NCBI GenBank assembly: GCA_951799425.1 | Contig: OX637397.1 | Coordinates: 18,552,064-18,616,063, forward strand | Source of the DNA: Ilex aquifolium | Lineage: Eukaryota; Streptophyta; Magnoliopsida; Aquifoliales; Aquifoliaceae | Length of the DNA: 64,000 nucleotides | Reading direction: 5' to 3' | Shown: positions 1-64,000 of the stretch, piece after piece | Numbering within the stretch: the first letter of the stretch is position 1 | Layout: each line of letters starts with the position of its first letter | Program-made: the position numbers and the translations under genes | Notes under the pieces: generated by a model | What the model saw: the letters and a program-made list of their open reading frames with translations, nothing else | The model's database searches: none | Told to the model about the DNA's origin: nothing

Positions 1-759
1 CCTCTGGGTGTTTGAGATGTATCAAGGTGTTGTAAGCGTGTCTTTACCCTTGAGAGGGCTTACATTATATAGCTATGTTGAGGCGGTGAGGCGGTGTCGT
101 GAGGAAGAGGTCTTCCACTATTTAGGTAAGTACAATCATGGTAAGAGTGGACCTCTTTGGCAAACACAATTAGGGTAGGAGTTGATCTTCGTATTCCGTC
201 ATTCTCTCCCTCGTGCTCCTATTTAGTCGGAGGAGAGTCCTGGTTGGATTGGACCTTAGGCTGGACCTTGAGTTGGAGTAGGAGTACCGGAGTCCCAAGG
301 CAAGTGGGCACCAAGGGGTAGGCGCCCAATGGGCGGCACCCCATGGTTGGCGCCCTATGGGTGGCGCCCAAGGGTGGTCATCCCCTTTGGTGTCTTCTTG
401 GGCTTAGGTGTTGACCTTCTGGCAACTTCTTTCTTGGACTTGAAGCATCATGGATGAGGAGAGAACAAGTGAGAGGTTGAGGAGGAGTGGGGAGCTCAAC
501 CATTGGGCGGCGCCCATATGATGAGGTCCAAGTGATGAGTCCAAGTGATGAGGTCCAAGTGATGAGTCCCTAGTGGGCAGCGCCCATATGGCTTGGGTGA
601 CCTCTCTTGATGCCTTCGCCTCTTCTCCATTCTCCTTAGATAGGATGACCCGGCTTGACAGGCTTTGGCGACTTGGGCTATTTCCGGGGCCCATTAGTAT
701 TTGGGTCTTTTCCCGACTTATTTTTATCGGGCTTGACACTGTTAATTTCGGGCTCATCA
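1..759 (+). mobile_element. 3' part of an LTR (probable Ty3/gypsy, non-autonomous type), cut by the window edge
   Basis: The stretch opens inside a repeat that resembles the LTR at 10525-11107 in style: a 'gggcttacat-tatatagct' block followed by GC-rich text with repeated 'ggcgccc' words (about 300-400 and 505-590). It ends in 'gggctcatca' at 759, the same kind of ...CATCA terminus, before AT-rich single-copy-looking DNA. The 5' end and any partner LTR lie outside the window, so solo LTR versus full element cannot be told. No coding capacity is seen. Confidence 0.4.
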
Positions 760-1862
760 ATTATTATTTTTCCAACAACGTCTGTGTTAGCAACTATGGT
801 AAGGGATGTGTTCTTAAAAATGACTAGGTGTAAAAGGCACGTAGCTGGTGAATTGGATTAAAGTGAAAGTCGCCAAAAACTGGTGGAACATTCTCAAAAC
901 CAATTCACTTGGGTGAGACTGAAGAGAGAACATTCCAAAGCCTCTTCGTTTTTGTTAAAACAACCGAAATGAAACAAAAAATTTGCCTGTGCGCCTAGAT
1001 ATTATCAACATTTTTTTTTTTGTCAAACCCTCAAACCCAACATTTGAACAAAGGGAAACTGTGACCATATCAAGTGTACAGCAGATCAGATTTGAGGGCC
1101 TCACATGGCCCCTGCTTCTGCTTCTTAGTCTCGTAAATAAATACATCAGCTGGGTAGCCGAGTTTTTGTTGGTGGGTATAATGAAGAAATGGTTGTGGAG
1201 ACTTGTAAACACAACATAAACTTGGAATGCACATAATCATCCATAGCCGACTTACATAGACTGAACTGGAACTCGAACTTGCCAGCAATATTACACCATC
1301 GAAACCATCCTATTAAAACTAACCCCATTTGCATATCTCGAACAAGATTTAAGTACCAATCATAACCATGAACTGGCGTTCTAACCAGAACAATTTGGTA
1401 TGGCTGTAGAGTGAATGTCCAGGTTTCATATCACATTTGATCACATACACAACAATGGTTTCTTGCCTTCACTGTTCCGCCAATCTTGTTCAAAAATCTC
1501 CAATATTCACGTGGAGACATGATATGTAGAAAAATTATATCCAATAAACTTCTAAAGAAAGCAAAACAAACTCAAATATATTATGTTTCTTAGCAAAAAA
1601 AGGAACATAGGGTACAAGAAAACAGTATTTTTCACCGAGTCAGCCATACTATATGGTATGTATTAGATCCTAGGTGCATTTGTCATTCCCAATAATGGCT
1701 TCTTATATCAAATGTAAATGAAAATGCACAGCAAATAGAGAAAACGAAACAGTCTATAGCAAACCCTTATCCTAATTACCTGAATGCAAATAAACATAAA
1801 TAAACAGACACAGATGAATCTATGTTTTGATGCATATCCACCGTGAATTTGAATGTGCAAGT
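760..1862. other. Intergenic DNA, including the 3' UTR side of the BBX24-like gene
   Basis: No convincing coding sequence in either strand. The part next to 1862 should hold the 3' UTR of the minus-strand B-box gene, but I could not place its polyadenylation site with confidence. Confidence 0.5.
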
Positions 1863-4306
1863 TCAACCAAGATCAGGGACAGTGAAATGCTCATCGTCTT
1901 CTTCGGGAATTTCAATTCTGGGCTTCTTGTGAGGCATGTAGGATTTGTTTGGTCTGTATGATGTAACATTACTTGACTGTGATGCTGGAAGCTGAGGAAC
2001 TTCCGCTGCTGCCAAGCCCTCTTGAGCAACTTGTTCACCAAAAAGACCAATGTCTGTCAACCACTCAAGCTCTCCGAACTCAAGCTGTTCCTTCTGCACA
2101 AATTGAGCAGAAGTCAACAAACTGGCATTTGTAGGAGCCAGACAAACAAATAATTAAGAAGAACAAGGCAATAACATTTGAATAACAATAGTTCAAATGT
2201 CATTCAAAGAAGAATTTTCATAGGACTGCTCAAAATTGAGATGAAACTAACAAGATATATTATATTATAAAACAGCAAAACTATTGTATGTACAAAAGCA
2301 AAAACTTTTAGACGGCTTGTAGTGAAATGAGGCCTCAAAATTCAGAACACCAATTTTGGAACAAACTATAGAAATCTATATATTTTTTCTTCTGACCCAC
2401 TCACAGAGATTTGAAAAAATGAGTATGATCCCGCCAAGGATGAGGTGTAGTTTTGTGGCTGTAGACTTCAGAGGTTCTCGCTTCTTCTCTAGTCCTTTGT
2501 TCTTGTCATGCTAGAAGACAGTATGACGAGCATGCAAACATAAACTAATGAATTTATGGCATAAAAACTTGATATGCCTATAGCTATCTTACTTTGTCGG
2601 AGGATTCAAAATCTGAAAGCTGTAGTAGGTCCTCAACAGCCCAAGACGGTGATGTTAAACCAGAACTGTTTTGTGTAGGCTTTTTCATAGCAACCTTTTG
2701 TGCAGTGTGATTGGGTGGCAGTGGCTCAAAGCAGCTCTTCTCTGTGTCCTTGGTGCAGTTTGAGCTCAGAGCTACTCGGATTCCAGTGGCTAGAAATCGC
2801 TGGTGGTTTGCAGCGTGGCTGCTGGCTGAATGGATTGGCTCATCACAATCCCGACAAAAGAGAGCTCTGTCTTCAACACAGAAAATGAATGCTGCCTTCT
2901 CCTACATGAGAAGAATTCAGGTAGGGAGAAAAAAATTATAACCAATAACACTACGAAAGCCTTCAAAATGATATATTGAGCAGATTCAATATCGATTGAT
3001 CATTAAAAAGATGACCATATCGATTTGATTCTTCTTTTCTAGGAATGGGAAAACGATTTGTCAACGTCTCATGACATTAGTTTTTCATGTCAAAATCATG
3101 TTCTTAAATTGCAAGTAGAAATCCTCTTAAGAGAGCATACATGGCACAATAGCATTGTTTGCTGTTCAAATTCAAAGAACAATAATCATCGACAACATTG
3201 AATAGTTCTTCAACCATTTTCCATGCTAATCCTCCGTTATGACATCGTATACTTCCTCTAAAGATTGAATTGCCTTCCTCTGATTGAAGGTGTTATTCTT
3301 AACTTTTTCCCAAATGTCTCTGAAATTTTCTACTCGGACTTTGTTTATATCACTTATGGATGTGCCTAATTATGTGATTAGATTCCAAAATGTTAGAATT
3401 TTTGCAGCACCTAATAGTAAGGGTCGCCGCGGACTTGACAGCATACACCCTTCTATTTAATTTATCAGTACTCTCGAGATATGTTGATATTAAAATTCCT
3501 ACATAAATAGATGAATCGGCACTTTCTAATACTTATAAGTAGCACAACATCTGATTCTCTTGTATTTATCTTATTTTTAGGTTCACCAGAGGAATGACTA
3601 ATCAACCTCATTAAAATCTATAACCACTATTTTTTCCAATCAAATCTTCACTTAAAAGTTTTCAAATCCATATACTTGGGGTTCTTCACTCCTATTCCTC
3701 TTATTTCTTTGCTACCAAACAGGTCTATCCTATCTGATCTAAGATATTCTTAATATATTCAAACAAAATATGATCATCAATTTGACCAACCTATCAAATT
3801 GCAAACAAAAGATACGGTACAGCCACCGTACCAAAAATTATAATTTTTTGAAATATAAGTTACAACTTGTGAAAGACAGGATCGATCGTAAAGCATTACA
3901 ATCGATCCTGAAAGTTACAACTTTCATAGATTAAGTTACAATTTTAAAGGTCAAATTACATCTCAAAAGAAAGAAGTTACAACTACTGAAAATTATTTTT
4001 CAGTACCGTAGACTTTCCCAATTGCAAAAGGCTACAAAAGGTAAAGAATATTAAATATGAAAGACAATAATTCTGAAACAGTAATTCAAGTAAAACAGAG
4101 AGAAAATAAGAAATTTCGTTTACTTGGCATATGTCACAAGGAGGGAGCTTGTTGGAGAGGCACTGAAGGAGTAGCCTCTGGTGCTTGCTTGCAAGCTTGT
4201 TAGCTGCATGAACTTCAACGTCACATTTTGTGCATAGTGCCGCCTCATCCGCACAACAAATAACCGTTGCTGGAGCTTTCTCACACACATCACACTGGAT
4301 TTTCAT
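1863..4306 (-). CDS. BBX24: Double B-box zinc finger protein, BBX24/STO-like (three exons)
   Basis: Exons on the minus strand are 4306-4124, 2901-2593 and 2093-1863, giving 61+103+76 = 240 residues, close to the family's roughly 240-250. All introns are GT-AG. Exon 1 starts at MKIQCDVCEKAPATVICC, the usual start; an in-frame ATG 7 codons upstream is less likely. B-box 1 lies at about residues 5-47 (CDVC, C-D zinc ligands, NKLASKHQR). B-box 2 lies at about 57-99 (CDICQ|EKAAFIFCVEDRALFC... then NHQRFLATGIRVAL). Exon 2 ends with the conserved SPSWAVEDLLQLSDFESSDK. The C-terminus carries FGELEWLTDIGLFGEQ and ends SHKKPR-like then DDEHFTVPDLG, the hallmark tail of STO/STH proteins. Known role of the family: nuclear transcriptional cofactors in light signalling, acting with HY5 and COP1, and in stress responses. 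BBX24 versus BBX25 cannot be settled from sequence alone. No damage is seen. Confidence 0.93.
3811..4013. repeat. MITE-like insert in intron 1 of the BBX24-like gene
   Basis: This piece of the 1222-bp intron is bounded by inverted 'tacggtac' words (left 3813-3820; right 'gtaccgta' at 4003-4010). It contains a short palindrome (aggatcgat ... atcgatcct, about 3880-3911) and repeated 'agttacaa' words. That fits a small non-autonomous DNA element, but I see no clear target duplication. Confidence 0.35.
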
Positions 4307-4436
4307 CTTCCTATGACTGATCTTCACTTCTTGTTTTGTATGTGTATCTATCTATCTATCTATATTTTATGTTTCTCCAATTTTTTCAGTGATCTATATA
4401 GATCAAGACACACCCATATGGAAAATGGAACACAGA

Positions 4437-4704
4437 GAGAGAGAGAGAGAGTTTCTTTTCAAGATTTAAGAGATACCCACATAAAAGAATATAATGTAAG
4501 AGGCAGAAATATTGCTGGAAAGCCCTGGAATGGTTAAACTTCAATAAAATTTCCCCAGAAAAAGAGAAAGGTTGCTACCTGTAAATTTTTTTCTACAAAG
4601 ATCTTCCTAATGCTTTGCTAGACAATCTGAGTTCAGACAAACACATGCCTGAAAAAGTATTGCTTGGTTGTGGGGGAAGGAGAGAAGAAAGAGAAAATGG
4701 GAGT

Positions 4705-4741
<37 letters not shown>
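4437..4741. repeat. Two (GA)n microsatellites in the 5' leader or promoter of the BBX24-like gene
   Basis: A short GA run lies at about 4434-4452 and a longer one at about 4710-4741. Read on the gene's strand they are CT runs 130-440 bp upstream of the start codon, a common feature of plant 5' UTRs and core promoters. A leader exon/intron may exist here ('cag' words precede the start) but is not resolved. Confidence 0.6.
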
Positions 4742-4743
<2 letters not shown>

Positions 4744-5667
4744 ATATGAAGAATCTGGACAGGTTGAGAAGGTGAAGTGAATGGTGCAGAATTTAAGAGG
4801 CTGAGGCAGTGGAGATAAGGATTTGGATCCGCATATGACTTGCTAGAAATTTCGTTGAAGCAGCACAGCTACGTGGGGTCACCCATATGTGGCTGTGGAC
4901 AACACAACAGTATAAATGGCCAAAAATATTTGGCTTTATTTTAAGATCTTCGAAGTATCTTGAATCTTGCCGACTTGTGTGCATAGCTAAATCAGGGCAT
5001 AGAATATTGCAAGAAAAATAATTTTAGATATATATATTTTATAATTAAGTAATAATTAACAAGTGTAAAATTTTATTATTATAAATTATTTTATAATTGT
5101 GGCAATTAACACCTTTAAATAATTTAAATCAAAACATATGACTAAAAATAATGTTTTGTATGGTACTAGAAAAAAATATTTTTTTGCTTTTTTTTCCCCC
5201 CCAAAGAATAAACAAATTTAATTATTTATTGCAGAGGGGGACATGGTTCAATCTGGGTTATTAGCTGTCTCTCTTAAATGAAACAAGACTTTCAAGTATT
5301 GAAATTGAACAAGAGTTATATTTATTTGTTCCACTACAATCATTATACAATATGTCTGGTCAGGATCAACTGGAATGAGTTGGCTTGGATAATGACAATT
5401 CATGATTTATACATTTCAAGATCCCATAAAAATATCTATTACACTTTCCTTTCATAATTTTGTAATTAATTTTAATTTTTTATTTATTTGTTATGCACTG
5501 ATGATTAAATACTAACCTTGACGCTATTGCTTAGTAGATTTCAATTTCTTATTAAACAAAACACAAAAAAAAAAAATGAGTGGCACCAAATATTTTTAAT
5601 TTTATATGATATGATATGATATTTGGCAAAATGATTAATTCAAATATTTCTCGGACTTTCTAACAAT
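4742..5667. other. Upstream intergenic DNA of the BBX24-like gene
   Basis: AT-rich. An ACGT-core element ('ctacgtgggg', 4868-4877) lies about 565 bp upstream of the start codon. ACGT-core sites are the class bound by HY5-type bZIP factors, which suits a light-regulated gene, but function here is only inferred. No gene seen. Confidence 0.35.
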
Positions 5668-7455
5668 TTTTTTGGACATAATTTGTATATCGGCACCAGT
5701 TAGACATATATGACGTTGACTTAATATCTATAATATAAAACAGAAAAAATTTTAATGAGTTCATTCGACGGTCTCAATAAGACTCATCTAATGGTCACGA
5801 ACATCTCTCTTAAAACCATTCACATTGTACCGTACTTTCAGGCATGGGTTACCTCTAGTATGATTACAATATGTCTGTGAAGATACTTATCAAGTGGTTG
5901 AGATACCATTAACACAACCTTTTGGAATTTACCCTCCTTTTTTTTTCAATGGCACTACATAGATCTTATCACTTTGTACAAGATTTTTCCGTTTGCCCCT
6001 TCAAAGTTTAAAAGACTTACATCACACATTGAATTTCTCAAAAGGATAATGGACTTAACAATGAGACGTTGTTTGATTTCTTTCTACTCAAAAATCATAA
6101 TATCACTTTCCACCTAAACCTTAGTCAATGATAAATCCGCTTTGGCGTATTACCAAGTTTCATGTTGACATGTAACACTCCCCTTCTTGGCTTTTTCATA
6201 CACTTGCCGGAGAATGTCCTATGGGACTGTTTGGTAAGTGAGATTTTTTTTGTTGGGGGGGGGTGGGCTTTGGAAGATGGGAGTTAGGGAAAAAATAGTC
6301 TAAATGATACACAAAATTCATATTTGGCCAAAAATTTAAAGTCTGGGTTATCAAGTCTAGCCCGTTATTGGCCCGGACCTTAAACCCTAGATCATGGGTT
6401 TCATCAAACCCATGAGGGGGTGGGTTTCGGAGGAGAGTTAACGGATTCAAGATACAAAAAAATAATTTTTTTGGACATAATTTGTATATCGACACCAGTT
6501 GGACATATATGACGTTGACTTAATATCTATAATATAAAACAGAAAAAATTTCAATGAGTTCATTCGACGGTCTCAATAAGACTCATCTAATGGTCACGAA
6601 CATCTCTCTCAAAACCATTCACATTGTACCGTACTTTCAGGCATGGGTTACCTCTAGTATGATTACAATATGTGCAATCATCCTCTTTTTTTATGATAAC
6701 CCAGCTGTCATATTGGATCACAAATAATACGTTATCCTGCTCACTCACCGGACTAATGTTGGACCTTGTATAAAACAACCTCTCTATACAACGGGATAAA
6801 TCTATAAATGGTGGCCCTAAGAAGATGAACACTTCGTGGGATATTCGAACCCTTATCCTACGTCTGTGAAGATACTTATCAAGTGATCGAACTACCATTA
6901 AGATAACCTTTTGGAATTTATCCTCCTTTTTTTTAAATGGCACTAAATAGATCTTATCACTTTGTACAAGATTTTTCTGTTTGCCCCTTCAAAGTTTAAA
7001 AGACTTACATTTCACTTTGAATTTCTCAAAATGATAATGGACTTAACAATGAGACGTTGTTTGATTTCTGTCTACTCAAAAATCATAATATCACTTTGCC
7101 ACCTAAACCTTAGTCAATGATAAATCCGTTTTGGCGTATTACCAAGTTTCATGTTGACATGTAACACTCCCCTTCCTAGCTTTTTCATACACTTGTTGGA
7201 GAATGCCCTATGGGGCTGTTTGGTAAGTGGGATTTGGGGGGGTGGGGGGGGGGGGGCGCTTTGGAAGATGGATTAGGAAAAAATAGTCCAAATGACACAC
7301 AAAACTCATGTTTGGCCAAAAATTTAAAGTCTGGTTATCAAGCTCAGCCCGTTATTGGCCCGGATCTTAAACCCTAAATTATGGGTTTCATCAAACCATG
7401 AGGGGGTGGGTTTCGGATGAGGGTTAACGGATTCAGGATACAAAAAGACAATTAT
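5668..7455 (+). repeat. Local tandem duplication of a roughly 0.8-1.0 kb repeat with a Helitron-like 5' word
   Basis: Unit 1 (about 5668-6474) and unit 2 (about 6475-7455) match closely over nearly their whole length. Both start near 'caccagtt-gacatatatgacg', share the text from 'gagttcattcgacggtctc' onward and end in the same 'gttaacggattca' block. Unit 2 has about 190 bp (6670-6860) missing from unit 1. Each unit contains 'atctataatataaaacag' (about 5726 and 6518), which resembles a plant Helitron 5' end (A|TC). No matching hairpin/CTRR 3' end was found, so a Helitron is only a suggestion. Confidence 0.6.
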
Positions 7456-8556
7456 ACCCCATATGTATGTAAACATGGGTTTAGATTAGATTGGTGAAGG
7501 GGCAAAATAGTCATTTATATATAAATATACTATCATAATAGTGATATATTCGTGGACATACCAAACATGGGTATGAATTGTATTTAATGTTGAATCTCAT
7601 CTTTGTAAAGAGGTGTTTGAGTTTGGAAGGGTTTGAAAAAATCAATCAAAATCCTTTCCAAAAATCCATCCAAACAAGTCCTAGGGAGTAAAGGTTAACC
7701 TTGAAATTTTATTGTTTGGAACCAAGTGTGTCATGTGTGATGGTGACAGAGATTTTTTTAGGATGATGTTTCACATTGTTACTATTTAAAGAAATTTAGA
7801 TTGTAATATGAGACTTTTAATTTTTAAAGGGGTAAAGTAAAAATTTTAAGCTTATAATACATGATACATTCGTTAAAAAGGATAGTAAACACTCATATTG
7901 TTGGTGAAATTGAAGGTTGAAAGTGTTGCCTTTTCCTTTCAAGTTAAGTTGCAGATTTCTAGATATGCAATGTTTATGTGGTGGCAATGCTACCAAAAAG
8001 CAGTTGTTATGTCATAGAATCGAGAAAATATTACATACTTTGTAAGTACCAAGTTGGTACCCACTTGTATTACTCAACGCCAATAATAAATTGTCATTTC
8101 AATAAAATGTCGGGTAGTATCAAGGAATTGTTAAATCCAGTCATTTTAGTAGATTTTATTGACGGAAGCGACAAAAGTTTCTTTTTCGTTATCTCCCTCT
8201 GCGTGTCACTTTTTCTCATTCCGCCTGGTTAGAATATCTCCGAGATGTTAAAATTGAGATGTCAAATTTAAATTTAAAGACTTACATGTAGAATTTGATA
8301 TTTTCACCTCATTGTATTTTAACTGATATATCAAAATAATTTATTTTATTATATCTTCATCTTTTACCTTCACATTTTGTTTGGAAGCTTTTGCATTAAT
8401 TTTTTTTTACTGAATAAAATAATGCATTTAAGAGATTTGTCATAAAAAAAAAAAGATATGTCAAATTTGATATACGACCAAATTTCATTTTGCCACCTAA
8501 GTATTTAGCATCTCCATTGGAGAAGTAGCAATTGTCAAATATGACAGTTGAGAGCT
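7456..8556. other. AT-rich intergenic DNA
   Basis: No gene or well-bounded repeat seen. Short open frames such as 7978-8232 show no recognisable protein features. Confidence 0.4.
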
Positions 8557-8868
8557 CTAGTTAGGGCTGATAATCAAACCGAGCTTGTCGAGGTTATTTT
8601 TTTAAACAAATTTAAAAAATTGTTTAAGTTTGACTTGTTTAGAAAATGTGTCGAGCGCGAACCGAGCAAAAAACGATTCGAACCCGAGTCGAACCCGAAT
8701 AACTCGACTATTTTACATATAAACGAGCCGCGTCTATTAGACTTGTTTTTTAAGTTAGTCTAAAAAATTGTTCAAGCTCGGCTCGTAAAATTGTTCAAGC
8801 CGAGCTCAAGTTAAACCTTATCCGAGCCAAGCTCAAGTAACTCGGCTCAATTATCAATCTTAATTCCA
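8557..8868. mobile_element. Short TIR element, hAT-MITE-like
   Basis: The ends are imperfect inverted repeats: left 'agggctgataatcaaaccgag' region, right 'ctcggctcaattatcaatctta'. The interior is built from 'cgag/ctcg' words typical of a widespread family of small plant non-autonomous hAT-type elements. I find no perfect 8-bp target duplication, so the element is old or its ends are misplaced by a few bases. Confidence 0.45.
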
Positions 8869-10519
8869 ATCGGCTTTTGAGATGCCTATTGGAATTGCTC
8901 TTAGTGTTTCTTTGCCAAAATGTGATTTTTGGTACTACATTTTCACTTTTTATCTAATAAAAATTTAACTATTTATTTAGCCCTTAAACTATATTGTTTG
9001 TGTCAATTTAACCCATAAATTATGCAATTTAACTTAATGTGGCTCTTTCATTTAAATTCTATGTTAAATTTGATGGAAACCCTCACGTGTATATTACATG
9101 AGTCAGAGATTAGGTTATAAATCAGGGGCCATGTTATGTGCCAGTGAAAGTATCTATCAAATTTAGCGACTTTGGACAGAAGAGCCACATTGAGTTAGAT
9201 TGTATAATTTAGGAACTAAATTCACATAAAACATAATTTAGGGACTCAATTAACACAAATAATATAATTCAAAGATTAAATAGATAATTAACTCTTATAA
9301 CTTAGTTTTTTCTTTCTTGTTAGGTCACAAACCATATGATTTTCTTTTCTTCTTCACCGATTGCGTATTGGTGTATCTCAACTCTCATCTTACCAGTGCA
9401 TGTGTGTGTTTCATGCGTATATGTATAGGTGGGTGAGATTTATGAATGTCATGGTACATGCATGTGACCATCTTATTAAATTTCGGAAGGTACATGTGAC
9501 CATCTTATTAAATAAATGACAAGTACATGATAAGTGAATTAAATAATGTCCTGTTAATACATAGAGACCTAATAAAAACAAATATTCATTAGTTTATTTG
9601 AAAAAGTATGCTAAATTATCCCACAAGTAACCCATTTTCTTTGATATGAAGAATTAGGAAATGTCTATAGGATTAAAAAGAATTTGACACCATAAAAATG
9701 ACAAATTAAGATAAAAAATTATAGTTGTTGCGGTTTTATTAAACAAAAATAGAGTAATGATGCGATAAATTAATTTTTGGTACATATTTGAACAGCGACA
9801 AGTCATACCACCAACTCTATCCACTAGCTCTGCCCAATAAAAAAAAATTCATGAACATTGTTTTTACCACGTTGAAGAAGTAATATCACTGCAAAAGCAA
9901 AACTAATCCATTAGAGAATGATCGACAAATTTTGTTTTTTCGAACAGCCACAAGCAAGACCACTAGCTCTATCCATATCTTACAATAACACCATCAATGA
10001 GCTCCACAAATGTCGACAAATATATGCACAATAATCCCAATGGTAGCACCACTCACCGCTACATTAATGTCGTTAAAGTTTTTTTTGGGTAAGTAATGTC
10101 ATTAAAGTTACGTTTTCATTACGTCCAAAATATTTTTCACATGAATGTAAATTAGCATTGGCCAAATCAGTCTAAATTAGCATTGTCAACATGTAATTTA
10201 TCCAAAATAATGCATTGATTTACAATTTTCACTCAATTGACATTGTAACTATTGTCCCGAAATGCTTGATTCATGTCTTGCAAATTAGGAGAATTTGAAC
10301 TTCCTATGTCATAGTTGCAATAACCTTGCAAGATTATAATTTTTTCTATTAGTTTATCTAGTATATATATAAGAAGGTACAATTACGCAAGTTAGAAATT
10401 AGAAGTATATTTGACTCAAATGGGGCACAGAGAAATTGGTTTGCAATCAATTTGTAAAAGGAATATTCGAGTATTGAAACATTTACATCTGTATTAAATG
10501 TAACAACAGTTAAAAAATA
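8869..10519. other. AT-rich intergenic DNA
   Basis: No coding region recognised in either strand. Around 8960-9290 there are diffuse inverted words ('atttagggactcaatt' against 'aatttaacccataaatt' style text) suggesting an old MITE, but ends could not be placed. Confidence 0.35.
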
Positions 10520-10524
10520 AGACC

Positions 10525-11107
10525 TGATGATGCACAAAATCGACTTTGCACACCACTAGTCAAGTAATTTGGAAATTAAGCAATAATTAAAGTAGAGAGA
10601 GACGGGATTTATAGTGGTTCGGTCAATTTGACCTACGTCCACTTTGGAATGGCAGAGAGTTGCCGGTATTTTATTGATTCCGGTGAACGGAGTGTTACAG
10701 ATTGGAGAGGAAGAGGAGTTCTATGCTCTGTAGAAAGTGATGCCCCCCAAGTGTTGGTGGGGCTTACATTTTATAGTCATTCTCGAACAGAGTGGAGCTA
10801 TTAAGTGGTAAATATCTGGCTATCCTGGTGGAACTTGCAGATTCTCCTCAACGGGTGTGGCCGTTGAGGAGCTCCCCACAAGACTCGGTCCAAGTTAACT
10901 GCTTCCAATGTGGTAGAGAAGGTAAGGGTGCTCTCTGGATCTTTGTAGCTAAGCCGAGGCAGCTCCATGGTGCACTTAATTGAGCTTGAGTCTTATTGGA
11001 CCTGAGTCTTCATAAGTTTGAGCCTTTAATTGCAACTGGGCTTCAGTATGGTTTTGGGCCTTTTGGGCCTTTTCACATAAATTAGGTCATTTGGGCTTGG
11101 CCCATCA
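10525..11107 (-). repeat. 3' LTR of the gag-only gypsy element
   Basis: It is 583 bp, TG...CA bounded, and nearly identical to 16255-16837. An AGACC duplication sits just outside. The short open frame inside (10792-10983) also occurs in the other LTR and is not a gene. Confidence 0.9.
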
Positions 11108-11280
11108 TTTGCCCCCCAATGCCCCTGTGTTCAAGGAAACTTGGAAAAGAGGGCATTAGTTTACATCTTGAGTTTTAGGTGGTGGAGACTTCCTTTGCTA
11201 GATGACTCTTCCCTTACACGATGCATTTTTGCTTTTGGGCAGTTTTGGCAAGATCTTCAACCCAAGTGGGTGTGCAGGGA

Positions 11281-11605
11281 ATGCGGAGCAGCCCCTTGGT
11301 CGTGCAGCGGAGGCGGAGCAGCCCCTTGGGCGTGCAGCGGAGGCGGAGCAGCCCCTTGGGCGTGCAGCCGAGGCGGAGCAGCCCCTTGGGCGTGCAGCAG
11401 AGGCGGAGCAGCCCTTTGGGCGTGCAGCGGAGGCGGCGCCTTGGGCGTGCAGCCGAGGCGGAGCAGCCCCTTGGGCGTGCAGCAGAGGCGGAGCAGCACT
11501 TTGGGCGTGCAGCCGAGGCGGAGCAGCCCCTTGGGCATGCAGCAGAGGCGGAGCAGCCCCTTGGGCGTGCAGCCGAGGCGGAGCAGCCCTTTGGGCGTGC
11601 AGCCG
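11281..11605. repeat. 30-bp minisatellite, about 11 copies
   Basis: The unit is 'aggcggagca gccccttggg' followed by 'cgtgcagcgg' or a variant. Copies are head to tail, with one 25-bp short copy at 11431-11455 and single-base variants (cgg/ccg/cag) in the last triplet. Because 30 is a multiple of three, several frames stay open on both strands and produce spurious repetitive ORFs. It lies in the element's non-coding 3' part, between gag and the polypurine tract. Confidence 0.92.
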
Positions 11606-11889
11606 AGGCGGAGCTGATTTGGGTTGTTTTGGCGAGCAGGCTAGTGCCTTGGGCGAGCCTGGGCTACCTTGGGCGAGCTTGAGACTGCTGGGCGCCTAAG
11701 AGGTTTGGGCGCCTGAGAGGTGTTTGGGCGCCCGAGGAGTGCTGTAAGGTTTAGGCTACTCAGGTTGGGTGCCAATGGAGAGGCCCCGATTGTTGACATT
11801 CAATCTAATGTAGTCCCTCGGGTTGCAGACTACCTGAGTTTCAATATCCTGCCTTTTAAGACCGAGCTTTTGACGACCCATGAGAGAGT

Positions 11890-12155
11890 CCTTAAGCTTG
11901 AGGTATAGGCTGCCTGTTTGAGAACAGTGCAGAGGTAGGTGAGCTGCCTGCTTGAGAGCAGTGCAGAGGTAGGCTGCCTGCTTGAGAGCAGTGCAGAAGT
12001 AGGCTGCCTGCTTGAGAGCAGTGCAGAGGTAGGCTGCCTGCTTAAGAGCATAGCAGAGATATGTTAAGCTTTTTGGCGACCCGCGAGAGAGCCGCTAAGC
12101 TGGAGATAGGATGCCTGTTTGAGAACAGTGCAGAGGCAGGTCTGGCTTTTGGCGA
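11890..12155. repeat. Second 30-bp tandem repeat, about 5-6 copies
   Basis: The unit is 'aggctgcctgcttgagagca' plus 'gtgcagaggt'. Copies run from about 11908 to 12055, with a diverged outlying copy at about 12108-12140. The tract overlaps the last codons of the gag frame, so the gag C-terminus grew out of, or into, the repeat. Confidence 0.8.
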
Positions 12156-13307
12156 TCCGCGAGATGATTCATCTCGCCTAGACCTGTTGATTTCCTCAGC
12201 ATTTATATATTTTTGAGCTTTTGCCAATAGTTCTGGCATGCTCTTTGATGGGCGTTTCATCATGGAGAAAAGGAAGCTCGATGATCGGAGGCCTCCCAAG
12301 AAGGCGGTCATGCTGACTTTTTCATCGGGCTCTTCGACCTGAAGAACCCCCTCGTTAAAACGAGTTAGGTAGCTTCTCAGGCTCTCATCTTGGTCCTGCT
12401 TTATGCTGAGCAGATGGGTGACAGGTTTCTGCTGGCGGCGTCCACCAATGAACTGTGTCACAAAAGATCTGCTCAATTCGGCGAAAGAGCCTATGGAGGC
12501 CGGGGTGAGTTTGGCGAACCATTGTCGCGCTGATCCCTTCAAGGTGGTTGAGAACGCCCTGCACATGATTTCGTCAGGGACGTTGTGCAGCTGCATCAAG
12601 GTCTTGTAAGTTTCCAGATGGTCCAGTGGATCCTTCGTACCATCAAAGGTCTCCACGGATGGCATTTTAAATTTTTGAGGGAGGGGGTAGTTCGCCACGT
12701 CCGGCTTGAAAGGCGTGTCAGTTCGCCTCACAAGATAGTCCACAGTCTCAGGTCCTTGCGCCTTCATGGCATTGAAGACGTCACCTAGCTGATTTTGTAC
12801 TTCTTTGATTTTCTCATCCCAATGATTGGGGGCTCCTCTGGAATGAACATGGAAGTGACTCCCATGTTCCATGCTTTGATTCTCGCCTTCATCTTCTTGG
12901 AGATGAGGGTTTCCACCGTGTGAAGCAGGAGGAGGAGGTGGAAATCCCTCGTGATGGGCTCCCCTGTGTGGGGCGCCCAGGGGGACTCCAAAGGGGGCGC
13001 CCAGCCCTGCAGGGTCGCCTAGGTGTGGAGCGGCAGGGTGTGGAGCAGCAGGGTGCGGAGCTCCTTGGCCCTCCGGATGTGGAGCTCCTTGAGGTCCTCC
13101 GAGCTGTGCTCCACCAAGTTGTGCTCCTCCTTGTCCAGCGAGCATGAGTTGCAGTATCTGCTGGTTTTGGGCCATCAGCTGCTGCATGGTCTCCAACATC
13201 TGCTGAGAATTTGGTGCTGGAGCGTTCGGGACAGGGTTGGTAACTGGAGGAGCAACCTCCTCCTCTCGTGTAGGATTGTCTTCATGTTGGTTCATGGACC
13301 TAGTAGT
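12042..13307 (-). CDS. Retrotransposon gag protein (Ty3/gypsy) of the 10520-16842 element
   Basis: This is a long open frame on the minus strand. It begins with a Pro/Gly/Ala/His-rich N-terminal part, followed by a classical retrotransposon gag domain at about 12200-12720. Family words include FKMPSVETFDGTKDPLDHLE, RAFSTTLKGSARQWF and SFAELSRSFVTQFIGG. No zinc knuckle or protease is seen. The frame looks whole through the domain. Its N-terminal edge is where the solo LTR (13313-16182) has inserted. The Gag product would form the particle and, in an element without pol, would depend on a partner element. Confidence 0.85.
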   Translation of the reverse strand, partial: TTRSMNQHEDNPTREEEVAPPVTNPVPNAPAPNSQQMLETMQQLMAQNQQILQLMLAGQGGAQLGGAQLGGPQGAPHPEGQGAPHPAAPHPAAPHLGDPAGLGAPFGVPLGAPHRGAHHEGFPPPPPASHGGNPHLQEDEGENQSMEHGSHFHVHSRGAPNHWDEKIKEVQNQLGDVFNAMKAQGPETVDYLVRRTDTPFKPDVANYPLPQKFKMPSVETFDGTKDPLDHLETYKTLMQLHNVPDEIMCRAFSTTLKGSARQWFAKLTPASIGSFAELSRSFVTQFIGGRRQQKPVTHLLSIKQDQDESLRSYLTRFNEGVLQVEEPDEKVSMTAFLGGLRSSSFLFSMMKRPSKSMPELLAKAQKYINAEEINRSRRDESSRGSPKARPASALFSNRHPISSLAALSRVAKKLNISLLCS

Positions 13308-16187
13308 GATTGTGTAAAACCCGGGAAAATTTGAACTTTTTCTGAAAAAGGGCAAAATGGTAATTCTCCACCCTTATGCGTATTTGAAATAATCATGTTC
13401 TAGACTTCGGATGAGGAAACGGAGTGCGCCATTGGATTCGCAACGCGAAATCTAGTAATCACTAGAAATTTCGTCGAATTCCGAGATAGTCGAATTTTTG
13501 CACGTCGTTCGAGGCGACTGCGTGACGAATGTAATTTTAAAGGTCCCCAATAATGGATTTTATAAAATTTCCTTATAATTGGATTAAAGTTCCAATAAAA
13601 TTCATTTGGACTTAATCCGGGACTTAATGAATCATTTCGGGACGAAAAACGGACCCGGACAAGGGGGGCATGTGGCGCACGTGCACCGCGCATCGGGGTT
13701 ATAAATATCCACAAATATCTGTGTTTTAGACACAAAAACCAGTGTGTTTACTGGTCTGGACGTTGGGGAGAAAAGAGAAGGAAAAAAATTCATCTCCAAA
13801 CTTCCCGCTCCGATTCCGGGAGTTCCGTCTGTCGGAATTCGTCGATTCAAAAGGCAAAGTTCATCTACGCGACGAGGGCTACGCGTGGGTACCAAAAACC
13901 ACAAGTTTTACCGAAGGTGAACGGATGAGGGTATACGAAAATCAAGATTCGAGTTGTATTTTGTTGCTCGGATTCCGTTGAGCTAGAAGGGAGAAGTGAT
14001 CACGTCGACGAAGGCTACGCGTGGGTACCAAAAACAACGAAGTTCACCGAAGGTGAAATTTCGGGAGTTGGGAAAATCAAGCTTCGAGTTGGGTTTTCGG
14101 GTCTTGGGAGCTTCCTACGGGATTCTCACGCTACAAGAGGTAGGGGTTCTCTTACTTGGGTTGATTTTTTACCTAGAAATGCCTATGTTATTATATATAT
14201 ATATATATGGTTATGGAATAATGAAGATGGTGGGTAGGTTGTTAGAAAATTACACTTGCCTATTGGTGGAATTTAGGTAAAATAATTTTATCCTAAATTG
14301 GTATGTAGAAATTGCCTATTGGAATTTCTTGAATTATGTGGAAATTGGGCATGATATGTGTTACCATGTTGTTTGCCTTGAAGGTGTTTGACAAAATACC
14401 TAAATGGATTGAAATTGTTATATGATAAATAACATGTTATGCCTTATGTGGTAAATGAAAATCATATGTGTACGATATGATTTATGTTGAAATTGTGAAT
14501 GTCAGATATATATTTTGATATATCAATTGTTGTGATGAAGCATGAAATTTATACGTTTATAATGTAAATTGCCATGGGATGGAATTGATTATGTTAATTT
14601 AGTCCATATGGCATGCATTACATATGTGACATAATTTTATTGCAATGATACATCGCATTGCATATGCACGGGGAATTCACATCATGAGTGGTGTGTGTGT
14701 GTGCATGGTTGTTGTTAATATCATATGTTGGAATGTGGTAGAGACAGTTCATATGACATTCATTACATATGAACCTTGCATGAGAGAAGCAATGGGTCAT
14801 TACATTGCATATGTACGGGAACATCACATACATGGACATTGTGTCATAATGATGTTGTGCATGGGTGTTTGTACCACAAGCTATGTGGTATTATGGGAGT
14901 CTAATATGGAGATAAATTGCTCATTGGCATTCACGACATATTGGGCATAAGGCGATGTCACATTCATGAGAAACTTGCATGAGTGTGGGAGGGTAGTTGC
15001 ATATATCAATCATCATGCTTGGTGGTTGGTGGATGGGCTCGGGAAAGTTGGATTGATTATTCAACTGAGTCGCATGGTTGCATGAAAAAGAAGAAAAAGA
15101 TTGGGTCGGGGTTAGCAAGAAGGGGCAAGACGACCTCTCGGGTGCAAGGCCCGGTGTTTCGGATACGCACTTCCGTTGGTATAAGAGTCCATAAAGTGTG
15201 TTGGTGTACGCGGCACCGTTGGTGGAAAGAGTCCATAAATCCCGTGTCGGTTGGGTTCCGTTGGTGGAAGTCCATAAACGTCCACCCCAAAGAAAGACCC
15301 GGAGATTTTCTTAAATTAGTTATTGGGTGAGTAATACCAATGGCGGAGGCTTGAGAAGTCCGGTTTTTATACTCATGGCATTGCATGGGGGAAAGGAGCC
15401 GGGAAGGGCTCGGGTTGAGTACATGAGTCTCATCTCATTTCATGGGGCTTAGGTAGCCCGGTTTAACATACATGGCATTGACATGTAAAGGGAGTCAGAG
15501 TGGACTCGGGTTGAGTGCACATGGGTGGGTCTCACCTCATTCATGGCATGACATTATAGCATTACATCATTTAATTGTATATTATTTGATGGAATGATTA
15601 CGGATTTATGGATGTTGCATGTGAACATTTCATATGCATATAGGTTGAGGAGTAGCCTCTGTAGGAAATACTCTACTGGGCGTTGGCTCACCCTATACGG
15701 GAACACATTTCAGGTGGGAGAGATACACCGGCGGATGGCTCCATTTTGGACCCTCATGCTTGAAGAAAGCCGCATGTGGCTTTACTTAATGTTTTGTGTA
15801 ATTACATGTTAGAAACTATATTTTGGGGCATGTAATACGTAAAATAATTGTAATAGAACTTATAAAGACTATTGTTAGATTAGTCTTTCATGTTTTGATT
15901 TAAGTATGGTTAATTGGACCCAGTGTGGCTAATGTTTACTTATACATGGACCCGGTGCGGCCTTTGCTTTATATTTGACCTCGGATGGGTCTGGTAATTG
16001 TGTATTGCACAGGTTGGGTATTGGGTAGAGCTCCCCATACAAAGGAGACTCTGCCCAAATTTCGTTAAGTTATGGACCCCAGTAAATGGGGCATAACAGT
16101 GTGATATCGAGATACTAGGTATCTACAGGTATTCCGCGGGTTGATGGGTAATCAACGGACCCCCGGATTTTGGGGTGTCACAGATTG
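13308..16187 (+). mobile_element. Solo-LTR-like insertion (2870 bp, Ty3/gypsy Tekay/Del-like) nested in the gag-only element
   Basis: The element is 13313-16182, beginning TGTAAAACCC and ending GGTGTCACA, with the target duplication GATTG on both sides (13308-13312 and 16183-16187). There are no internal pol domains. The text has features of long Tekay/Del-type LTRs, including the 'gggcgttggctcaccc' word near 15679. An internal direct repeat of about 136 bp ('acgcgtgggtaccaaaaa' at 13881 and 14017) is present. A single very long LTR left by recombination is the simplest reading. An unknown non-coding TG/CA-bounded element is the alternative. Confidence 0.75.
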
Positions 16188-16254
16188 CCATTGGTTCAGT
16201 AAATGGAATGTTTAAAAATGAGAATTTTGTCGATTCCCACAGACGGCGCCAAAC

Positions 16255-16837
16255 TGATGATGCACAAAATCGACTTTGCACACCACTAGTCAAGTAATTT
16301 GGAAATTAAGCAATAATTAAAGTAGAGAGAGACGGGATTTATAGTGGTTCGGTCAATTTGACCTACGTCCACTTTGGAATGGCAGAGAGTTGCCGGTATT
16401 TTATTGATTCCGGTGAACGGAGTGTTACAGATTGGAGAGGAAGAGGAGTTCTATGCTCTGTAGAAAGTGATGCCCCCCAAGTGTTGGTGGGGCTTACATT
16501 TTATAGTCATTCTCCAACAGAGTGGAGCTATTAAGTGGTAAATATCTGGCTATCCTGGTGGAACTTGCAGATTCTCCTCAACGGGTGTGGCCGTTGAGGA
16601 GCTCCCCACAAGACTCGGTCCAAGTTGACTGCTTCCAAGGTGGTAGAGAAGGTAAGGGTGCTCTCTGGATCTTTGTAGCTAAGCCGAGGCAGCTCCATGG
16701 TGCACTTAATTGAGCTTGAGTCTTATTGGGCCTGAGTCTTCATAAGTTTGAGCCTTTAATTGCAACTGGGCTTCAGTATGGTTTTGGGCCTTTTGGGCCT
16801 TTTCACATAAATTAGGCCATTTGGGCTTGGCCCATCA
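16255..16837 (-). repeat. 5' LTR of the gag-only gypsy element
   Basis: It is 583 bp, partner of 10525-11107, and followed outside by AGACC (16838-16842). The primer-binding-site-like 'ggcgcca' lies directly inside it. Confidence 0.9.
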
Positions 16838-16842
16838 AGACC

Positions 16843-19552
16843 TACCTATAACTTAATGATAGACTTGAGTCTGGTATAAAGACCTACCTACAACATTTCA
16901 TTGATGCAAACAATAAAAATAATATTCCTTATGTGTATACTTATTGTTGGAATTATTATATTATCGTATATTCAAACTATTTATGAAACATAATATCTTA
17001 ATCATTTTCGTTGTGGGAATGCGGCAACGTAAGTCATATCCGATTACGATCCGAACACAACGAATCAGTGGATTTAGATACTGTTTTACTATTCCTTACG
17101 ACCCTCCTTGATAATCACGAAAATCTTTGAATTCGAACACTTTGACTCACAGTAAGGTAAGCCACACAAACCAAACTCAATTTCCACCGTTCTAGAGTTT
17201 CACACAAGTCACGATATAAAGATAGAATGAAGAGCATCAATCGTAGTAATTTCCTATATCTCATGTGTTGGTAGAATCCCAAAATATATATAGAGATATA
17301 TAACACATGTGGGGATAAGGTGGTAAGATTTTACGAACTAAGATAAGGTGGAGAGATTTTAGGAACCAAACCCATCCTTATCTTGGCCTGGCCAAATTTA
17401 AGTTAATTCAAACACTAATCCATCCTTATCTATCCAGATTGTGTCCGCCCATGTTTGCCAGTCCGACTCCATATCCACATGCTAACATCTCCCACTCGCA
17501 CATGGTGGGGACAACTTTGCAATATTCATCTCTCTGCATAACTCTATCATCGTGACTATTCATACAGACTAAAGAATAGTGCGGCTGCTAAGTCCACCTA
17601 CAATCAAGAGCACTATACTAGAAACCCTCTCATACCAACATAGAGACATCAACCCTTTAGAAAATAAGTAAAGGAATAAAGTGATTCACTATACCCCATA
17701 CCTATTGTTGGACCAAAACATATTTTTGGTCGACTTTGAGCCTAAATTAAAGTGGGACCCGATTATTATTTTGAATAAAATTTCGTGGGTTCATATTCTA
17801 CTCCGTGAGGAGAATAATGTAGTATATTCATTTGCTCAAATCGAGTAAGAAATGAATGAGAAAATAGGCTCCAAAGTGACCCTCTTGAAGAGTGAAAAAT
17901 AAAGCAAAGTGCAATGTGGGATTTGACACCAATCCCACATTGGTTGAGGAAGAGATCCAACATGGGCATATATAGGCCAAGTTTGCTCCATGGGTTGGGC
18001 CCCAAGGGGTACCACAATTTTATGAGCGGAGCGAGCACCTACATGCCTTCGGTTCGACCACACACGCGCGCGCGCGCCGCCCGCCCGTCACGCCACGACC
18101 CGACCCGGCCGGGTACGGGTGTGGTTAGACCGAGCCCTATCTTTTTGGACAAAATTCATTTAAATAAATGGGCTTAACCCAAAATTAATTTTGGGTATCC
18201 ATGGATCGCAATGGTTCGGATTTATCCGAAATTGGATTGTGTCTGTTCATGGTGAACAGTTATTCAATGGCTGTTCTGTTTAGTCTTCCTAGGGTGCGTC
18301 TTTTAGTGTGGTGACTGTCCGGAAAGACACCAAAGACTCAATAACTACCCAGGATCATTACCATTCATTAGACACTTAATTCATTCGGTCATTCATTAAG
18401 GAAGACAGTGCATTACATTAGGAGACTGTGCATTGCATTAAGGCAGTCTGATTTCGGCATTAAGGCAGTGCATTTGGAGAGTACACAACACAAGTTTGGT
18501 TCGCTGGACAGATAGATTGGAGTGCTACTTTTATCTGTGTAAAGATCATTGTATCTTGGGAGGCAGACGCTCAAGATTCCATAAGCACCGTGTGTGGGGG
18601 CAAAATCTGTCTTAAGGACATAGTGTCAAACACTAGCCTTGATCTACCTAAAGTTCAATAACAGTTCTTGTTCTGCAATTGGGTTAGTAATTATATTGGA
18701 TTATACGAATTGTTACGTGTAACTGTATACTGTAACTGTTTCGTTCAAACGATATTTTGCGTAACTGTATCGCATTTTATAGTTATTGTTTTGATTCTAT
18801 TTTACATGGTTCATATCATAAAGTTCAATAAGTGATTTCACTATATTTGATATCTGGAATACCACACGAACAACAATCTTAAGACAGATTTCCTTTAGTT
18901 TAATTACTTGTTGTGTTTCTGATATATGTTTTAGTATTCAAAAATATTGCAAATTGTTAAAAAATTGTTTTTACAATCTGTGATAGTTTGAAGAGGTTTG
19001 GAAAACTTTTTGAAAAAATTTGCATGTTCTGTTTATGTGTTTAATTCAAACAGTTACACCAAACTGTTACAGTTACACCAAACTGTGACGTTATTTATAT
19101 TCATGAAAAAATTATCCTCTAGGACTCACATAGTGAGGAAGCAGAGATACATTCACTCACCTCTTTGTCTCAGTTGTCAAGCACATGTAGTATGAAGTAC
19201 ATGTTACAGTGGAGTAACTCTCCCAGAGAACACTATACAGATCTTAGTCTAGTCACTCCCAGAGCGTCTAACCCGAATCCTCACATTGCTCGCCACTCGT
19301 GGTGCAAAAAATGTAAGATCTCACATTTGGCTATCAATACATATATCCATTATCGGTATCTATCACTAGACCTTATCTTGGTTCCAACTAAGGCGACATA
19401 TATAAACATACGATATGTGTTCTTTGCTCGCTATCTCAAGCGTCAAATAATAACGTCTCATCTTTGCTCGCTATTTCAAGCGCCATAAGTGATTGCTTGT
19501 GTGAGTGAGCCAATCCAAACTTGATGACATACATTTATTTATTTTCCAATAA
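16843..19552 (-). mobile_element. Probable LTR side of a decayed Ty1/copia element, with another LTR-like insertion
   Basis: The stretch between a TGTTGGAA word (16945) and its inverted form near 19546-19552 adjoins the 3' end of the copia pol remains, so it is probably that element's 3' LTR. It is far longer than a usual copia LTR because a second LTR-like sequence seems to have entered at about 17706. The outer borders carry no target duplication I can see. Confidence 0.35.
17706..19130 (+). mobile_element. LTR-like sequence (TGTTGGACC start), probably a copia solo LTR
   Basis: It starts TGTTGGACCAAAACA and contains a TATA-like 'catatatagg' (about 17966). Its layout is typical of copia LTRs of this kind. 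The right border is uncertain (somewhere between about 18890 and 19130) and no target duplication was found. No coding. Confidence 0.35.
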
Positions 19553-22500
19553 TATATATGTGCTAAATTTTATTTATGCCACATAAATAAGACATGACAA
19601 TTAAAAAATGTCATGTTCATAAGCAATAAGATATCTAATCAGATAGAAAAGAAAAACCAACAAATGGTCAACTAATATAATCAAATACTACGCAACCTAA
19701 ATGCCCTAACATGAGCTCTATACACATCTCTAGAAATAGGCTTAGTTAGGGGGTCATAAACCATGTCGCTCGTAGGAATGTATTGCAGGGCCACCTCCTT
19801 TTGCGCTACTACCTCTCAAATAAAGTTATTCCTCAAGCCTATGTGTTTGGTCCTTCCATAATACTTTGGATTATTGGAGAAAGCAAGTGCTTCTATGGTA
19901 TCACAATGTATTGTCACTGGATTTGATGCATCCATGACAAATTCAAGATCCTCTAGGACCTCCTTAACCACATTGCTTCCTGAACCGCTGACGTACAAGC
20001 AATGAACTCTGCTTCCATAGTGGAAAGGGCTACACATGTCTGTTTCTTACTACTCTAAGATATGGCATCATGGTTTAGCAAAAAAGTGTACCCTAATGTC
20101 GATTTACGCTCGTCTGGGTCACCACCCCAATTAGCATCAGTGTAACCAATAAGCCTTAAATCCAAACCCTAATAACACAACATGTAATCCAAAGTCCCCT
20201 TAAGGTAGCAAAGTATCCTCTTGATTTCTTTCCAATGAGGAATCCCAAGGTTTGCTTGAAACCGGCTAACTAACCCAACTACATAACATATATCATGTCG
20301 AGTACACATCATAGCATACATCAACTTACCAACTACACTGACATATGGGAAATGAGATATCTTCTCCTTTTATTCAAGAGTTAATGGGCAATCCTTTTGG
20401 CTTAGGCCTTCATATTTAACTACAAGAGTTTCAATGGGTTTAGCATTGTGCATTTGAAAATGTTCAAAAACCTGCATCAGGTAAGTCTCCTGGGACAAAC
20501 CAAGCAATTGTCTTGAACAATCCCTATAGATCCTCACATTGAGCACTTAACTTGCTTCACCCATGTCCTTCATCTTGAAATGTGAGGAAAACCACTCTTT
20601 AGCGGTGACAATCATCTCCTTGTTATTCCCGACCAATAGAATGTCGTCAACCTACAAAGAGATGATAATAAAACTTCATTTGGATCGCTTAATGTACACA
20701 CAATGATCTTTTTCTACCATCATGAACCCATCACCAATGATGTCTCGATGAAATTTCAAATACCACTGTCTAGATGAGTGCTTCAAGCCATAGACAGATC
20801 GATTGAACTTGCGCGACGTGCATAGATAGATCTAAGTCATAGATAGATCTATATGGTTGATCCATATAGATCTTCTCATCTAGTTCTCCATTGAGAAATG
20901 CAGTCTTAACGTCCATTTGGTAAAGTTCCAAATCTAAGTATGCGAATATAGCTAAAATGAGGTGAATTGAAGCAAACCTCAATATCGGTAAGAAGGTTTC
21001 TTCATAGTCTATTCCCTCAAGTTGGGTAGAACCCTTTGCTACAAGACGTGTCTTGTACTTATCAATGGAACCATTTTTCTTGTGGTTTGATTTTGAGAAC
21101 CCATTTGTTCCCAATGCTCTTGCACCCAAGAGGAAGGTCAACCAAGTCCCAAACTTGATTGGTCTTCATAGACCCCATTTCTTCAATCATTGCATTTATC
21201 CATTCTTTTCTAGCAGCAGATGAGATAGCATGTTGATAAGTCTTAGGTTCATCACTATCATGTACAACAATCATGAAAGCTTCCCCTTCAATCTAAAATC
21301 AACGACGGGGATTGCTTTCATGTTTGCTCTTACATAGATGAGTACCATAAAAACTCTCATTCATTGGCAATGATTTGTTTTTTGCTTCAATGGTCGAGGG
21401 TTCTGGGACAGCTTGCACACACCTCGCATAATCCCCTCCCTTGTTTGGTCAAAGCAGACCATTTACACCGGGAATAGAGTATTCATGAGGAATAAATCCC
21501 TCATGGCCTGGCCATAAAACGTTCTCAAGATTCAAACTCAGGACATTTGGATTCATTGGCAATGATTCACCAGGTGGTAAGTCGCTCCCATATCTCCAGG
21601 GAGTTGAGGAAATTTTTTCTCTATCTCAACTAGACTGATAGATGCGCTAAGTTCCAGATCATCCAGTTCATAGAGTTCCATCCTATTACCCACCTTGTCG
21701 AGAAAATCCATATCTCGTGACTTAATTTCAGTCACACTTCCATTTGGCTGTTCCCTAATGAATACATAACATTTGGAGTGTTCAGAGTACCTTATAAAGA
21801 TACATTTCTTACTCCTAGGTCCTAACTTCCTATGCTTATGAGATGTATTGTGTACATAAACTGTCGATCCCCATGGCCACAAGATACCTAGATCAGTCTT
21901 CTTACCGGTCCATTACTCATAAGGAGTGAAAGGTATTGATTTGGAGGGTACACGGTTAAGAATATAAGCTGCAGTCGGTAAAGCATCTTCCCAATATGAG
22001 ATGTGCAAATTAGCTTGCACCATCATCGATCTAACCATGTCAAGCAAGATCCAATTCCTCCTTTCTGCCACACCATTTTGTTGTGGTGTGCTGAGAGTCG
22101 TTAACTGTCTAACAATTCCCTTTTCTTCACATAGTTCCCTGAACTGATGAGATAGATACTCGCGGCCTCAGTCATTTCTTAAAGCTTTAATTCTTTTGTC
22201 CATTTGATTCTCAATCTCATTCATGTAAATTCTAAAGCAATCCAATTTTTCTGACTTATGGGAGATCAAATAGACAGGCCCAAAGCGCGTGTAGTCATCT
22301 ATAAAAGTAATGAAATGGGAACCACGTCATGCCTTGCCCTCACATTCATTTGGCCACAAAATATCTGAATGAATTAAGTGCGATGGGATGTCTACCCTTG
22401 TGGCTTTTCTAAACATTTTTCTGGTTGTTATTCCTGCTAAGCAATGTTCACATGTGGACAAATTAATTTTAGTGAGTGGGCTCAAAAGACCTTCTCGAGC

Positions 22501-23345
22501 TAATCTAGTCATTCTATCTTGTCCAATATGGCCTAATCTAGCATAATATTTTACAAAATCAATGTGAGAGTTATCAACATAAGTTAGCAGAGAAAAAGAA
22601 TCATTATTCATACTAGAATATCCAAAATCATAAACCCATCCGAAATAAATCCACTACTATAATAAACCATCTCATGGTAAATGTCAACCTTATTTCTCTC
22701 AAAACTAAAGTGAAAACCTAAGCTAAGCATAGAAAGAACGGAACATAAGTTTCACTGAATCCCTGGAGCATAAAGTACATCATGAAGATATAATGTGTGC
22801 TCATGTCGCACCTCCAATTTGTAAGTGTCAATGCCTTGCACCTCCAAACTGGAATCATTCCCCATATAGACTCTCCTATTTATATTCAAAACTCAACTAA
22901 AGTACACGAATCCATTCCGATCCCTCGCTAAGTGGTCTATTTCCCCTGAGTCTATAATCCACACAAGGAGAGATTCAACAACACATACACTAGATGTAAC
23001 AAAACATGTAGAGCAAATAAGATCTTTGGAATACCTACTTTGCCTCGATGCATTCATGAGCAAAGTGGCCCAATTTGTCATAATTGTAGCAAGTCATCTG
23101 GGACTTGTCTTTCTTGCCAACTCGTCTTCCTTTTTTTTTTTTTTTTGATGACTTTCTTAGGCTTAAGTGCAACATTCCCTTTGTTTGGATCTCTACCAGT
23201 CTTCTTTCATCCGGACTTAAAAGCCCAAATGTGTTGTACACATTGGAAATCAACAAGTGACAATGGAAAATAATGGAGATTTACTTGTCACTATCTAAAA
23301 CATTGACGTTTTGCATTATAAATTGCATCCCAATGATGGCTTCAA
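19553..23345 (-). mobile_element. Decayed Ty1/copia gag-pol remains
   Basis: Parts are in normal copia order on the minus strand. They are a gag zinc knuckle (about 23040-23130), GAG-pre-integrase (about 22330-22610), integrase and its C-terminal part (about 21560-22330), reverse transcriptase (about 20300-21280, with words such as WDLVDLP, KARLVAKG-like text and QMDVKTAFLNGELDE) and RNase H (about 19700-20040). The coding sequence is clearly broken in many places (roughly ten or more). The 5' LTR and most of gag are missing or unrecognisable beyond 23345. This is an old fossil, older than the neighbouring gag-only element. Confidence 0.85.
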
Positions 23346-24028
23346 CAATATGTTTTATGAAATGGGCAGGAATGGCAAGGATGAAAATGCGAGTTGAGAC
23401 CTAGAACACCCACACAAGGAACAATGCATGATACATCTATAAAAAAAGGCCAAAAGTTAACACTGAAAAATGACGATATCGAAGTAGTACAAGGATGAAA
23501 ACATATTAAATTGGACCAGTGAAATAAAAGAAAATAATAGTGTAAAATGAATTCACTATCATATAAACCTATAAACATTTATAGTAAAATACAACAAGTA
23601 TACAATTAAATCTCACATTAAAAAAAAAGAATGAAAACAATACAAAACATCCAAAAAATGAAGGCGATATATCAACAGTTAAATAAGATTGTTACATGTA
23701 TTAAATACATTAAAATAACTAAAAAATTAATGACAAAATAAAGCAATAGTCAATAAACCTTGGCAGTAAACTACGACAATGATATACAAAGAAGAAAAGA
23801 GAATCAAAAAAATAGGTAAATGAATCAAAATAACAAAAACATCGACAAAATGGATGCAATATATCAATAGGTAAATATGACAATGACATATAAATAAAAA
23901 GAAGACAGTGACTATCACAATTCATGACAAACATGTTAAATGATACAAAATAGATTATATGTCTCTGTGTGTGTGTGTGTGATGTATACTTGCATTACAA
24001 ACAAATGATAAATAGAAACAAAAATATT
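23346..24028. other. AT-rich DNA with a short GT microsatellite
   Basis: No gene seen. A (TG)n run lies at about 23966-23980. Loosely repeated 'acaaaatggatgcaatatatcaa' words suggest a degraded tandem repeat. Confidence 0.4.
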
Positions 24029-24385
24029 TTTTTTATTAAATGAAAACTTATAATTTGATTGATTTGAAACATTTGTAAGGAGCTGATGCATTACAAAGTC
24101 AAGTGTCTGCTCCTTTCATACAATCAAACCACTAATAAATTGAGCATGTCTAACCAATTGATGTGCCACTTTATCACCCGTCCGACGTACTGTTGACACT
24201 TCAAAGAAGTTGAAACCATCTAGCCCACTAATGATGTCCAACAAATATGGATCCCAAAGGAGAAAATTTTTCTTCAACAACATCTTCAAAGAAACATAAT
24301 TGTTTGAATACAGGAATATCAACAGGTGTTGTTTGAATACAGTAGCATCAATAGGTGTTCTGTATATTTGCGCTACAAACAAATG
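24029..24385 (-). mobile_element. LINE 3' fragment (RNase H-like C-terminus)
   Basis: On the minus strand a short frame (24382-24116) carries the typical plant LINE RNase H ending, FFEVSTVRRTGDKVAHQLVR. It is followed by a short 3' tail and an A-rich end (T run at about 24030-24037 on the plus strand). It is 5'-truncated; endonuclease and RT are absent. Confidence 0.65.
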
Positions 24386-25248
24386 ATAAAAAGAAAAAGA
24401 ATTTTTTTGAATACAGTAACATCAAATACAAATGTTTCGTCAATGAACAACACAACATAAAATATTGTTTCATCCCCGTATAATGATGCGAAGTAAGGAA
24501 TCAGACGAAAACATGAACCAAAACACAAATTCAAGGATAAATTCCTCAAATTCTTTTTGAAATTGGAATATATGATCAAAGAAAAAGCCGAAACATACAA
24601 ACAATCAAACGATATCTCAGACACACAATTTTTTTATTACTACAAACCAGAGAATATAAGATCCGGAAGATTAGCTGAGCAAGAAATTGAATTTGATCGA
24701 ATATGGAAAGTTCAACGATATGCTAAAATCTGTCTACAAGATTAAAAAAAAAAAAAACAAGAAGAACAAATTTGTCGAAAAGATTGAAAAAAATAGGAGA
24801 AATAGTAATTTATGCCCTTAAAGTATGTAAATAATTTTTATTTAGTCTTTGAAGTTCTAATTGCCAAAATCAAATCCTTATGCTTCCTTTGGTACGAAGA
24901 AAAAATGAAAGGATGAAAAGTTAAAAAGATGAAAAGTTTGAGAGATAGATAAAATATCATGTTTGATAAAAAAAGAAAAGAAAATAGAAAGGATGGAAAA
25001 GTGGATAGATTAACTTTCTTTCCAACTCACCAAAATCAATCCCTCCAAAATTGGGAGAAAAAGTTGATAGAAAGTTAATTATGTGTGTTAGAATGCATAT
25101 TATTTGTCTATATATCCTTTGATATATATATATATAAAGTTATTTTCCGTACCTGAAGACACGCAGTAATAAAAAAATGATCAATAATAAATATATTTGT
25201 ATTTGTACCCAAAATCAAATTACAAAGATAGAGGAAAGAGAAAAGAAT
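24386..25248. other. AT-rich intergenic DNA
   Basis: Nothing recognisable as a gene. AT-rich with A runs. The part from about 24880 pairs in style with 26290-26390 ('aaaatgaaaggatgaaaag' against 'cttttcatccttccattttttc'), suggesting an inverted-repeat element around the GGT tract. Confidence 0.35.
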
Positions 25249-26395
25249 TTAAGCATCAGGTTGTAGTTGGGGCAAGCGGTGGTAGTGGTGGTGGTGAAAG
25301 ATGGCGATGGTTATGATGGGTGACGACGGTCGATTGTGATGATGGCAGTCGTGGGTGGCAATGGTGATGGTGGTGGTAGGGCGGTGGGGGTGGTGGTAGT
25401 AGGGATAATTGTGGGACAGTGGCGATAGTGGTAAGGTGGCAGTAGCGGTGGTAGTGGGGGGGGTAGGGGGATGGTGGTGGTGGGGCGGTAGGGGTGGTGG
25501 TAGGGCAGTGGGTGTGGTGGTGATGGTGGGGTGACGACAGTGGTGGTGGTTGTCGTGGCAAAGGTGGTGGTAAGGTAGCGGCGTCGGCGATGGTAGTGAT
25601 GATGGGGCGGTGGGTGGTGGTGGTGGTGGTGGTAGTGGTGATGGTGATGGGGCGATGGGGATGGTGATGGTGGTGGGGTGACGACAGTGGTGGTGGTTGT
25701 TGTGGCAGAGGTTGTGGTAAGGTAGTGGCGGCGGCGATGGTAGTGATGATGGTGGTGATGGGGCGGTAGGGGGTGGTGGTGGTGGTGGTGGGATGACGGT
25801 GGTGATGGTAGTTGTGATGGTGGTGGGACGATGGGGGTGATGGTGGTGGTGGGCTGGTTTCAAATACTACTTTTTTTTAAAGTATTTATGAGAAATTATA
25901 AGTATTAAAAACACTTTTAAAAAGTCACCTCAAATACACCATTAATGACCTATTTTTCCTATTAAATTTAGAGTGTTAATATTAGCCGTCGAATTAACTT
26001 TAAAGTAAAATTGAAAGAGAACTCAACCACGAATAACAAAAGTCATATTGTTTATCTTTTGAAATTTGAATTGTATTGTATTTTATTATATAGAATAAAA
26101 TATTATATATACATTAATTTCATATCAATTATATGTTATGTATACATTAATTTCATATATAGATATAATGGTAAAATATGTATTTATATTTTTTTTAAAA
26201 ATTAAATAAATAAAAATATAAAACATAAAAATATAAAAAATATTTTTTTCATCTTACAAAACACAAAAAAAAAAAAAAAAATCTTTGCTACTTTCCAACC
26301 CTCTTACCAAACACAAATGATGATAGAAAGTGTATCACTCTCAGTTTTCATCCTTCCATTTTTTCATCCACTCTACTAAATGGACCATTAGAGTT
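24888..26395. repeat. Possible large inverted-repeat element containing the GGT tract
   Basis: Left text 'ggtacgaagaaaaaatgaaaggatg' region (about 24890-25010) reads as the reverse complement of 'catccttccattttttcatcc' text at about 26340-26390. Both contain 'ctttccaac...caccaa/taccaaac' words. This is a TIR-like arrangement around 1.4 kb of low-complexity DNA. Ends and target duplication are not resolved. Confidence 0.3.
25249..25863. repeat. GGT/GAT-rich low-complexity tract
   Basis: About 600 bp of imperfect 'ggtggtgatgg' and 'gatggtggtggt' triplets with larger duplicated blocks, for example 'gacgacagtggtggtggttg' near 25531 and 25680. The purine/G-rich strand stays open on the complement and yields spurious His/Pro/Thr-rich frames. 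There is no sign of a real protein. Confidence 0.85.
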
Positions 26396-27063
26396 TTAAT
26401 TGAGTGTAAATTTGGTCATTACATCAAATTTTTATTGATTTATTATGATAGAATGACCTTCTTAGTGACCAATGCATTACTTGGGTAAAGAGTTATATTT
26501 GTTTGGTAAACTTTTTTTTTACATATAAGATAGAAAATATAAGTTTATTCATCTCTTTTTTAGAATAAAAAAAAATATAGCATGAAAAATTGAGAGATGT
26601 TGTGAGACACAGAGATAAATAATTTGTTTGAGATATATACTTTTCTAAACAAATATACCCTTATGGGCAAGTCTTATGATGTTTTTCTGTCGGAATATGA
26701 AATGACTAAATTGAAACTCGGTTAAAACTCTAAAAATGAAATTGTTTCAAATTAAATTTAAGGAATACATAGAAATTATGTGCATACTGAAATAGCATAA
26801 ATTATTAATTACTCAAAAAAATATCACTAGACATTTGTGAGAAAAATAACGGAAATAGGCGTTGATCTCTTAAGGATAGAACAGTAATTAAAAAAATATA
26901 AATTTTATTCTGGATCAGTTGACGCATATTTTGCCCATAAATGTCCTTAAAGCATTAAAAGGTTTATGCTTATGAGCCTAAAAAATGGATAAAATATATT
27001 AGCCTCTAATTTTCACTAAATAATTAAGGGCATTCAAGTAATTTGCTACTTAAATACTAGTAT
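25864..27063. other. AT-rich intergenic DNA
   Basis: No gene recognised on either strand; many A and T runs. Confidence 0.4.
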
Positions 27064-27630
27064 AATTTTTTTGGGTTAATTACATTGGAGATCCCAAAAG
27101 TATGAGATTTGTCTCATTTTGGTCCCCAATATTTCAATTGCATTATTTTGGTTCATGAAGTATTGAATATGTTTCTATGTGGTCTCTTAAGCAGACAACA
27201 TCTAAATTGCTAACGGTTTTTGATCATAAACTTGTCATGCAATACCTAACTATGGACAATAAATAATTTGGGTAGTTCTTGACCTAAATTTGGGTCATTG
27301 TTGACCAAAATGTGTAATACGGGTAACTTTTAACCAAAATTTAGATATCTCATGATCAAAACTGTATAATTTGGGTACCTCTTTAACCAAAATTTGCATA
27401 TAAATTTGATCAAGAGTTATCCAAATTATTTTTTTACTCATATTTAGGTATTACATGATAAGTTTATAATAAAAAAATCGTTAACAATGTGGACGATATC
27501 TGCTTGATGGACTACATATAAACATATTCAATATTTTAGGGATCAAAATGATGCAATTGAAATATTGAAGACCAAAATGAGACAAACCTCATATTTTGGG
27601 GACCTCTAGTGCAATTAACCCAATTTTTTT
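27064..27630. mobile_element. Long-TIR MITE (Mutator-like) with a 9-bp target duplication
   Basis: The element is 27073-27621 (549 bp). Its arms, about 110-150 bp, are inverted copies: left begins 'gggttaattacattggagat', and the right arm reverse-complemented begins 'gggttaattgcactagaggt'. Both continue through '...gtttgtctcattttggtc'. The flanks are identical 9-mers AATTTTTTT (27064-27072 and 27622-27630). A 9-bp duplication with long TIRs fits a non-autonomous Mutator-like element, though the AT-rich duplication is only moderately informative. It lies about 680 bp upstream of the RBL13-like start codon, so it is likely part of that promoter region. Confidence 0.75.
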
Positions 27631-28302
27631 TTTTTCCAGTGTTCCGGGCATCGCATAAATCGAACATATAAGCACACATTTCCATTTTTGGTACAAAGGA
27701 AAGTCGAAGAACTCGCACTCTCGAAGAACTCGAACCGATTTGCAGCCAAAGGTGCGAAGATTCCCTATTTCTAAACCCTAATTCTTCCAATTCTTTGACC
27801 CCTCAAAAGCCCTAACTTGGTAAAGCTAAAATTCTTTGCTTTTTCATTCAAATTTCTTAGTATTTGATACTAATTGGACTTAATCTTTGAGTATACAATC
27901 TGACTGGTCTTTACTTCCTATAAGCCTTCAGTAATTGTTGAAATTCATAGGAATTGGAAGTTGTTTGATTGATTTATGAAGAACCCAAGTTCTCCATTTG
28001 TTGGTCTGGGATGTGTGAGTTTTATGATTTGTGGGGGCTTTTGATCAGTAGTTGATGTTAGTACATCTGAATCTATTGGTATTGGCGAATTCTTGAAACG
28101 GGTTTTGTTGTGTTGGTCGTTTAGGGCTTTACGGTTGTCAGAATAAACTGTAGGGTTTCAATTCTTGATAACAGTGTCCTCTTGGGGTGAAGGTCTTAAT
28201 TTTTGTGGAAATTTGTGTATTGAGTTCAAAAGGTACTGGTTGCAGCATTCTAGTGAGAGTTTGTGTTGGCGCGCGGGCCCTTGTGTACAAAGGGTTTTCT
28301 AC

Positions 28303-28983
28303 ATGGGGAAACCACTGTTTTATGAGATTTTGGAAAAGCCGGCTACAAGTTGTATTATAGGACTATGTACTGCAATTTGGTTTTATATACAGAAGAAAAA
28401 CATTGGATATTCACATGTGGGTTTGAGTTATGAACATGCCCTTGAAGGTCATTATTGGAGGGTAATAACATCTGCATTTTCCCATATAAGTGTTCTTCAT
28501 CTAGTTTTTAATATGAGTGCACTTTGGAGCCTTGGAGTTGGCGAACAGTTAGAGCACATTGGTCTTGGGGTGGAGTTTTATCTCCATTACACCCTTGTGT
28601 TGGTTGTTTTATCAGGTTTGCTTGTTTTGGGTGCATATCATGTTTTGATACAAAAATTCAAGTTTGAATATTTCAGAAGAGTAACTGCTGTTGGATATTC
28701 TTGTGTGGTTTTTGGGTGGATGACGATTCTATCGACGAAGCAACCTTCTTCTAAGTTGGAACTTTTTGGGTTTCTTTCGCTTCCCATTAGTTTTGCACCA
28801 TTTGAGTCCCTTGTATTTACATCAATAATTGTTCCGCAAGCAAGTTTTCTTGGTCATTTATCAGGAATCATTGTTGGGTACTCTATTGCATGGGGTTTGA
28901 TCCATGGGATGAACAATTACTGGCCTTATAAGCTGTATATAAGCTGCTTGCATTCTAATCAAAACCAAAAACAAATCCGATGA
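28303..28983 (+). CDS. RBL13: Rhomboid-like protein, RBL13-like, with divergent C-terminus
   Basis: The start [17 protein letters not shown] is the conserved start of plant RBL13 proteins; 46 open codons upstream are leader. The product is 226 residues with several membrane segments. Visible rhomboid features are HLVFN (His66...Asn70), a GYS serine site ([12 protein letters not shown], Ser133) and the catalytic-type histidine in FLGHLSG (His185). Rhomboids are intramembrane serine proteases of the secretory or organelle membranes; activity and substrate of this branch are not established. After GMNNYW (residue 207) the sequence leaves the family pattern and ends about 40 residues early, in a tail rich in polar residues ([10 protein letters not shown]). 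No good GT donor follows residue 207, so the last exon was lost, replaced, or joined by a splice I cannot see. The leader has a likely intron (donor 'ttg|gtaaag' near 27821). Confidence 0.88.
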
Positions 28984-29528
28984 TAATTTTTCTTTTATAA
29001 CCTTTTTTGGCCTCTTGCAGCATTGACTAGTCCTCAGATTACAAACCACCCCACAAGACTTGTGAATCGGGAAGCCCAGTTCAAAGTCTCTCCGACTCGG
29101 CCTAATTTCATTATCGATTACAAGTGTGGTTGTGCCCCTATTCACCAGACTCTGTGTGTGTGTGTGTGTGTGTGACAAAACCCAGAATAACCATGAAAAA
29201 AGGGCAGAACCAGAGTATGAATTTACAGCAAAATCAGGATCAGAACATTGAAAGCTATACACATACGCATACAAAACAGCTAAATAATTGAAAAATATCA
29301 GAATAGCAAAATTGTGTAGAAAACCCTTACCTTCGTCTCTCTCTCTCTCTCTCTGAAAATCCCAATTCTGTGGTGTTGCAAGGTTAGGATTTCAATTGTA
29401 TGTGTCTTTTGTGCATAAAGATGAGGGTGAGGGTTATTGCGGAATCTACCTTCTAAAGGAAAACAAAGGGAGAGGTTTCTTGTAAAAGCTGTTTCCTTCA
29501 ATAAGAAACGTCTTTGCTGATTGGATAA

Positions 29529-29579
<51 letters not shown>

Positions 29580-29688
29580 TATTCGATGAAGAGACCAACC
29601 GGCCAAGGCAGGGACACGCAATTAAAGGCATGCTACAGTGCATCCAAGCCCAAGAATTTTTAGCTGGTGCTATTTGCTTTTAAGATAA
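28984..29688. other. Downstream DNA of the RBL13-like gene, with microsatellites
   Basis: It contains a good splice-acceptor-like 'cctcttgcag' at about 29022, followed by about 120 open bases on the plus strand that I do not recognise. A (GT)n run lies at 29154-29174, and CT runs lie at about 29338-29354 and 29536-29577. The acceptor might serve a last exon of the RBL13-like gene, but the only GT donor upstream leads to an early stop. Confidence 0.4.
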
Positions 29689-29717
29689 CTAGTTGGTGCA
29701 CACGTGCGTTGCACGTG
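29689..29717 (-). other. Helitron 3' terminus: hairpin plus CTAG
   Basis: On the minus strand a 7-bp perfect stem (CACGTGC/GCACGTG, 3-nt loop) lies 8 nt before CTAG, and the next base is T. The 'cgtgcgttgcacg' core is a hairpin form seen at many plant Helitron 3' ends. Confidence 0.65.
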
Positions 29718-30516
29718 GACCATTTTGAGATTGCACTTTAGAATTGCACTTTTTCATGATGATGGAGTGGTCGTTCCTGATTGCCTTTAGCTGAAGCCCT
29801 TCCGTTGAAACAACCCACAACCTCTTCAGGTTTTGCCTTTGGCATGTCCATCAAGGTTGAGTTTTACCCTTCAGAGATAGAGAACCTAACTTGTGTAGAG
29901 ATTGACCTGCCTAATGACCATGTGGTTTAAGCAAGGGCACATTGACTTACGTCAAATGTTGTTTTGTAGGGATTTTCTTTTTCTTTTTTTGGAGAGAGAA
30001 AGGGGTGTAGATGCATATCATACAACAATTTATTTCTTTTGTAGTACACACTCAAGAAAATTGGGCCAGCCTACAACTCTACTCAGAATTTCATAAGTCA
30101 TAATTTCATGGCCTCTTTCACAACAAGCAATTGGATGAAAAAACACAAATGATGGAGATGGGAAATGCAACCCTTCAGAATTACCCTACAGCATGTTGTC
30201 AAGTTGTTCTTGAAGATCCTGTATGGAAATCATGTAAATGCTCTGTATCTTTTCAGGTGTATACTCCGATTTCAGTAGGCACTATACCCAATTCCAAGTT
30301 GTAACTAAAAACATAAAAAAAAATTGATTGTTTGGTGTAAAACTCAAAAAATAACATACATCCTGAATGCAACATGAATGAAAATGAAAGCATATTCAAA
30401 AATCAAATTTACACCTCACGCAACAACATGCCCCTCAGAAAAAAGAACAGAACATATCCTTAGAAGGTCTGATGGAATAGGAATTGTTAAAATAAAGCTC
30501 TGGTTTGCTTACTAAC
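29718..30516. other. Helitron interior without recognisable gene
   Basis: No coding sequence that I recognise. It corresponds to the part where later exons of the VIT/VWA fragment would be expected, but no further exon was found. Confidence 0.4.
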
Positions 30517-31393
30517 CTTCCTGCCGTGGTTGATCACTGGGAATAGATAAAGACAAAACATTTCCCTTTGGTCAAAATCATCCAGAGATGGAGACTGCAA
30601 CAGCAGGCCACCAAATATATCACCTGAAGAAACCTGAAAACAAAGTGGCCAACCAAGAAAATAACAATTGGATGTATACCGAATGAGTTACTAACTAAAG
30701 AAGGTCCCTACACCTCTACTGTGTTAGTTTGTGATGAACTACAGACCACATACCTACTTCAAACCACTGTGAAGGTTTAGTAAGTCACATACAGTCGAAA
30801 AAAAATAGATGGCAGTCTTACAGTATACAGAAAACTAAAGTCATTAGTGGACCATGTCTGAACTTCTGCCTCATATAAAAAGCCTAATTTCCCTGCCTGA
30901 CGTCTTAGTTCCTGGAAAGGAATAAAAACCGTCATTCTATTTATATCCTTGGCCTAAATGAAACATTCAATGATGGCATACCTTTAAAGGATGGCTAGTA
31001 GTTTTGCATAAAACCTCTGTCCCAGAGCCTGAATTCACATTTAACGATATCTTTGCTTTTCTAAACATTTTCTTTCCAACAGGTATGACATGTGCAGGAA
31101 AGCTAAATGGAACACTGAGGCATAATTGACCATCTTGATATGACAATTTCTGGGACCAACTGATTTTAATAGAAAGACTGGTTCCCCCATCAACCTTGAA
31201 CAAAATCATAAGCACATGTTGTTTCAGTTTAAGGAAGCAAACGTGAGAAAAGAGGCATAAGCCATCATGCAATATGAATTGGTAGCAACCTGGGGAATCT
31301 TTAATGTGTATATCTGGCCTTTTAACAAGACCCCGTCCTTAGGGTCGTCTATGTCCTCCGCATCCCCCATTGTAATTAGCTGACCCATCATTG
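30517..31393 (-). pseudogene. Fragment of a plant inter-alpha-trypsin-inhibitor heavy-chain-like (VIT/VWA) protein gene, four exons
   Basis: Minus-strand exons at 31393-31290, 31194-30982, 30911-30822 and 30633-30517 all have GT-AG borders and keep one open frame. Family words are GQIYTLKIPQ|VDGGTSLSIKI, SWSQKLSYQDGQLCLSVPFSF, SLNVNSGSGTEVLCKTTSHP, FLYEAEVQTWS and GDIFGGLLLQSPSLDDFDQR. This is the region just ahead of the VWA domain in the At1g19110-type proteins. The first exons are missing, and the VWA domain (MIDAS site) that should follow is absent. No in-frame damage is visible in the retained exons. It looks like a captured internal gene piece rather than a decaying full gene. It lies head to tail behind the SYP71 fragment (about 590 bp apart), so one transcript could span both. 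Confidence 0.85.
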
Positions 31394-31804
31394 CTGCAGA
31401 GTTGATAGCATTGATTGGTCCAACTAATATCAACAACCTTCTTATGTAGGACTTCCAAAGCTGTCATATAAATTTAGGTAATGCAATTTAGAAGTTCAAA
31501 CATTGACGATTGAATACTAATATAGCTACAAGGAACATAAAGTGAAGTATGTACTGCCAGTGTGAATGACGCCAAGTGATAGAAAAACAAAATGCAGTTG
31601 AACAGGACTACATAAATATTTGAAAATAACTGGTACAAAAAAAAAAAAGCAATAAGATTGCAGAACTGTTATCAAGGCTGCTAATCATGTATAGAAATAC
31701 AGATGAGTTCAAAATCAAGTAAATACTCCATAACAAGAGAACTACGAAGAAACATTGAGCAAAGAATGAAGTACCCTTCACTTTCAGCATCCCAAAGAGA
31801 TACC

Positions 31805-31860
31805 TGAGGAGCATGAAGAATAGCTTCCGCTAGTTTTCTATTTGCTAATAGACCTAAATC
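31805..31860 (-). other. Possible orphan exon
   Basis: A 50-nt stretch lies between 'cagatttag' and 'cag|gtatct' on the minus strand and reads LLANRKLAEAILHAPQ in one frame. It has proper acceptor and donor words but no family I recognise. It sits between the SYP71 and VIT/VWA fragments and could be a further captured piece. Confidence 0.3.
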
Positions 31861-31985
31861 TGTATGGTATTTTTTTTTAACAGACTGTGTCATGTAAGGT
31901 TAACAGATAGTGTCAGAGAGTGAATGATATAATATATGTTCTGTTATAATAAACCTTCTTCTAGACATAAAGAGAGATATCGAAC

Positions 31986-33024
31986 TTACTTGTATAAATA
32001 GGCTGCAATGCCCAGTATTATACACAACAAGATAATATCGATGCAGAAATTTTGACTCGATCTCAACTGAAACAACACCAGACCAGAACTCCATTATTCC
32101 CAGTATACAAATATGCTCGAGTAAAGCTAAATAGAAATGGAAATCTGAGTTGAATCCATCGCAGTTCAATCACCTGGTTAACAGTGTCCTTAAGTCTAAC
32201 ATTGGTATTCTTTAGGTCAGATGTTGCCCTGTCCACCTGTAAGACATGAAGCTGGACATGCTGTGAATAATTTCACAAATCTTGCTGTAGCAAAAATTAA
32301 AATTACGAGGACAAGTTAAATTTTCTGACCTTAGTGTCAATCTCATCCATCAAAGGAACTTGCCTATCCAATTCCTGCAAGCATTGCATAACATCATGAA
32401 TTAGCATCCATTTATACTGCCAAGCAACAGATAGCAAAGCATAACGCAGCAAACCTCGTTCATATCATGGGCCATGTTTTTCAATGTATCCAAACCATCT
32501 GCTATGACATCCAAACCTTGGTCCTGGATAGCATCAAAGATAATCATAGAGCAAATGCAGAAACCACAGCAAAGAATGCAATATAAATAACTACAAAGAC
32601 ATGCATGCTTGCTCCAAATCAGAAGCAAGCCAAATAAACAATACACATTTACAAACAAACACATGCCTGTTTCATTTTCTGCATCTCATACTCTTGCCTA
32701 AATTGACTTGACTCTTCGGTTTGCTGGAAATATTGACCATCAAACCGTCCATCTATGATACAAGGGAGACCCATAGTGAACAACAAAATAGGTGAAGCCT
32801 ACCAGAAATAAACGATCGCAAAGAAAGTAAAAATTTCTATCAATGAACCAAGTGAGTCAATCACCTGAATCGAACTTGATTTCCGTATGAGAAGCTGAAG
32901 CTGTCCAGCCTCCAGTTTGTTTAGGTGCACCCGCAGTCCCATCTGGTATGGCTTGAATCCTATCAGGTAGTGCAAGAACCAAATCATTGCTGGAAGCAAA
33001 TTCTTCTGTCGAAAGCCCTTTGAC
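31986..33024 (-). pseudogene. SYP71: C-terminal two thirds of a SYP71-type Qc-SNARE gene, six exons
   Basis: Minus-strand exons are 33024-32865, 32752-32667, 32523-32455, 32374-32330, 32236-32174 and 32066-31986 (stop). They form one open frame of 167 residues. Visible parts are NDLVLALPDRIQAIPDG, then TGGWTASASHTEIKFDSDGR, the SNARE helix (DQGLDVIADGLDTLKNMAHD ... ELDRQVPLMDEIDTKVDRAT, with the Qc zero-layer Gln in the RQV word) and a C-terminal membrane anchor (ILLCIILGIAAYLY). The second intron uses a GC donor (AAACAG|gcatgt). The first two exons of the family (about 100 residues with the start codon) are absent as far as I can see. The piece begins in an intron, as captured fragments often do. 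The family acts in ER/plasma-membrane fusion and cell-plate formation. Exons look undamaged, so capture is recent or the piece is still under selection. Confidence 0.88.
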
Positions 33025-33529
33025 CTGCAACAGTCAGTCCAAAGTATTTAGGAACACTATGCAGCAAACCAAAAATTAGGAAGAAAACCACAAAAATTAT
33101 AAACAATTGCAAAAATAGCCTGATTAGAAACAGATGCAAATAACAAAATATCCAATGCAGTGAAAAATGCTACACGTATAATTATGAGTTATAATTTTAA
33201 TTTTTTTTCAAAAGTCACGAAACGAATTTGGAAAGATTAAGCGAATATATAGAGGAACAAAGTGTGTAATTCATCTGATTTCTTACGATTAGTCATATTT
33301 ATTAAGAAAAATGAACATTTTAAGTTCAGGATTTCATTCACGTCGTTTAGCCAACTTAGAAAAATGATATTGAGGTGGGTTGTTGCTGATGCTGCATGAG
33401 ATTATCACACGACATTGCAGACTGTATATTATGTGGAGCATATTTGATAGATTTGTCTCTATCTCTCTATTCATATATGTTTATTCTTTTGGGAACTGTT
33501 AATGTTAATGTTTTTTTTTTTTCAATGAG
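33025..33529. other. AT-rich DNA upstream of the SYP71 fragment
   Basis: I searched it for the missing first exons of SYP71 and found no match. Confidence 0.45.
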
Positions 33530-33850
33530 AATATTATTTGAAAGGTATGCTAATATTTGAGGTGGAAACAGATTCTTATGAAGTCTACACACTGTTGGAG
33601 TACCAGATGGAGGATACTAATCCCAACAATGTGTATTGCGAATTGCAAGAGATTGCTTGGAGACTCAAACAACTCTATGAGGCATATTCTTTGGGAAGGA
33701 AATCAATGTGTGGATGCACTTGCTAATTTGGGGGTTAGACAGGAGTAGATAGTACATATTCACTTCTCTGCCAAGCAGTAAAGTGGATATAGTACCCATT
33801 ACTTGACATTGTGATTAAAGACTCAAGCAACTAAAAATGCCAAAAAAAAG
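33530..33850 (+). mobile_element. LINE 3' fragment (RNase H-like C-terminus), broken
   Basis: Plus-strand text FEVETDSYEVYTLLEY opens the piece, followed in another frame by EGNQCVDALANLGVRQ. This is the end of a plant LINE-type RNase H with one frameshift between the halves. A short A-rich end occurs near 33841-33849. It is 5'-truncated. Confidence 0.65.
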
Positions 33851-35362
33851 ACCAATTTTTCTTTTTTGTATATTACATATTTCTCCAAGAAATAGTGTAA
33901 ATTAATATCCATTCGGAATTCACAACTTCTAGAAGCAAAGTAAAGAAACTTTAAGTGCATGTACACATGAACATACATCATCAATTAAGTGATGAGTGCT
34001 CAATTGCCTATGCTTATTTCTGAACTTTATCCATCATCAATTAAGTATTCATTATAATGTATTTATGTTTGCTATATGTGAGTGCACTGGGATGCTCTAA
34101 GTGAAGCTTAGAAAATATGGTTGGGGTTATGCTTGCAAAATCTATGGAAGCTTCTAAATTATGGATAAGTTATGGAAAGGGATAGAATTGGCTTGGTTTA
34201 AGAAATGATTGGCTATATCAATTTTGAGAAGCTGGTTGTTAGAATAATTGAGACAAAAATTAATGATTTTAGATGTTGAGTTAAAGGACAAAACAATCCT
34301 AAAGGCTAATGGCTGATTAGCAGACGGTGGCCGATAGTTCTGAGTGCTGCTTATAGCGTGCTTATCAAATGTGTTAGAAAATTATCAGACGGTGGCCGAT
34401 AGTTCAGTAAATTATCATATATAACCATCCTACTCTGAAAGCCAAATGTGTTAGAAGAAACTTTTAGGCCATTCCAAGTAGCTAATCAACAAAGATTAAA
34501 AAATATGCAATTGTTGTAAAGAGAAATCCAATAAATTATAAAAGATGCATTTTATATAAAAAGATTAACACAAAAGTGTGCTTAGACTGTCTACAGTCTA
34601 ATGAAGCAGTGGTGGTGGAGGGTTATGTATTTTCAGATAAATCCATGAGTTGAAACCATTTCTGAACTCACTTTTTTTAGGTACCAATTAAATGAGAGAG
34701 ACTGGAATGTGTCCAAATTGTAACTTACACATTGAAACATCTGTCTTCAGGTTTAAATTTAAATGAGGAAGCTATTAGTTGCTAGTGGTTGTAGGACACA
34801 ATTGTCATTTATAGTACTAATCGGTTATGTGTAGATGCATTGCACTTGAATTGTAAGGGTCAAGAATGAGAAATGATTGATATATTGAATCATATCCTCC
34901 CATATAAATTTCATATAACTGAATTTTGACGGACCTGTTATGTTAATCAGGAAGGTGGAAGAGGAAATTTTTTATTTTTGTTTTGAGTAAGTGAACAGGT
35001 TCAATCCTAAGGGACTCGATCACTTTTGATGCTTATTTGCTCAGTTTTCCTTAATATTAAATTACTCGTCATGCATTCAAATACCATCCACCATATATAC
35101 AAGAGTCCTTAGCTTGATTAGTATTGAATGTGCATTCACTCTTCAGCTCTTGCTTTCTCAGTTTCATGTTTCTTCTACCAATCCAAACCTTGTCACTTCT
35201 CATTGTTCATAACGTCTATATTTGGGAGTTAATTTATTAAAAGAAAAAAATATCCTCAGGCTATCCCGGGACAAGCATAGTAGTGATTTCTGTAAACTTG
35301 TTTGAATGGACTCTTTAGACGCTTTATAGCTCATATATACATACGATGATCTGCTTATGTCC
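33851..35362. other. Unassigned Helitron interior
   Basis: No gene recognised. A short direct repeat, 'cagacggtggccgatagttc', occurs at about 34321 and 34387. Confidence 0.4.
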
Positions 35363-35942
35363 CAATCAATTTTACTTATCGGACAAAAAAACACTTTATA
35401 CCAATTTTGAAGATCAAAATTACAAAAAGTAAAAAAATTCAACTAAAACTGTGCAAGTAGTCTATCATCGGTAGCATTAAGATAAAAAAAGAAAAGTGTA
35501 GCGTCTTGTAACTTTTGGTAAGAGTATGAGATAATTGTCTTTTTGTAGTTACTCCAAACTTGTATATAAAGGTAATTTGTGCCTTAGATATAAAAATAGA
35601 GAGACAAATGTGTAACTATGACACAAGATAATCAATTTTACTTATCGGACAAAAAAACACTCTATACCAATTTTGAAGATCAAAATTACATAAAGTAAAA
35701 AAAATCAACTAAAACTATGGAAGTAGTCTATCATCAGTAGCATTAAGATTAAAAAAAAAAAAACGTAGCGTCTTGTAACTTTTGGTAAGAGTATGAGATA
35801 ATTGTATTTTTGTAGTTACTCCAAACTTGTATATAAAGGTAATTTGTGCCTTAGATATAGAAATAGAGAGACAAAAGTGTAACTATGACACAAGATAAAA
35901 TTTGTCGTTATTTTAATTTGTGGCTTAGTTATAGAAATAGAG
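35363..35942 (+). repeat. About 266-bp tandem repeat, two full copies and a partial third
   Basis: Copies start at about 35363 and 35629 with 'atcaattttacttatcgga'. Each continues through 'gtagcgtcttgtaacttttg' to 'tgtaactatgacacaaga'. A shortened third copy of the end lies at about 35910-35942, directly before the LINE piece. Confidence 0.85.
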
Positions 35943-36912
35943 AAACAAATTTGGAATAAGGAGGTTTTTGGTAATTTGTTTGATAATATCAGGAGTCTAG
36001 AGCAGAAAATTCAGTTAGCTGAGTTGAGTTTGGACCAAGAGTTTAGTGATTCTAAATCTGTGGAATTGGAAAGCTACAAAGGTGAACTGGATGATATGCT
36101 CAGGAAGAGGAGATATATTGGAAGCAGAAATCTAATGTTAGATGGGCTTTGGAAGGGGAAAGAAATACCAGATTCTACCAAGCAATAGCTAAAAGCAAGA
36201 GGGTTAGAAATAAAGTTTATAGAATTCAGAACAAGGAGGGAGTGTGGGTACTGGGTATTGCTGTAGTTGTTGAGGGAATGTGATTGCTGATTTTTTGGCA
36301 ACATTTGCTGTTCAGACTGGAGTATATACTGAGTTTTTAATGCAACATAGTTTGCCTTTGTCTGGCAGACTGCTTTTGCAACAGGACCAATCTGGCCTGC
36401 CAACTGCAAGGAAAATGAGGGCTATGATTACTGATCAAAGGGGCTGCAGTGAACAGTGAAATGAAATGCAGTGCTGCAGTTCTGCTCCTCTGCTGGGATG
36501 TCTGAGTTTAGCATCAGTGAGCTGGAGGAGATTTTTACCATGATGAAATAGCATCAGTTTTTGCTGCCATCAAAAGGAAGACTGCTATTATAGTAGGATC
36601 AGTCACTCAAAAGCATGGGTCTGGGATGCTTGCTTGGAATTGCTGCCCGGAGAACAATCAGGCAGCTGTTTCTGCCTGTTTAGCAGTCTGTTCAGAGGGT
36701 GTTGCACTGATCTGACTTGGAATCTGAGATATGGAGCTGGAGGCAGGAATTGTTTCATTTTACAGAGGCTTTTAAATGTAATTACAAATGGTTTAATCCA
36801 TCTTGAAGGATTAAAGCCATGTTTCATACTTTTTAGAACATTTTGTTCTTTGCTTCTTGTAAATTCAACAATTTTGGAAATAAAATTTCTCTCTTTCTTT
36901 AAAAAAAAAAAA
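35943..36912 (+). mobile_element. Internally deleted L1-like LINE with poly(A) tail
   Basis: It opens at WNKEVFGNLFDNIRSLEQK, the linker before RT in plant L1-like elements, continues to ELDDMLRK and then changes frame (one frameshift). After VYRIQNKEGVW-type text it jumps to the RNase H end (ADFLATFAVQTGV-type text near 36290). The RT is deleted. A 3' UTR of about 480 bp follows, ending in a 12-A tail (36901-36912). Possible 9-bp target duplication 'acaagataa' lies at about 35892 and 36917, though the left copy belongs to the tandem repeat. A related 3' end lies at 44209 in the opposite strand. Confidence 0.75.
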
Positions 36913-37654
36913 TGAGACAAGATAAGCACATACATCCATACTTGTTTAGTGTTTTTATATTTAATTTGATTTCGATGAAATTGAATGATTTTTGCCACAT
37001 ACAATGTCTGAGCTTGGCAGCATTGATGAAATTGAATGGCGTTCGTATCCTTCACGATTTGTTAAATTTCTCTTTACAATTGTGTACACTTTTTTTAAAA
37101 TTCTGCAAATAACTTCAAATAGGTGATGTTCAATTTATCAGTTTATTTACAAATAATGTATTTAATTCTCTTGTATCACTTAATCTTTTCAAATTCTTGT
37201 CAAGTCTTTTAAATATAAACATTAAAAAAAAACATCTAAAGAATATGTCAAACAAATAATTCTTAAAACTTGAATCTCTCTACTTTCACACTTCTGATTG
37301 CCACTATAGAATTTGTTGGGTTCTATGTCATATTGGATAATATTGGAAAGCATGATCTTCGAATCTCTAGCTTTCACTTGTGAATATTCACATGAACAGA
37401 AGTGGGGCATAATCATAATAGGGAGCCTTAAATTACTTTTAGAGCTATTAGATGCCACACAAAACTTCTGAAAAAACCCAACTTATGGTTAAAAGTGTTT
37501 CTGGCTTTTGAAGGGGAATACTTTAAGAGCGATTGAAATCGCTTCTTCCAAATGCACTACTATACCATGCATCACATGTAGCATTTAGGCATGAAACAAC
37601 ATCAGAAATTTTGATGATTTATTTAGCCATGAATTTTTGTTTTTATGTCTACAG
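36913..37654. other. AT-rich DNA, no gene
   Basis: Nothing recognised. The right end should include intron sequence ahead of the MFS exon ('tttttatgtctacag|' at 37640-37654). Confidence 0.4.
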
Positions 37655-38078
37655 TCCAATATTTGCAGAGATAGTTCCAGAGAGATCTCGAATGAGCATC
37701 TACGCTTTCGATCGATCCTTTGAATCCATATTAGCATCATTTGCTCCTCCTATAGTTGGAATTTTGTCTCAGCATGTCTATGGTTACAAACCAGTTACAA
37801 AAGGAGCAATGGATTCGCAAGAGATTGAAACAGATAGAGAAAATGCTGCAGCACTTGCCAAGGCACTCTACACAGTGATTGGCATTCCAATGGCTATTTG
37901 TTGCCTCATCTACTCCTTCTTATACTCTACTTATCCAAGAGATACGGAACGGGCAAGAATGGATTCCTTAATAGAATCAGAAATGCAAGACATGGAGATG
38001 GACAATCCTTCAGGACAATTATACTCCCAAACTCGTATTTCAGAATCAGATGAGCTACATGGAAAGAGAGGAGTGTGA
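37655..38078 (+). pseudogene. Last exon of a plant MFS transporter gene (At4g36790-like)
   Basis: A splice acceptor 'tctacag' is followed by PIFAEIVPERSRMSIYAFDR, then FESILASFAPPIVGILSQHV, KALYTVIGIPMAICCLIYSF and the cytosolic tail up to TGA. This is the C-terminal exon of plant spinster-like/MFS proteins (two last membrane segments and tail). No earlier exon occurs upstream. The reading is open, so the piece itself is not damaged, but a transporter cannot be made from it. It runs against the orientation of the Helitron and of the other captured pieces. Confidence 0.85.
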
Positions 38079-38917
38079 CTTAAATCGGTTATGAACAAGA
38101 GGAAAGCCTTGATTTTGATGAAAATGATGAGAAGAGACTGCTTTACCATCAGCTCACATTTTGAGATCTTGCCAAATATGACTGGGAATGCAGCAAGCTG
38201 ACTATTACTCCTTACTCCTAAAACTTTTTTTTTTTTTTTTAAGTTTAAATGGAAAGCATTACATGGCCATACATTAAAGGAAAATTTCGATGCGTATAGG
38301 ACTTAGACTCCATATCTAAAAGCTCACTGACTCTGACTTAGAAAATTTGTATCGAACTGTTAAATTCCATGGTCCACTTACTACATGGCAGTGACTTATC
38401 TGCTAACTACATGGAATGCATAGTCATCACTGTAACCCAGCCAGCAATTGATGAACGGCAACAACAAAAGGGAGTTCATGAGGCTAATTGTTGTTGGTTT
38501 TCATTGTTTTGGGGTGTGCAACTCCATGGAGTTGTAGGAATTGAACTGTTATGGGAGTTATAATATTAAAAGAGCACAATATTTTGGGGCTATTCCCGGA
38601 CAAAATGAATAGTTGTGAACTGTAACTATGGGTGTTTTGGCTCATTTTGGGGTGCTATAGTTAAATGGTTATAGAACAATGTGATATCATTCTTCATATT
38701 ATAGATTGACAGGAGGCACATCAAAGGAAATACAAGAACAAAGTGTCCAATTATTTCTGAGAAAATACTTCCCACCAAGAATAAATCTCATTATTTTAAA
38801 GGAAATTTCCACATAAAAACAAAAATATCCTAAATAACATATACAATCGAAATTAAATGAAAGCTAAACCATCAAATTTCATTTAACATTCAAATACATT
38901 ATCATCCAATTACTCAC
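38079..38917. other. Unassigned Helitron interior
   Basis: May include the 3' UTR of the MFS exon at its left. No other gene feature seen. Confidence 0.4.
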
Positions 38918-39115
38918 CCGGATGTCCCGACAAAGAGGATGTGAACACAAAACACCGGTACAAGTCCGGTCAGAAATCTGAAGGAAATAAACCAAATCAT
39001 ATCTCATTCAGTAGTAATTGAAACCAAAAATAAACAAAAAATTCAGAACTAATAATTTTAACACAATAGTTACCTGGTAAGAGGGAGGGTAGAGCTCCTG
39101 TAGCGGTGGAAAGCT
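38918..39115 (-). pseudogene. Unidentified two-exon gene fragment
   Basis: On the minus strand one stretch ends ...SFPPLQELYPPSYQ|gtaact (39115 to about 39075). A clean 60-nt exon at 38977-38918 (ttccttcag|...|gtgagt) reads [20 protein letters not shown] in the same frame. Both splice borders fit. I do not recognise the family; Cys spacing in the second exon is suggestive of metal or disulfide binding but no more. Probably another captured piece. Confidence 0.4.
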
Positions 39116-39591
39116 TGAAGAAGATGCAATTTTGTTGTGTAAAGTATAATGCCAAGACACAAGCGCTGCTGGCAAATAGGATTTCAAAGAATTTTTCAGA
39201 CAGAAAATAGCGATTGTAAATAGGATTACGAAGAAGCTCAACAGTCTTTTTAATTAAACAAATTAATTGTTGGGATGTGTATAACCACAACCAAAGAAAA
39301 TGGATGTCTAATTGAAATCTATAATGGATAACTGACTTTTGTAATTGAATACATGTAATTAAATACATTTGAGGAGAGAGAGACTGAGAAGGGGACGGTG
39401 AAGAGGGGTCCATGACGGTGTGAGAGACAAACTGGGAGGAGGACGGTGAAGGGGGTGGTGTGCTATTCTCTAATCGGTGGGGCTGTGAATTTGGGTGTAA
39501 CGGCTGACAAGTAAATCCAGAGCAGTGAATTTGAGAAAGGAAATAGGGAGAAAGAGAAGGAAGATGAAGAGAACGGCTATAAATTTATAGG
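39116..39591. other. Unassigned Helitron interior, purine-rich to the right
   Basis: No gene recognised. It becomes GGA/GAG-rich from about 39365 on. Confidence 0.35.
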
Positions 39592-39693
39592 AGAGAGAAA
39601 AAAAAGGGAGAGAAAGTAGGAGAGAGATAGTGTAACAGCTGTGAATGGATTGAGGAAATAGGGAGAGAAAGAGAGAAAATAGGAACAGAGTGA
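39592..39693 (+). repeat. GA-rich direct repeat, copy 1
   Basis: A block of about 102 bp including 'gtgtaacagctgtgaatgga' recurs in the same orientation at 45970-46081. The two copies lie just outside the inverted arms of the FAR1/MULE region. Confidence 0.8.
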
Positions 39694-40009
39694 TGGATCT
39701 GGCTCCTCTGTTGTTCAGAAGGAACAGCACAGCCTGCTGTTCGGTTAAAACGACGGCGTTTGGCTTCTTTTTTTTATTTTTTTCTTTGTGCCGTTAAACG
39801 GCACCGTTCCATTTTCTTCTTCAACAGTCCAGCAGCAGTAAAGTATTGGCGCCATTCTTGCTCCATTCTTGCGCCATTTGAACAGTCCTACACCAAAAAC
39901 AACAAAGGCTCCTACGATTCATGGTTTTGCGATTCTTGTTTTGCGATTCCTCTCCTTCGTCCATTTCAGGTATTCTTATGTTCATTTCAAATATTTTTAA
40001 GTGGATATA

Positions 40010-40293
40010 TGTATAAACACACACACACACATATATATACACATACACACCCACAAATTGTACAATTTTTTTAGTTGGATTTTTCTTGACCTAAATTTAA
40101 ATTTTAAAATTTTGAATCTTCGATTGTTTTGTTGATTTTTTTTATCATTATTAAATTTTATGATATGATTTAATTGTGATGTTTTGGTTTGTTGTTAATT
40201 TATATTGATCGTGGGTTCGAGTCTCATCACCACCTTCTCCATGTAAAATAATGTTCAAAAAAATTAAAAAAAAAAATACATTGAAGCTTGTTT

Positions 40294-40326
<33 letters not shown>

Positions 40327-40573
40327 CACACCCACAAATTTACATTTTTTTTAGTTGGATTTTTCTTGACCTAAATTTAAATTTTCAAATTTTGAATCTT
40401 CGATTGTTTTGTTGATTTTTTTGATCATTATTAAATTTTATGATATGATTTAATTGTGATGTTTTGGTTTGTTGTTAATTTATATTGATCGTGGATTCGA
40501 ACCTCATCACCACCTTCTCCATGTAACATAATGTTCAAAAAAATTAAAAAAAAAAATACATTGAAGCTTGTTT

Positions 40574-40612
<39 letters not shown>

Positions 40613-40861
40613 CACACTCACAAATTTACATTTTTTTTAGTTGGATTTTTCTTGACCTAAATTTAAATTTTAAAATTTTGAATCTTCGATTGTTTTGTTG
40701 ATTTTTTTATCATTATTAAATTTTATGATATGATTTAATTCTGATATTTTGGTTTGTTGTTGTTAATTTATATTGATCGTGGGTTCGAGCCTCATCACCA
40801 CCTTCTCCATGTAACATAATGTTCAAAAAAATTAAAAAAAAAAATACATTGAAGCTTGTTT

Positions 40862-40899
<38 letters not shown>

Positions 40900-41155
40900 A
40901 TACACATACACACCCACAAATTGTACAATTTTTTTAGTTGGATTTTTCTTGATTTAAATTTAAATTTTAAAATTTTGAATCTTCGATTGTTTTGTTGATT
41001 TTTTTTATCATTATTAAATTTTATGATATGATTTAATTGTGATGTTTTGGTTTGTTGTTAATTTATATTGATCGTGGGTTCGAGCCTCATCACCACCTTC
41101 TCCATGTAACATAATGTTCAAAAAAATTAAAAAAAAAAATACATTGAAGCTTGTT
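40010..41155 (+). repeat. Four tandem repeats of about 280-297 bp with internal B-box-like motif
   Basis: Landmark 'ttagttggatttttcttga' starts at 40071, 40351, 40637 and 40934. Each unit has a (CA)n/(TA)n run, an AT-rich middle, 'gatcgtgggttcgagtctc' (or 'gcctc') and an A-rich end. The GGTTCGAGTCTC word matches the RNA polymerase III B-box pattern, so each unit may derive from the 3' part of a tRNA-related SINE. The array sits in the likely 5' UTR intron of the FAR1-type gene (donor 'cag|gtattc' near 39969, acceptor 'tttgcag' at 41194). Confidence 0.88.
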
Positions 41156-41209
41156 TTAGTGTTGATACACTAGTTAGTCCTTTTTTTTTTGCAGGTATTG
41201 ACATCGATA

Positions 41210-43497
41210 ATGGAGTCCGTTGTAGTTAATGAAATTATGAACACTCCAAGTATTGGTATGCAATTTGACTCGGATGAAGATGCTTATGAGTTTTATAACA
41301 AATATGGAGGTTCGGTCGGATTTAGTGTGAGAAAAGACTACCACAATAAAAGTAAGAAAGATCAGATCATGATTTATAGAAAGTATGTTTGTTGCAAAGA
41401 GGGACAAAGAGATGTGGATAAAAGGGATTGGAAAGTAATAAAATCGCGAGCCGAGACACGAACCAAATGTCCGGCTCACATGTGCATATCTCTCAATCGG
41501 GAAATTGGGAAATTTATCGTGGTCAAATGGAAGGATGATCACAATCATCCATTGCACCTTAAGGAATGTGTACATATGATGCCATCTCAAAGGAAAGTTT
41601 CTACTGTGCAAGGCATTCATGTTGACATGGCATCGGATTGTGGGATATTACTTAAAGATTCATATGAACTTATGAGTACCTAGGCAGGTGGAAGAGAAAA
41701 TTTGGGGTTCACTCGGCAAGACCAAAAAAATTACATTCGTGATAGGAGACGACGAGAGTTAAGATATGGTGAAGCTGGTAGTTTGTTGAATTATTTTCGG
41801 TTAGAAGCGGTTAAAAGTCCATCATTTTACTATGGTATCCAGTTGGATGTTGAGGAGCATATTACAAATATTTTTTGGGCTGACCCGAAAATGATTATTG
41901 ACTATGGTCACTTTGGAGACGTTGTCTCATTTGACACAACATTCCGTACGAACAAGGATTATCGACCTTTTGCATGTTTTGTTGGCTTTAATCATTTTAG
42001 GAAGACTGTGATTTTTGGTGCTGCATTATTGTATGATGAAACGGCAGCGTCGTTTCAATGGTTATTTGAGACATTTTTGCAAGCAATGTCTGGGAAGAAG
42101 CCTATCACCATCTTAACTGATCAAGATCAAGCAATGGCTAAGGCAATAACCCAAGTGATGCTGGAGACTTATCACGGGCTATGTACTTGGCATCTTTCCC
42201 AAAATGCTTTAAAGCATCTAGGGAATATATACAAGGATGGTTCTAACTTTGTCACCAAATTGCAAAAATGCATCTACGAATATACGGAGGAAAATGAATT
42301 GTTTGAGACTTGGAATATGTTGCTTGATGAGTATAATTTGTGGGATAATACCTGGATGAAGACAACTTGGACTTTGAGGGAGAAATGGGCTAAGGTGTAT
42401 ATTAAGAGAACTTTTACAGCAGGTATGAGGGGCACCCAGCTTAGTGAGAGTTTGAATGCAAAATTGCGAAAGTACTTAAAGCCAGATCATGATATTGTTC
42501 AATTCTTTACTCACTTTGATATAGTTGTAAATGATAAGAGGTATGTGGAGTCGGAGGAAGAGTACCATGCTAGGCAAAAGTTGCCAAGAATGAAGTTAAA
42601 AAAAGCTCTCATGTTGGTGCAAGTTGGACAATGTTACACTCCTCCTGTGTTTGATTTATTTCATGACGAGTATGATACATTCCAGTGTGCTGTTGTGAAG
42701 CCATGCAATACTATGGAGCAACAACATCAATTTGTTGTTAAATTGTTTGGAAAAGAGAGTGAGTATTTGGTGTGGATAAATGCTATTGAACAACTTGTTA
42801 GTTGTAGTTGTCGGAAGTTTGAAATGGTTGAAATATTATGTAGTCATGCACTTAAAGTGTTGGACACAATGAATATTAAGCAAATTCCTGAAGGCTACAT
42901 AATAAAGAGATGGAGACGAGATGCAAGGAATATTCATACACCAGAGTATAGTGTATCAAATGTGGAGGATCCTAAGTTGGTGGCAGCATCTCGTTATAAG
43001 CAACTATGTCCTAGAATGGTACAATTAGCAGCTCGTTGCTCTGAACTTGGACCTGCACATCAGTTGGTGACACAAGGCATTCAAAATTTGTTTGAACAAG
43101 TGGAGAAAATGTTTGCATCACATATTGATGAAGGTAGTGCTTCATTTGAAAGCACATGTGTGGATAATGAAGGAATGGAGAATGTGGACCCTAACATTTT
43201 ACGAATGAAAGGTATAAAAAGGAAGGATGGTGGTTACAAAGGTTGGGGTCGACTCAAGCCGTGGCATGAGAAGCCATCTAAGAGGAAGAAAGTAATTACA
43301 CAACATTCTAATATGTCCAAGGTATGACACATCGAACATTGAATGATTTTTTTATATTTACTTAACATACGAAAATATTGATTTGATGATTATTTGTCAT
43401 TAAGGTACCTTCATCTCCACAACCAGTATGTCCACAACCATTACCTTCACAACCATTATCTACACAACCAGTATGTTCACAAGCATCCAATACTCAG
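41210..43497 (+). CDS. FAR1/FRS-type Mutator transposase with one in-frame TAG
   Basis: Start ATG 41210 (MESVVVNEIMNTPSIGMQFD). Exon 1 runs to 43321 (AAG|gtatga) and exon 2 is 43405-43497, giving about 735 codons plus a possible last exon near 43574. Domains are FAR1 DNA-binding (residues about 17-115, with the C...C...HNHPL pattern), MULE transposase (about 225-345; acidic residues D242 in SFDTTF, D304 in TILTD, E413 in QLSES) and a SWIM zinc finger (C532, C534, C544, H546). Exon 2 adds a Pro/Gln-rich tail (QPVCPQPLPSQPLSTQPVC). A single TAG at 41681-41683 (codon 158) interrupts an otherwise perfect frame, so it is a nearly intact transposase or a recent pseudogene. The alternative is a host FRS gene, but the surroundings favour a transposon. 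Confidence 0.85.
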
Positions 43498-44208
43498 GTA
43501 TATTAGTTTATTCATACATTGATTACATTAATTTTAATGTTATATTCTCATTGATCCATTCTAATTTATGTAAGCTATGTTATTTGATGCAACACAAATG
43601 CATTTATTCGGTGCGGAATCCTCCTTCATGAACGAGAACTTCTACGATTTTTTCAAGGATATTTGAAGAACAAGAGGGCAAAAGTTGTGTTGTTGCTTGT
43701 TGGTTTGAGCTTCCTTATTGTTCTGGGAGCTGATCTTTGGTGCTAAGTTGTTGGTGCTGTTTTTAGCTATTGCTTGATGCTAATGGTTTTGCAATGATGT
43801 TGATGTTGCTGCTCCAGTGCTGGATGGTGTTTCAAATTGCTGTTCAAGTTTTGAAGTCCAGTTATGCTTGATCTTGACACTTTCTTTTTGATCATTTTGA
43901 AATTTGAAATTACAATGTATTCTTTTGCTATGGGGATGGTGGATCTTCTATTGTCTTGTTTTAGAAGATAACCATCCCTTTGGAAACACCTGTGTACATG
44001 ACCCCATTTTCGACTTTTATGGAATTGATCTTACTTACCGAAAAAAAAAATGTCATCCCTTCAATGCCATCATCATCCATACCATCATCCAACATACAAA
44101 TATTAAACATCTCATTTTAATGCAATGTTCACTTGGAAGCGGATGTTCATTCCCCAAAATTCAGGCACAGTTGGAATATCAAGCAGATGTTTATTCCCCA
44201 AAAAATAG
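43498..44208. other. 3' region of the FAR1-type gene
   Basis: A last coding exon may lie at 43574-43630. Frame choice is ambiguous, with two candidate readings, one ending ENFYDFFKDI. The rest is probable 3' UTR-like text rich in 'tgctgttgatg' words, with an A run at 44040-44049. Confidence 0.4.
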
Positions 44209-44800
44209 CTTTTTTTTTTTAGGGAAAGAGAAATTTTATTTCCAAAATCATAAATTACAAGAATCAAAGAACAAATTGTTCTAAAAGTATAAAAATGGCT
44301 TTAATCCTTCAAGATGATCAAAACCATTTCTAGTTACATCTTTGACTTGGACTAGGTCCTATCTTCACATCCTAGATCCATGCCTTCAGACAACAGCTCC
44401 AAGCAAACATCCCAGACTGAACCTGTGAACAGCAGCAAACTGCCAGATACTGGTAGAAATCTATATGTTGAATTCAGGCCCTGCCTTAGTTCAGCATAAA
44501 ACAGCATCACAACCCTGCAGCACAGCAGAGTGTGCTTACAGTAGCACACTGCAACAATAGATACTGCACCAGATGCTCCAACCCAGGAAACCCAGCACAG
44601 TAGACAGAACAAAACTTCTACAGAAAACAACATTCTGTTACAAAAGAACAGACAAAATTGTTTCACTTCCTCCTGTACAGCCTGCAACAGCAACCCAGAT
44701 TCAGGCCCTCAGCTCACATAAATTCAACTACCAGTTATCATCAAAATTCTGTCTGCTTGCATTAATATTATCAAATAAGCTGACTGAACCCATAATTCTG
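44209..44800 (-). mobile_element. 5'-truncated LINE 3' end, same family as 35943-36912
   Basis: A poly(T) run at 44209-44219 marks the tail. Inward, the minus strand reads 'gaaataaaattt', 'gttctttg-ttcttgtaa' and 'catcttgaaggattaaagcc', words also present at 36800-36895. It is UTR only; no coding is left. The inner border is approximate. Confidence 0.65.
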
Positions 44801-45061
44801 GAAGGGTTGACATCCTTGTACAATTATATTGTCAAGAATCCCTTCAACTTAATTGAAACTTATACTCAAAATCAAGTGAAGTTGTTTATCTTAAACTAGT
44901 CCAATTGATGGAAGAACACAACATTACAATAGCCATTACTTTTTACAGCAAAGTTTTGCATTTACACTAGCTTTTCAAACACATGAAATCCAAACTGGAG
45001 ACAAGCAAAACTCAAGCAAAAATAGGATTGGAAGACTAAATTCAGTTAGCTAAGTCAGTAC
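44801..45061. other. DNA downstream of the LOG exon
   Basis: Searched on the minus strand for the final LOG exon; none found. Confidence 0.4.
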
Positions 45062-45205
45062 CTCCATCTTTATTAAAAGCTCTTTGGCAGTTGGAGCAGA
45101 GAGAACTATGTGCCGAGCACCTGGCTTGATGAAACCTTCTTCAACACCATTGTCGAATAACGCAAGCAAAGAGTTATAGTAGCCATCAACATTTAGCAGA
45201 CCAAC
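45062..45205 (-). pseudogene. LOG8: Single internal exon of a LOG cytokinin-activating enzyme gene (LOG8-like)
   Basis: A 144-nt minus-strand exon (acceptor 'ctgtacag', donor GAG|gtactg) reads [20 protein letters not shown] then [20 protein letters not shown] and KELLIKME, the C-terminal part of LOG phosphoribohydrolases. The full enzyme releases active cytokinin from its nucleotide. The catalytic PGGxGTxxE motif lies in an upstream exon, which is not in the window. The exon itself is undamaged. It is best explained as a captured fragment; it lies near the 5' end of the candidate Helitron and inside the inverted arms. Confidence 0.85.
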
Positions 45206-45898
45206 CTGTACAGAGATTTGCCCATCACATCATCTAGTAATTCACTTCATCTACTAGCTTTCAGAACAAAAATAGAATGCCTTTGTAGGCCGAAATCTCA
45301 AGCCCCTCTAATAATTCAATGAAACTACTTGAGCAATAACCAATAATAAACCAAGTCAATTCAAGAATATAGCCAAGAAAGCATCACCACTTTAACAGTT
45401 CATCAATTATAAACATATTGATAATAACGCATTTTTAAATTTAAGAAAAGGAAAGCAAAACATGTTATTCTCGATCCCATTTTTGCCTCGATCCTCTTTT
45501 GATTCTTCATCACCGACGGCCAGGTCAGATCCACCACCAGAAATTTCTTCATCAGTACTAAATTTTCTGACCCGAATTTGAAGAGTCTGATGAAGACAAG
45601 AACATTGAGGCCACAGTTCTCAAGAATTTCATCCTCGGAAACCCGAACAGCGTGCCGAATCCAATCGATCGACGGAAGCAACCGGTGAATGGTGACGGAA
45701 CGGTGGATGGGAATGTCAAGGTTAAGAGAGAGACGGCGGGGATAGTGATCGCCTACCAATCTGTGTTCATCACTTTTAGAGAGAGAAAGAGAGTCGGGGT
45801 GCTGCAAAAGGATGTATAGGGAGTGTTCATGGGGATTCAGATTTTGGGTCTTCGATAGTTTTAGGGCTTTTTTTTTGGGTCTGATTGGTTTTTTAAAA
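45206..45898. other. Unassigned DNA between the LOG exon and the right inverted arm
   Basis: A long minus-strand frame (46119-45403) crosses this part, but it runs through the arm and the GA-rich repeat and has no recognisable domain. A GC-richer stretch at 45620-45740 could be another captured leader, unproven. Confidence 0.35.
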
Positions 45899-45969
45899 AA
45901 GGCACCAAACGGTACCGTTTTAACCGAACAGCAGGCTGTGCTGTTCCTTTTGAACAGCAGAGGAGCCGG

Positions 45970-46081
45970 AGAGAGAAAAAAAAGGGAGAGAAAGTAGGAG
46001 AGAGAGAGTGTAACAGCTGTGAATGGATTGAGGAAATAGGGAGAGAAAGAGAGAAGAGAGAGAAAATAGGAACAGAGTGAT
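45970..46081 (+). repeat. GA-rich direct repeat, copy 2
   Basis: Same block and orientation as 39592-39693, with a small GA expansion (extra 'gagagaaga' text). Confidence 0.8.
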
Positions 46082-46182
46082 ATAGGAATAGAGGAGTCAC
46101 GTAAACGTTTGAGAAACATATGATACAGATGACATAATTAAAATGTTAGAGGATAAAATTAGAAATAAAATATTTTTCACAT

Positions 46183-46203
46183 GGCTTTTAAAAATAGTAT
46201 AGA
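46183..46203 (-). other. Helitron 5' terminus
   Basis: The minus strand reads A|TCTATACTATTTTTAAAAGC. The TC start after A and the TATACTAT...AAAAGC form match known plant Helitron 5' ends. Confidence 0.6.
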
Positions 46204-48041
46204 TAATAATAAGGGTAAATTAAACTGACACCGCCTGACATTTAATTTTATTACAGGGACACCCCTCACGTTTTCAAAATTACACTGAGACCCCACAAAA
46301 TGAATGCCATTACCGGCACAAACAAAAAGACTATTTTACCCCCTCACGTTTCCAAAGTTCATGTCATGTTTTGCGAAATTAGTTTCGATATATTTATTTG
46401 AAAAATCTAACGAGTTCACTTTTTACTAAAATCTAAAATTACTCTTTTTATATCGGTTTCACGAATCGTATCTAAAATTGATAGACATAGAAAGAGGGGA
46501 TCTCTCCACTTGTATGATGATTTCTTGCTTGATTAAATTTATGTTTTCTTGGATTTTTTTTCCCTTGTATCTCGGATTTCTTTTTTAAAATATTGATTGT
46601 GAGGTGTCTGACAAACAAGAATTTTTAGTTTTGAACAATGAATTAAAGCTTTGTTGCACTAAAACTTTATTATTTAGTCTTTTTTTTTCAGTCGTCTTTG
46701 ACATGTTATGCACCTATTCCTGGAGTAAGTTAGACTTGATTAGTCTTGGTCTTTTCTTTTTGCAGGCTTGTGATATTAAAAGACCCAAAGCAGAATATTG
46801 GTCTTAGAATTATTTTTGTTGAGACTTTGTGGATTTGATTGATCTCCCTCCGAAAAATTTGTGGTCTTACCAGTTGGAAAATGGACCTGTTAAAAGGACA
46901 GAATTTTAGTCTGAATCTGATCAGAATTGGAATTCATTTCGAATCCAAATCTGTTTAATTGGATATAAACCAATATTTTGTGGTCATATCAGTTTGGATT
47001 TACATCGTGTACTAATCAATTGTAAACTAACTTGTAAAATAATCTTTGTCAAATGTCTCGACACAAACCCATCACATTTATTTGTTGGGTTCATGTAACC
47101 CGCAAATAAAAAAAGCCTCATTATTTCTCAATCATACTCGCTACTCAATAATTTTTACATAAGACTAAAGTCACCGATAAAACTGCTACAAAAGATAAAA
47201 TCAAGTTAAGATGATCAATTTAAGCTTAATAATGTAAAAAATAGTAGCTAATTTTCAAACAAACATATAATACGCAAATATCTGTTTTTTTGAAGTGCCT
47301 AAAACTAAATCAAACATCTCCAAATTACAAATACTTACTGTTCAATTTATGTTCTTTTGATCACTTCTCAAGTTGAATCAAATCCACAAGCTATGAGTTT
47401 ACATCCTTTAATCGTGTACTTATATTATTTTTTTTGACAAATTTAAATGATATTTTAGTCGTAAATTGCGTATACTATTAATTTTTATGTGTTATACATG
47501 AAAACATTTTGAGAATAAATAAATTATTACATACTAAAGTTGTGGACACTTTTCCCCAAAAAAGCTTGTTGATAGTACATCTGAAAACTAACCCTTTGCT
47601 TAGGTATTAAATGATGCAATATTCATGGCCACTCTTAGTCTTCAACTGCCACACTCAGTCTTCAATGGAAAATAAACTGTAACAAGGAGGCTCAGCTACT
47701 TACATATTCTGTGAAAAAACAAATCATGCCTGAAGTGACCACACAATATCATGTCTACATCCACATATATGTAAATCACCTAACAGATTGAGCTCTACAG
47801 GAAAAAAAAAAAAAGGTTGGTAGCCTAGTGAGCTGAACGTCCAAACAAAGGCTAAGAGCCCATTTTATGAAAGTAGAGCTAAACAAGTTAAACACCTAAC
47901 AGATTGAAATCTACAGGAAAAAAAAATGATGCCAAATAGACAAAACTCGATAGGTGATATAGAAAAACCTAAAAGAGCTGTGTGGATAGAAAAACATCAA
48001 AGCTCTACAAGCTTGATAAAAATCCTAGCAAAAGTAAATGC
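46204..48041. other. AT-rich intergenic DNA
   Basis: At about 46207-46340 'gggtaaattaaactgacacc' text looks like one end of an old MITE. A short plus-strand frame (46604-46807) crosses a splice-acceptor-like 'tttttgcag' at 46765 but shows no known domain. No gene called. Confidence 0.4.
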
Positions 48042-48253
48042 GGTCCCGTTTGGTAACGTTTTCGTTTTTCGTTTTTCGTTTTTTTTTTTATTTTTAGAGT
48101 AAACAAGAAAAAAAAACTCGTTTGGTAACCGATTTTGTTTTTTTTTTTCTGCCACCGTTTTGTAAACGAGGGGCAATTTTCAAAAACCAAAAAAAGTTAT
48201 TTTCGGTTTTCGTTTTTCGTTTTTGAAAAACGAAAACGTTACCAAACGGGGCC
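48042..48253. mobile_element. 212-bp TIR MITE
   Basis: The ends are near-perfect inverted repeats: left 'ggtcccgtttggtaacgttt', right arm reverse-complemented 'ggccccgtttggtaacgttt', each continuing 'tcgttttt'. T/A-rich interior, no coding. The flanking 8-mers do not match clearly, so the superfamily (probably hAT) is left open. Confidence 0.8.
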
Positions 48254-49680
48254 AGGTGTGATTTTTGGCTCGTCAGCCAAAATTGATGTCTTAGAGAAGG
48301 CATAATAGAGGATGGGTAGTGTAGCAGCCAAAGAGATTGGTTGACTAGAGACTTGGTTCAGACTTTGATTAGAGATGATGAGGCTGCTAAGAGGGAGAAA
48401 ATAAGCATGAGGAAGAGAAGAAAAAAGAGAGGTCAGAGAAAGAGAAAAAGAAAAAGAAGGAGAAGAAAGAGAAAGGAAAGAAAAAGATGCGTGAATGACT
48501 ACCGGACTTGTTTGGAGTAAGCTATGAGTGATTACTTGTATGAGTATCCATGTTTTGTAATCGTTGTTATATTTTGAGATGTATATATATTATGATCTTG
48601 GGTTTATTTGTTTATTCTTTGGAACTTGATAATACATTTCATGATTCTTATACTAATGTGTGTAGTTTTACCTTTATTCTCATGATTGGTAATTCATCCT
48701 TGAATATTCCCTGTTTCTTTTCCCACATATACCTTTATTTGGCACATTGTGACAAAAAGGGCTAGAAAATTCTGGATTGAGGGGGAGTATTTTTGTGAAG
48801 TATTGAATGTGTTTTTGATATAGGGGAGTAAGGGAGAGTAAATCATGACATGGCAAAGTTTTCATAGTTGATAATTTTATTTGTTATGTTTTCTTTGTTG
48901 AGAGCACTAACAAAGGGGGAAAATCATTTACTTCTTTTTGACATATTTGTTTTTGTTATTGGCCATAAGTGAAATTTTCATCAGTTAAAACATGTTTGCA
49001 TGATTGTTTATTTTGCATATTACTCACATATAGGTAGCTTTAGCTCCTAGTGCTTTGTTTACTAACACTTACTTGTGACCATGATTTATCTTTGAAAAAC
49101 TTTATGCATTTCATGAGATTTGTGTTTACTGTTTGTTTTGTAGGACTTAGATCTTTCTAGTTCATATTCATGAAGATGAATCTTGTCATTAGGATTGAGA
49201 AAGTGACATTGTACTAAAGTCTATAAGTTTAGGTTATGATTCGTTTTTGTTGTGGTTTACGAGTTGTAATATTTAAAAAAATTTCTCTTGCATGTTTTTT
49301 CATGGGATTGCTAAATAGGAGATTGTTAGGAAAATATTGTAATTGGCGAATTCCATGAGGTCACTATGTATCTTGTACCACAATTAAATTAATGGTCAAG
49401 TGGCTAATGAAGATTAAAGACTGAAGCAAGATCTGGTGAAGAAGCTCAAGCTACATTGCTACATGATTGAAGACTTCTTGGATCTTATCAAGCTTAGTTG
49501 ATGTAAGCTTGATCTAGATACCAAGCTTCCATAGTTTGGTTTACCTTAGGTGTCAAAATGTTTACGCCACCCAGGGGTTTGATTTTGTAGTTGTGTGAGT
49601 TGGGTTTTATTTGGGCATAATTCAATGTTATATTCCATAAGACCTATTCACCCCCCCCCCCCCCTCTTCTAGGTCAATTT
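48254..49680 (+). mobile_element. Decayed Ty1/copia 3' region
   Basis: A Lys/Glu/Arg-coding purine tract (about 48400-48490) is followed by 'gagggggagtat' text (48780). Then come 'gaga-ttgttaggaaaatatt' (about 49320) and 'cctattcacccccccc...ctaggtcaattt' (49645-49680). These words are usual around the polypurine tract, LTR start and leader of Maximus/SIRE-type copia elements. No coding domain survives and the borders are unclear. Confidence 0.3.
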
Positions 49681-51480
49681 GCATTACTCCAACATTCCAA
49701 GGGCATTCCATATTTCGCACTCCCATATCATCACACAGTTTCTATTCTCTAGCCGCCAATCCATATCCTAACATCTCATATGTTGATATGGACCATCGAC
49801 CCCTTGTATATGAGGAGTCTCTCTGGATACACTACTAGGTCTACTCGAGTAGACTAAACCCTTGAAGCCCTGCCCAAGGTCGAGAGTGATAATCATGCTC
49901 GTCCGTTCATCCATCAACTCTACTCAGATCTCCCTTGAGAAGAGTCATACTTCCTTGTCTCAAGGCGGGGACTTCTTATCTTGATCTCTTGGGCTAGAGC
50001 AAGGGTGGACCATTGGTTGAATTTACCATTGTGGGCATCCAATGGGTTTCTGGTGCCCTCTAATAGTCTTGTTTTGAAAGTATTGCTCAAGGATATGTGA
50101 GGGACGTATTCTTCGCTATTTGTGTGATCCTAGCCATTGGCATTTACTTTCGGGGCAGGGGAGGCAGACTAGGTCACGCTGGCTTTGACTCAAGATTTTG
50201 TCAATGCCTTTCTTCTCCTTTTAGACAAGGATCTGTCTATATTTTATGCAGCAAGGGATGCGGACTGGGTTATTGCTCCAAGTTATACTCAATATGCACG
50301 GTGTTGCTTGTCCCTTTGGACAAGGATCAAGGAGGGGTATAGACTTGCTACATCGGCTGCCTCCTGAACCCTGCAATATTTCTCTTGTCTTGGAGATAAG
50401 GATGTTGTACTCCATGCATGGATGTGTGCTTGTGATGTCATGATTCACTATAAGCCTCAGGGGCAGACTTTGTCTCTCTGCGCCACCTTCTAAGTCCACG
50501 GTATTGCTCTTACCTCGAAGGTAAGGTCATTGTTACTCGAGGAAGGGTATGATCTCACTACAATAGGTAGCCACATGTTCCTCCAAATGCCACATGTCCA
50601 CTGTTGTTAGGTCCACATGTCCAAATTTTATGGGCTATTACATTTGCTTCATCTGCGCATTGGGTCATAGCAAATGACCCACACGTACACTCCACTATTC
50701 TCGGTCTGAATCTGTGTTGACCATGGCCTGAATGTGTTGTTTCTCATGATTCAAGCAGTGGATATAGTTTCATTTTATGCTTTGATATGGTTCATATCAT
50801 TTGTTTTCTCCTAAGAGTGAAAGATTGTTCTCCATTAGGATTTGACTTTTGTAAGCACCTCAAGGTGGGTGTTAATGTCGAAGATTATTTATTTTTATTT
50901 TTTTTACAAATGAGGCTATCATCTTCCCATGCTTTTTGCAGAAGTAGACTCTGAGCTCTCGATGTGGTTGTCCTGAGGCATGGGTTTGCTGTGGGTGGCC
51001 TTTGCATGCATGCTTCTAGAATTTTGATGCATTGCCTCAATCATGACTCCTTGCTCTAAAATGATAGTTACGTCTTTTGGTGAACTGCTGCAGGTGCTAT
51101 TAGTGAGCCATAATGGATATTGTCTTGTCCAATGCACTCTTCATGGCTTTCAATGAAATGTCGTGGTTGTCATAAGTTGGGACTGCATTTGTTATTCGTT
51201 CGATGCATTTTTCGCATCTTCAATAAATGGTGGCAGTTGTTATAATGAGTGCTTAAATCAACATCAATTGTTTCTTGCTCAGCGTGCTTCTCATGCCTTT
51301 CGATATGTGGCATCAGTCATTACAATGAGGGGTTACATCGATAATATGAATCGCGATAGATGGCCTTTGAGATGCACGATAGTCATTTCAGTCGTTGCAT
51401 CAATCATTTTAAACATCAAGTCCATTCATCTCCCTCCTTATAAATAGTATTTTTGGCCTCATTCCCTTCTGTTACATTTG
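49681..51480. other. Repeat-like DNA, probably LTR/leader of a gypsy relic
   Basis: GC-richer than its surroundings, with repeated 'aagg-caaggtc' and 'acaaggat' words. It shows style similar to the leader of Tat-type gypsy elements but no paired LTR in the window. No gene. Confidence 0.3.
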
Positions 51481-52960
51481 CAGTCCTTCTTTAGCCATTT
51501 CCATTCATTTTATCTGATTATGGCTGAGCTCCGAATGTTTAAGAGAATTTGATGGTCCATCTCAGAGAGTGGCATCGGGCTCCTTACTTGGGTACACAAA
51601 AGATCGTTTCTTTGATTATGTTCGTGATTATGCCCACACAGAGGAGGATCTGGAAAGTCCTTTTTACTTGGATCCCTCCACAGCACTAAAAGACGTTGCG
51701 TACCCAAATCTAGGTCCTATCACTCGCTTTCAAAATGGGTGAGGTGACTTACCCTAGGAACCGTGATACTCGTACTTTCATTACTGCTTGGGATGAATTC
51801 ACCCGAACACTCTAGCATGTCAATGTCTTAATGAGGTTGACAATTCTTGGCAACAATGTCTTTAATCCTTAGTAGGGACATATTGTCTTGCACCTCAACG
51901 AGCGCTTTACGGATTCTGCCAACAAGCCTTCTTCCTTGGTACTATAGGAACCAACAAATGTACTTATATAGCCTAGGTTAGACACTTTCTTAGGGACATT
52001 GAACTTGTCAAGGGCAAAACGCTTGGGAGAGTTGGAAAAGTTGGCCCTGAATTTGGATGGGTGCATTTCTTGGTTGCATTAATCACTATGTAGCTATGGC
52101 GGTATATTATCATGGCACCCCCCTTGGACAACATCAGGAATAAGGTGTTCCCTCTCAAAGAAAAACTTTCACGTTGAAAAATTGTCCCTCTCGCCCTTTT
52201 TTGTTTGGGCAATCCTTATTCTCGGCTTGATGAAATTTAGGAGGTTACTTGCGTACATGTAGGCAAGTTTAACATCGTGAGTTATCTTCCCATTCTCTTC
52301 CTCCAATTGTTACTATTTGAAAGGTTTTTGGAGTTTCATTTGACTCCTTATAATGTAATGGATATGGGTCCTTACGCCCATGCCATCCGTTGTCTATGAT
52401 TTCAACCATAAAAAAGGCAGGAAACGTCATTGATGATGAAACCTTCTTTGTACCTCACCGTTGTATTGCTAACATCATGGGTCTCGAGGTCCACCCTTAT
52501 TATCATGTTGAGGTGACCATAGTTTTTTGGCAATTTTGCGAGGTAGGTCTTAGAGCATGACTATGAATTCAATGCATGTCTCTCCAAAAGTTACCTACTC
52601 GTGTTCATTGATGAAGGACCTCCTGCGGTGGTTTATAATCCTCACTACGTTGCACGTTAATTTGCCTTCAACTAGGTTTGATCTTTGCAATTAGGTCCTC
52701 TCGAGAGGATTCCTTGCCAGCATGTCATGGAACATTATGGAAAATAGGCCATGGTTTCTCATGGGTGGCAATGTCGTGATTATCCATTCCCATTGTGTTA
52801 CATGTTCTCTATAGATAATAGGGTATTATTAGCCTATGTGGTCGTTTCTTTTTTTATTTTTCCTTAAGGAACTCCCCAAAAGTATCCCAAAAATGTTGAA
52901 ATACATGGGTTACATTGTTTGAGGTCTCCTATGGCCTTTCAACCCTATCCCAACCCTAGG
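51481..52960 (+). mobile_element. Decayed plant-mobile-domain-like coding relic
   Basis: Plus-strand pieces resemble the plant mobile domain found in several plant transposons. Text such as TAWDEFTRTL, LTILGNNVFNP and GHIVLHLNERFTDSANKP occurs at about 51780-51930, and further weak text continues to about 52400. Broken in many places. I treat it as a retroelement-associated fossil. Confidence 0.4.
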
Positions 52961-53590
52961 AATAAAATTTTTAACCCTACTCTAATCCTAACTCAACCTC
53001 AATCCGAGTATTACCCGAGTTGATTTTGGGCCAGCTCGGGTTGTAATCGGGTTATCCAATTCGGGCTCAATAAATAATAATCTTAAATTAGGTGTTAGTC
53101 TTTGCATAATGTTGGACCATTACATAGGCTTACATGGCCCACTAAGAAGAAACTCATCAGGACAACTTATTAAAAGTGTTAGGGTGAACCATCTTTATAT
53201 AGGGGAGAGAGGAGAGGTAATTTGAGTTGCATATCCGATGGGGATGACAACTCCTTCGTTCTTTTGCTGTTTTTACTTATCCTACTTCGGTTGTGTAAAA
53301 TTATTTCACCATCTGTAGTCCTTATAAATCATATTTCACTCCTCCTTTAAATAATAATAATTACAAAATATATTTATACTTTATTTTTATGTTGTTTATA
53401 TATATATAATACATGAATTCAGGTTGAAGTCGGGTTAAGTTCGAGTTGAACCCGATTTTATCAATTCAGGTTGGGTTCGGGTTAAACCTGTAAACCTAAG
53501 CCTTGCTGAATTCAAGTTAAAGGTTTTAAACCCTAAGCCTAACACTATTTATTTTGGGTTGGGTTCGGGTTAGCTCGTCTAAGTTGCACT
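52961..53590. repeat. Region of 'cgggtt' repeats, possible hAT-type non-autonomous element
   Basis: Many 'aacccgaa/ttcgggtt' words occur at 53000-53070 and 53420-53580, and a terminal-looking 'ttgcactccta' occurs at 53584-53594. The opposite end could not be placed. Confidence 0.3.
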
Positions 53591-55630
53591 CCTACGTGAA
53601 CCTTCATTTAAGGAAGGCTGGTATTCTCTCGAAGACCCCTACAGTTGCTGTTATTGTTTCTAACATTGGGATTTCTATGGCTAAACAAAATCTAGGTCTG
53701 CCCTGGCTGCTGCTTGCACCAAAGGTTTTGAGTGCTTTATGTATTTGCCAAGAAGGGGCCCCTAAAGGTAATCTTTGTCTCAACCAAGCACAAGTTAATG
53801 GAGGAGTATGAGGTTTTTTGGGGGTTATTTGCTTCTATTCTTGTGGGAACCAATCAATCTAGGACACAAACCATTGGGGATGAAGATGAACTCAACAATC
53901 CGAATATGGATGTTGGAGGCTCGTAGAGAGGTAAGACTACAACCGTGGGTGGAGAGTATCCAAAGGAGGGTCCAAGATCCCCTTGTAGCAAGGGCCTTAA
54001 GGCGATGTTGCAGAAGAAATGTGCATGTTCTCAAGCTTCTTTATGCTTGTGGTCTCCTCATCTTGGACCTTTTGAAAATTTTATGTTTCTAATGATCACT
54101 TTCTCATCCAAGTACCCAAGGTTGCTACTGGCGTAGTGGAGGAGGTTGAATTAGATCTGTATCAACCGTCTTTGGTTGAGAAGGATAATGATGGGTTTGA
54201 GGCCATTATCATGCCATCCATTCCTCCCTTGGCCGCAGATGCCCTTTATGTCCCAGAGTCTAACTTGAGCCCTTCTTTGGGCAAGAGCATTAGGGTTGTT
54301 GATTTGAACATTGGTGTTCCTATTGCGAATATTGATGAGGTAACTTATACTCAAGAGGGGGGGCTCTATGTCAAGGTCTCATCCATCGAGGGGGATATGC
54401 TAGATGATCTCAAAATGGAGTTAGTCTTTACGTCAATATTTCCCAAAAGTAGCTTTGTGAATCTTAGCCAGGTAAGCCCTTCCTTCTCAAATCCTGCCAT
54501 TCCCAAAGTAGGTTTTTCGCTACATGGCTTTACCCTCAATAATAGTGTTTTATCTACATAATGGTTTGGAGGGGACCTCCCTCAGTGGTATTTCCAACTC
54601 GAGTATTGCCTCAATTGTTGTTGTTGCGATCATGCCATCTACTAGGCTAACCAAATCCATCTCAGAGACTCCTATAGCGATCGCGTTTCTATCTTAATTA
54701 TTTAGGCCTGCCTTGGTGGTTCTTGGTTCAATTTTGACATTGTCACTACCCATTGTTCAAGCCACCAGGGATTTTCCACTAGTTCCTTAGTTTTAGATTG
54801 CCTACTCGGCTCTCTCCCCAGATCAAGTGCGTTTTTAGTAGTCACTAGCAGACCTCCCTTTCGTAGTGGTTGTATTTAGCACCTTTTGGTCCATGAACAT
54901 CTTCCAATCCTTCAACCATTCCAGTCGTGCCCTTCGTGGAGGTTGCTACAAGCACTCTCCCTAAGCATGATTATAAAGATAAAGGTCTTTTGCTTCTTGG
55001 GCAATCACTGGTGTACCCATTTTCCTCCTTATGAAGGAGGAGGTCAAAGAGAAGATGTTATACTCTAGAACCATCACTACTATGCCACTCGTCATATTAT
55101 TCATCTTTTGGAAAGACCAGTGGCCCTTTATCCTCTTCTTTTGGATGCTATGGTAGTGCGAGGTCGTTGCGATAAATTGCAGGCTCTCTAACTTCTTGTC
55201 ATGGTGATCTCCAGATCAAATCTCAAAATAGTTTGAGTTAGGAGGAATCTCAAGAGTTGTTCAACATTATTCTTGACTTAGGAAATCTCAAACTTAATGT
55301 TCTGGTTCTGATTAACTGTGTGATCGTGGTATGCCTTGTGGCCAATTGAGCATATTTGCAAAGGTCCATCGCCTTCATGTTGTAATAACATCTTGCGGCA
55401 AGGCATCGAATTTAGTTAATGAAGGACACTCTAGCCTAGTATAAGGATCTCCTCGCAGAGTGTGAGGGTGTTTTGGAAAGTCTGGAGCCTCTGAACATGG
55501 ATCTGCCTCTTTCTTAAAACTTTATGCAATGTTCTTTTTTTCATGATTGTAAAGACTTTTGACATATCAATGCAATATCCACGTTCTCATTTTTGTGGCA
55601 CTAGCATCCTATATAAAGAAGGTCTGGATG
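53591..55630. other. Unassigned relic DNA
   Basis: It contains an open plus-strand frame of 141 codons (54136-54561, MEEVELDLYQPSLVEKDNDG...), acidic and Ser/Pro-rich. I do not recognise it; it may be the tail of the retroelement-associated protein upstream. No host gene seen. Confidence 0.35.
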
Positions 55631-56290
55631 TGTCTCTTCTAATCTAGATGTGCTTTATTCCCAAAAATTACGCAGCAAGGTGAAGAACTTCGTATGGAAA
55701 TCAATAGTCTGTAGGTTTGGTATCCCAATGGTTGTAGTTTTCGACAACGGCAAACAGTTCGACAACCCTGGGTTCACAGGTTTCTGCACATAACTAGGCA
55801 TCAAGAATTATTTCTTGGCACCTGCACACCCATAATCTAACGGACAAGAGAGATCACCATTCGAACCATTAAAATGGCACCAATGAGACCCCTTTTAGCC
55901 TTACCAATGAGATTGAAGCAATGGTCCCAGTCGAGGTCGAGGTTGGACTTCCCTTAGCTAGGGCAGAGCTCTTTAACCTAGAGCAGAATGATCGATCCCT
56001 GCTCATCAACCTTGATTTGCTCGACGAAAGGTGGGATGAAGTGTTGCAACGCATTTTCTCCTGCCAGAGGAACACAGCACGATATTACAACATAGGGTCA
56101 AGAAAAAGAATTTTAAGCCAAGCGACCAACAAGGAAAGACCCCATGCATGGAAAGCTCGACCCGAACTGGGAAGGCCGATACATAGTGAAAAGGGTGGTC
56201 CGAGCTGGAAATTATGAATTGCAGACCAAGGAGGGAAAAGACCTGCAACATTCTTGGAATGCAGATCACCTGAAACGATATTATCAATAG
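55631..56290 (+). mobile_element. Ty3/gypsy pol 3' fossil (integrase core end and C-terminal domain)
   Basis: Plus-strand text includes the end of the integrase core (about 55640-55850) and the C-terminal region typical of the Tat/Ogre/Retand group (VPVEVEVGLPLARAELFNLE, 55924 onward, to the AGNYELQTKEGK region near 56200-56240). Several breaks are present. No RT or protease lies upstream in the window, so the pol is mostly gone. Confidence 0.75.
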
Positions 56291-56395
56291 GATCAAGTAG
56301 TCGAGAGTAATAGTACGAGATGACAGAAAACAGTTGTAAAAACTCAATTCGCAATCAATAAAATTCAAAATTCTAGCCATCAACACTGTATGATA

Positions 56396-56935
56396 ATCAA
56401 AGGGTTCTTCAACCCTCAAAGGCACGAGCTTTTCAGTTGTGCGACCTCGACTAGACTTTTCAGCCTAAGAGCTTTTCAGCTTGGTTAATCGCAGGCTCTT
56501 CAGCCTTCAAAGGGTTCTTCAACCTTCAAAGGCGCGAGCTCTTCAGCTGTGTGACCTCGACTAGGCTTTTCAGCCTAAGAGTTTTTCAACTTTGTTAATC
56601 ACAGGCTCTTCAGCCTTCAAAGTGTTCTTCAACCCTCAAAGGTGCAAGCTTTCTAGCCGTGCAATATTGACTAGGCTTTTTACCCTAAAATCTTTTCAGC
56701 TCTGTTAATCATAGGCTTTTCAGCCTTCAAAGGGGTTCTTTAACCTTCGAATACGTGAGTTCTTCAGCCGCGCGACCTCGACTAGGCTTTCAACCTAAGA
56801 GCTTTTCAGCTCGATTGATCACAGGCTCTTCAGCCTTCAAAGGGTTCTTCAACCCTCAAAGGTGCGAACTCTCCAGTCGCGCGACCTCGACTAGAATTTT
56901 CAGCCTGCAAGCTCTGTAGCTCGGTTGCGTGCACA
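56396..56935 (+). repeat. About 110-bp tandem repeat, five copies
   Basis: Copies begin near 56401, 56510, 56621, 56731 and 56840 with 'gggttcttcaaccctcaaag' or a close variant. Each contains 'gcgacctcgactaggctttt'-type text. A tandem-repeat block between pol and the 3' LTR is characteristic of Tat-lineage gypsy elements. Confidence 0.88.
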
Positions 56936-57048
56936 TAAGTCACCAAATCAAAGGCTTCAAAGCAACAACAACAACAACAATAACAAAATAAAGGGACCAT
57001 GTCACATTAACAAGAGGCTAGTTGATTACAAGAGATAAAATAAAGTGT

Positions 57049-58120
57049 TCAAGATTTTGCATTCCTCCTTTTCAACTCTGAGATATCCTCCTCCAGCCGA
57101 GCGTTTACCATTCTTAATTGAGCATTTTCCGCCCTCAGCTCGTCCTTTTCCTTCTCGGCATCAAAAAGCTGTCTCTTCAGCATGACTTTCCCAAACGCCA
57201 TCTCCAGTTTTATAACTATGAATCTCATCTCATTGGACGAAGAGTCCGAGGGATGTGTCGAAGAAGACCCCTGGGACCTTCTCTTTTTCCTTCTTGATGA
57301 GGTGGCAATGTCTTCTTCGAGAACCGCAAGAGAATGAGCCTCGTTGATAATAAGGGGAAGGGCGATCGAGATGGCAGCTGGGATGACAACTGGATTAGGG
57401 TCAAAACCAAACCTGAAAAGGTTCTGAGCTGTGACCAGTGTGGAGAAAGAAACCACCTTAGCTCGGCTAAGTTGGTAGACCTTTGTAATCCCATCAAAGG
57501 TCAACCCAGGATCACCTACATCAACATAAAAAATTGTTAGCCTCAAGAAGAGAGGTGAAGGATGGTGGTGCATCGTCGACTCTAAGAGACAAACTAATTC
57601 CTTACCTCTGTCCATAATGCATCCCCAATAGCAAGGAACTCAGAAACAATCCGTGTGTGCCTCGCCAGCTTACCAGGAGTCTCCGAAAATGAAGAAAAAT
57701 GTTGAAACCACCCCTCGGGGGAGCCAGGAGTGTTGAGAACCAACATGAGAACTTGAAACCTCCTGTGAATCGGTAGTAACAAGGAGGAAAGTCGTCATCG
57801 AACCGAAAGAAGTAAAGGAACTCAGAAACTGAAGGGAAGCGGTCATGGCCATTCATATGCCAGAAGATAAAAAAACTCACAAGGTTGCCCCACCCTTCTG
57901 GAAAAAGTCACGGGGGGCAGAGCCCAAAGAAGGCTAGAATCCACCCTATAGATGGGTGAATGGGTGGACGAAGCCACAACTCAAATGCACCTTCAAAAAA
58001 GTAAACCTCCATCCGAAGAAGAAGGTTGCAAGGCTCATTGGGGGTGGGAATCCGAATGGTCAAACCCATAGGAAAAAGGTATCGCCTCCTAGCTTCCTCT
58101 ACATCAGCCATTGTAAAAGT
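57049..58120 (-). mobile_element. Antisense extra ORF relic of a Tat-like gypsy element (copy 1)
   Basis: Minus-strand pieces read from a transposase_28/plant-mobile-type domain (about 58111-57600, RIPTPNEPCNLLLRMEVYFF) into a Ser/Lys-rich linker. They end in a coiled coil (about 57170-57049, RQLFDAEKEKDELRAENAQL). Antisense ORFs of this make-up lie behind pol in Tat-lineage elements. Broken in several places. The hAT element at 58153 is inserted at its upstream side. Confidence 0.6.
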
Positions 58121-58144
58121 GCTAGGAAACAGAAAGACCGCATA

Positions 58145-60787
58145 CCCTAGATTAGGGGTGTCAAACGTGTCGAGTTAAACGGTTATGTGTCGGGTTAAAC
58201 GGATGAAAAATATGTGAACCCGTATACGACACGTTTAATAAACAGGTAAAAAATTGAAACACGAACACGAACCGTTTAATAAACGGGTAACACGACACGA
58301 CTCGTTTAACACGCCTAATTTTACGTGTCGATTTGGGTTGGGTCGAGTTAACACAATAAACCACTCGTTTGACCCATTTACCTATTTACCACCCGTTTGA
58401 CCCATTTAACACTGTAAACAACCCGTTTGACCCATTTACTTGTTTATTTAAAAATGCTATATAACTTTATAAAACTAACAAACTAACACAAATAAATGTG
58501 ATATTTAGAGATACCACACCATATTACAAAGTACAAACTACAATCCAAAATAACCAAATTCCACCAACAACCATATTACAAATCATAAATACAATCCGAA
58601 ATAACACAATTATACCAAATAACAATCATATTACATACCACAATCCCAAACAACCACAAATTCCATGATTCACAAAATCCCGTGAAAGAGATCAAATCTC
58701 TACATCCATGACAACGAGCAGATTCAACAACCAAATTCCCATGCCCTACACAAATTAAAATGAAAATTATATAACATTAATAATTAAATAGACTTATAAC
58801 TAGATAAGTAACAAAAACTTGGCATTACCTCTCTTTAGTCATGATCAATGATAGATATAGAATTAGAACATTGAGTGGATATAGCTTTATTAGACTTCAT
58901 ATTTTGATTGAAAACATCATCATATATTTCCCCTTCCGAATCATCACTAGAATTATCTACAACTAAGCACAGCAAAACATAAATGAATCAATGATCACAT
59001 GAATTAGGATAATGAGAAAAATAATACTAGTAAAATGGAATCAAACTTACTGCTCTTCCCATGAATCCAATCTCTAGTACAATATCCCCGGTGTTTTTTT
59101 TCACACATTTTTCCATGTGAGTATGCATGTTACCAGTTTCATGACTAGACTCACATAAATATTTGATATCACAAATATTACATGCAACACGCTTCTTGCT
59201 GTCTGGATATTTTTCATTTAATTCTATAAAGTATTTTCATACTATTGAAGTCTTTTGTCGTTTACGATTAGATTTACCTTTTTCTGTAGTTGTACCAGTT
59301 GATGTCTGTGTTGTTGGAGCTGCAACTACCTTAGATTCATGCCCGACCTGATCTTCTTCATCAGAAACTATAATGTGTTCGAAAGAATCCATCTATTTAA
59401 GGCAAAAAAAATAGAGTTAAACTGATATCACCCCCCAACACACACAACACACAAACTGATACATAAGGAAAAATAAACAATATAAACTGATAAACTAATA
59501 CTAAATGTTTTGAATTTTACTTATATACAGATGGGCTAATGCATGAGTTTCTACAAATCATGGACAAGCATGTTAAAATTGAAGTTTGACCTTTGTTTAG
59601 ACTTCAATAATCCAGGACGGCAGATTGCATGAGACTTTATGATATTGGCTTTACCAAAACCAGAAAGTACTTGTGCTGATTATGTCTAAATTCAACAAAT
59701 GAGCTAATACATATATTCTAATTTTTTTCAGAATGACATTGTTTTTGCAGGAATGGGGAAGTTTTATTTAGAGTTTGCAACCTAAGCAAAACTCAGGTTC
59801 AGCAACTACATCAGCCCCAAAATAGGGGCTCCTTAATGACCGTTATTTTACAGTTGTCTACTACATCCAGAAACATTCAAGAAGGCCTTGCTTCTAGCAT
59901 CAAGAAGGAGTTAATTTTTTTTATTGGAAAGTACTTATGGACTGTTAAAAATGGTGTCATGTGCTAGTTGGTGTTGTGAAATGTGATAATTCATGAGAAC
60001 ATATAGGCAACTATAAAAGGGATCCACGAGTTTCTACAAATCATGGACAAGCATGTTAAAATTTCAATGTGAAGATCAGTACAATAAAATGAGGGATGAT
60101 GAACATATCGATGAAAACATCTTATTTTAAAATATTGCAAGATTTTAAGATTCTAAAACATAAAACTGAATAAATAATACAGATCTAATCAATCTAATAC
60201 AGATCTAAAATCAGATCTAAATACAGATCTAAAATCAATACAGATCTAATACAGCGACTCAAGCTTCAGTCGTTTCGTGGTCAGCGACTCAACCTTCAGC
60301 CATTCAGTTCAGTGTAGATGGAGAGAGGAGCAACACCAAAGCTTGGGTTCAACGTAGATGGAAAGAGGAGCAACACCAAAGCTTGGGGGGAGAGAGAGAG
60401 AGAGAGTGGACACTGGAGGCACAACACCAACTGACCAAAGCTTCAGCCTTCAGCCTTCAGCCGTTCAGCATATATGGGAATTAGATTAGGGTTAGGGAAA
60501 AATAACTTTATATATTTTTTGTGTAGCTGTCATTAAAAAAAAAAATTTGGTTAATTTTTTTAAAATAATTATTAATTTATTATTATATTTATTTTATTTA
60601 AACGGGTAAACGGGTTATAGACGGATTGACATGTCTCACCCGAACACGATCCGATTATTAAACGTGTTAAACGGGTCAACTCGTTTATCACCCGAACCCA
60701 TTAAGGTCTCACCCAAACCCGCTTAAACCGTGTCGATTCGTGTCGGTTAATCGTGTCGTGTTGGATTTTGACAGGCCTACCCTAGAT
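58145..60787 (-). mobile_element. Non-autonomous hAT transposon with perfect 8-bp target duplication
   Basis: The element is 58153-60779 (2627 bp). Terminal inverted repeats are TAGGGGTGTCAA (left) and TTGACAGGCCTA (right), 10 of 12 matching. The 8-bp duplication CCCTAGAT is perfect (58145-58152 and 60780-60787). Subterminal regions are packed with 'aaacgggt/acccgttt' words, as expected of hAT binding sites. Inside is only an N-terminal BED-finger exon (59392-59051); the DDE core and hAT dimerisation domain are absent. A small 'acagatctaa' tandem repeat occurs at about 60178-60255, and short GA and 'cttcagc' runs follow. It sits in the antisense ORF of a gypsy relic, so it is younger than that element. 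It is a deletion derivative that would need a related transposase. Confidence 0.9.
59051..59392 (-). pseudogene. hAT transposase N-terminal exon with BED zinc finger
   Basis: The frame starts ATG at 59392 (MDSFEHIIVSDEEDQVGHES) with an acidic, then Lys/Arg-rich (KGKSNRKRQKTS) stretch. The BED finger has the C-x2-C...H-x3/4-H pattern in RVACNICDIKYLCESS then TGNMHTHMEKC. The exon ends at a GT donor (GCA|gtaagt, 59051). Codon 52 (59239-59237) is TGA where the family has a tryptophan just before the finger (SIV-W-KYF), so the frame is broken once. A second short open stretch (about 58960-58838, DNSSDDSEGEIYDDVFNQNM) may be a further exon. No catalytic domain follows. Confidence 0.8.
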
Positions 60788-61489
60788 CGTCAATGAGAAT
60801 ACGAGCACGCTGCTTAAACAGAGAAGCAGAGAAGGAAGCCATGAAGCTGTAAGATGAGTACCACCCAAGGGAAGCACAAGAGAGGGATAAATATGCGAAG
60901 GTGAAAGATTTTTGAACAATGAAGCAACCAACTTATGGAGCCAAGAGGGCGACCGTTAGACTTCTTCAATAAAAAGGTATTATGACAAGAGTTAATGAGA
61001 GATGTGCAAGGCAGAGTTAGGTGGAGTTAGGTGGGCGCGTAGGTTGACGCATTTAATTGTCTTTCTCCAAAAAAAACTGTTCATCTCGGGCGCCCCTATC
61101 AAGGTTGAAAAGGACCAAAGATCATACCTCCAGATCAGCCATCTAACAGCTCGTACCATCCAGCTCGAAGAATTACGAGCTCAAGAACAAGGGGCAAGTG
61201 CGAAATAAACTTAAGAAGTTAAAGGACAAACTGCTTGGTCCTAGTGAATAAAGAAAAGTTTGGAAACCCAACTTGTAAATTTAACAAGATTACCAAAAAT
61301 CATACTCCAACCAAGTCAAGACCTCATTGGAGTAGGGGGCAAGGGAGATATTGAGCATCCAAAAACATCCAAAAGAAACAAAAGAGGTTTTCATTCCACT
61401 AAAGGAAAAGGTTAACATACACAAAGAAAATAAATATATGTAACAAGTACATAGAAGAAAAAGGAAAAAGAAGAAGAGAGCCTTAGGGC
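60788..61489. other. Gypsy-relic DNA right of the hAT insertion
   Basis: The first part continues the antisense ORF side interrupted by the hAT. No further domain recognised up to the next relic. Confidence 0.35.
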
Positions 61490-63360
61490 TTCGAGGAAGA
61501 CATATCAGCATCGCCACCTCTAGAGTAGCCTCCAGGAGGAGGGTGGAACCGAGGCTCAAACTGGTCAAAGTCAAGATCAGGAAACTTTTCAAGGGCTTTC
61601 TCTTCAAAGTTAAAGAACCCATCCAGAAAGAGTTTGGCAGCTTCTTTCTTTGTCTTCTCTATCTCATTTCTTTGCTTTTTAACCAATCGTTGCTCCGCGC
61701 TCAGCGAGTCCTCCAAGTCGGCAATGACTGCACGAGATTAAGCCAGCTGGGCCGTCAGCTCCATGTTATCGACTTGCAAATTGACTAGCTCATCCGATTA
61801 CTGACTCAGCTGATCTCGCAAAGAGACCTCTGAAGTGGTTGTGTCAATCAACTATCGAAAGGCCTGAGCTCTCTACTCGAGAGTCGTCTCCAGCTCAGCC
61901 TCCAACCCTAAGCCCCAGTGTAGCAGCTCGGCAAGCCTTGCCCCCCTTGTTGGCTTCTACCTTCAGATGATAGATCTCCTCGCCAAATGTACAAGCATAC
62001 GCTGCAACCTGAAAACCAAGATAAGTTGATAAGCGATTACACGACTAAGGCCAGAGAAGGCGAAACGATAAATCATACCTCAAGAAGAGCATGCAAGGCG
62101 TCATGGGTTCTTGCCCTAAAAGATTGGTTGACAGAGCGGTAGAGTTAAAACAAAGGGATCAACTCCATGAAAGCTCGACTAGCTCTAGCCACATCATCCA
62201 AAAGACTCACCCTAGACTACTAACCGTAACCAGCTTGGGACGCCTCGAACTAAAGCCTTCCACACCCCCGAGAAGAGGCCCACATATAACTAGGCCTACC
62301 TCGGGATTAATGGACACGACTTCGGCTGTGATTCCCCCAGTAGTCTGCGGGATTGGGGGCATGGCATGAGAACTTGGCGTGGGGTTATCCTCAGTGAGCC
62401 TTGCCCTCTTCGCTGGAGGCCCTAGGGCTCGTGCTGACCTTCTTTGACCCACTTGTTCCATGATCACATCCCCTCTCGCTGACCAGGTACGTAGGGACTG
62501 AAGAAATAAGACAATTAAAGGAGCAGATCAGGAAGACCTATTAAAGATAAGGTAATCAAACCTTGAAAAGATACTGGGCACCTACGGCTCAGGATGTCAG
62601 ATGGGTTAGGCCTCCTTAGCTCGACATAGGAGAAGGATAGTCGAGCATGAGCCTGATCAAACTGAGCTTACGTATCTCTAGCAAGCTCAGGTACTCACCC
62701 ACAAAAAAAAAAAAAAAAAAAGAAAGACAAGGTTAAAGCCATAGAAACACGAGATGGGTAGCTCGGTAAAAGATAACTCACCAAGGTAGGGGAACTCACC
62801 AAGATGAGCATGTCACCCCCAGACCATGGGAATGCGAATCGACGAGATCGCCTGGGAAGCAAACTCCCAGCCAGTTCCAGACACAAAGAAGTACCTCCGC
62901 CTCCAACCTTTAGGCTTGGGAGGAAGATCAAAAATAGGGGTTTCTCCATCTCTTCTCCCTACAAAGCAATACAGCCCAAACAGCTCCATAAGGTGAAAAA
63001 GGTTAAGAAACTATGCTAAAGTGGCATGTGGCCACATAAATAAGCGTTCCCACATGACCGAGAACGCCAAAAGAACAGCCCATCCTTCTGGCAATAACAT
63101 GGCTGGATAGAAGTTAAAGAAATGAAGAACCTCAGGAAGAGGAAACCTAAGGCCTAGCTAGAAGGGTGCCTCAAAAAAAAAATCCAACTAGCCAAGGACC
63201 AATGATAGGGGTCGTTGCCGGCGGCATGAACCGTTACCTCGACGAGAAAACCGTAACGGCTAGACAACACCTAAGCCCCTGTTGCATCGATCTCACTAAC
63301 TTCGACATCCAGGAAAGTCTCGCTTAAGGCGTCGTAATCAGAAGCAGAGGGTTGTGCCAT
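61490..63360 (-). mobile_element. Antisense extra ORF relic of a Tat-like gypsy element (copy 2)
   Basis: It has the same layout as copy 1 on the minus strand. It begins with an N-terminal piece (63360, MAQPSASDYDALSETFLDVE). Domain text follows, then a basic linker (about 62467-62207, GQRRSARALGPPAKRARLTE) and a charged helical tail ending near 61490 (NEIEKTKKEAAKLFLDGFF). Many breaks. A TATA-like 'ctatttaaa' lies about 105 bp upstream (about 63463-63472). Confidence 0.55.
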
Positions 63361-64000
63361 GACGAAAATTCAGGAAAAAGATATATAAAATCGAAATAGG
63401 AACTTAGAGAATGAAGAAGAAAACACTCAAGCCCTAGTGACAACAACCTGCAAATGGAATGTGCTATTTAAAGGGATTTTAGGCGGTACACATCCCTCTA
63501 GAAAGAAGCAATAAATGCGCGTCTATTACATTAACTACACCGACCACATGTTGTGAATCAGGGGAGTGGGCGCTATTTTTGAGGAGACACACCACGCCTC
63601 TGTAGGCATATAGCCTCAACTAGAAAAAGCCGTCAAACTTGGGATACATGAAAAGATAGGGCAAAAAGTCGTAAATAACCTTGGTGATCCAGAATAGCTC
63701 GAGATGCTTGCAAGGCAACCCGAATGAGCGAAGTTCACCCCACCCAACCCTCCAAGGCTAAGAGCCAAAAGGGGTGCCAAAAAAAAGGGAGGAAAGAAAG
63801 AAAAGATAAACAAGGAAACATAAAAAAGCATCCAGGGCAAAAAGGGTGGTACACATGAAGCGTTGAAAATCAAAAACAGAGTTTTGGATACATAAACTTG
63901 CTATAAAGTACAGTTACAGTTCACCCCAATATCCAACAATCCACAGATAAAAACTTTGTAGCGGGCTCCTCGGCCTCTTCAGTCTCCTCAACAGTAGCTT
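63361..64000. other. Upstream part of the antisense relic and unassigned repeat DNA
   Basis: It includes the likely promoter of the antisense ORF. At the window edge the minus strand reads a short acidic stretch (ATVEETEEAEEPA), possibly the tail of another relic ORF cut by the edge. Not enough to call a gene. Confidence 0.35.

Follow-up and report, generated by a model that had tools for sequence, protein, structure and literature searches.

The 64,000-nucleotide stretch of Ilex aquifolium DNA analysed here (the window; contig OX637397.1, positions 18,552,064 to 18,616,063 of the forward strand) contains a genuine plant Helitron at 29689..46203. It is highly probable that this element inserted with cargo derived from an ancestor in a RepHel-encoding lineage, that RepHel was lost in the window's copy, and that a MULE with LOG and OSCA-type gene fragments was added later. 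The sequence-only reading that preceded our work had proposed an A/T Helitron with several host-gene pieces and a later MULE, all of which we recovered, but its further claims that one element had captured every piece and that the capturer was non-autonomous were not supported.

Helitrons duplicate no target bases when they insert between A and T, begin with TC, end in CTRR and carry a hairpin near the 3' end, and their autonomous members encode Rep and a PIF1-like helicase. The features defining the copy and its surroundings are as follows.

29689..46203, minus strand: whole Helitron copy, 16,515 bp, delimited by shared termini and an exact empty site.
46082..46203, minus strand: Helitron 5' end (TCTATACTATTTTTAAAAG...), with 5' ends 71-88% identical to it at no fewer than 27 other places and an alignment with 13 other copies.
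29689..29718, minus strand: Helitron 3' end, a 7-bp hairpin and then CTAG, recognized by sequence, fold and genome-wide recurrence.
29225..29688, plus strand: left flank, found in the empty-site copy at C7:18636300-18637200.
46204..46656, plus strand: right flank, likewise found in this empty-site copy.

On the minus strand the element starts at position 46203, where A is followed by TCTATACTATTTTTAAAAG, and finishes at position 29689, where CCACGTGCAACGCACGTGTGCACCAACTAG is followed by T; viewed on the plus strand, it sits between A (29688) and T (46204). Both the TC of the 5' end and the CTAG (CTRR) of the 3' end are thus present at the positions first proposed, 46203 and 29689, and the empty site and the shared termini confirmed this placement. 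The 3' hairpin has a 7-bp stem and a 3-nt loop, with a calculated folding energy of -7.4 kcal/mol, and its stem lies 12 bases ahead of the 3' end. Taken alone, this fold is only moderately unusual, because 4 of 200 shuffled sequences equalled it.

An empty A/T site joining 29688 to 46204, which had been suggested as a check, exists 38 kb from the Helitron in the C7 copy, where both flanks are joined without a gap and the junction reads CTTTTAAGATAA followed by TAATAATAAGGG, as for an insertion between A and T with no target duplication. Flanks and empty site align over 919 columns with 11 substitutions, the junction falling within an ungapped block. Rather than an orthologue from another species, it represents an inverted duplicate close by or else a haplotype left unmerged.

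A genome search with both ends, proposed together with the empty-site check, located matches extending to the 3' end at 37 or more places and matches reaching to 22 bases or less from the 5' end at 28 or more; both figures include the window's copy and are lower bounds, 40 candidates having been scored for each end. At a minimum of 15 places including the window's copy (hence at least 14 others) the two termini lie no more than 25 kb apart in correct order and orientation, against a chance expectation with a mean of 0.01, which rules out fortuitous pairing. This count took 37 of the 41 3'-end matches, leaving aside three that stopped short of the 3' end and one second piece of a copy counted already, and 28 of the 54 5'-end matches, the other 26 being MULE-repeat or internal duplicate matches. 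Both ends were read in 14 copies (the window's copy and 13 others): the 3' flanking base was T in all, CTAG was intact in 13 (C19b has ATAG) and a clear TC after A marked the 5' end in ten, the exceptions being C4a (TC after C), C4b (TT after A), and C19a and C5a, which have no clear TC. The copies at C17:26.74-26.76, C1:8.75, C4:21.21, C10:2.42, C7:4.98, C5:12.31 and C1:50.70 Mb were followed through their matches only. Since the 5' ends of the family are 71-88% alike and the ten best 3' parts 93-97% alike, the two ends may have evolved at unequal rates or recombined. The lower conservation of the 5' end could also be expected if the two ends came from different Helitrons, the interval being a composite of neighbouring insertions. 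We reject this reading, which is extremely improbable, on the exact empty site that unites both flanks, and the further places that pair the two ends properly likewise stand against it. The copies seen measure 4.5-21 kb and keep different internal parts, and the family is a mosaic.

The host-gene pieces belonging to the Helitron itself are three, and each has a parent on another chromosome to which it is 96-97% identical.

31947..33124, minus strand: SYP71-type syntaxin gene fragment, introns included; parent C9:10302039-10303210, 97.0% identical.
30286..31382, minus strand: VWA-protein gene fragment; parent C14:30586922-30588020, 96.5% identical.
37270..38215, plus strand: decayed MFS-transporter gene fragment; parent C8:18916744-18917692, 96.2% identical.

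The recommended search for parent genes therefore gave results for SYP71 (C9), VWA (C14) and MFS (C8), as well as for the LOG fragment (C2) treated below. The syntaxin identification stood, a SNARE domain being detected in the exons of the parent as we joined them. Of the proposed VIT/VWA protein only the VWA half was supported: in the parent gene a VWA_3 exon follows downstream, at a distance of ~300 bp from the captured segment, and an exon-by-exon search across the genome gave no match to VIT (PF08487). Searches of the PDB with peptides of the VWA gene returned nothing, or a single chance-level match (E 0.98), and an NCBIfam scan gave weak matches only. The MFS fragment is present as well, with a weak Pfam score under the curated cut-off. 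This piece contains four stop codons and frameshifts, and we discarded a protein-coding role for it, since its 247 codons show 3 synonymous and 21 non-synonymous changes, four of the changes being stops; the piece is decaying. The remark that three of four pieces share the strand of the element loses its force, since the Helitron's own cargo gives two of three, too few to be meaningful.

The limits of these pieces recur among the copies. The SYP71 piece ends at parent position 1911 in the window's copy and in seven of the nine other carriers, and is shortened at 1636 in the remaining two, C4a and C5a. Breakpoints 423 and 1521 of the VWA piece are the same in the window's copy, C19a and C4b, and the MFS breakpoint 445/446 is common to the window's copy and to relics in C19a and C4b. 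In C19a the VWA piece is kept in full, and the MFS relic measures 59 bp. Compared copies unite against the parent at 7 of 591 sites for SYP71 (eight of the ten carriers including the window's copy, the shortened C4a and C5a being left out) and at 23 of 1096 for VWA (three copies). Among the 13 other copies fetched, C10a, C19b, C6a and C1a carry none of the three pieces; either they split off before the captures or the pieces were lost.

Several sisters encode RepHel domains: Helitron_like_N, PIF1 and Pif1_2B were found in C2a and PIF1 in C18a and C19a, the Pfam families in sister copies being PF14214, PF05970 and PF21530. Helitron_like_N matches occur at C5:12311767, C17:26747071, C18:20772076, C2:43671645 and C19:8524837, and at all five loci the SYP71 piece and the family 3' end lie beyond on the same strand. 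The match at C5:12311767 falls within a 942-aa open frame, and the Rep domains on C18 and C19 are interrupted by stop codons. The window's copy yielded no RepHel domain in the stretches scanned, nor a PF14214 match among those listed, the scan covering 29689-33400 on the minus strand only and 41174-43200 in the transposase frame only, with 39700-41174 omitted. Because the SYP71 piece is also present in sisters with Rep or helicase domains, the captures were not the work of the window's copy, which appears instead to descend, with RepHel lost, from a lineage that carried the cargo beforehand.

An alternative is that the captures took place in a non-autonomous element and that recombination among copies brought the gene pieces into RepHel-encoding ones afterwards. 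The mosaic family, with internal parts that vary by copy, and the almost star-like split pattern of the copies, with some conflicting sites, are in keeping with such exchange. We nevertheless consider it unlikely, since SYP71 lies between RepHel and the 3' end in C19a, C18a and C2a, and by coordinates also at C5:12.31 Mb and C17:26.75 Mb, and loss of RepHel in derivatives is the simpler explanation.

Capture in the RepHel lineage would account for the Helitron's own pieces; the remaining gene fragments lie in a second element nested in its 5' part.

39695..45970, plus strand: MULE, recognized by terminal inverted repeats, flanks, and FAR1 and MULE domains.
39695..39773, plus strand: left terminal inverted repeat of the MULE, beginning GGATCTGGCTCCTCTG.
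45895..45970, minus strand: right terminal inverted repeat of the MULE, its outermost bases replaced at a TCC/GGA overlap.
39590..39694: MULE-flanking duplication, left copy, finishing in CAGAGTGAT (39686-39694).
45968..46081: right copy of this duplication, finishing in CAGAGTGAT (46073-46081).
41174..43327, plus strand: MULE transposase frame with FAR1, MULE and SWIM domains and one TAG at 41681-41683.
44768..45473, minus strand: LOG (lysine-decarboxylase-like) gene fragment; parent C2:22012065-22013205.
45551..45832, minus strand: OSCA/CSC1-type (RSN1_TM) gene fragment, 96.4% and 92.0% identical to parts of C6:34163758-34164124.
44211..44752, minus strand: possible LINE 3' piece, with a 92% copy at C14:9560300-9560839.

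The later invasion by a MULE was verified by its terminal inverted repeats, its transposase domains and its absence from the sisters, the transposase missing in all 13 other fetched copies, 11 of which read straight across the site. The LOG enzyme fragment is present as described (PF03641, slightly above the cut-off), but it belongs to the MULE and not to the Helitron. Its two pieces match parts of the parent at 98.6% and 95.9% identity, with 436 bp of the parent absent between them. The OSCA/CSC1-type piece is probably the fragment that the sequence-only reading could not name; RSN1_TM scores 25.6 bits in the window (cut-off 27) and 63 bits in the parent. Splicing was rejected as the cause of the stretches missing from LOG and OSCA: parental coding sequence seems to be lost in the gaps, which we read either as deletions or as a sign of separate pieces.

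The inverted repeats of the MULE enclose both fragments, which are located past the transposase and occur in none of the 13 further Helitron copies fetched. On these grounds they were rejected as Helitron cargo and assigned to the MULE, so that the Helitron's own gene count is three. Uptake of every piece by one non-autonomous Helitron, with the MULE as an unrelated later insertion, would agree with the position of all pieces between the two Helitron ends and with the known capacity of Helitrons to gather several fragments. It is very improbable given the placement of LOG and OSCA, their absence and that of the transposase from all sisters, 11 of them running across the site, and the SYP71 piece shared with RepHel-encoding sisters.

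LINEs had also been proposed as later invaders. The piece inside the MULE and a related stretch at 36.78-36.91 kb may be of LINE origin, and LINE remnants are perhaps present in the Helitron, judging from short frames; no LINE domain was found, and Pfam gave no family over 33400-37600 in six frames.

The insertion history of the MULE is explained in part only. Instead of a clean 9-bp duplication, a 105/114-bp duplication flanks it; CAGAGTGAT stands on both sides, but on the right ~105 additional bp separate it from the inverted repeat. We presume CAGAGTGAT to be the 9-bp target duplication, and a family copy of the MULE with similar terminal inverted repeats has a duplication of this length. 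The 105/114-bp repeat could instead be a tandem duplication that was there before the MULE and received it at its junction, as other internal duplications occur in the 5' part of the family in several copies. This reading is improbable, for it needs an insertion precisely at the junction without a 9-bp duplication and leaves the missing outermost bases of the right inverted repeat unexplained.

We propose that the Helitron family multiplied by rolling-circle replication and A/T insertion, and that a family ancestor in the RepHel-encoding lineage would have taken genomic, intron-containing fragments of SYP71, VWA and MFS. This cargo would then have been handed to many copies, each losing different internal parts, and the window's copy, having lost RepHel, would have come to depend on its sisters for movement. 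Separately, the MULE with its LOG and OSCA-type fragments landed ~130 bp inside the Helitron 5' end, where it seems to have made an ordinary 9-bp target duplication. One of its ends was disturbed later, probably by break repair that recopied ~105 bp of flank. As a tentative extension, more doubtful than probable, cargo taken up by and kept in the RepHel lineage might still be spreading, the MULE contributing a further set of captured genes, which a Helitron could move as its own; for SYP71 this is suggested because a carrier copy has the 942-aa open frame over its Rep domain.

With an empty site, parents, sisters with and without RepHel and shared breakpoints, this is a clean case of gene scraps being gathered and copied. 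A pile of fragments between Helitron ends may have more than one gatherer, and here there are two carriers with different mechanisms. For annotation, the SYP71, VWA, MFS, LOG and OSCA-like pieces at this locus are fragments, not whole genes.

Pack-MULEs and other MULEs with gene fragments hold pieces of host genes between terminal inverted repeats and are flanked by an 8-11-bp target duplication. The Ilex MULE resembles them in its terminal inverted repeats, the host gene fragments inside and the 9-bp duplication of its family copy, and differs in having a near-complete transposase frame (one internal stop) and a disturbed right end. No title on exactly this arrangement of a MULE nested in a Helitron stood among the papers listed by a literature search, which does not show it to be unreported.

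The Ilex Helitron adds a well-documented case to a kind already known. Stepwise capture of gene fragments is described for the maize helA/helB Helitrons ZmhelA1, ZmhelB2 and ZmhelB7 (PMC3288121), which our element resembles in its palindrome and CTAG end and in carrying several fragments, some from different chromosomes. The Rep/helicase-encoding maize members also bear fragments, eight predicted in ZmhelA1 and two in ZmhelB2, and ZmhelB7 has the ends of ZmhelB2 without the helicase domain and RPA-like parts (PMC3288121). The Ilex case differs from those maize elements in host, family and genes, and in its nested MULE with gene fragments of its own (PMC3288121). Few captures followed by spread to many copies through transposition likewise recall the Helitrons of rice and Arabidopsis, although these average 441 and 950 bp (PMC2575219), against 4.5-21 kb for the copies in Ilex.

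As the sequence-only reading had proposed, the two ends of the Helitron at window 29689-46203 (minus strand) belong together, a view supported both by paired ends elsewhere in the genome and by an empty site; the accompanying claim that fragments from four or more host genes were gathered in this one element had to be revised, since three fragments are the Helitron's own and the rest lie in a MULE nested inside it. On the minus strand, the 5' end at 46203 reads TCTATACTATTTTTAAAAG directly after A, and the 3' end at 29689 reads CCACGTGCAACGCACGTGTGCACCAACTAG directly before T; a hairpin with a 7-bp stem and a loop of 3 nt is predicted 12 bases ahead of that terminus, and 4 of 200 shuffled sequences folded equally well. 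Searching the 800-Mb assembly with the 512-bp 3' part returned 41 rows, in which at least 37 separate places reached the query end, while the 500-bp 5' part returned 54 rows, in which at least 28 places matched to no more than 22 bases from the 5' terminus; both counts include the window's copy and are lower bounds, as the best 40 candidates were scored in each search. Both ends occurred in the correct order and strand, no more than 25 kb apart, at at least 15 places including the window's, spanning 5.6 to 21.3 kb, against a mean of 0.01 pairs expected when 5' ends were placed at random. Fourteen copies, the window's and 13 sisters (named here by chromosome), were read across both ends: T followed the 3' end in all 14 and CTAG was intact in 13, while at the 5' end a clear A followed by TC was seen in 10, the exceptions being C4a (C before TC), C4b (A before TT), and C19a and C5a (no clear TC). 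Three further 5' ends, at C13:19.27, 19.29 and 19.31 Mb, are spaced about 20 kb apart and are likely a tandem array of a family member.

The predicted empty site was also found. All 290 letters of the joined flanks matched C7:18636572-18636861 on the opposite strand with 98% identity, and alignment of the surrounding 901 bp (C7:18636300-18637200) gave 888 matching positions and 11 substituted ones (1.2%), plus 20 gap letters mostly within simple repeats, with the junction of CTTTTAAGATAA and TAATAATAAGGG inside an ungapped block of 568 bp. This site lies in an inverted duplicate of the Helitron's surroundings: window 26000-28923 matched C7:18642872-18645804 at 98% and window 28928-29600 matched C7:18636841-18637511 at 94%, while for window 60000-64000 no second place in that neighbourhood was among the matches listed (best 40 candidates). 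Hence either the duplication came first and the 16,515 bp arrived later, as a single unit, or the second copy is an unmerged haplotype without the Helitron; under both readings alike, the two ends belong together. The duplicate, about 38 kb distant and devoid of the Helitron, corresponds to window 26000-29688 plus 46204-46656 at 94-98%, and has about 5.4 kb of its own extra DNA between C7:18637511 and 18642872. Window 27071-27623 is a MITE-like element of about 550 bp with long inverted arms, with at least 37 other copies at 83-91% among the best 40 of 6009 candidates.

Three stretches of the Helitron itself have clear parent genes, all on other chromosomes:

33124-31947, minus strand: SYP71-type piece, introns included; parent C9:10302039-10303210, 97.0%
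31382-30286, minus strand: VWA-gene piece; parent C14:30586922-30588020, 96.5%
37270-38215, plus strand: MFS piece (weak Pfam score, below cut-off); parent C8:18916744-18917692, 96.2%

The exons of the first parent, as we joined them, encode a SNARE domain (E 1.8e-13), and we take this syntaxin gene to be of the SYP71 type. The second had been read as a VIT/VWA protein: in the C14 parent the captured stretch is followed, 303 bp downstream, by the start of a VWA_3 match, and similar places on C20 and C3 likewise have one no more than 0.9 kb away, so that the VWA part held, while the VIT part found no match in the genome. Across 247 codons the MFS piece differs from its parent by 3 synonymous and 21 non-synonymous changes, four of its codon changes being stops, and has two frameshifting gaps besides, which amounts to decay rather than to a maintained protein. 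The 225 bp between the SYP71 and VWA pieces (31415-31639), which are 88-89% identical to places grouped in clusters on C2 and on C6 and to a single place on C8, may be a further captured piece. The middle of the Helitron (35364-35898) comprises two head-to-tail copies of 267 bp at 95%.

Among the 13 sisters, SYP71 sequence was present in nine, the VWA piece in four and MFS sequence in three, and all were absent in C10a, C19b, C6a and C1a. The window's copy and seven of the nine SYP71-bearing sisters end at parent position 1911, the other two being shortened at 1636. The VWA piece runs from 423 to 1521 in the window's copy, C19a and C4b, the 1521 end being kept also in C4a and C5a, and the window's copy has its MFS breakpoint at 445/446 in common with C19a, where 59 columns remain, and C4b, where 58 do, C2a retaining a different 124 columns. 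Pairwise differences among the compared copies (0.5 to 4.9%) are much like those between copy and parent (2.5 to 5.0%), and sites where all copies are unlike the parent are few (7 of 591 for SYP71, 23 of 1096 for VWA), a pattern that fits single captures shortly before the family spread.

The remaining pieces have another carrier. In 11 of the 13 sisters nothing separates the 5' end from sequence whose counterpart in the window lies beyond the MULE, below 39.7 kb; the spacing is similarly short in C1a and about 0.4 kb longer in C6a. The 6.3 kb that the window's copy has in addition (39695-45970) is bounded by inverted repeats, of which the left one opens with GGATCTGGCTCCTCTG. A related copy elsewhere begins with GGATCCGGCTCCTCTG at either end, and a 9-bp duplication identified by eye, AATCTAGAA, flanks it. 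The MULE in the window contains FAR1, MULE and SWIM domains in one frame with a single TAG (41681-41683), a LOG fragment made up of two pieces (98.6% and 95.9% identical to C2), and an OSCA/CSC1-type gene fragment (RSN1_TM; 96.4% and 92.0% identical to C6); the transposase, LOG and OSCA pieces occurred in none of the 13 sisters. The gene pieces were gathered by two carriers, not one. Between the MULE's left end and the transposase frame, at 40017-41156, a 280-bp unit occurs four times head to tail. Around the MULE in the window there is no simple 9-bp duplication; a direct repeat of 105/114 bp (39590-39694 and 45968-46081) has CAGAGTGAT at the end of each copy. The right inverted repeat is missing its outermost bases, where there is a 3-bp overlap. 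The direct repeat looks like recopying in break repair: the MULE would have inserted normally about 130 bp inside the Helitron, and a failed excision followed by repair would have recopied about 105 bp from an uninterrupted template. Elsewhere in the window, two 300-bp stretches 5.7 kb apart (10524-10823 and 16254-16553) are 100% identical and are possibly long terminal repeats.

Some sisters encode parts of RepHel, the Rep and PIF1-like helicase protein of autonomous Helitrons: Helitron_like_N, PIF1 and Pif1_2B domains in C2a, and PIF1 in C18a and C19a. Of 204 candidates in a genome search for Helitron_like_N, 150 were scored, giving at least 150 matches; the four best are C5:12311767 (a 942-aa open frame), C17:26747071, C18:20772076 (one stop) and C2:43671645, and C19:8524837 (partial, two stops) is also among them. 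All five loci have the SYP71 piece and, beyond it, the family's 3' end on the same strand; RepHel-encoding members therefore carry the cargo, which in a less probable alternative they acquired by recombination. The window's copy showed no RepHel domain in the stretches scanned and no Helitron_like_N among the matches listed, and it is without the DNA that bears RepHel in C19a; on these comparisons we take it as a putative derivative that lost RepHel.

Such arrangements have precedents. One maize study describes the putative autonomous ZmhelA1 with eight predicted gene fragments, ZmhelB7, which shares its ends with ZmhelB2 yet has neither the helicase domain nor the RPA-like parts of that element, and a stepwise gathering of fragments (PMC3288121). 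Other reports describe few captures spread in many copies in rice and Arabidopsis (PMC2575219), and a deletion derivative, as well as gene fragments, in a rice Helitron family (the Mothra paper, PMC4683698). In the light of these precedents, the window's Helitron belongs to an already known kind, of which it is an unusually well proven case.
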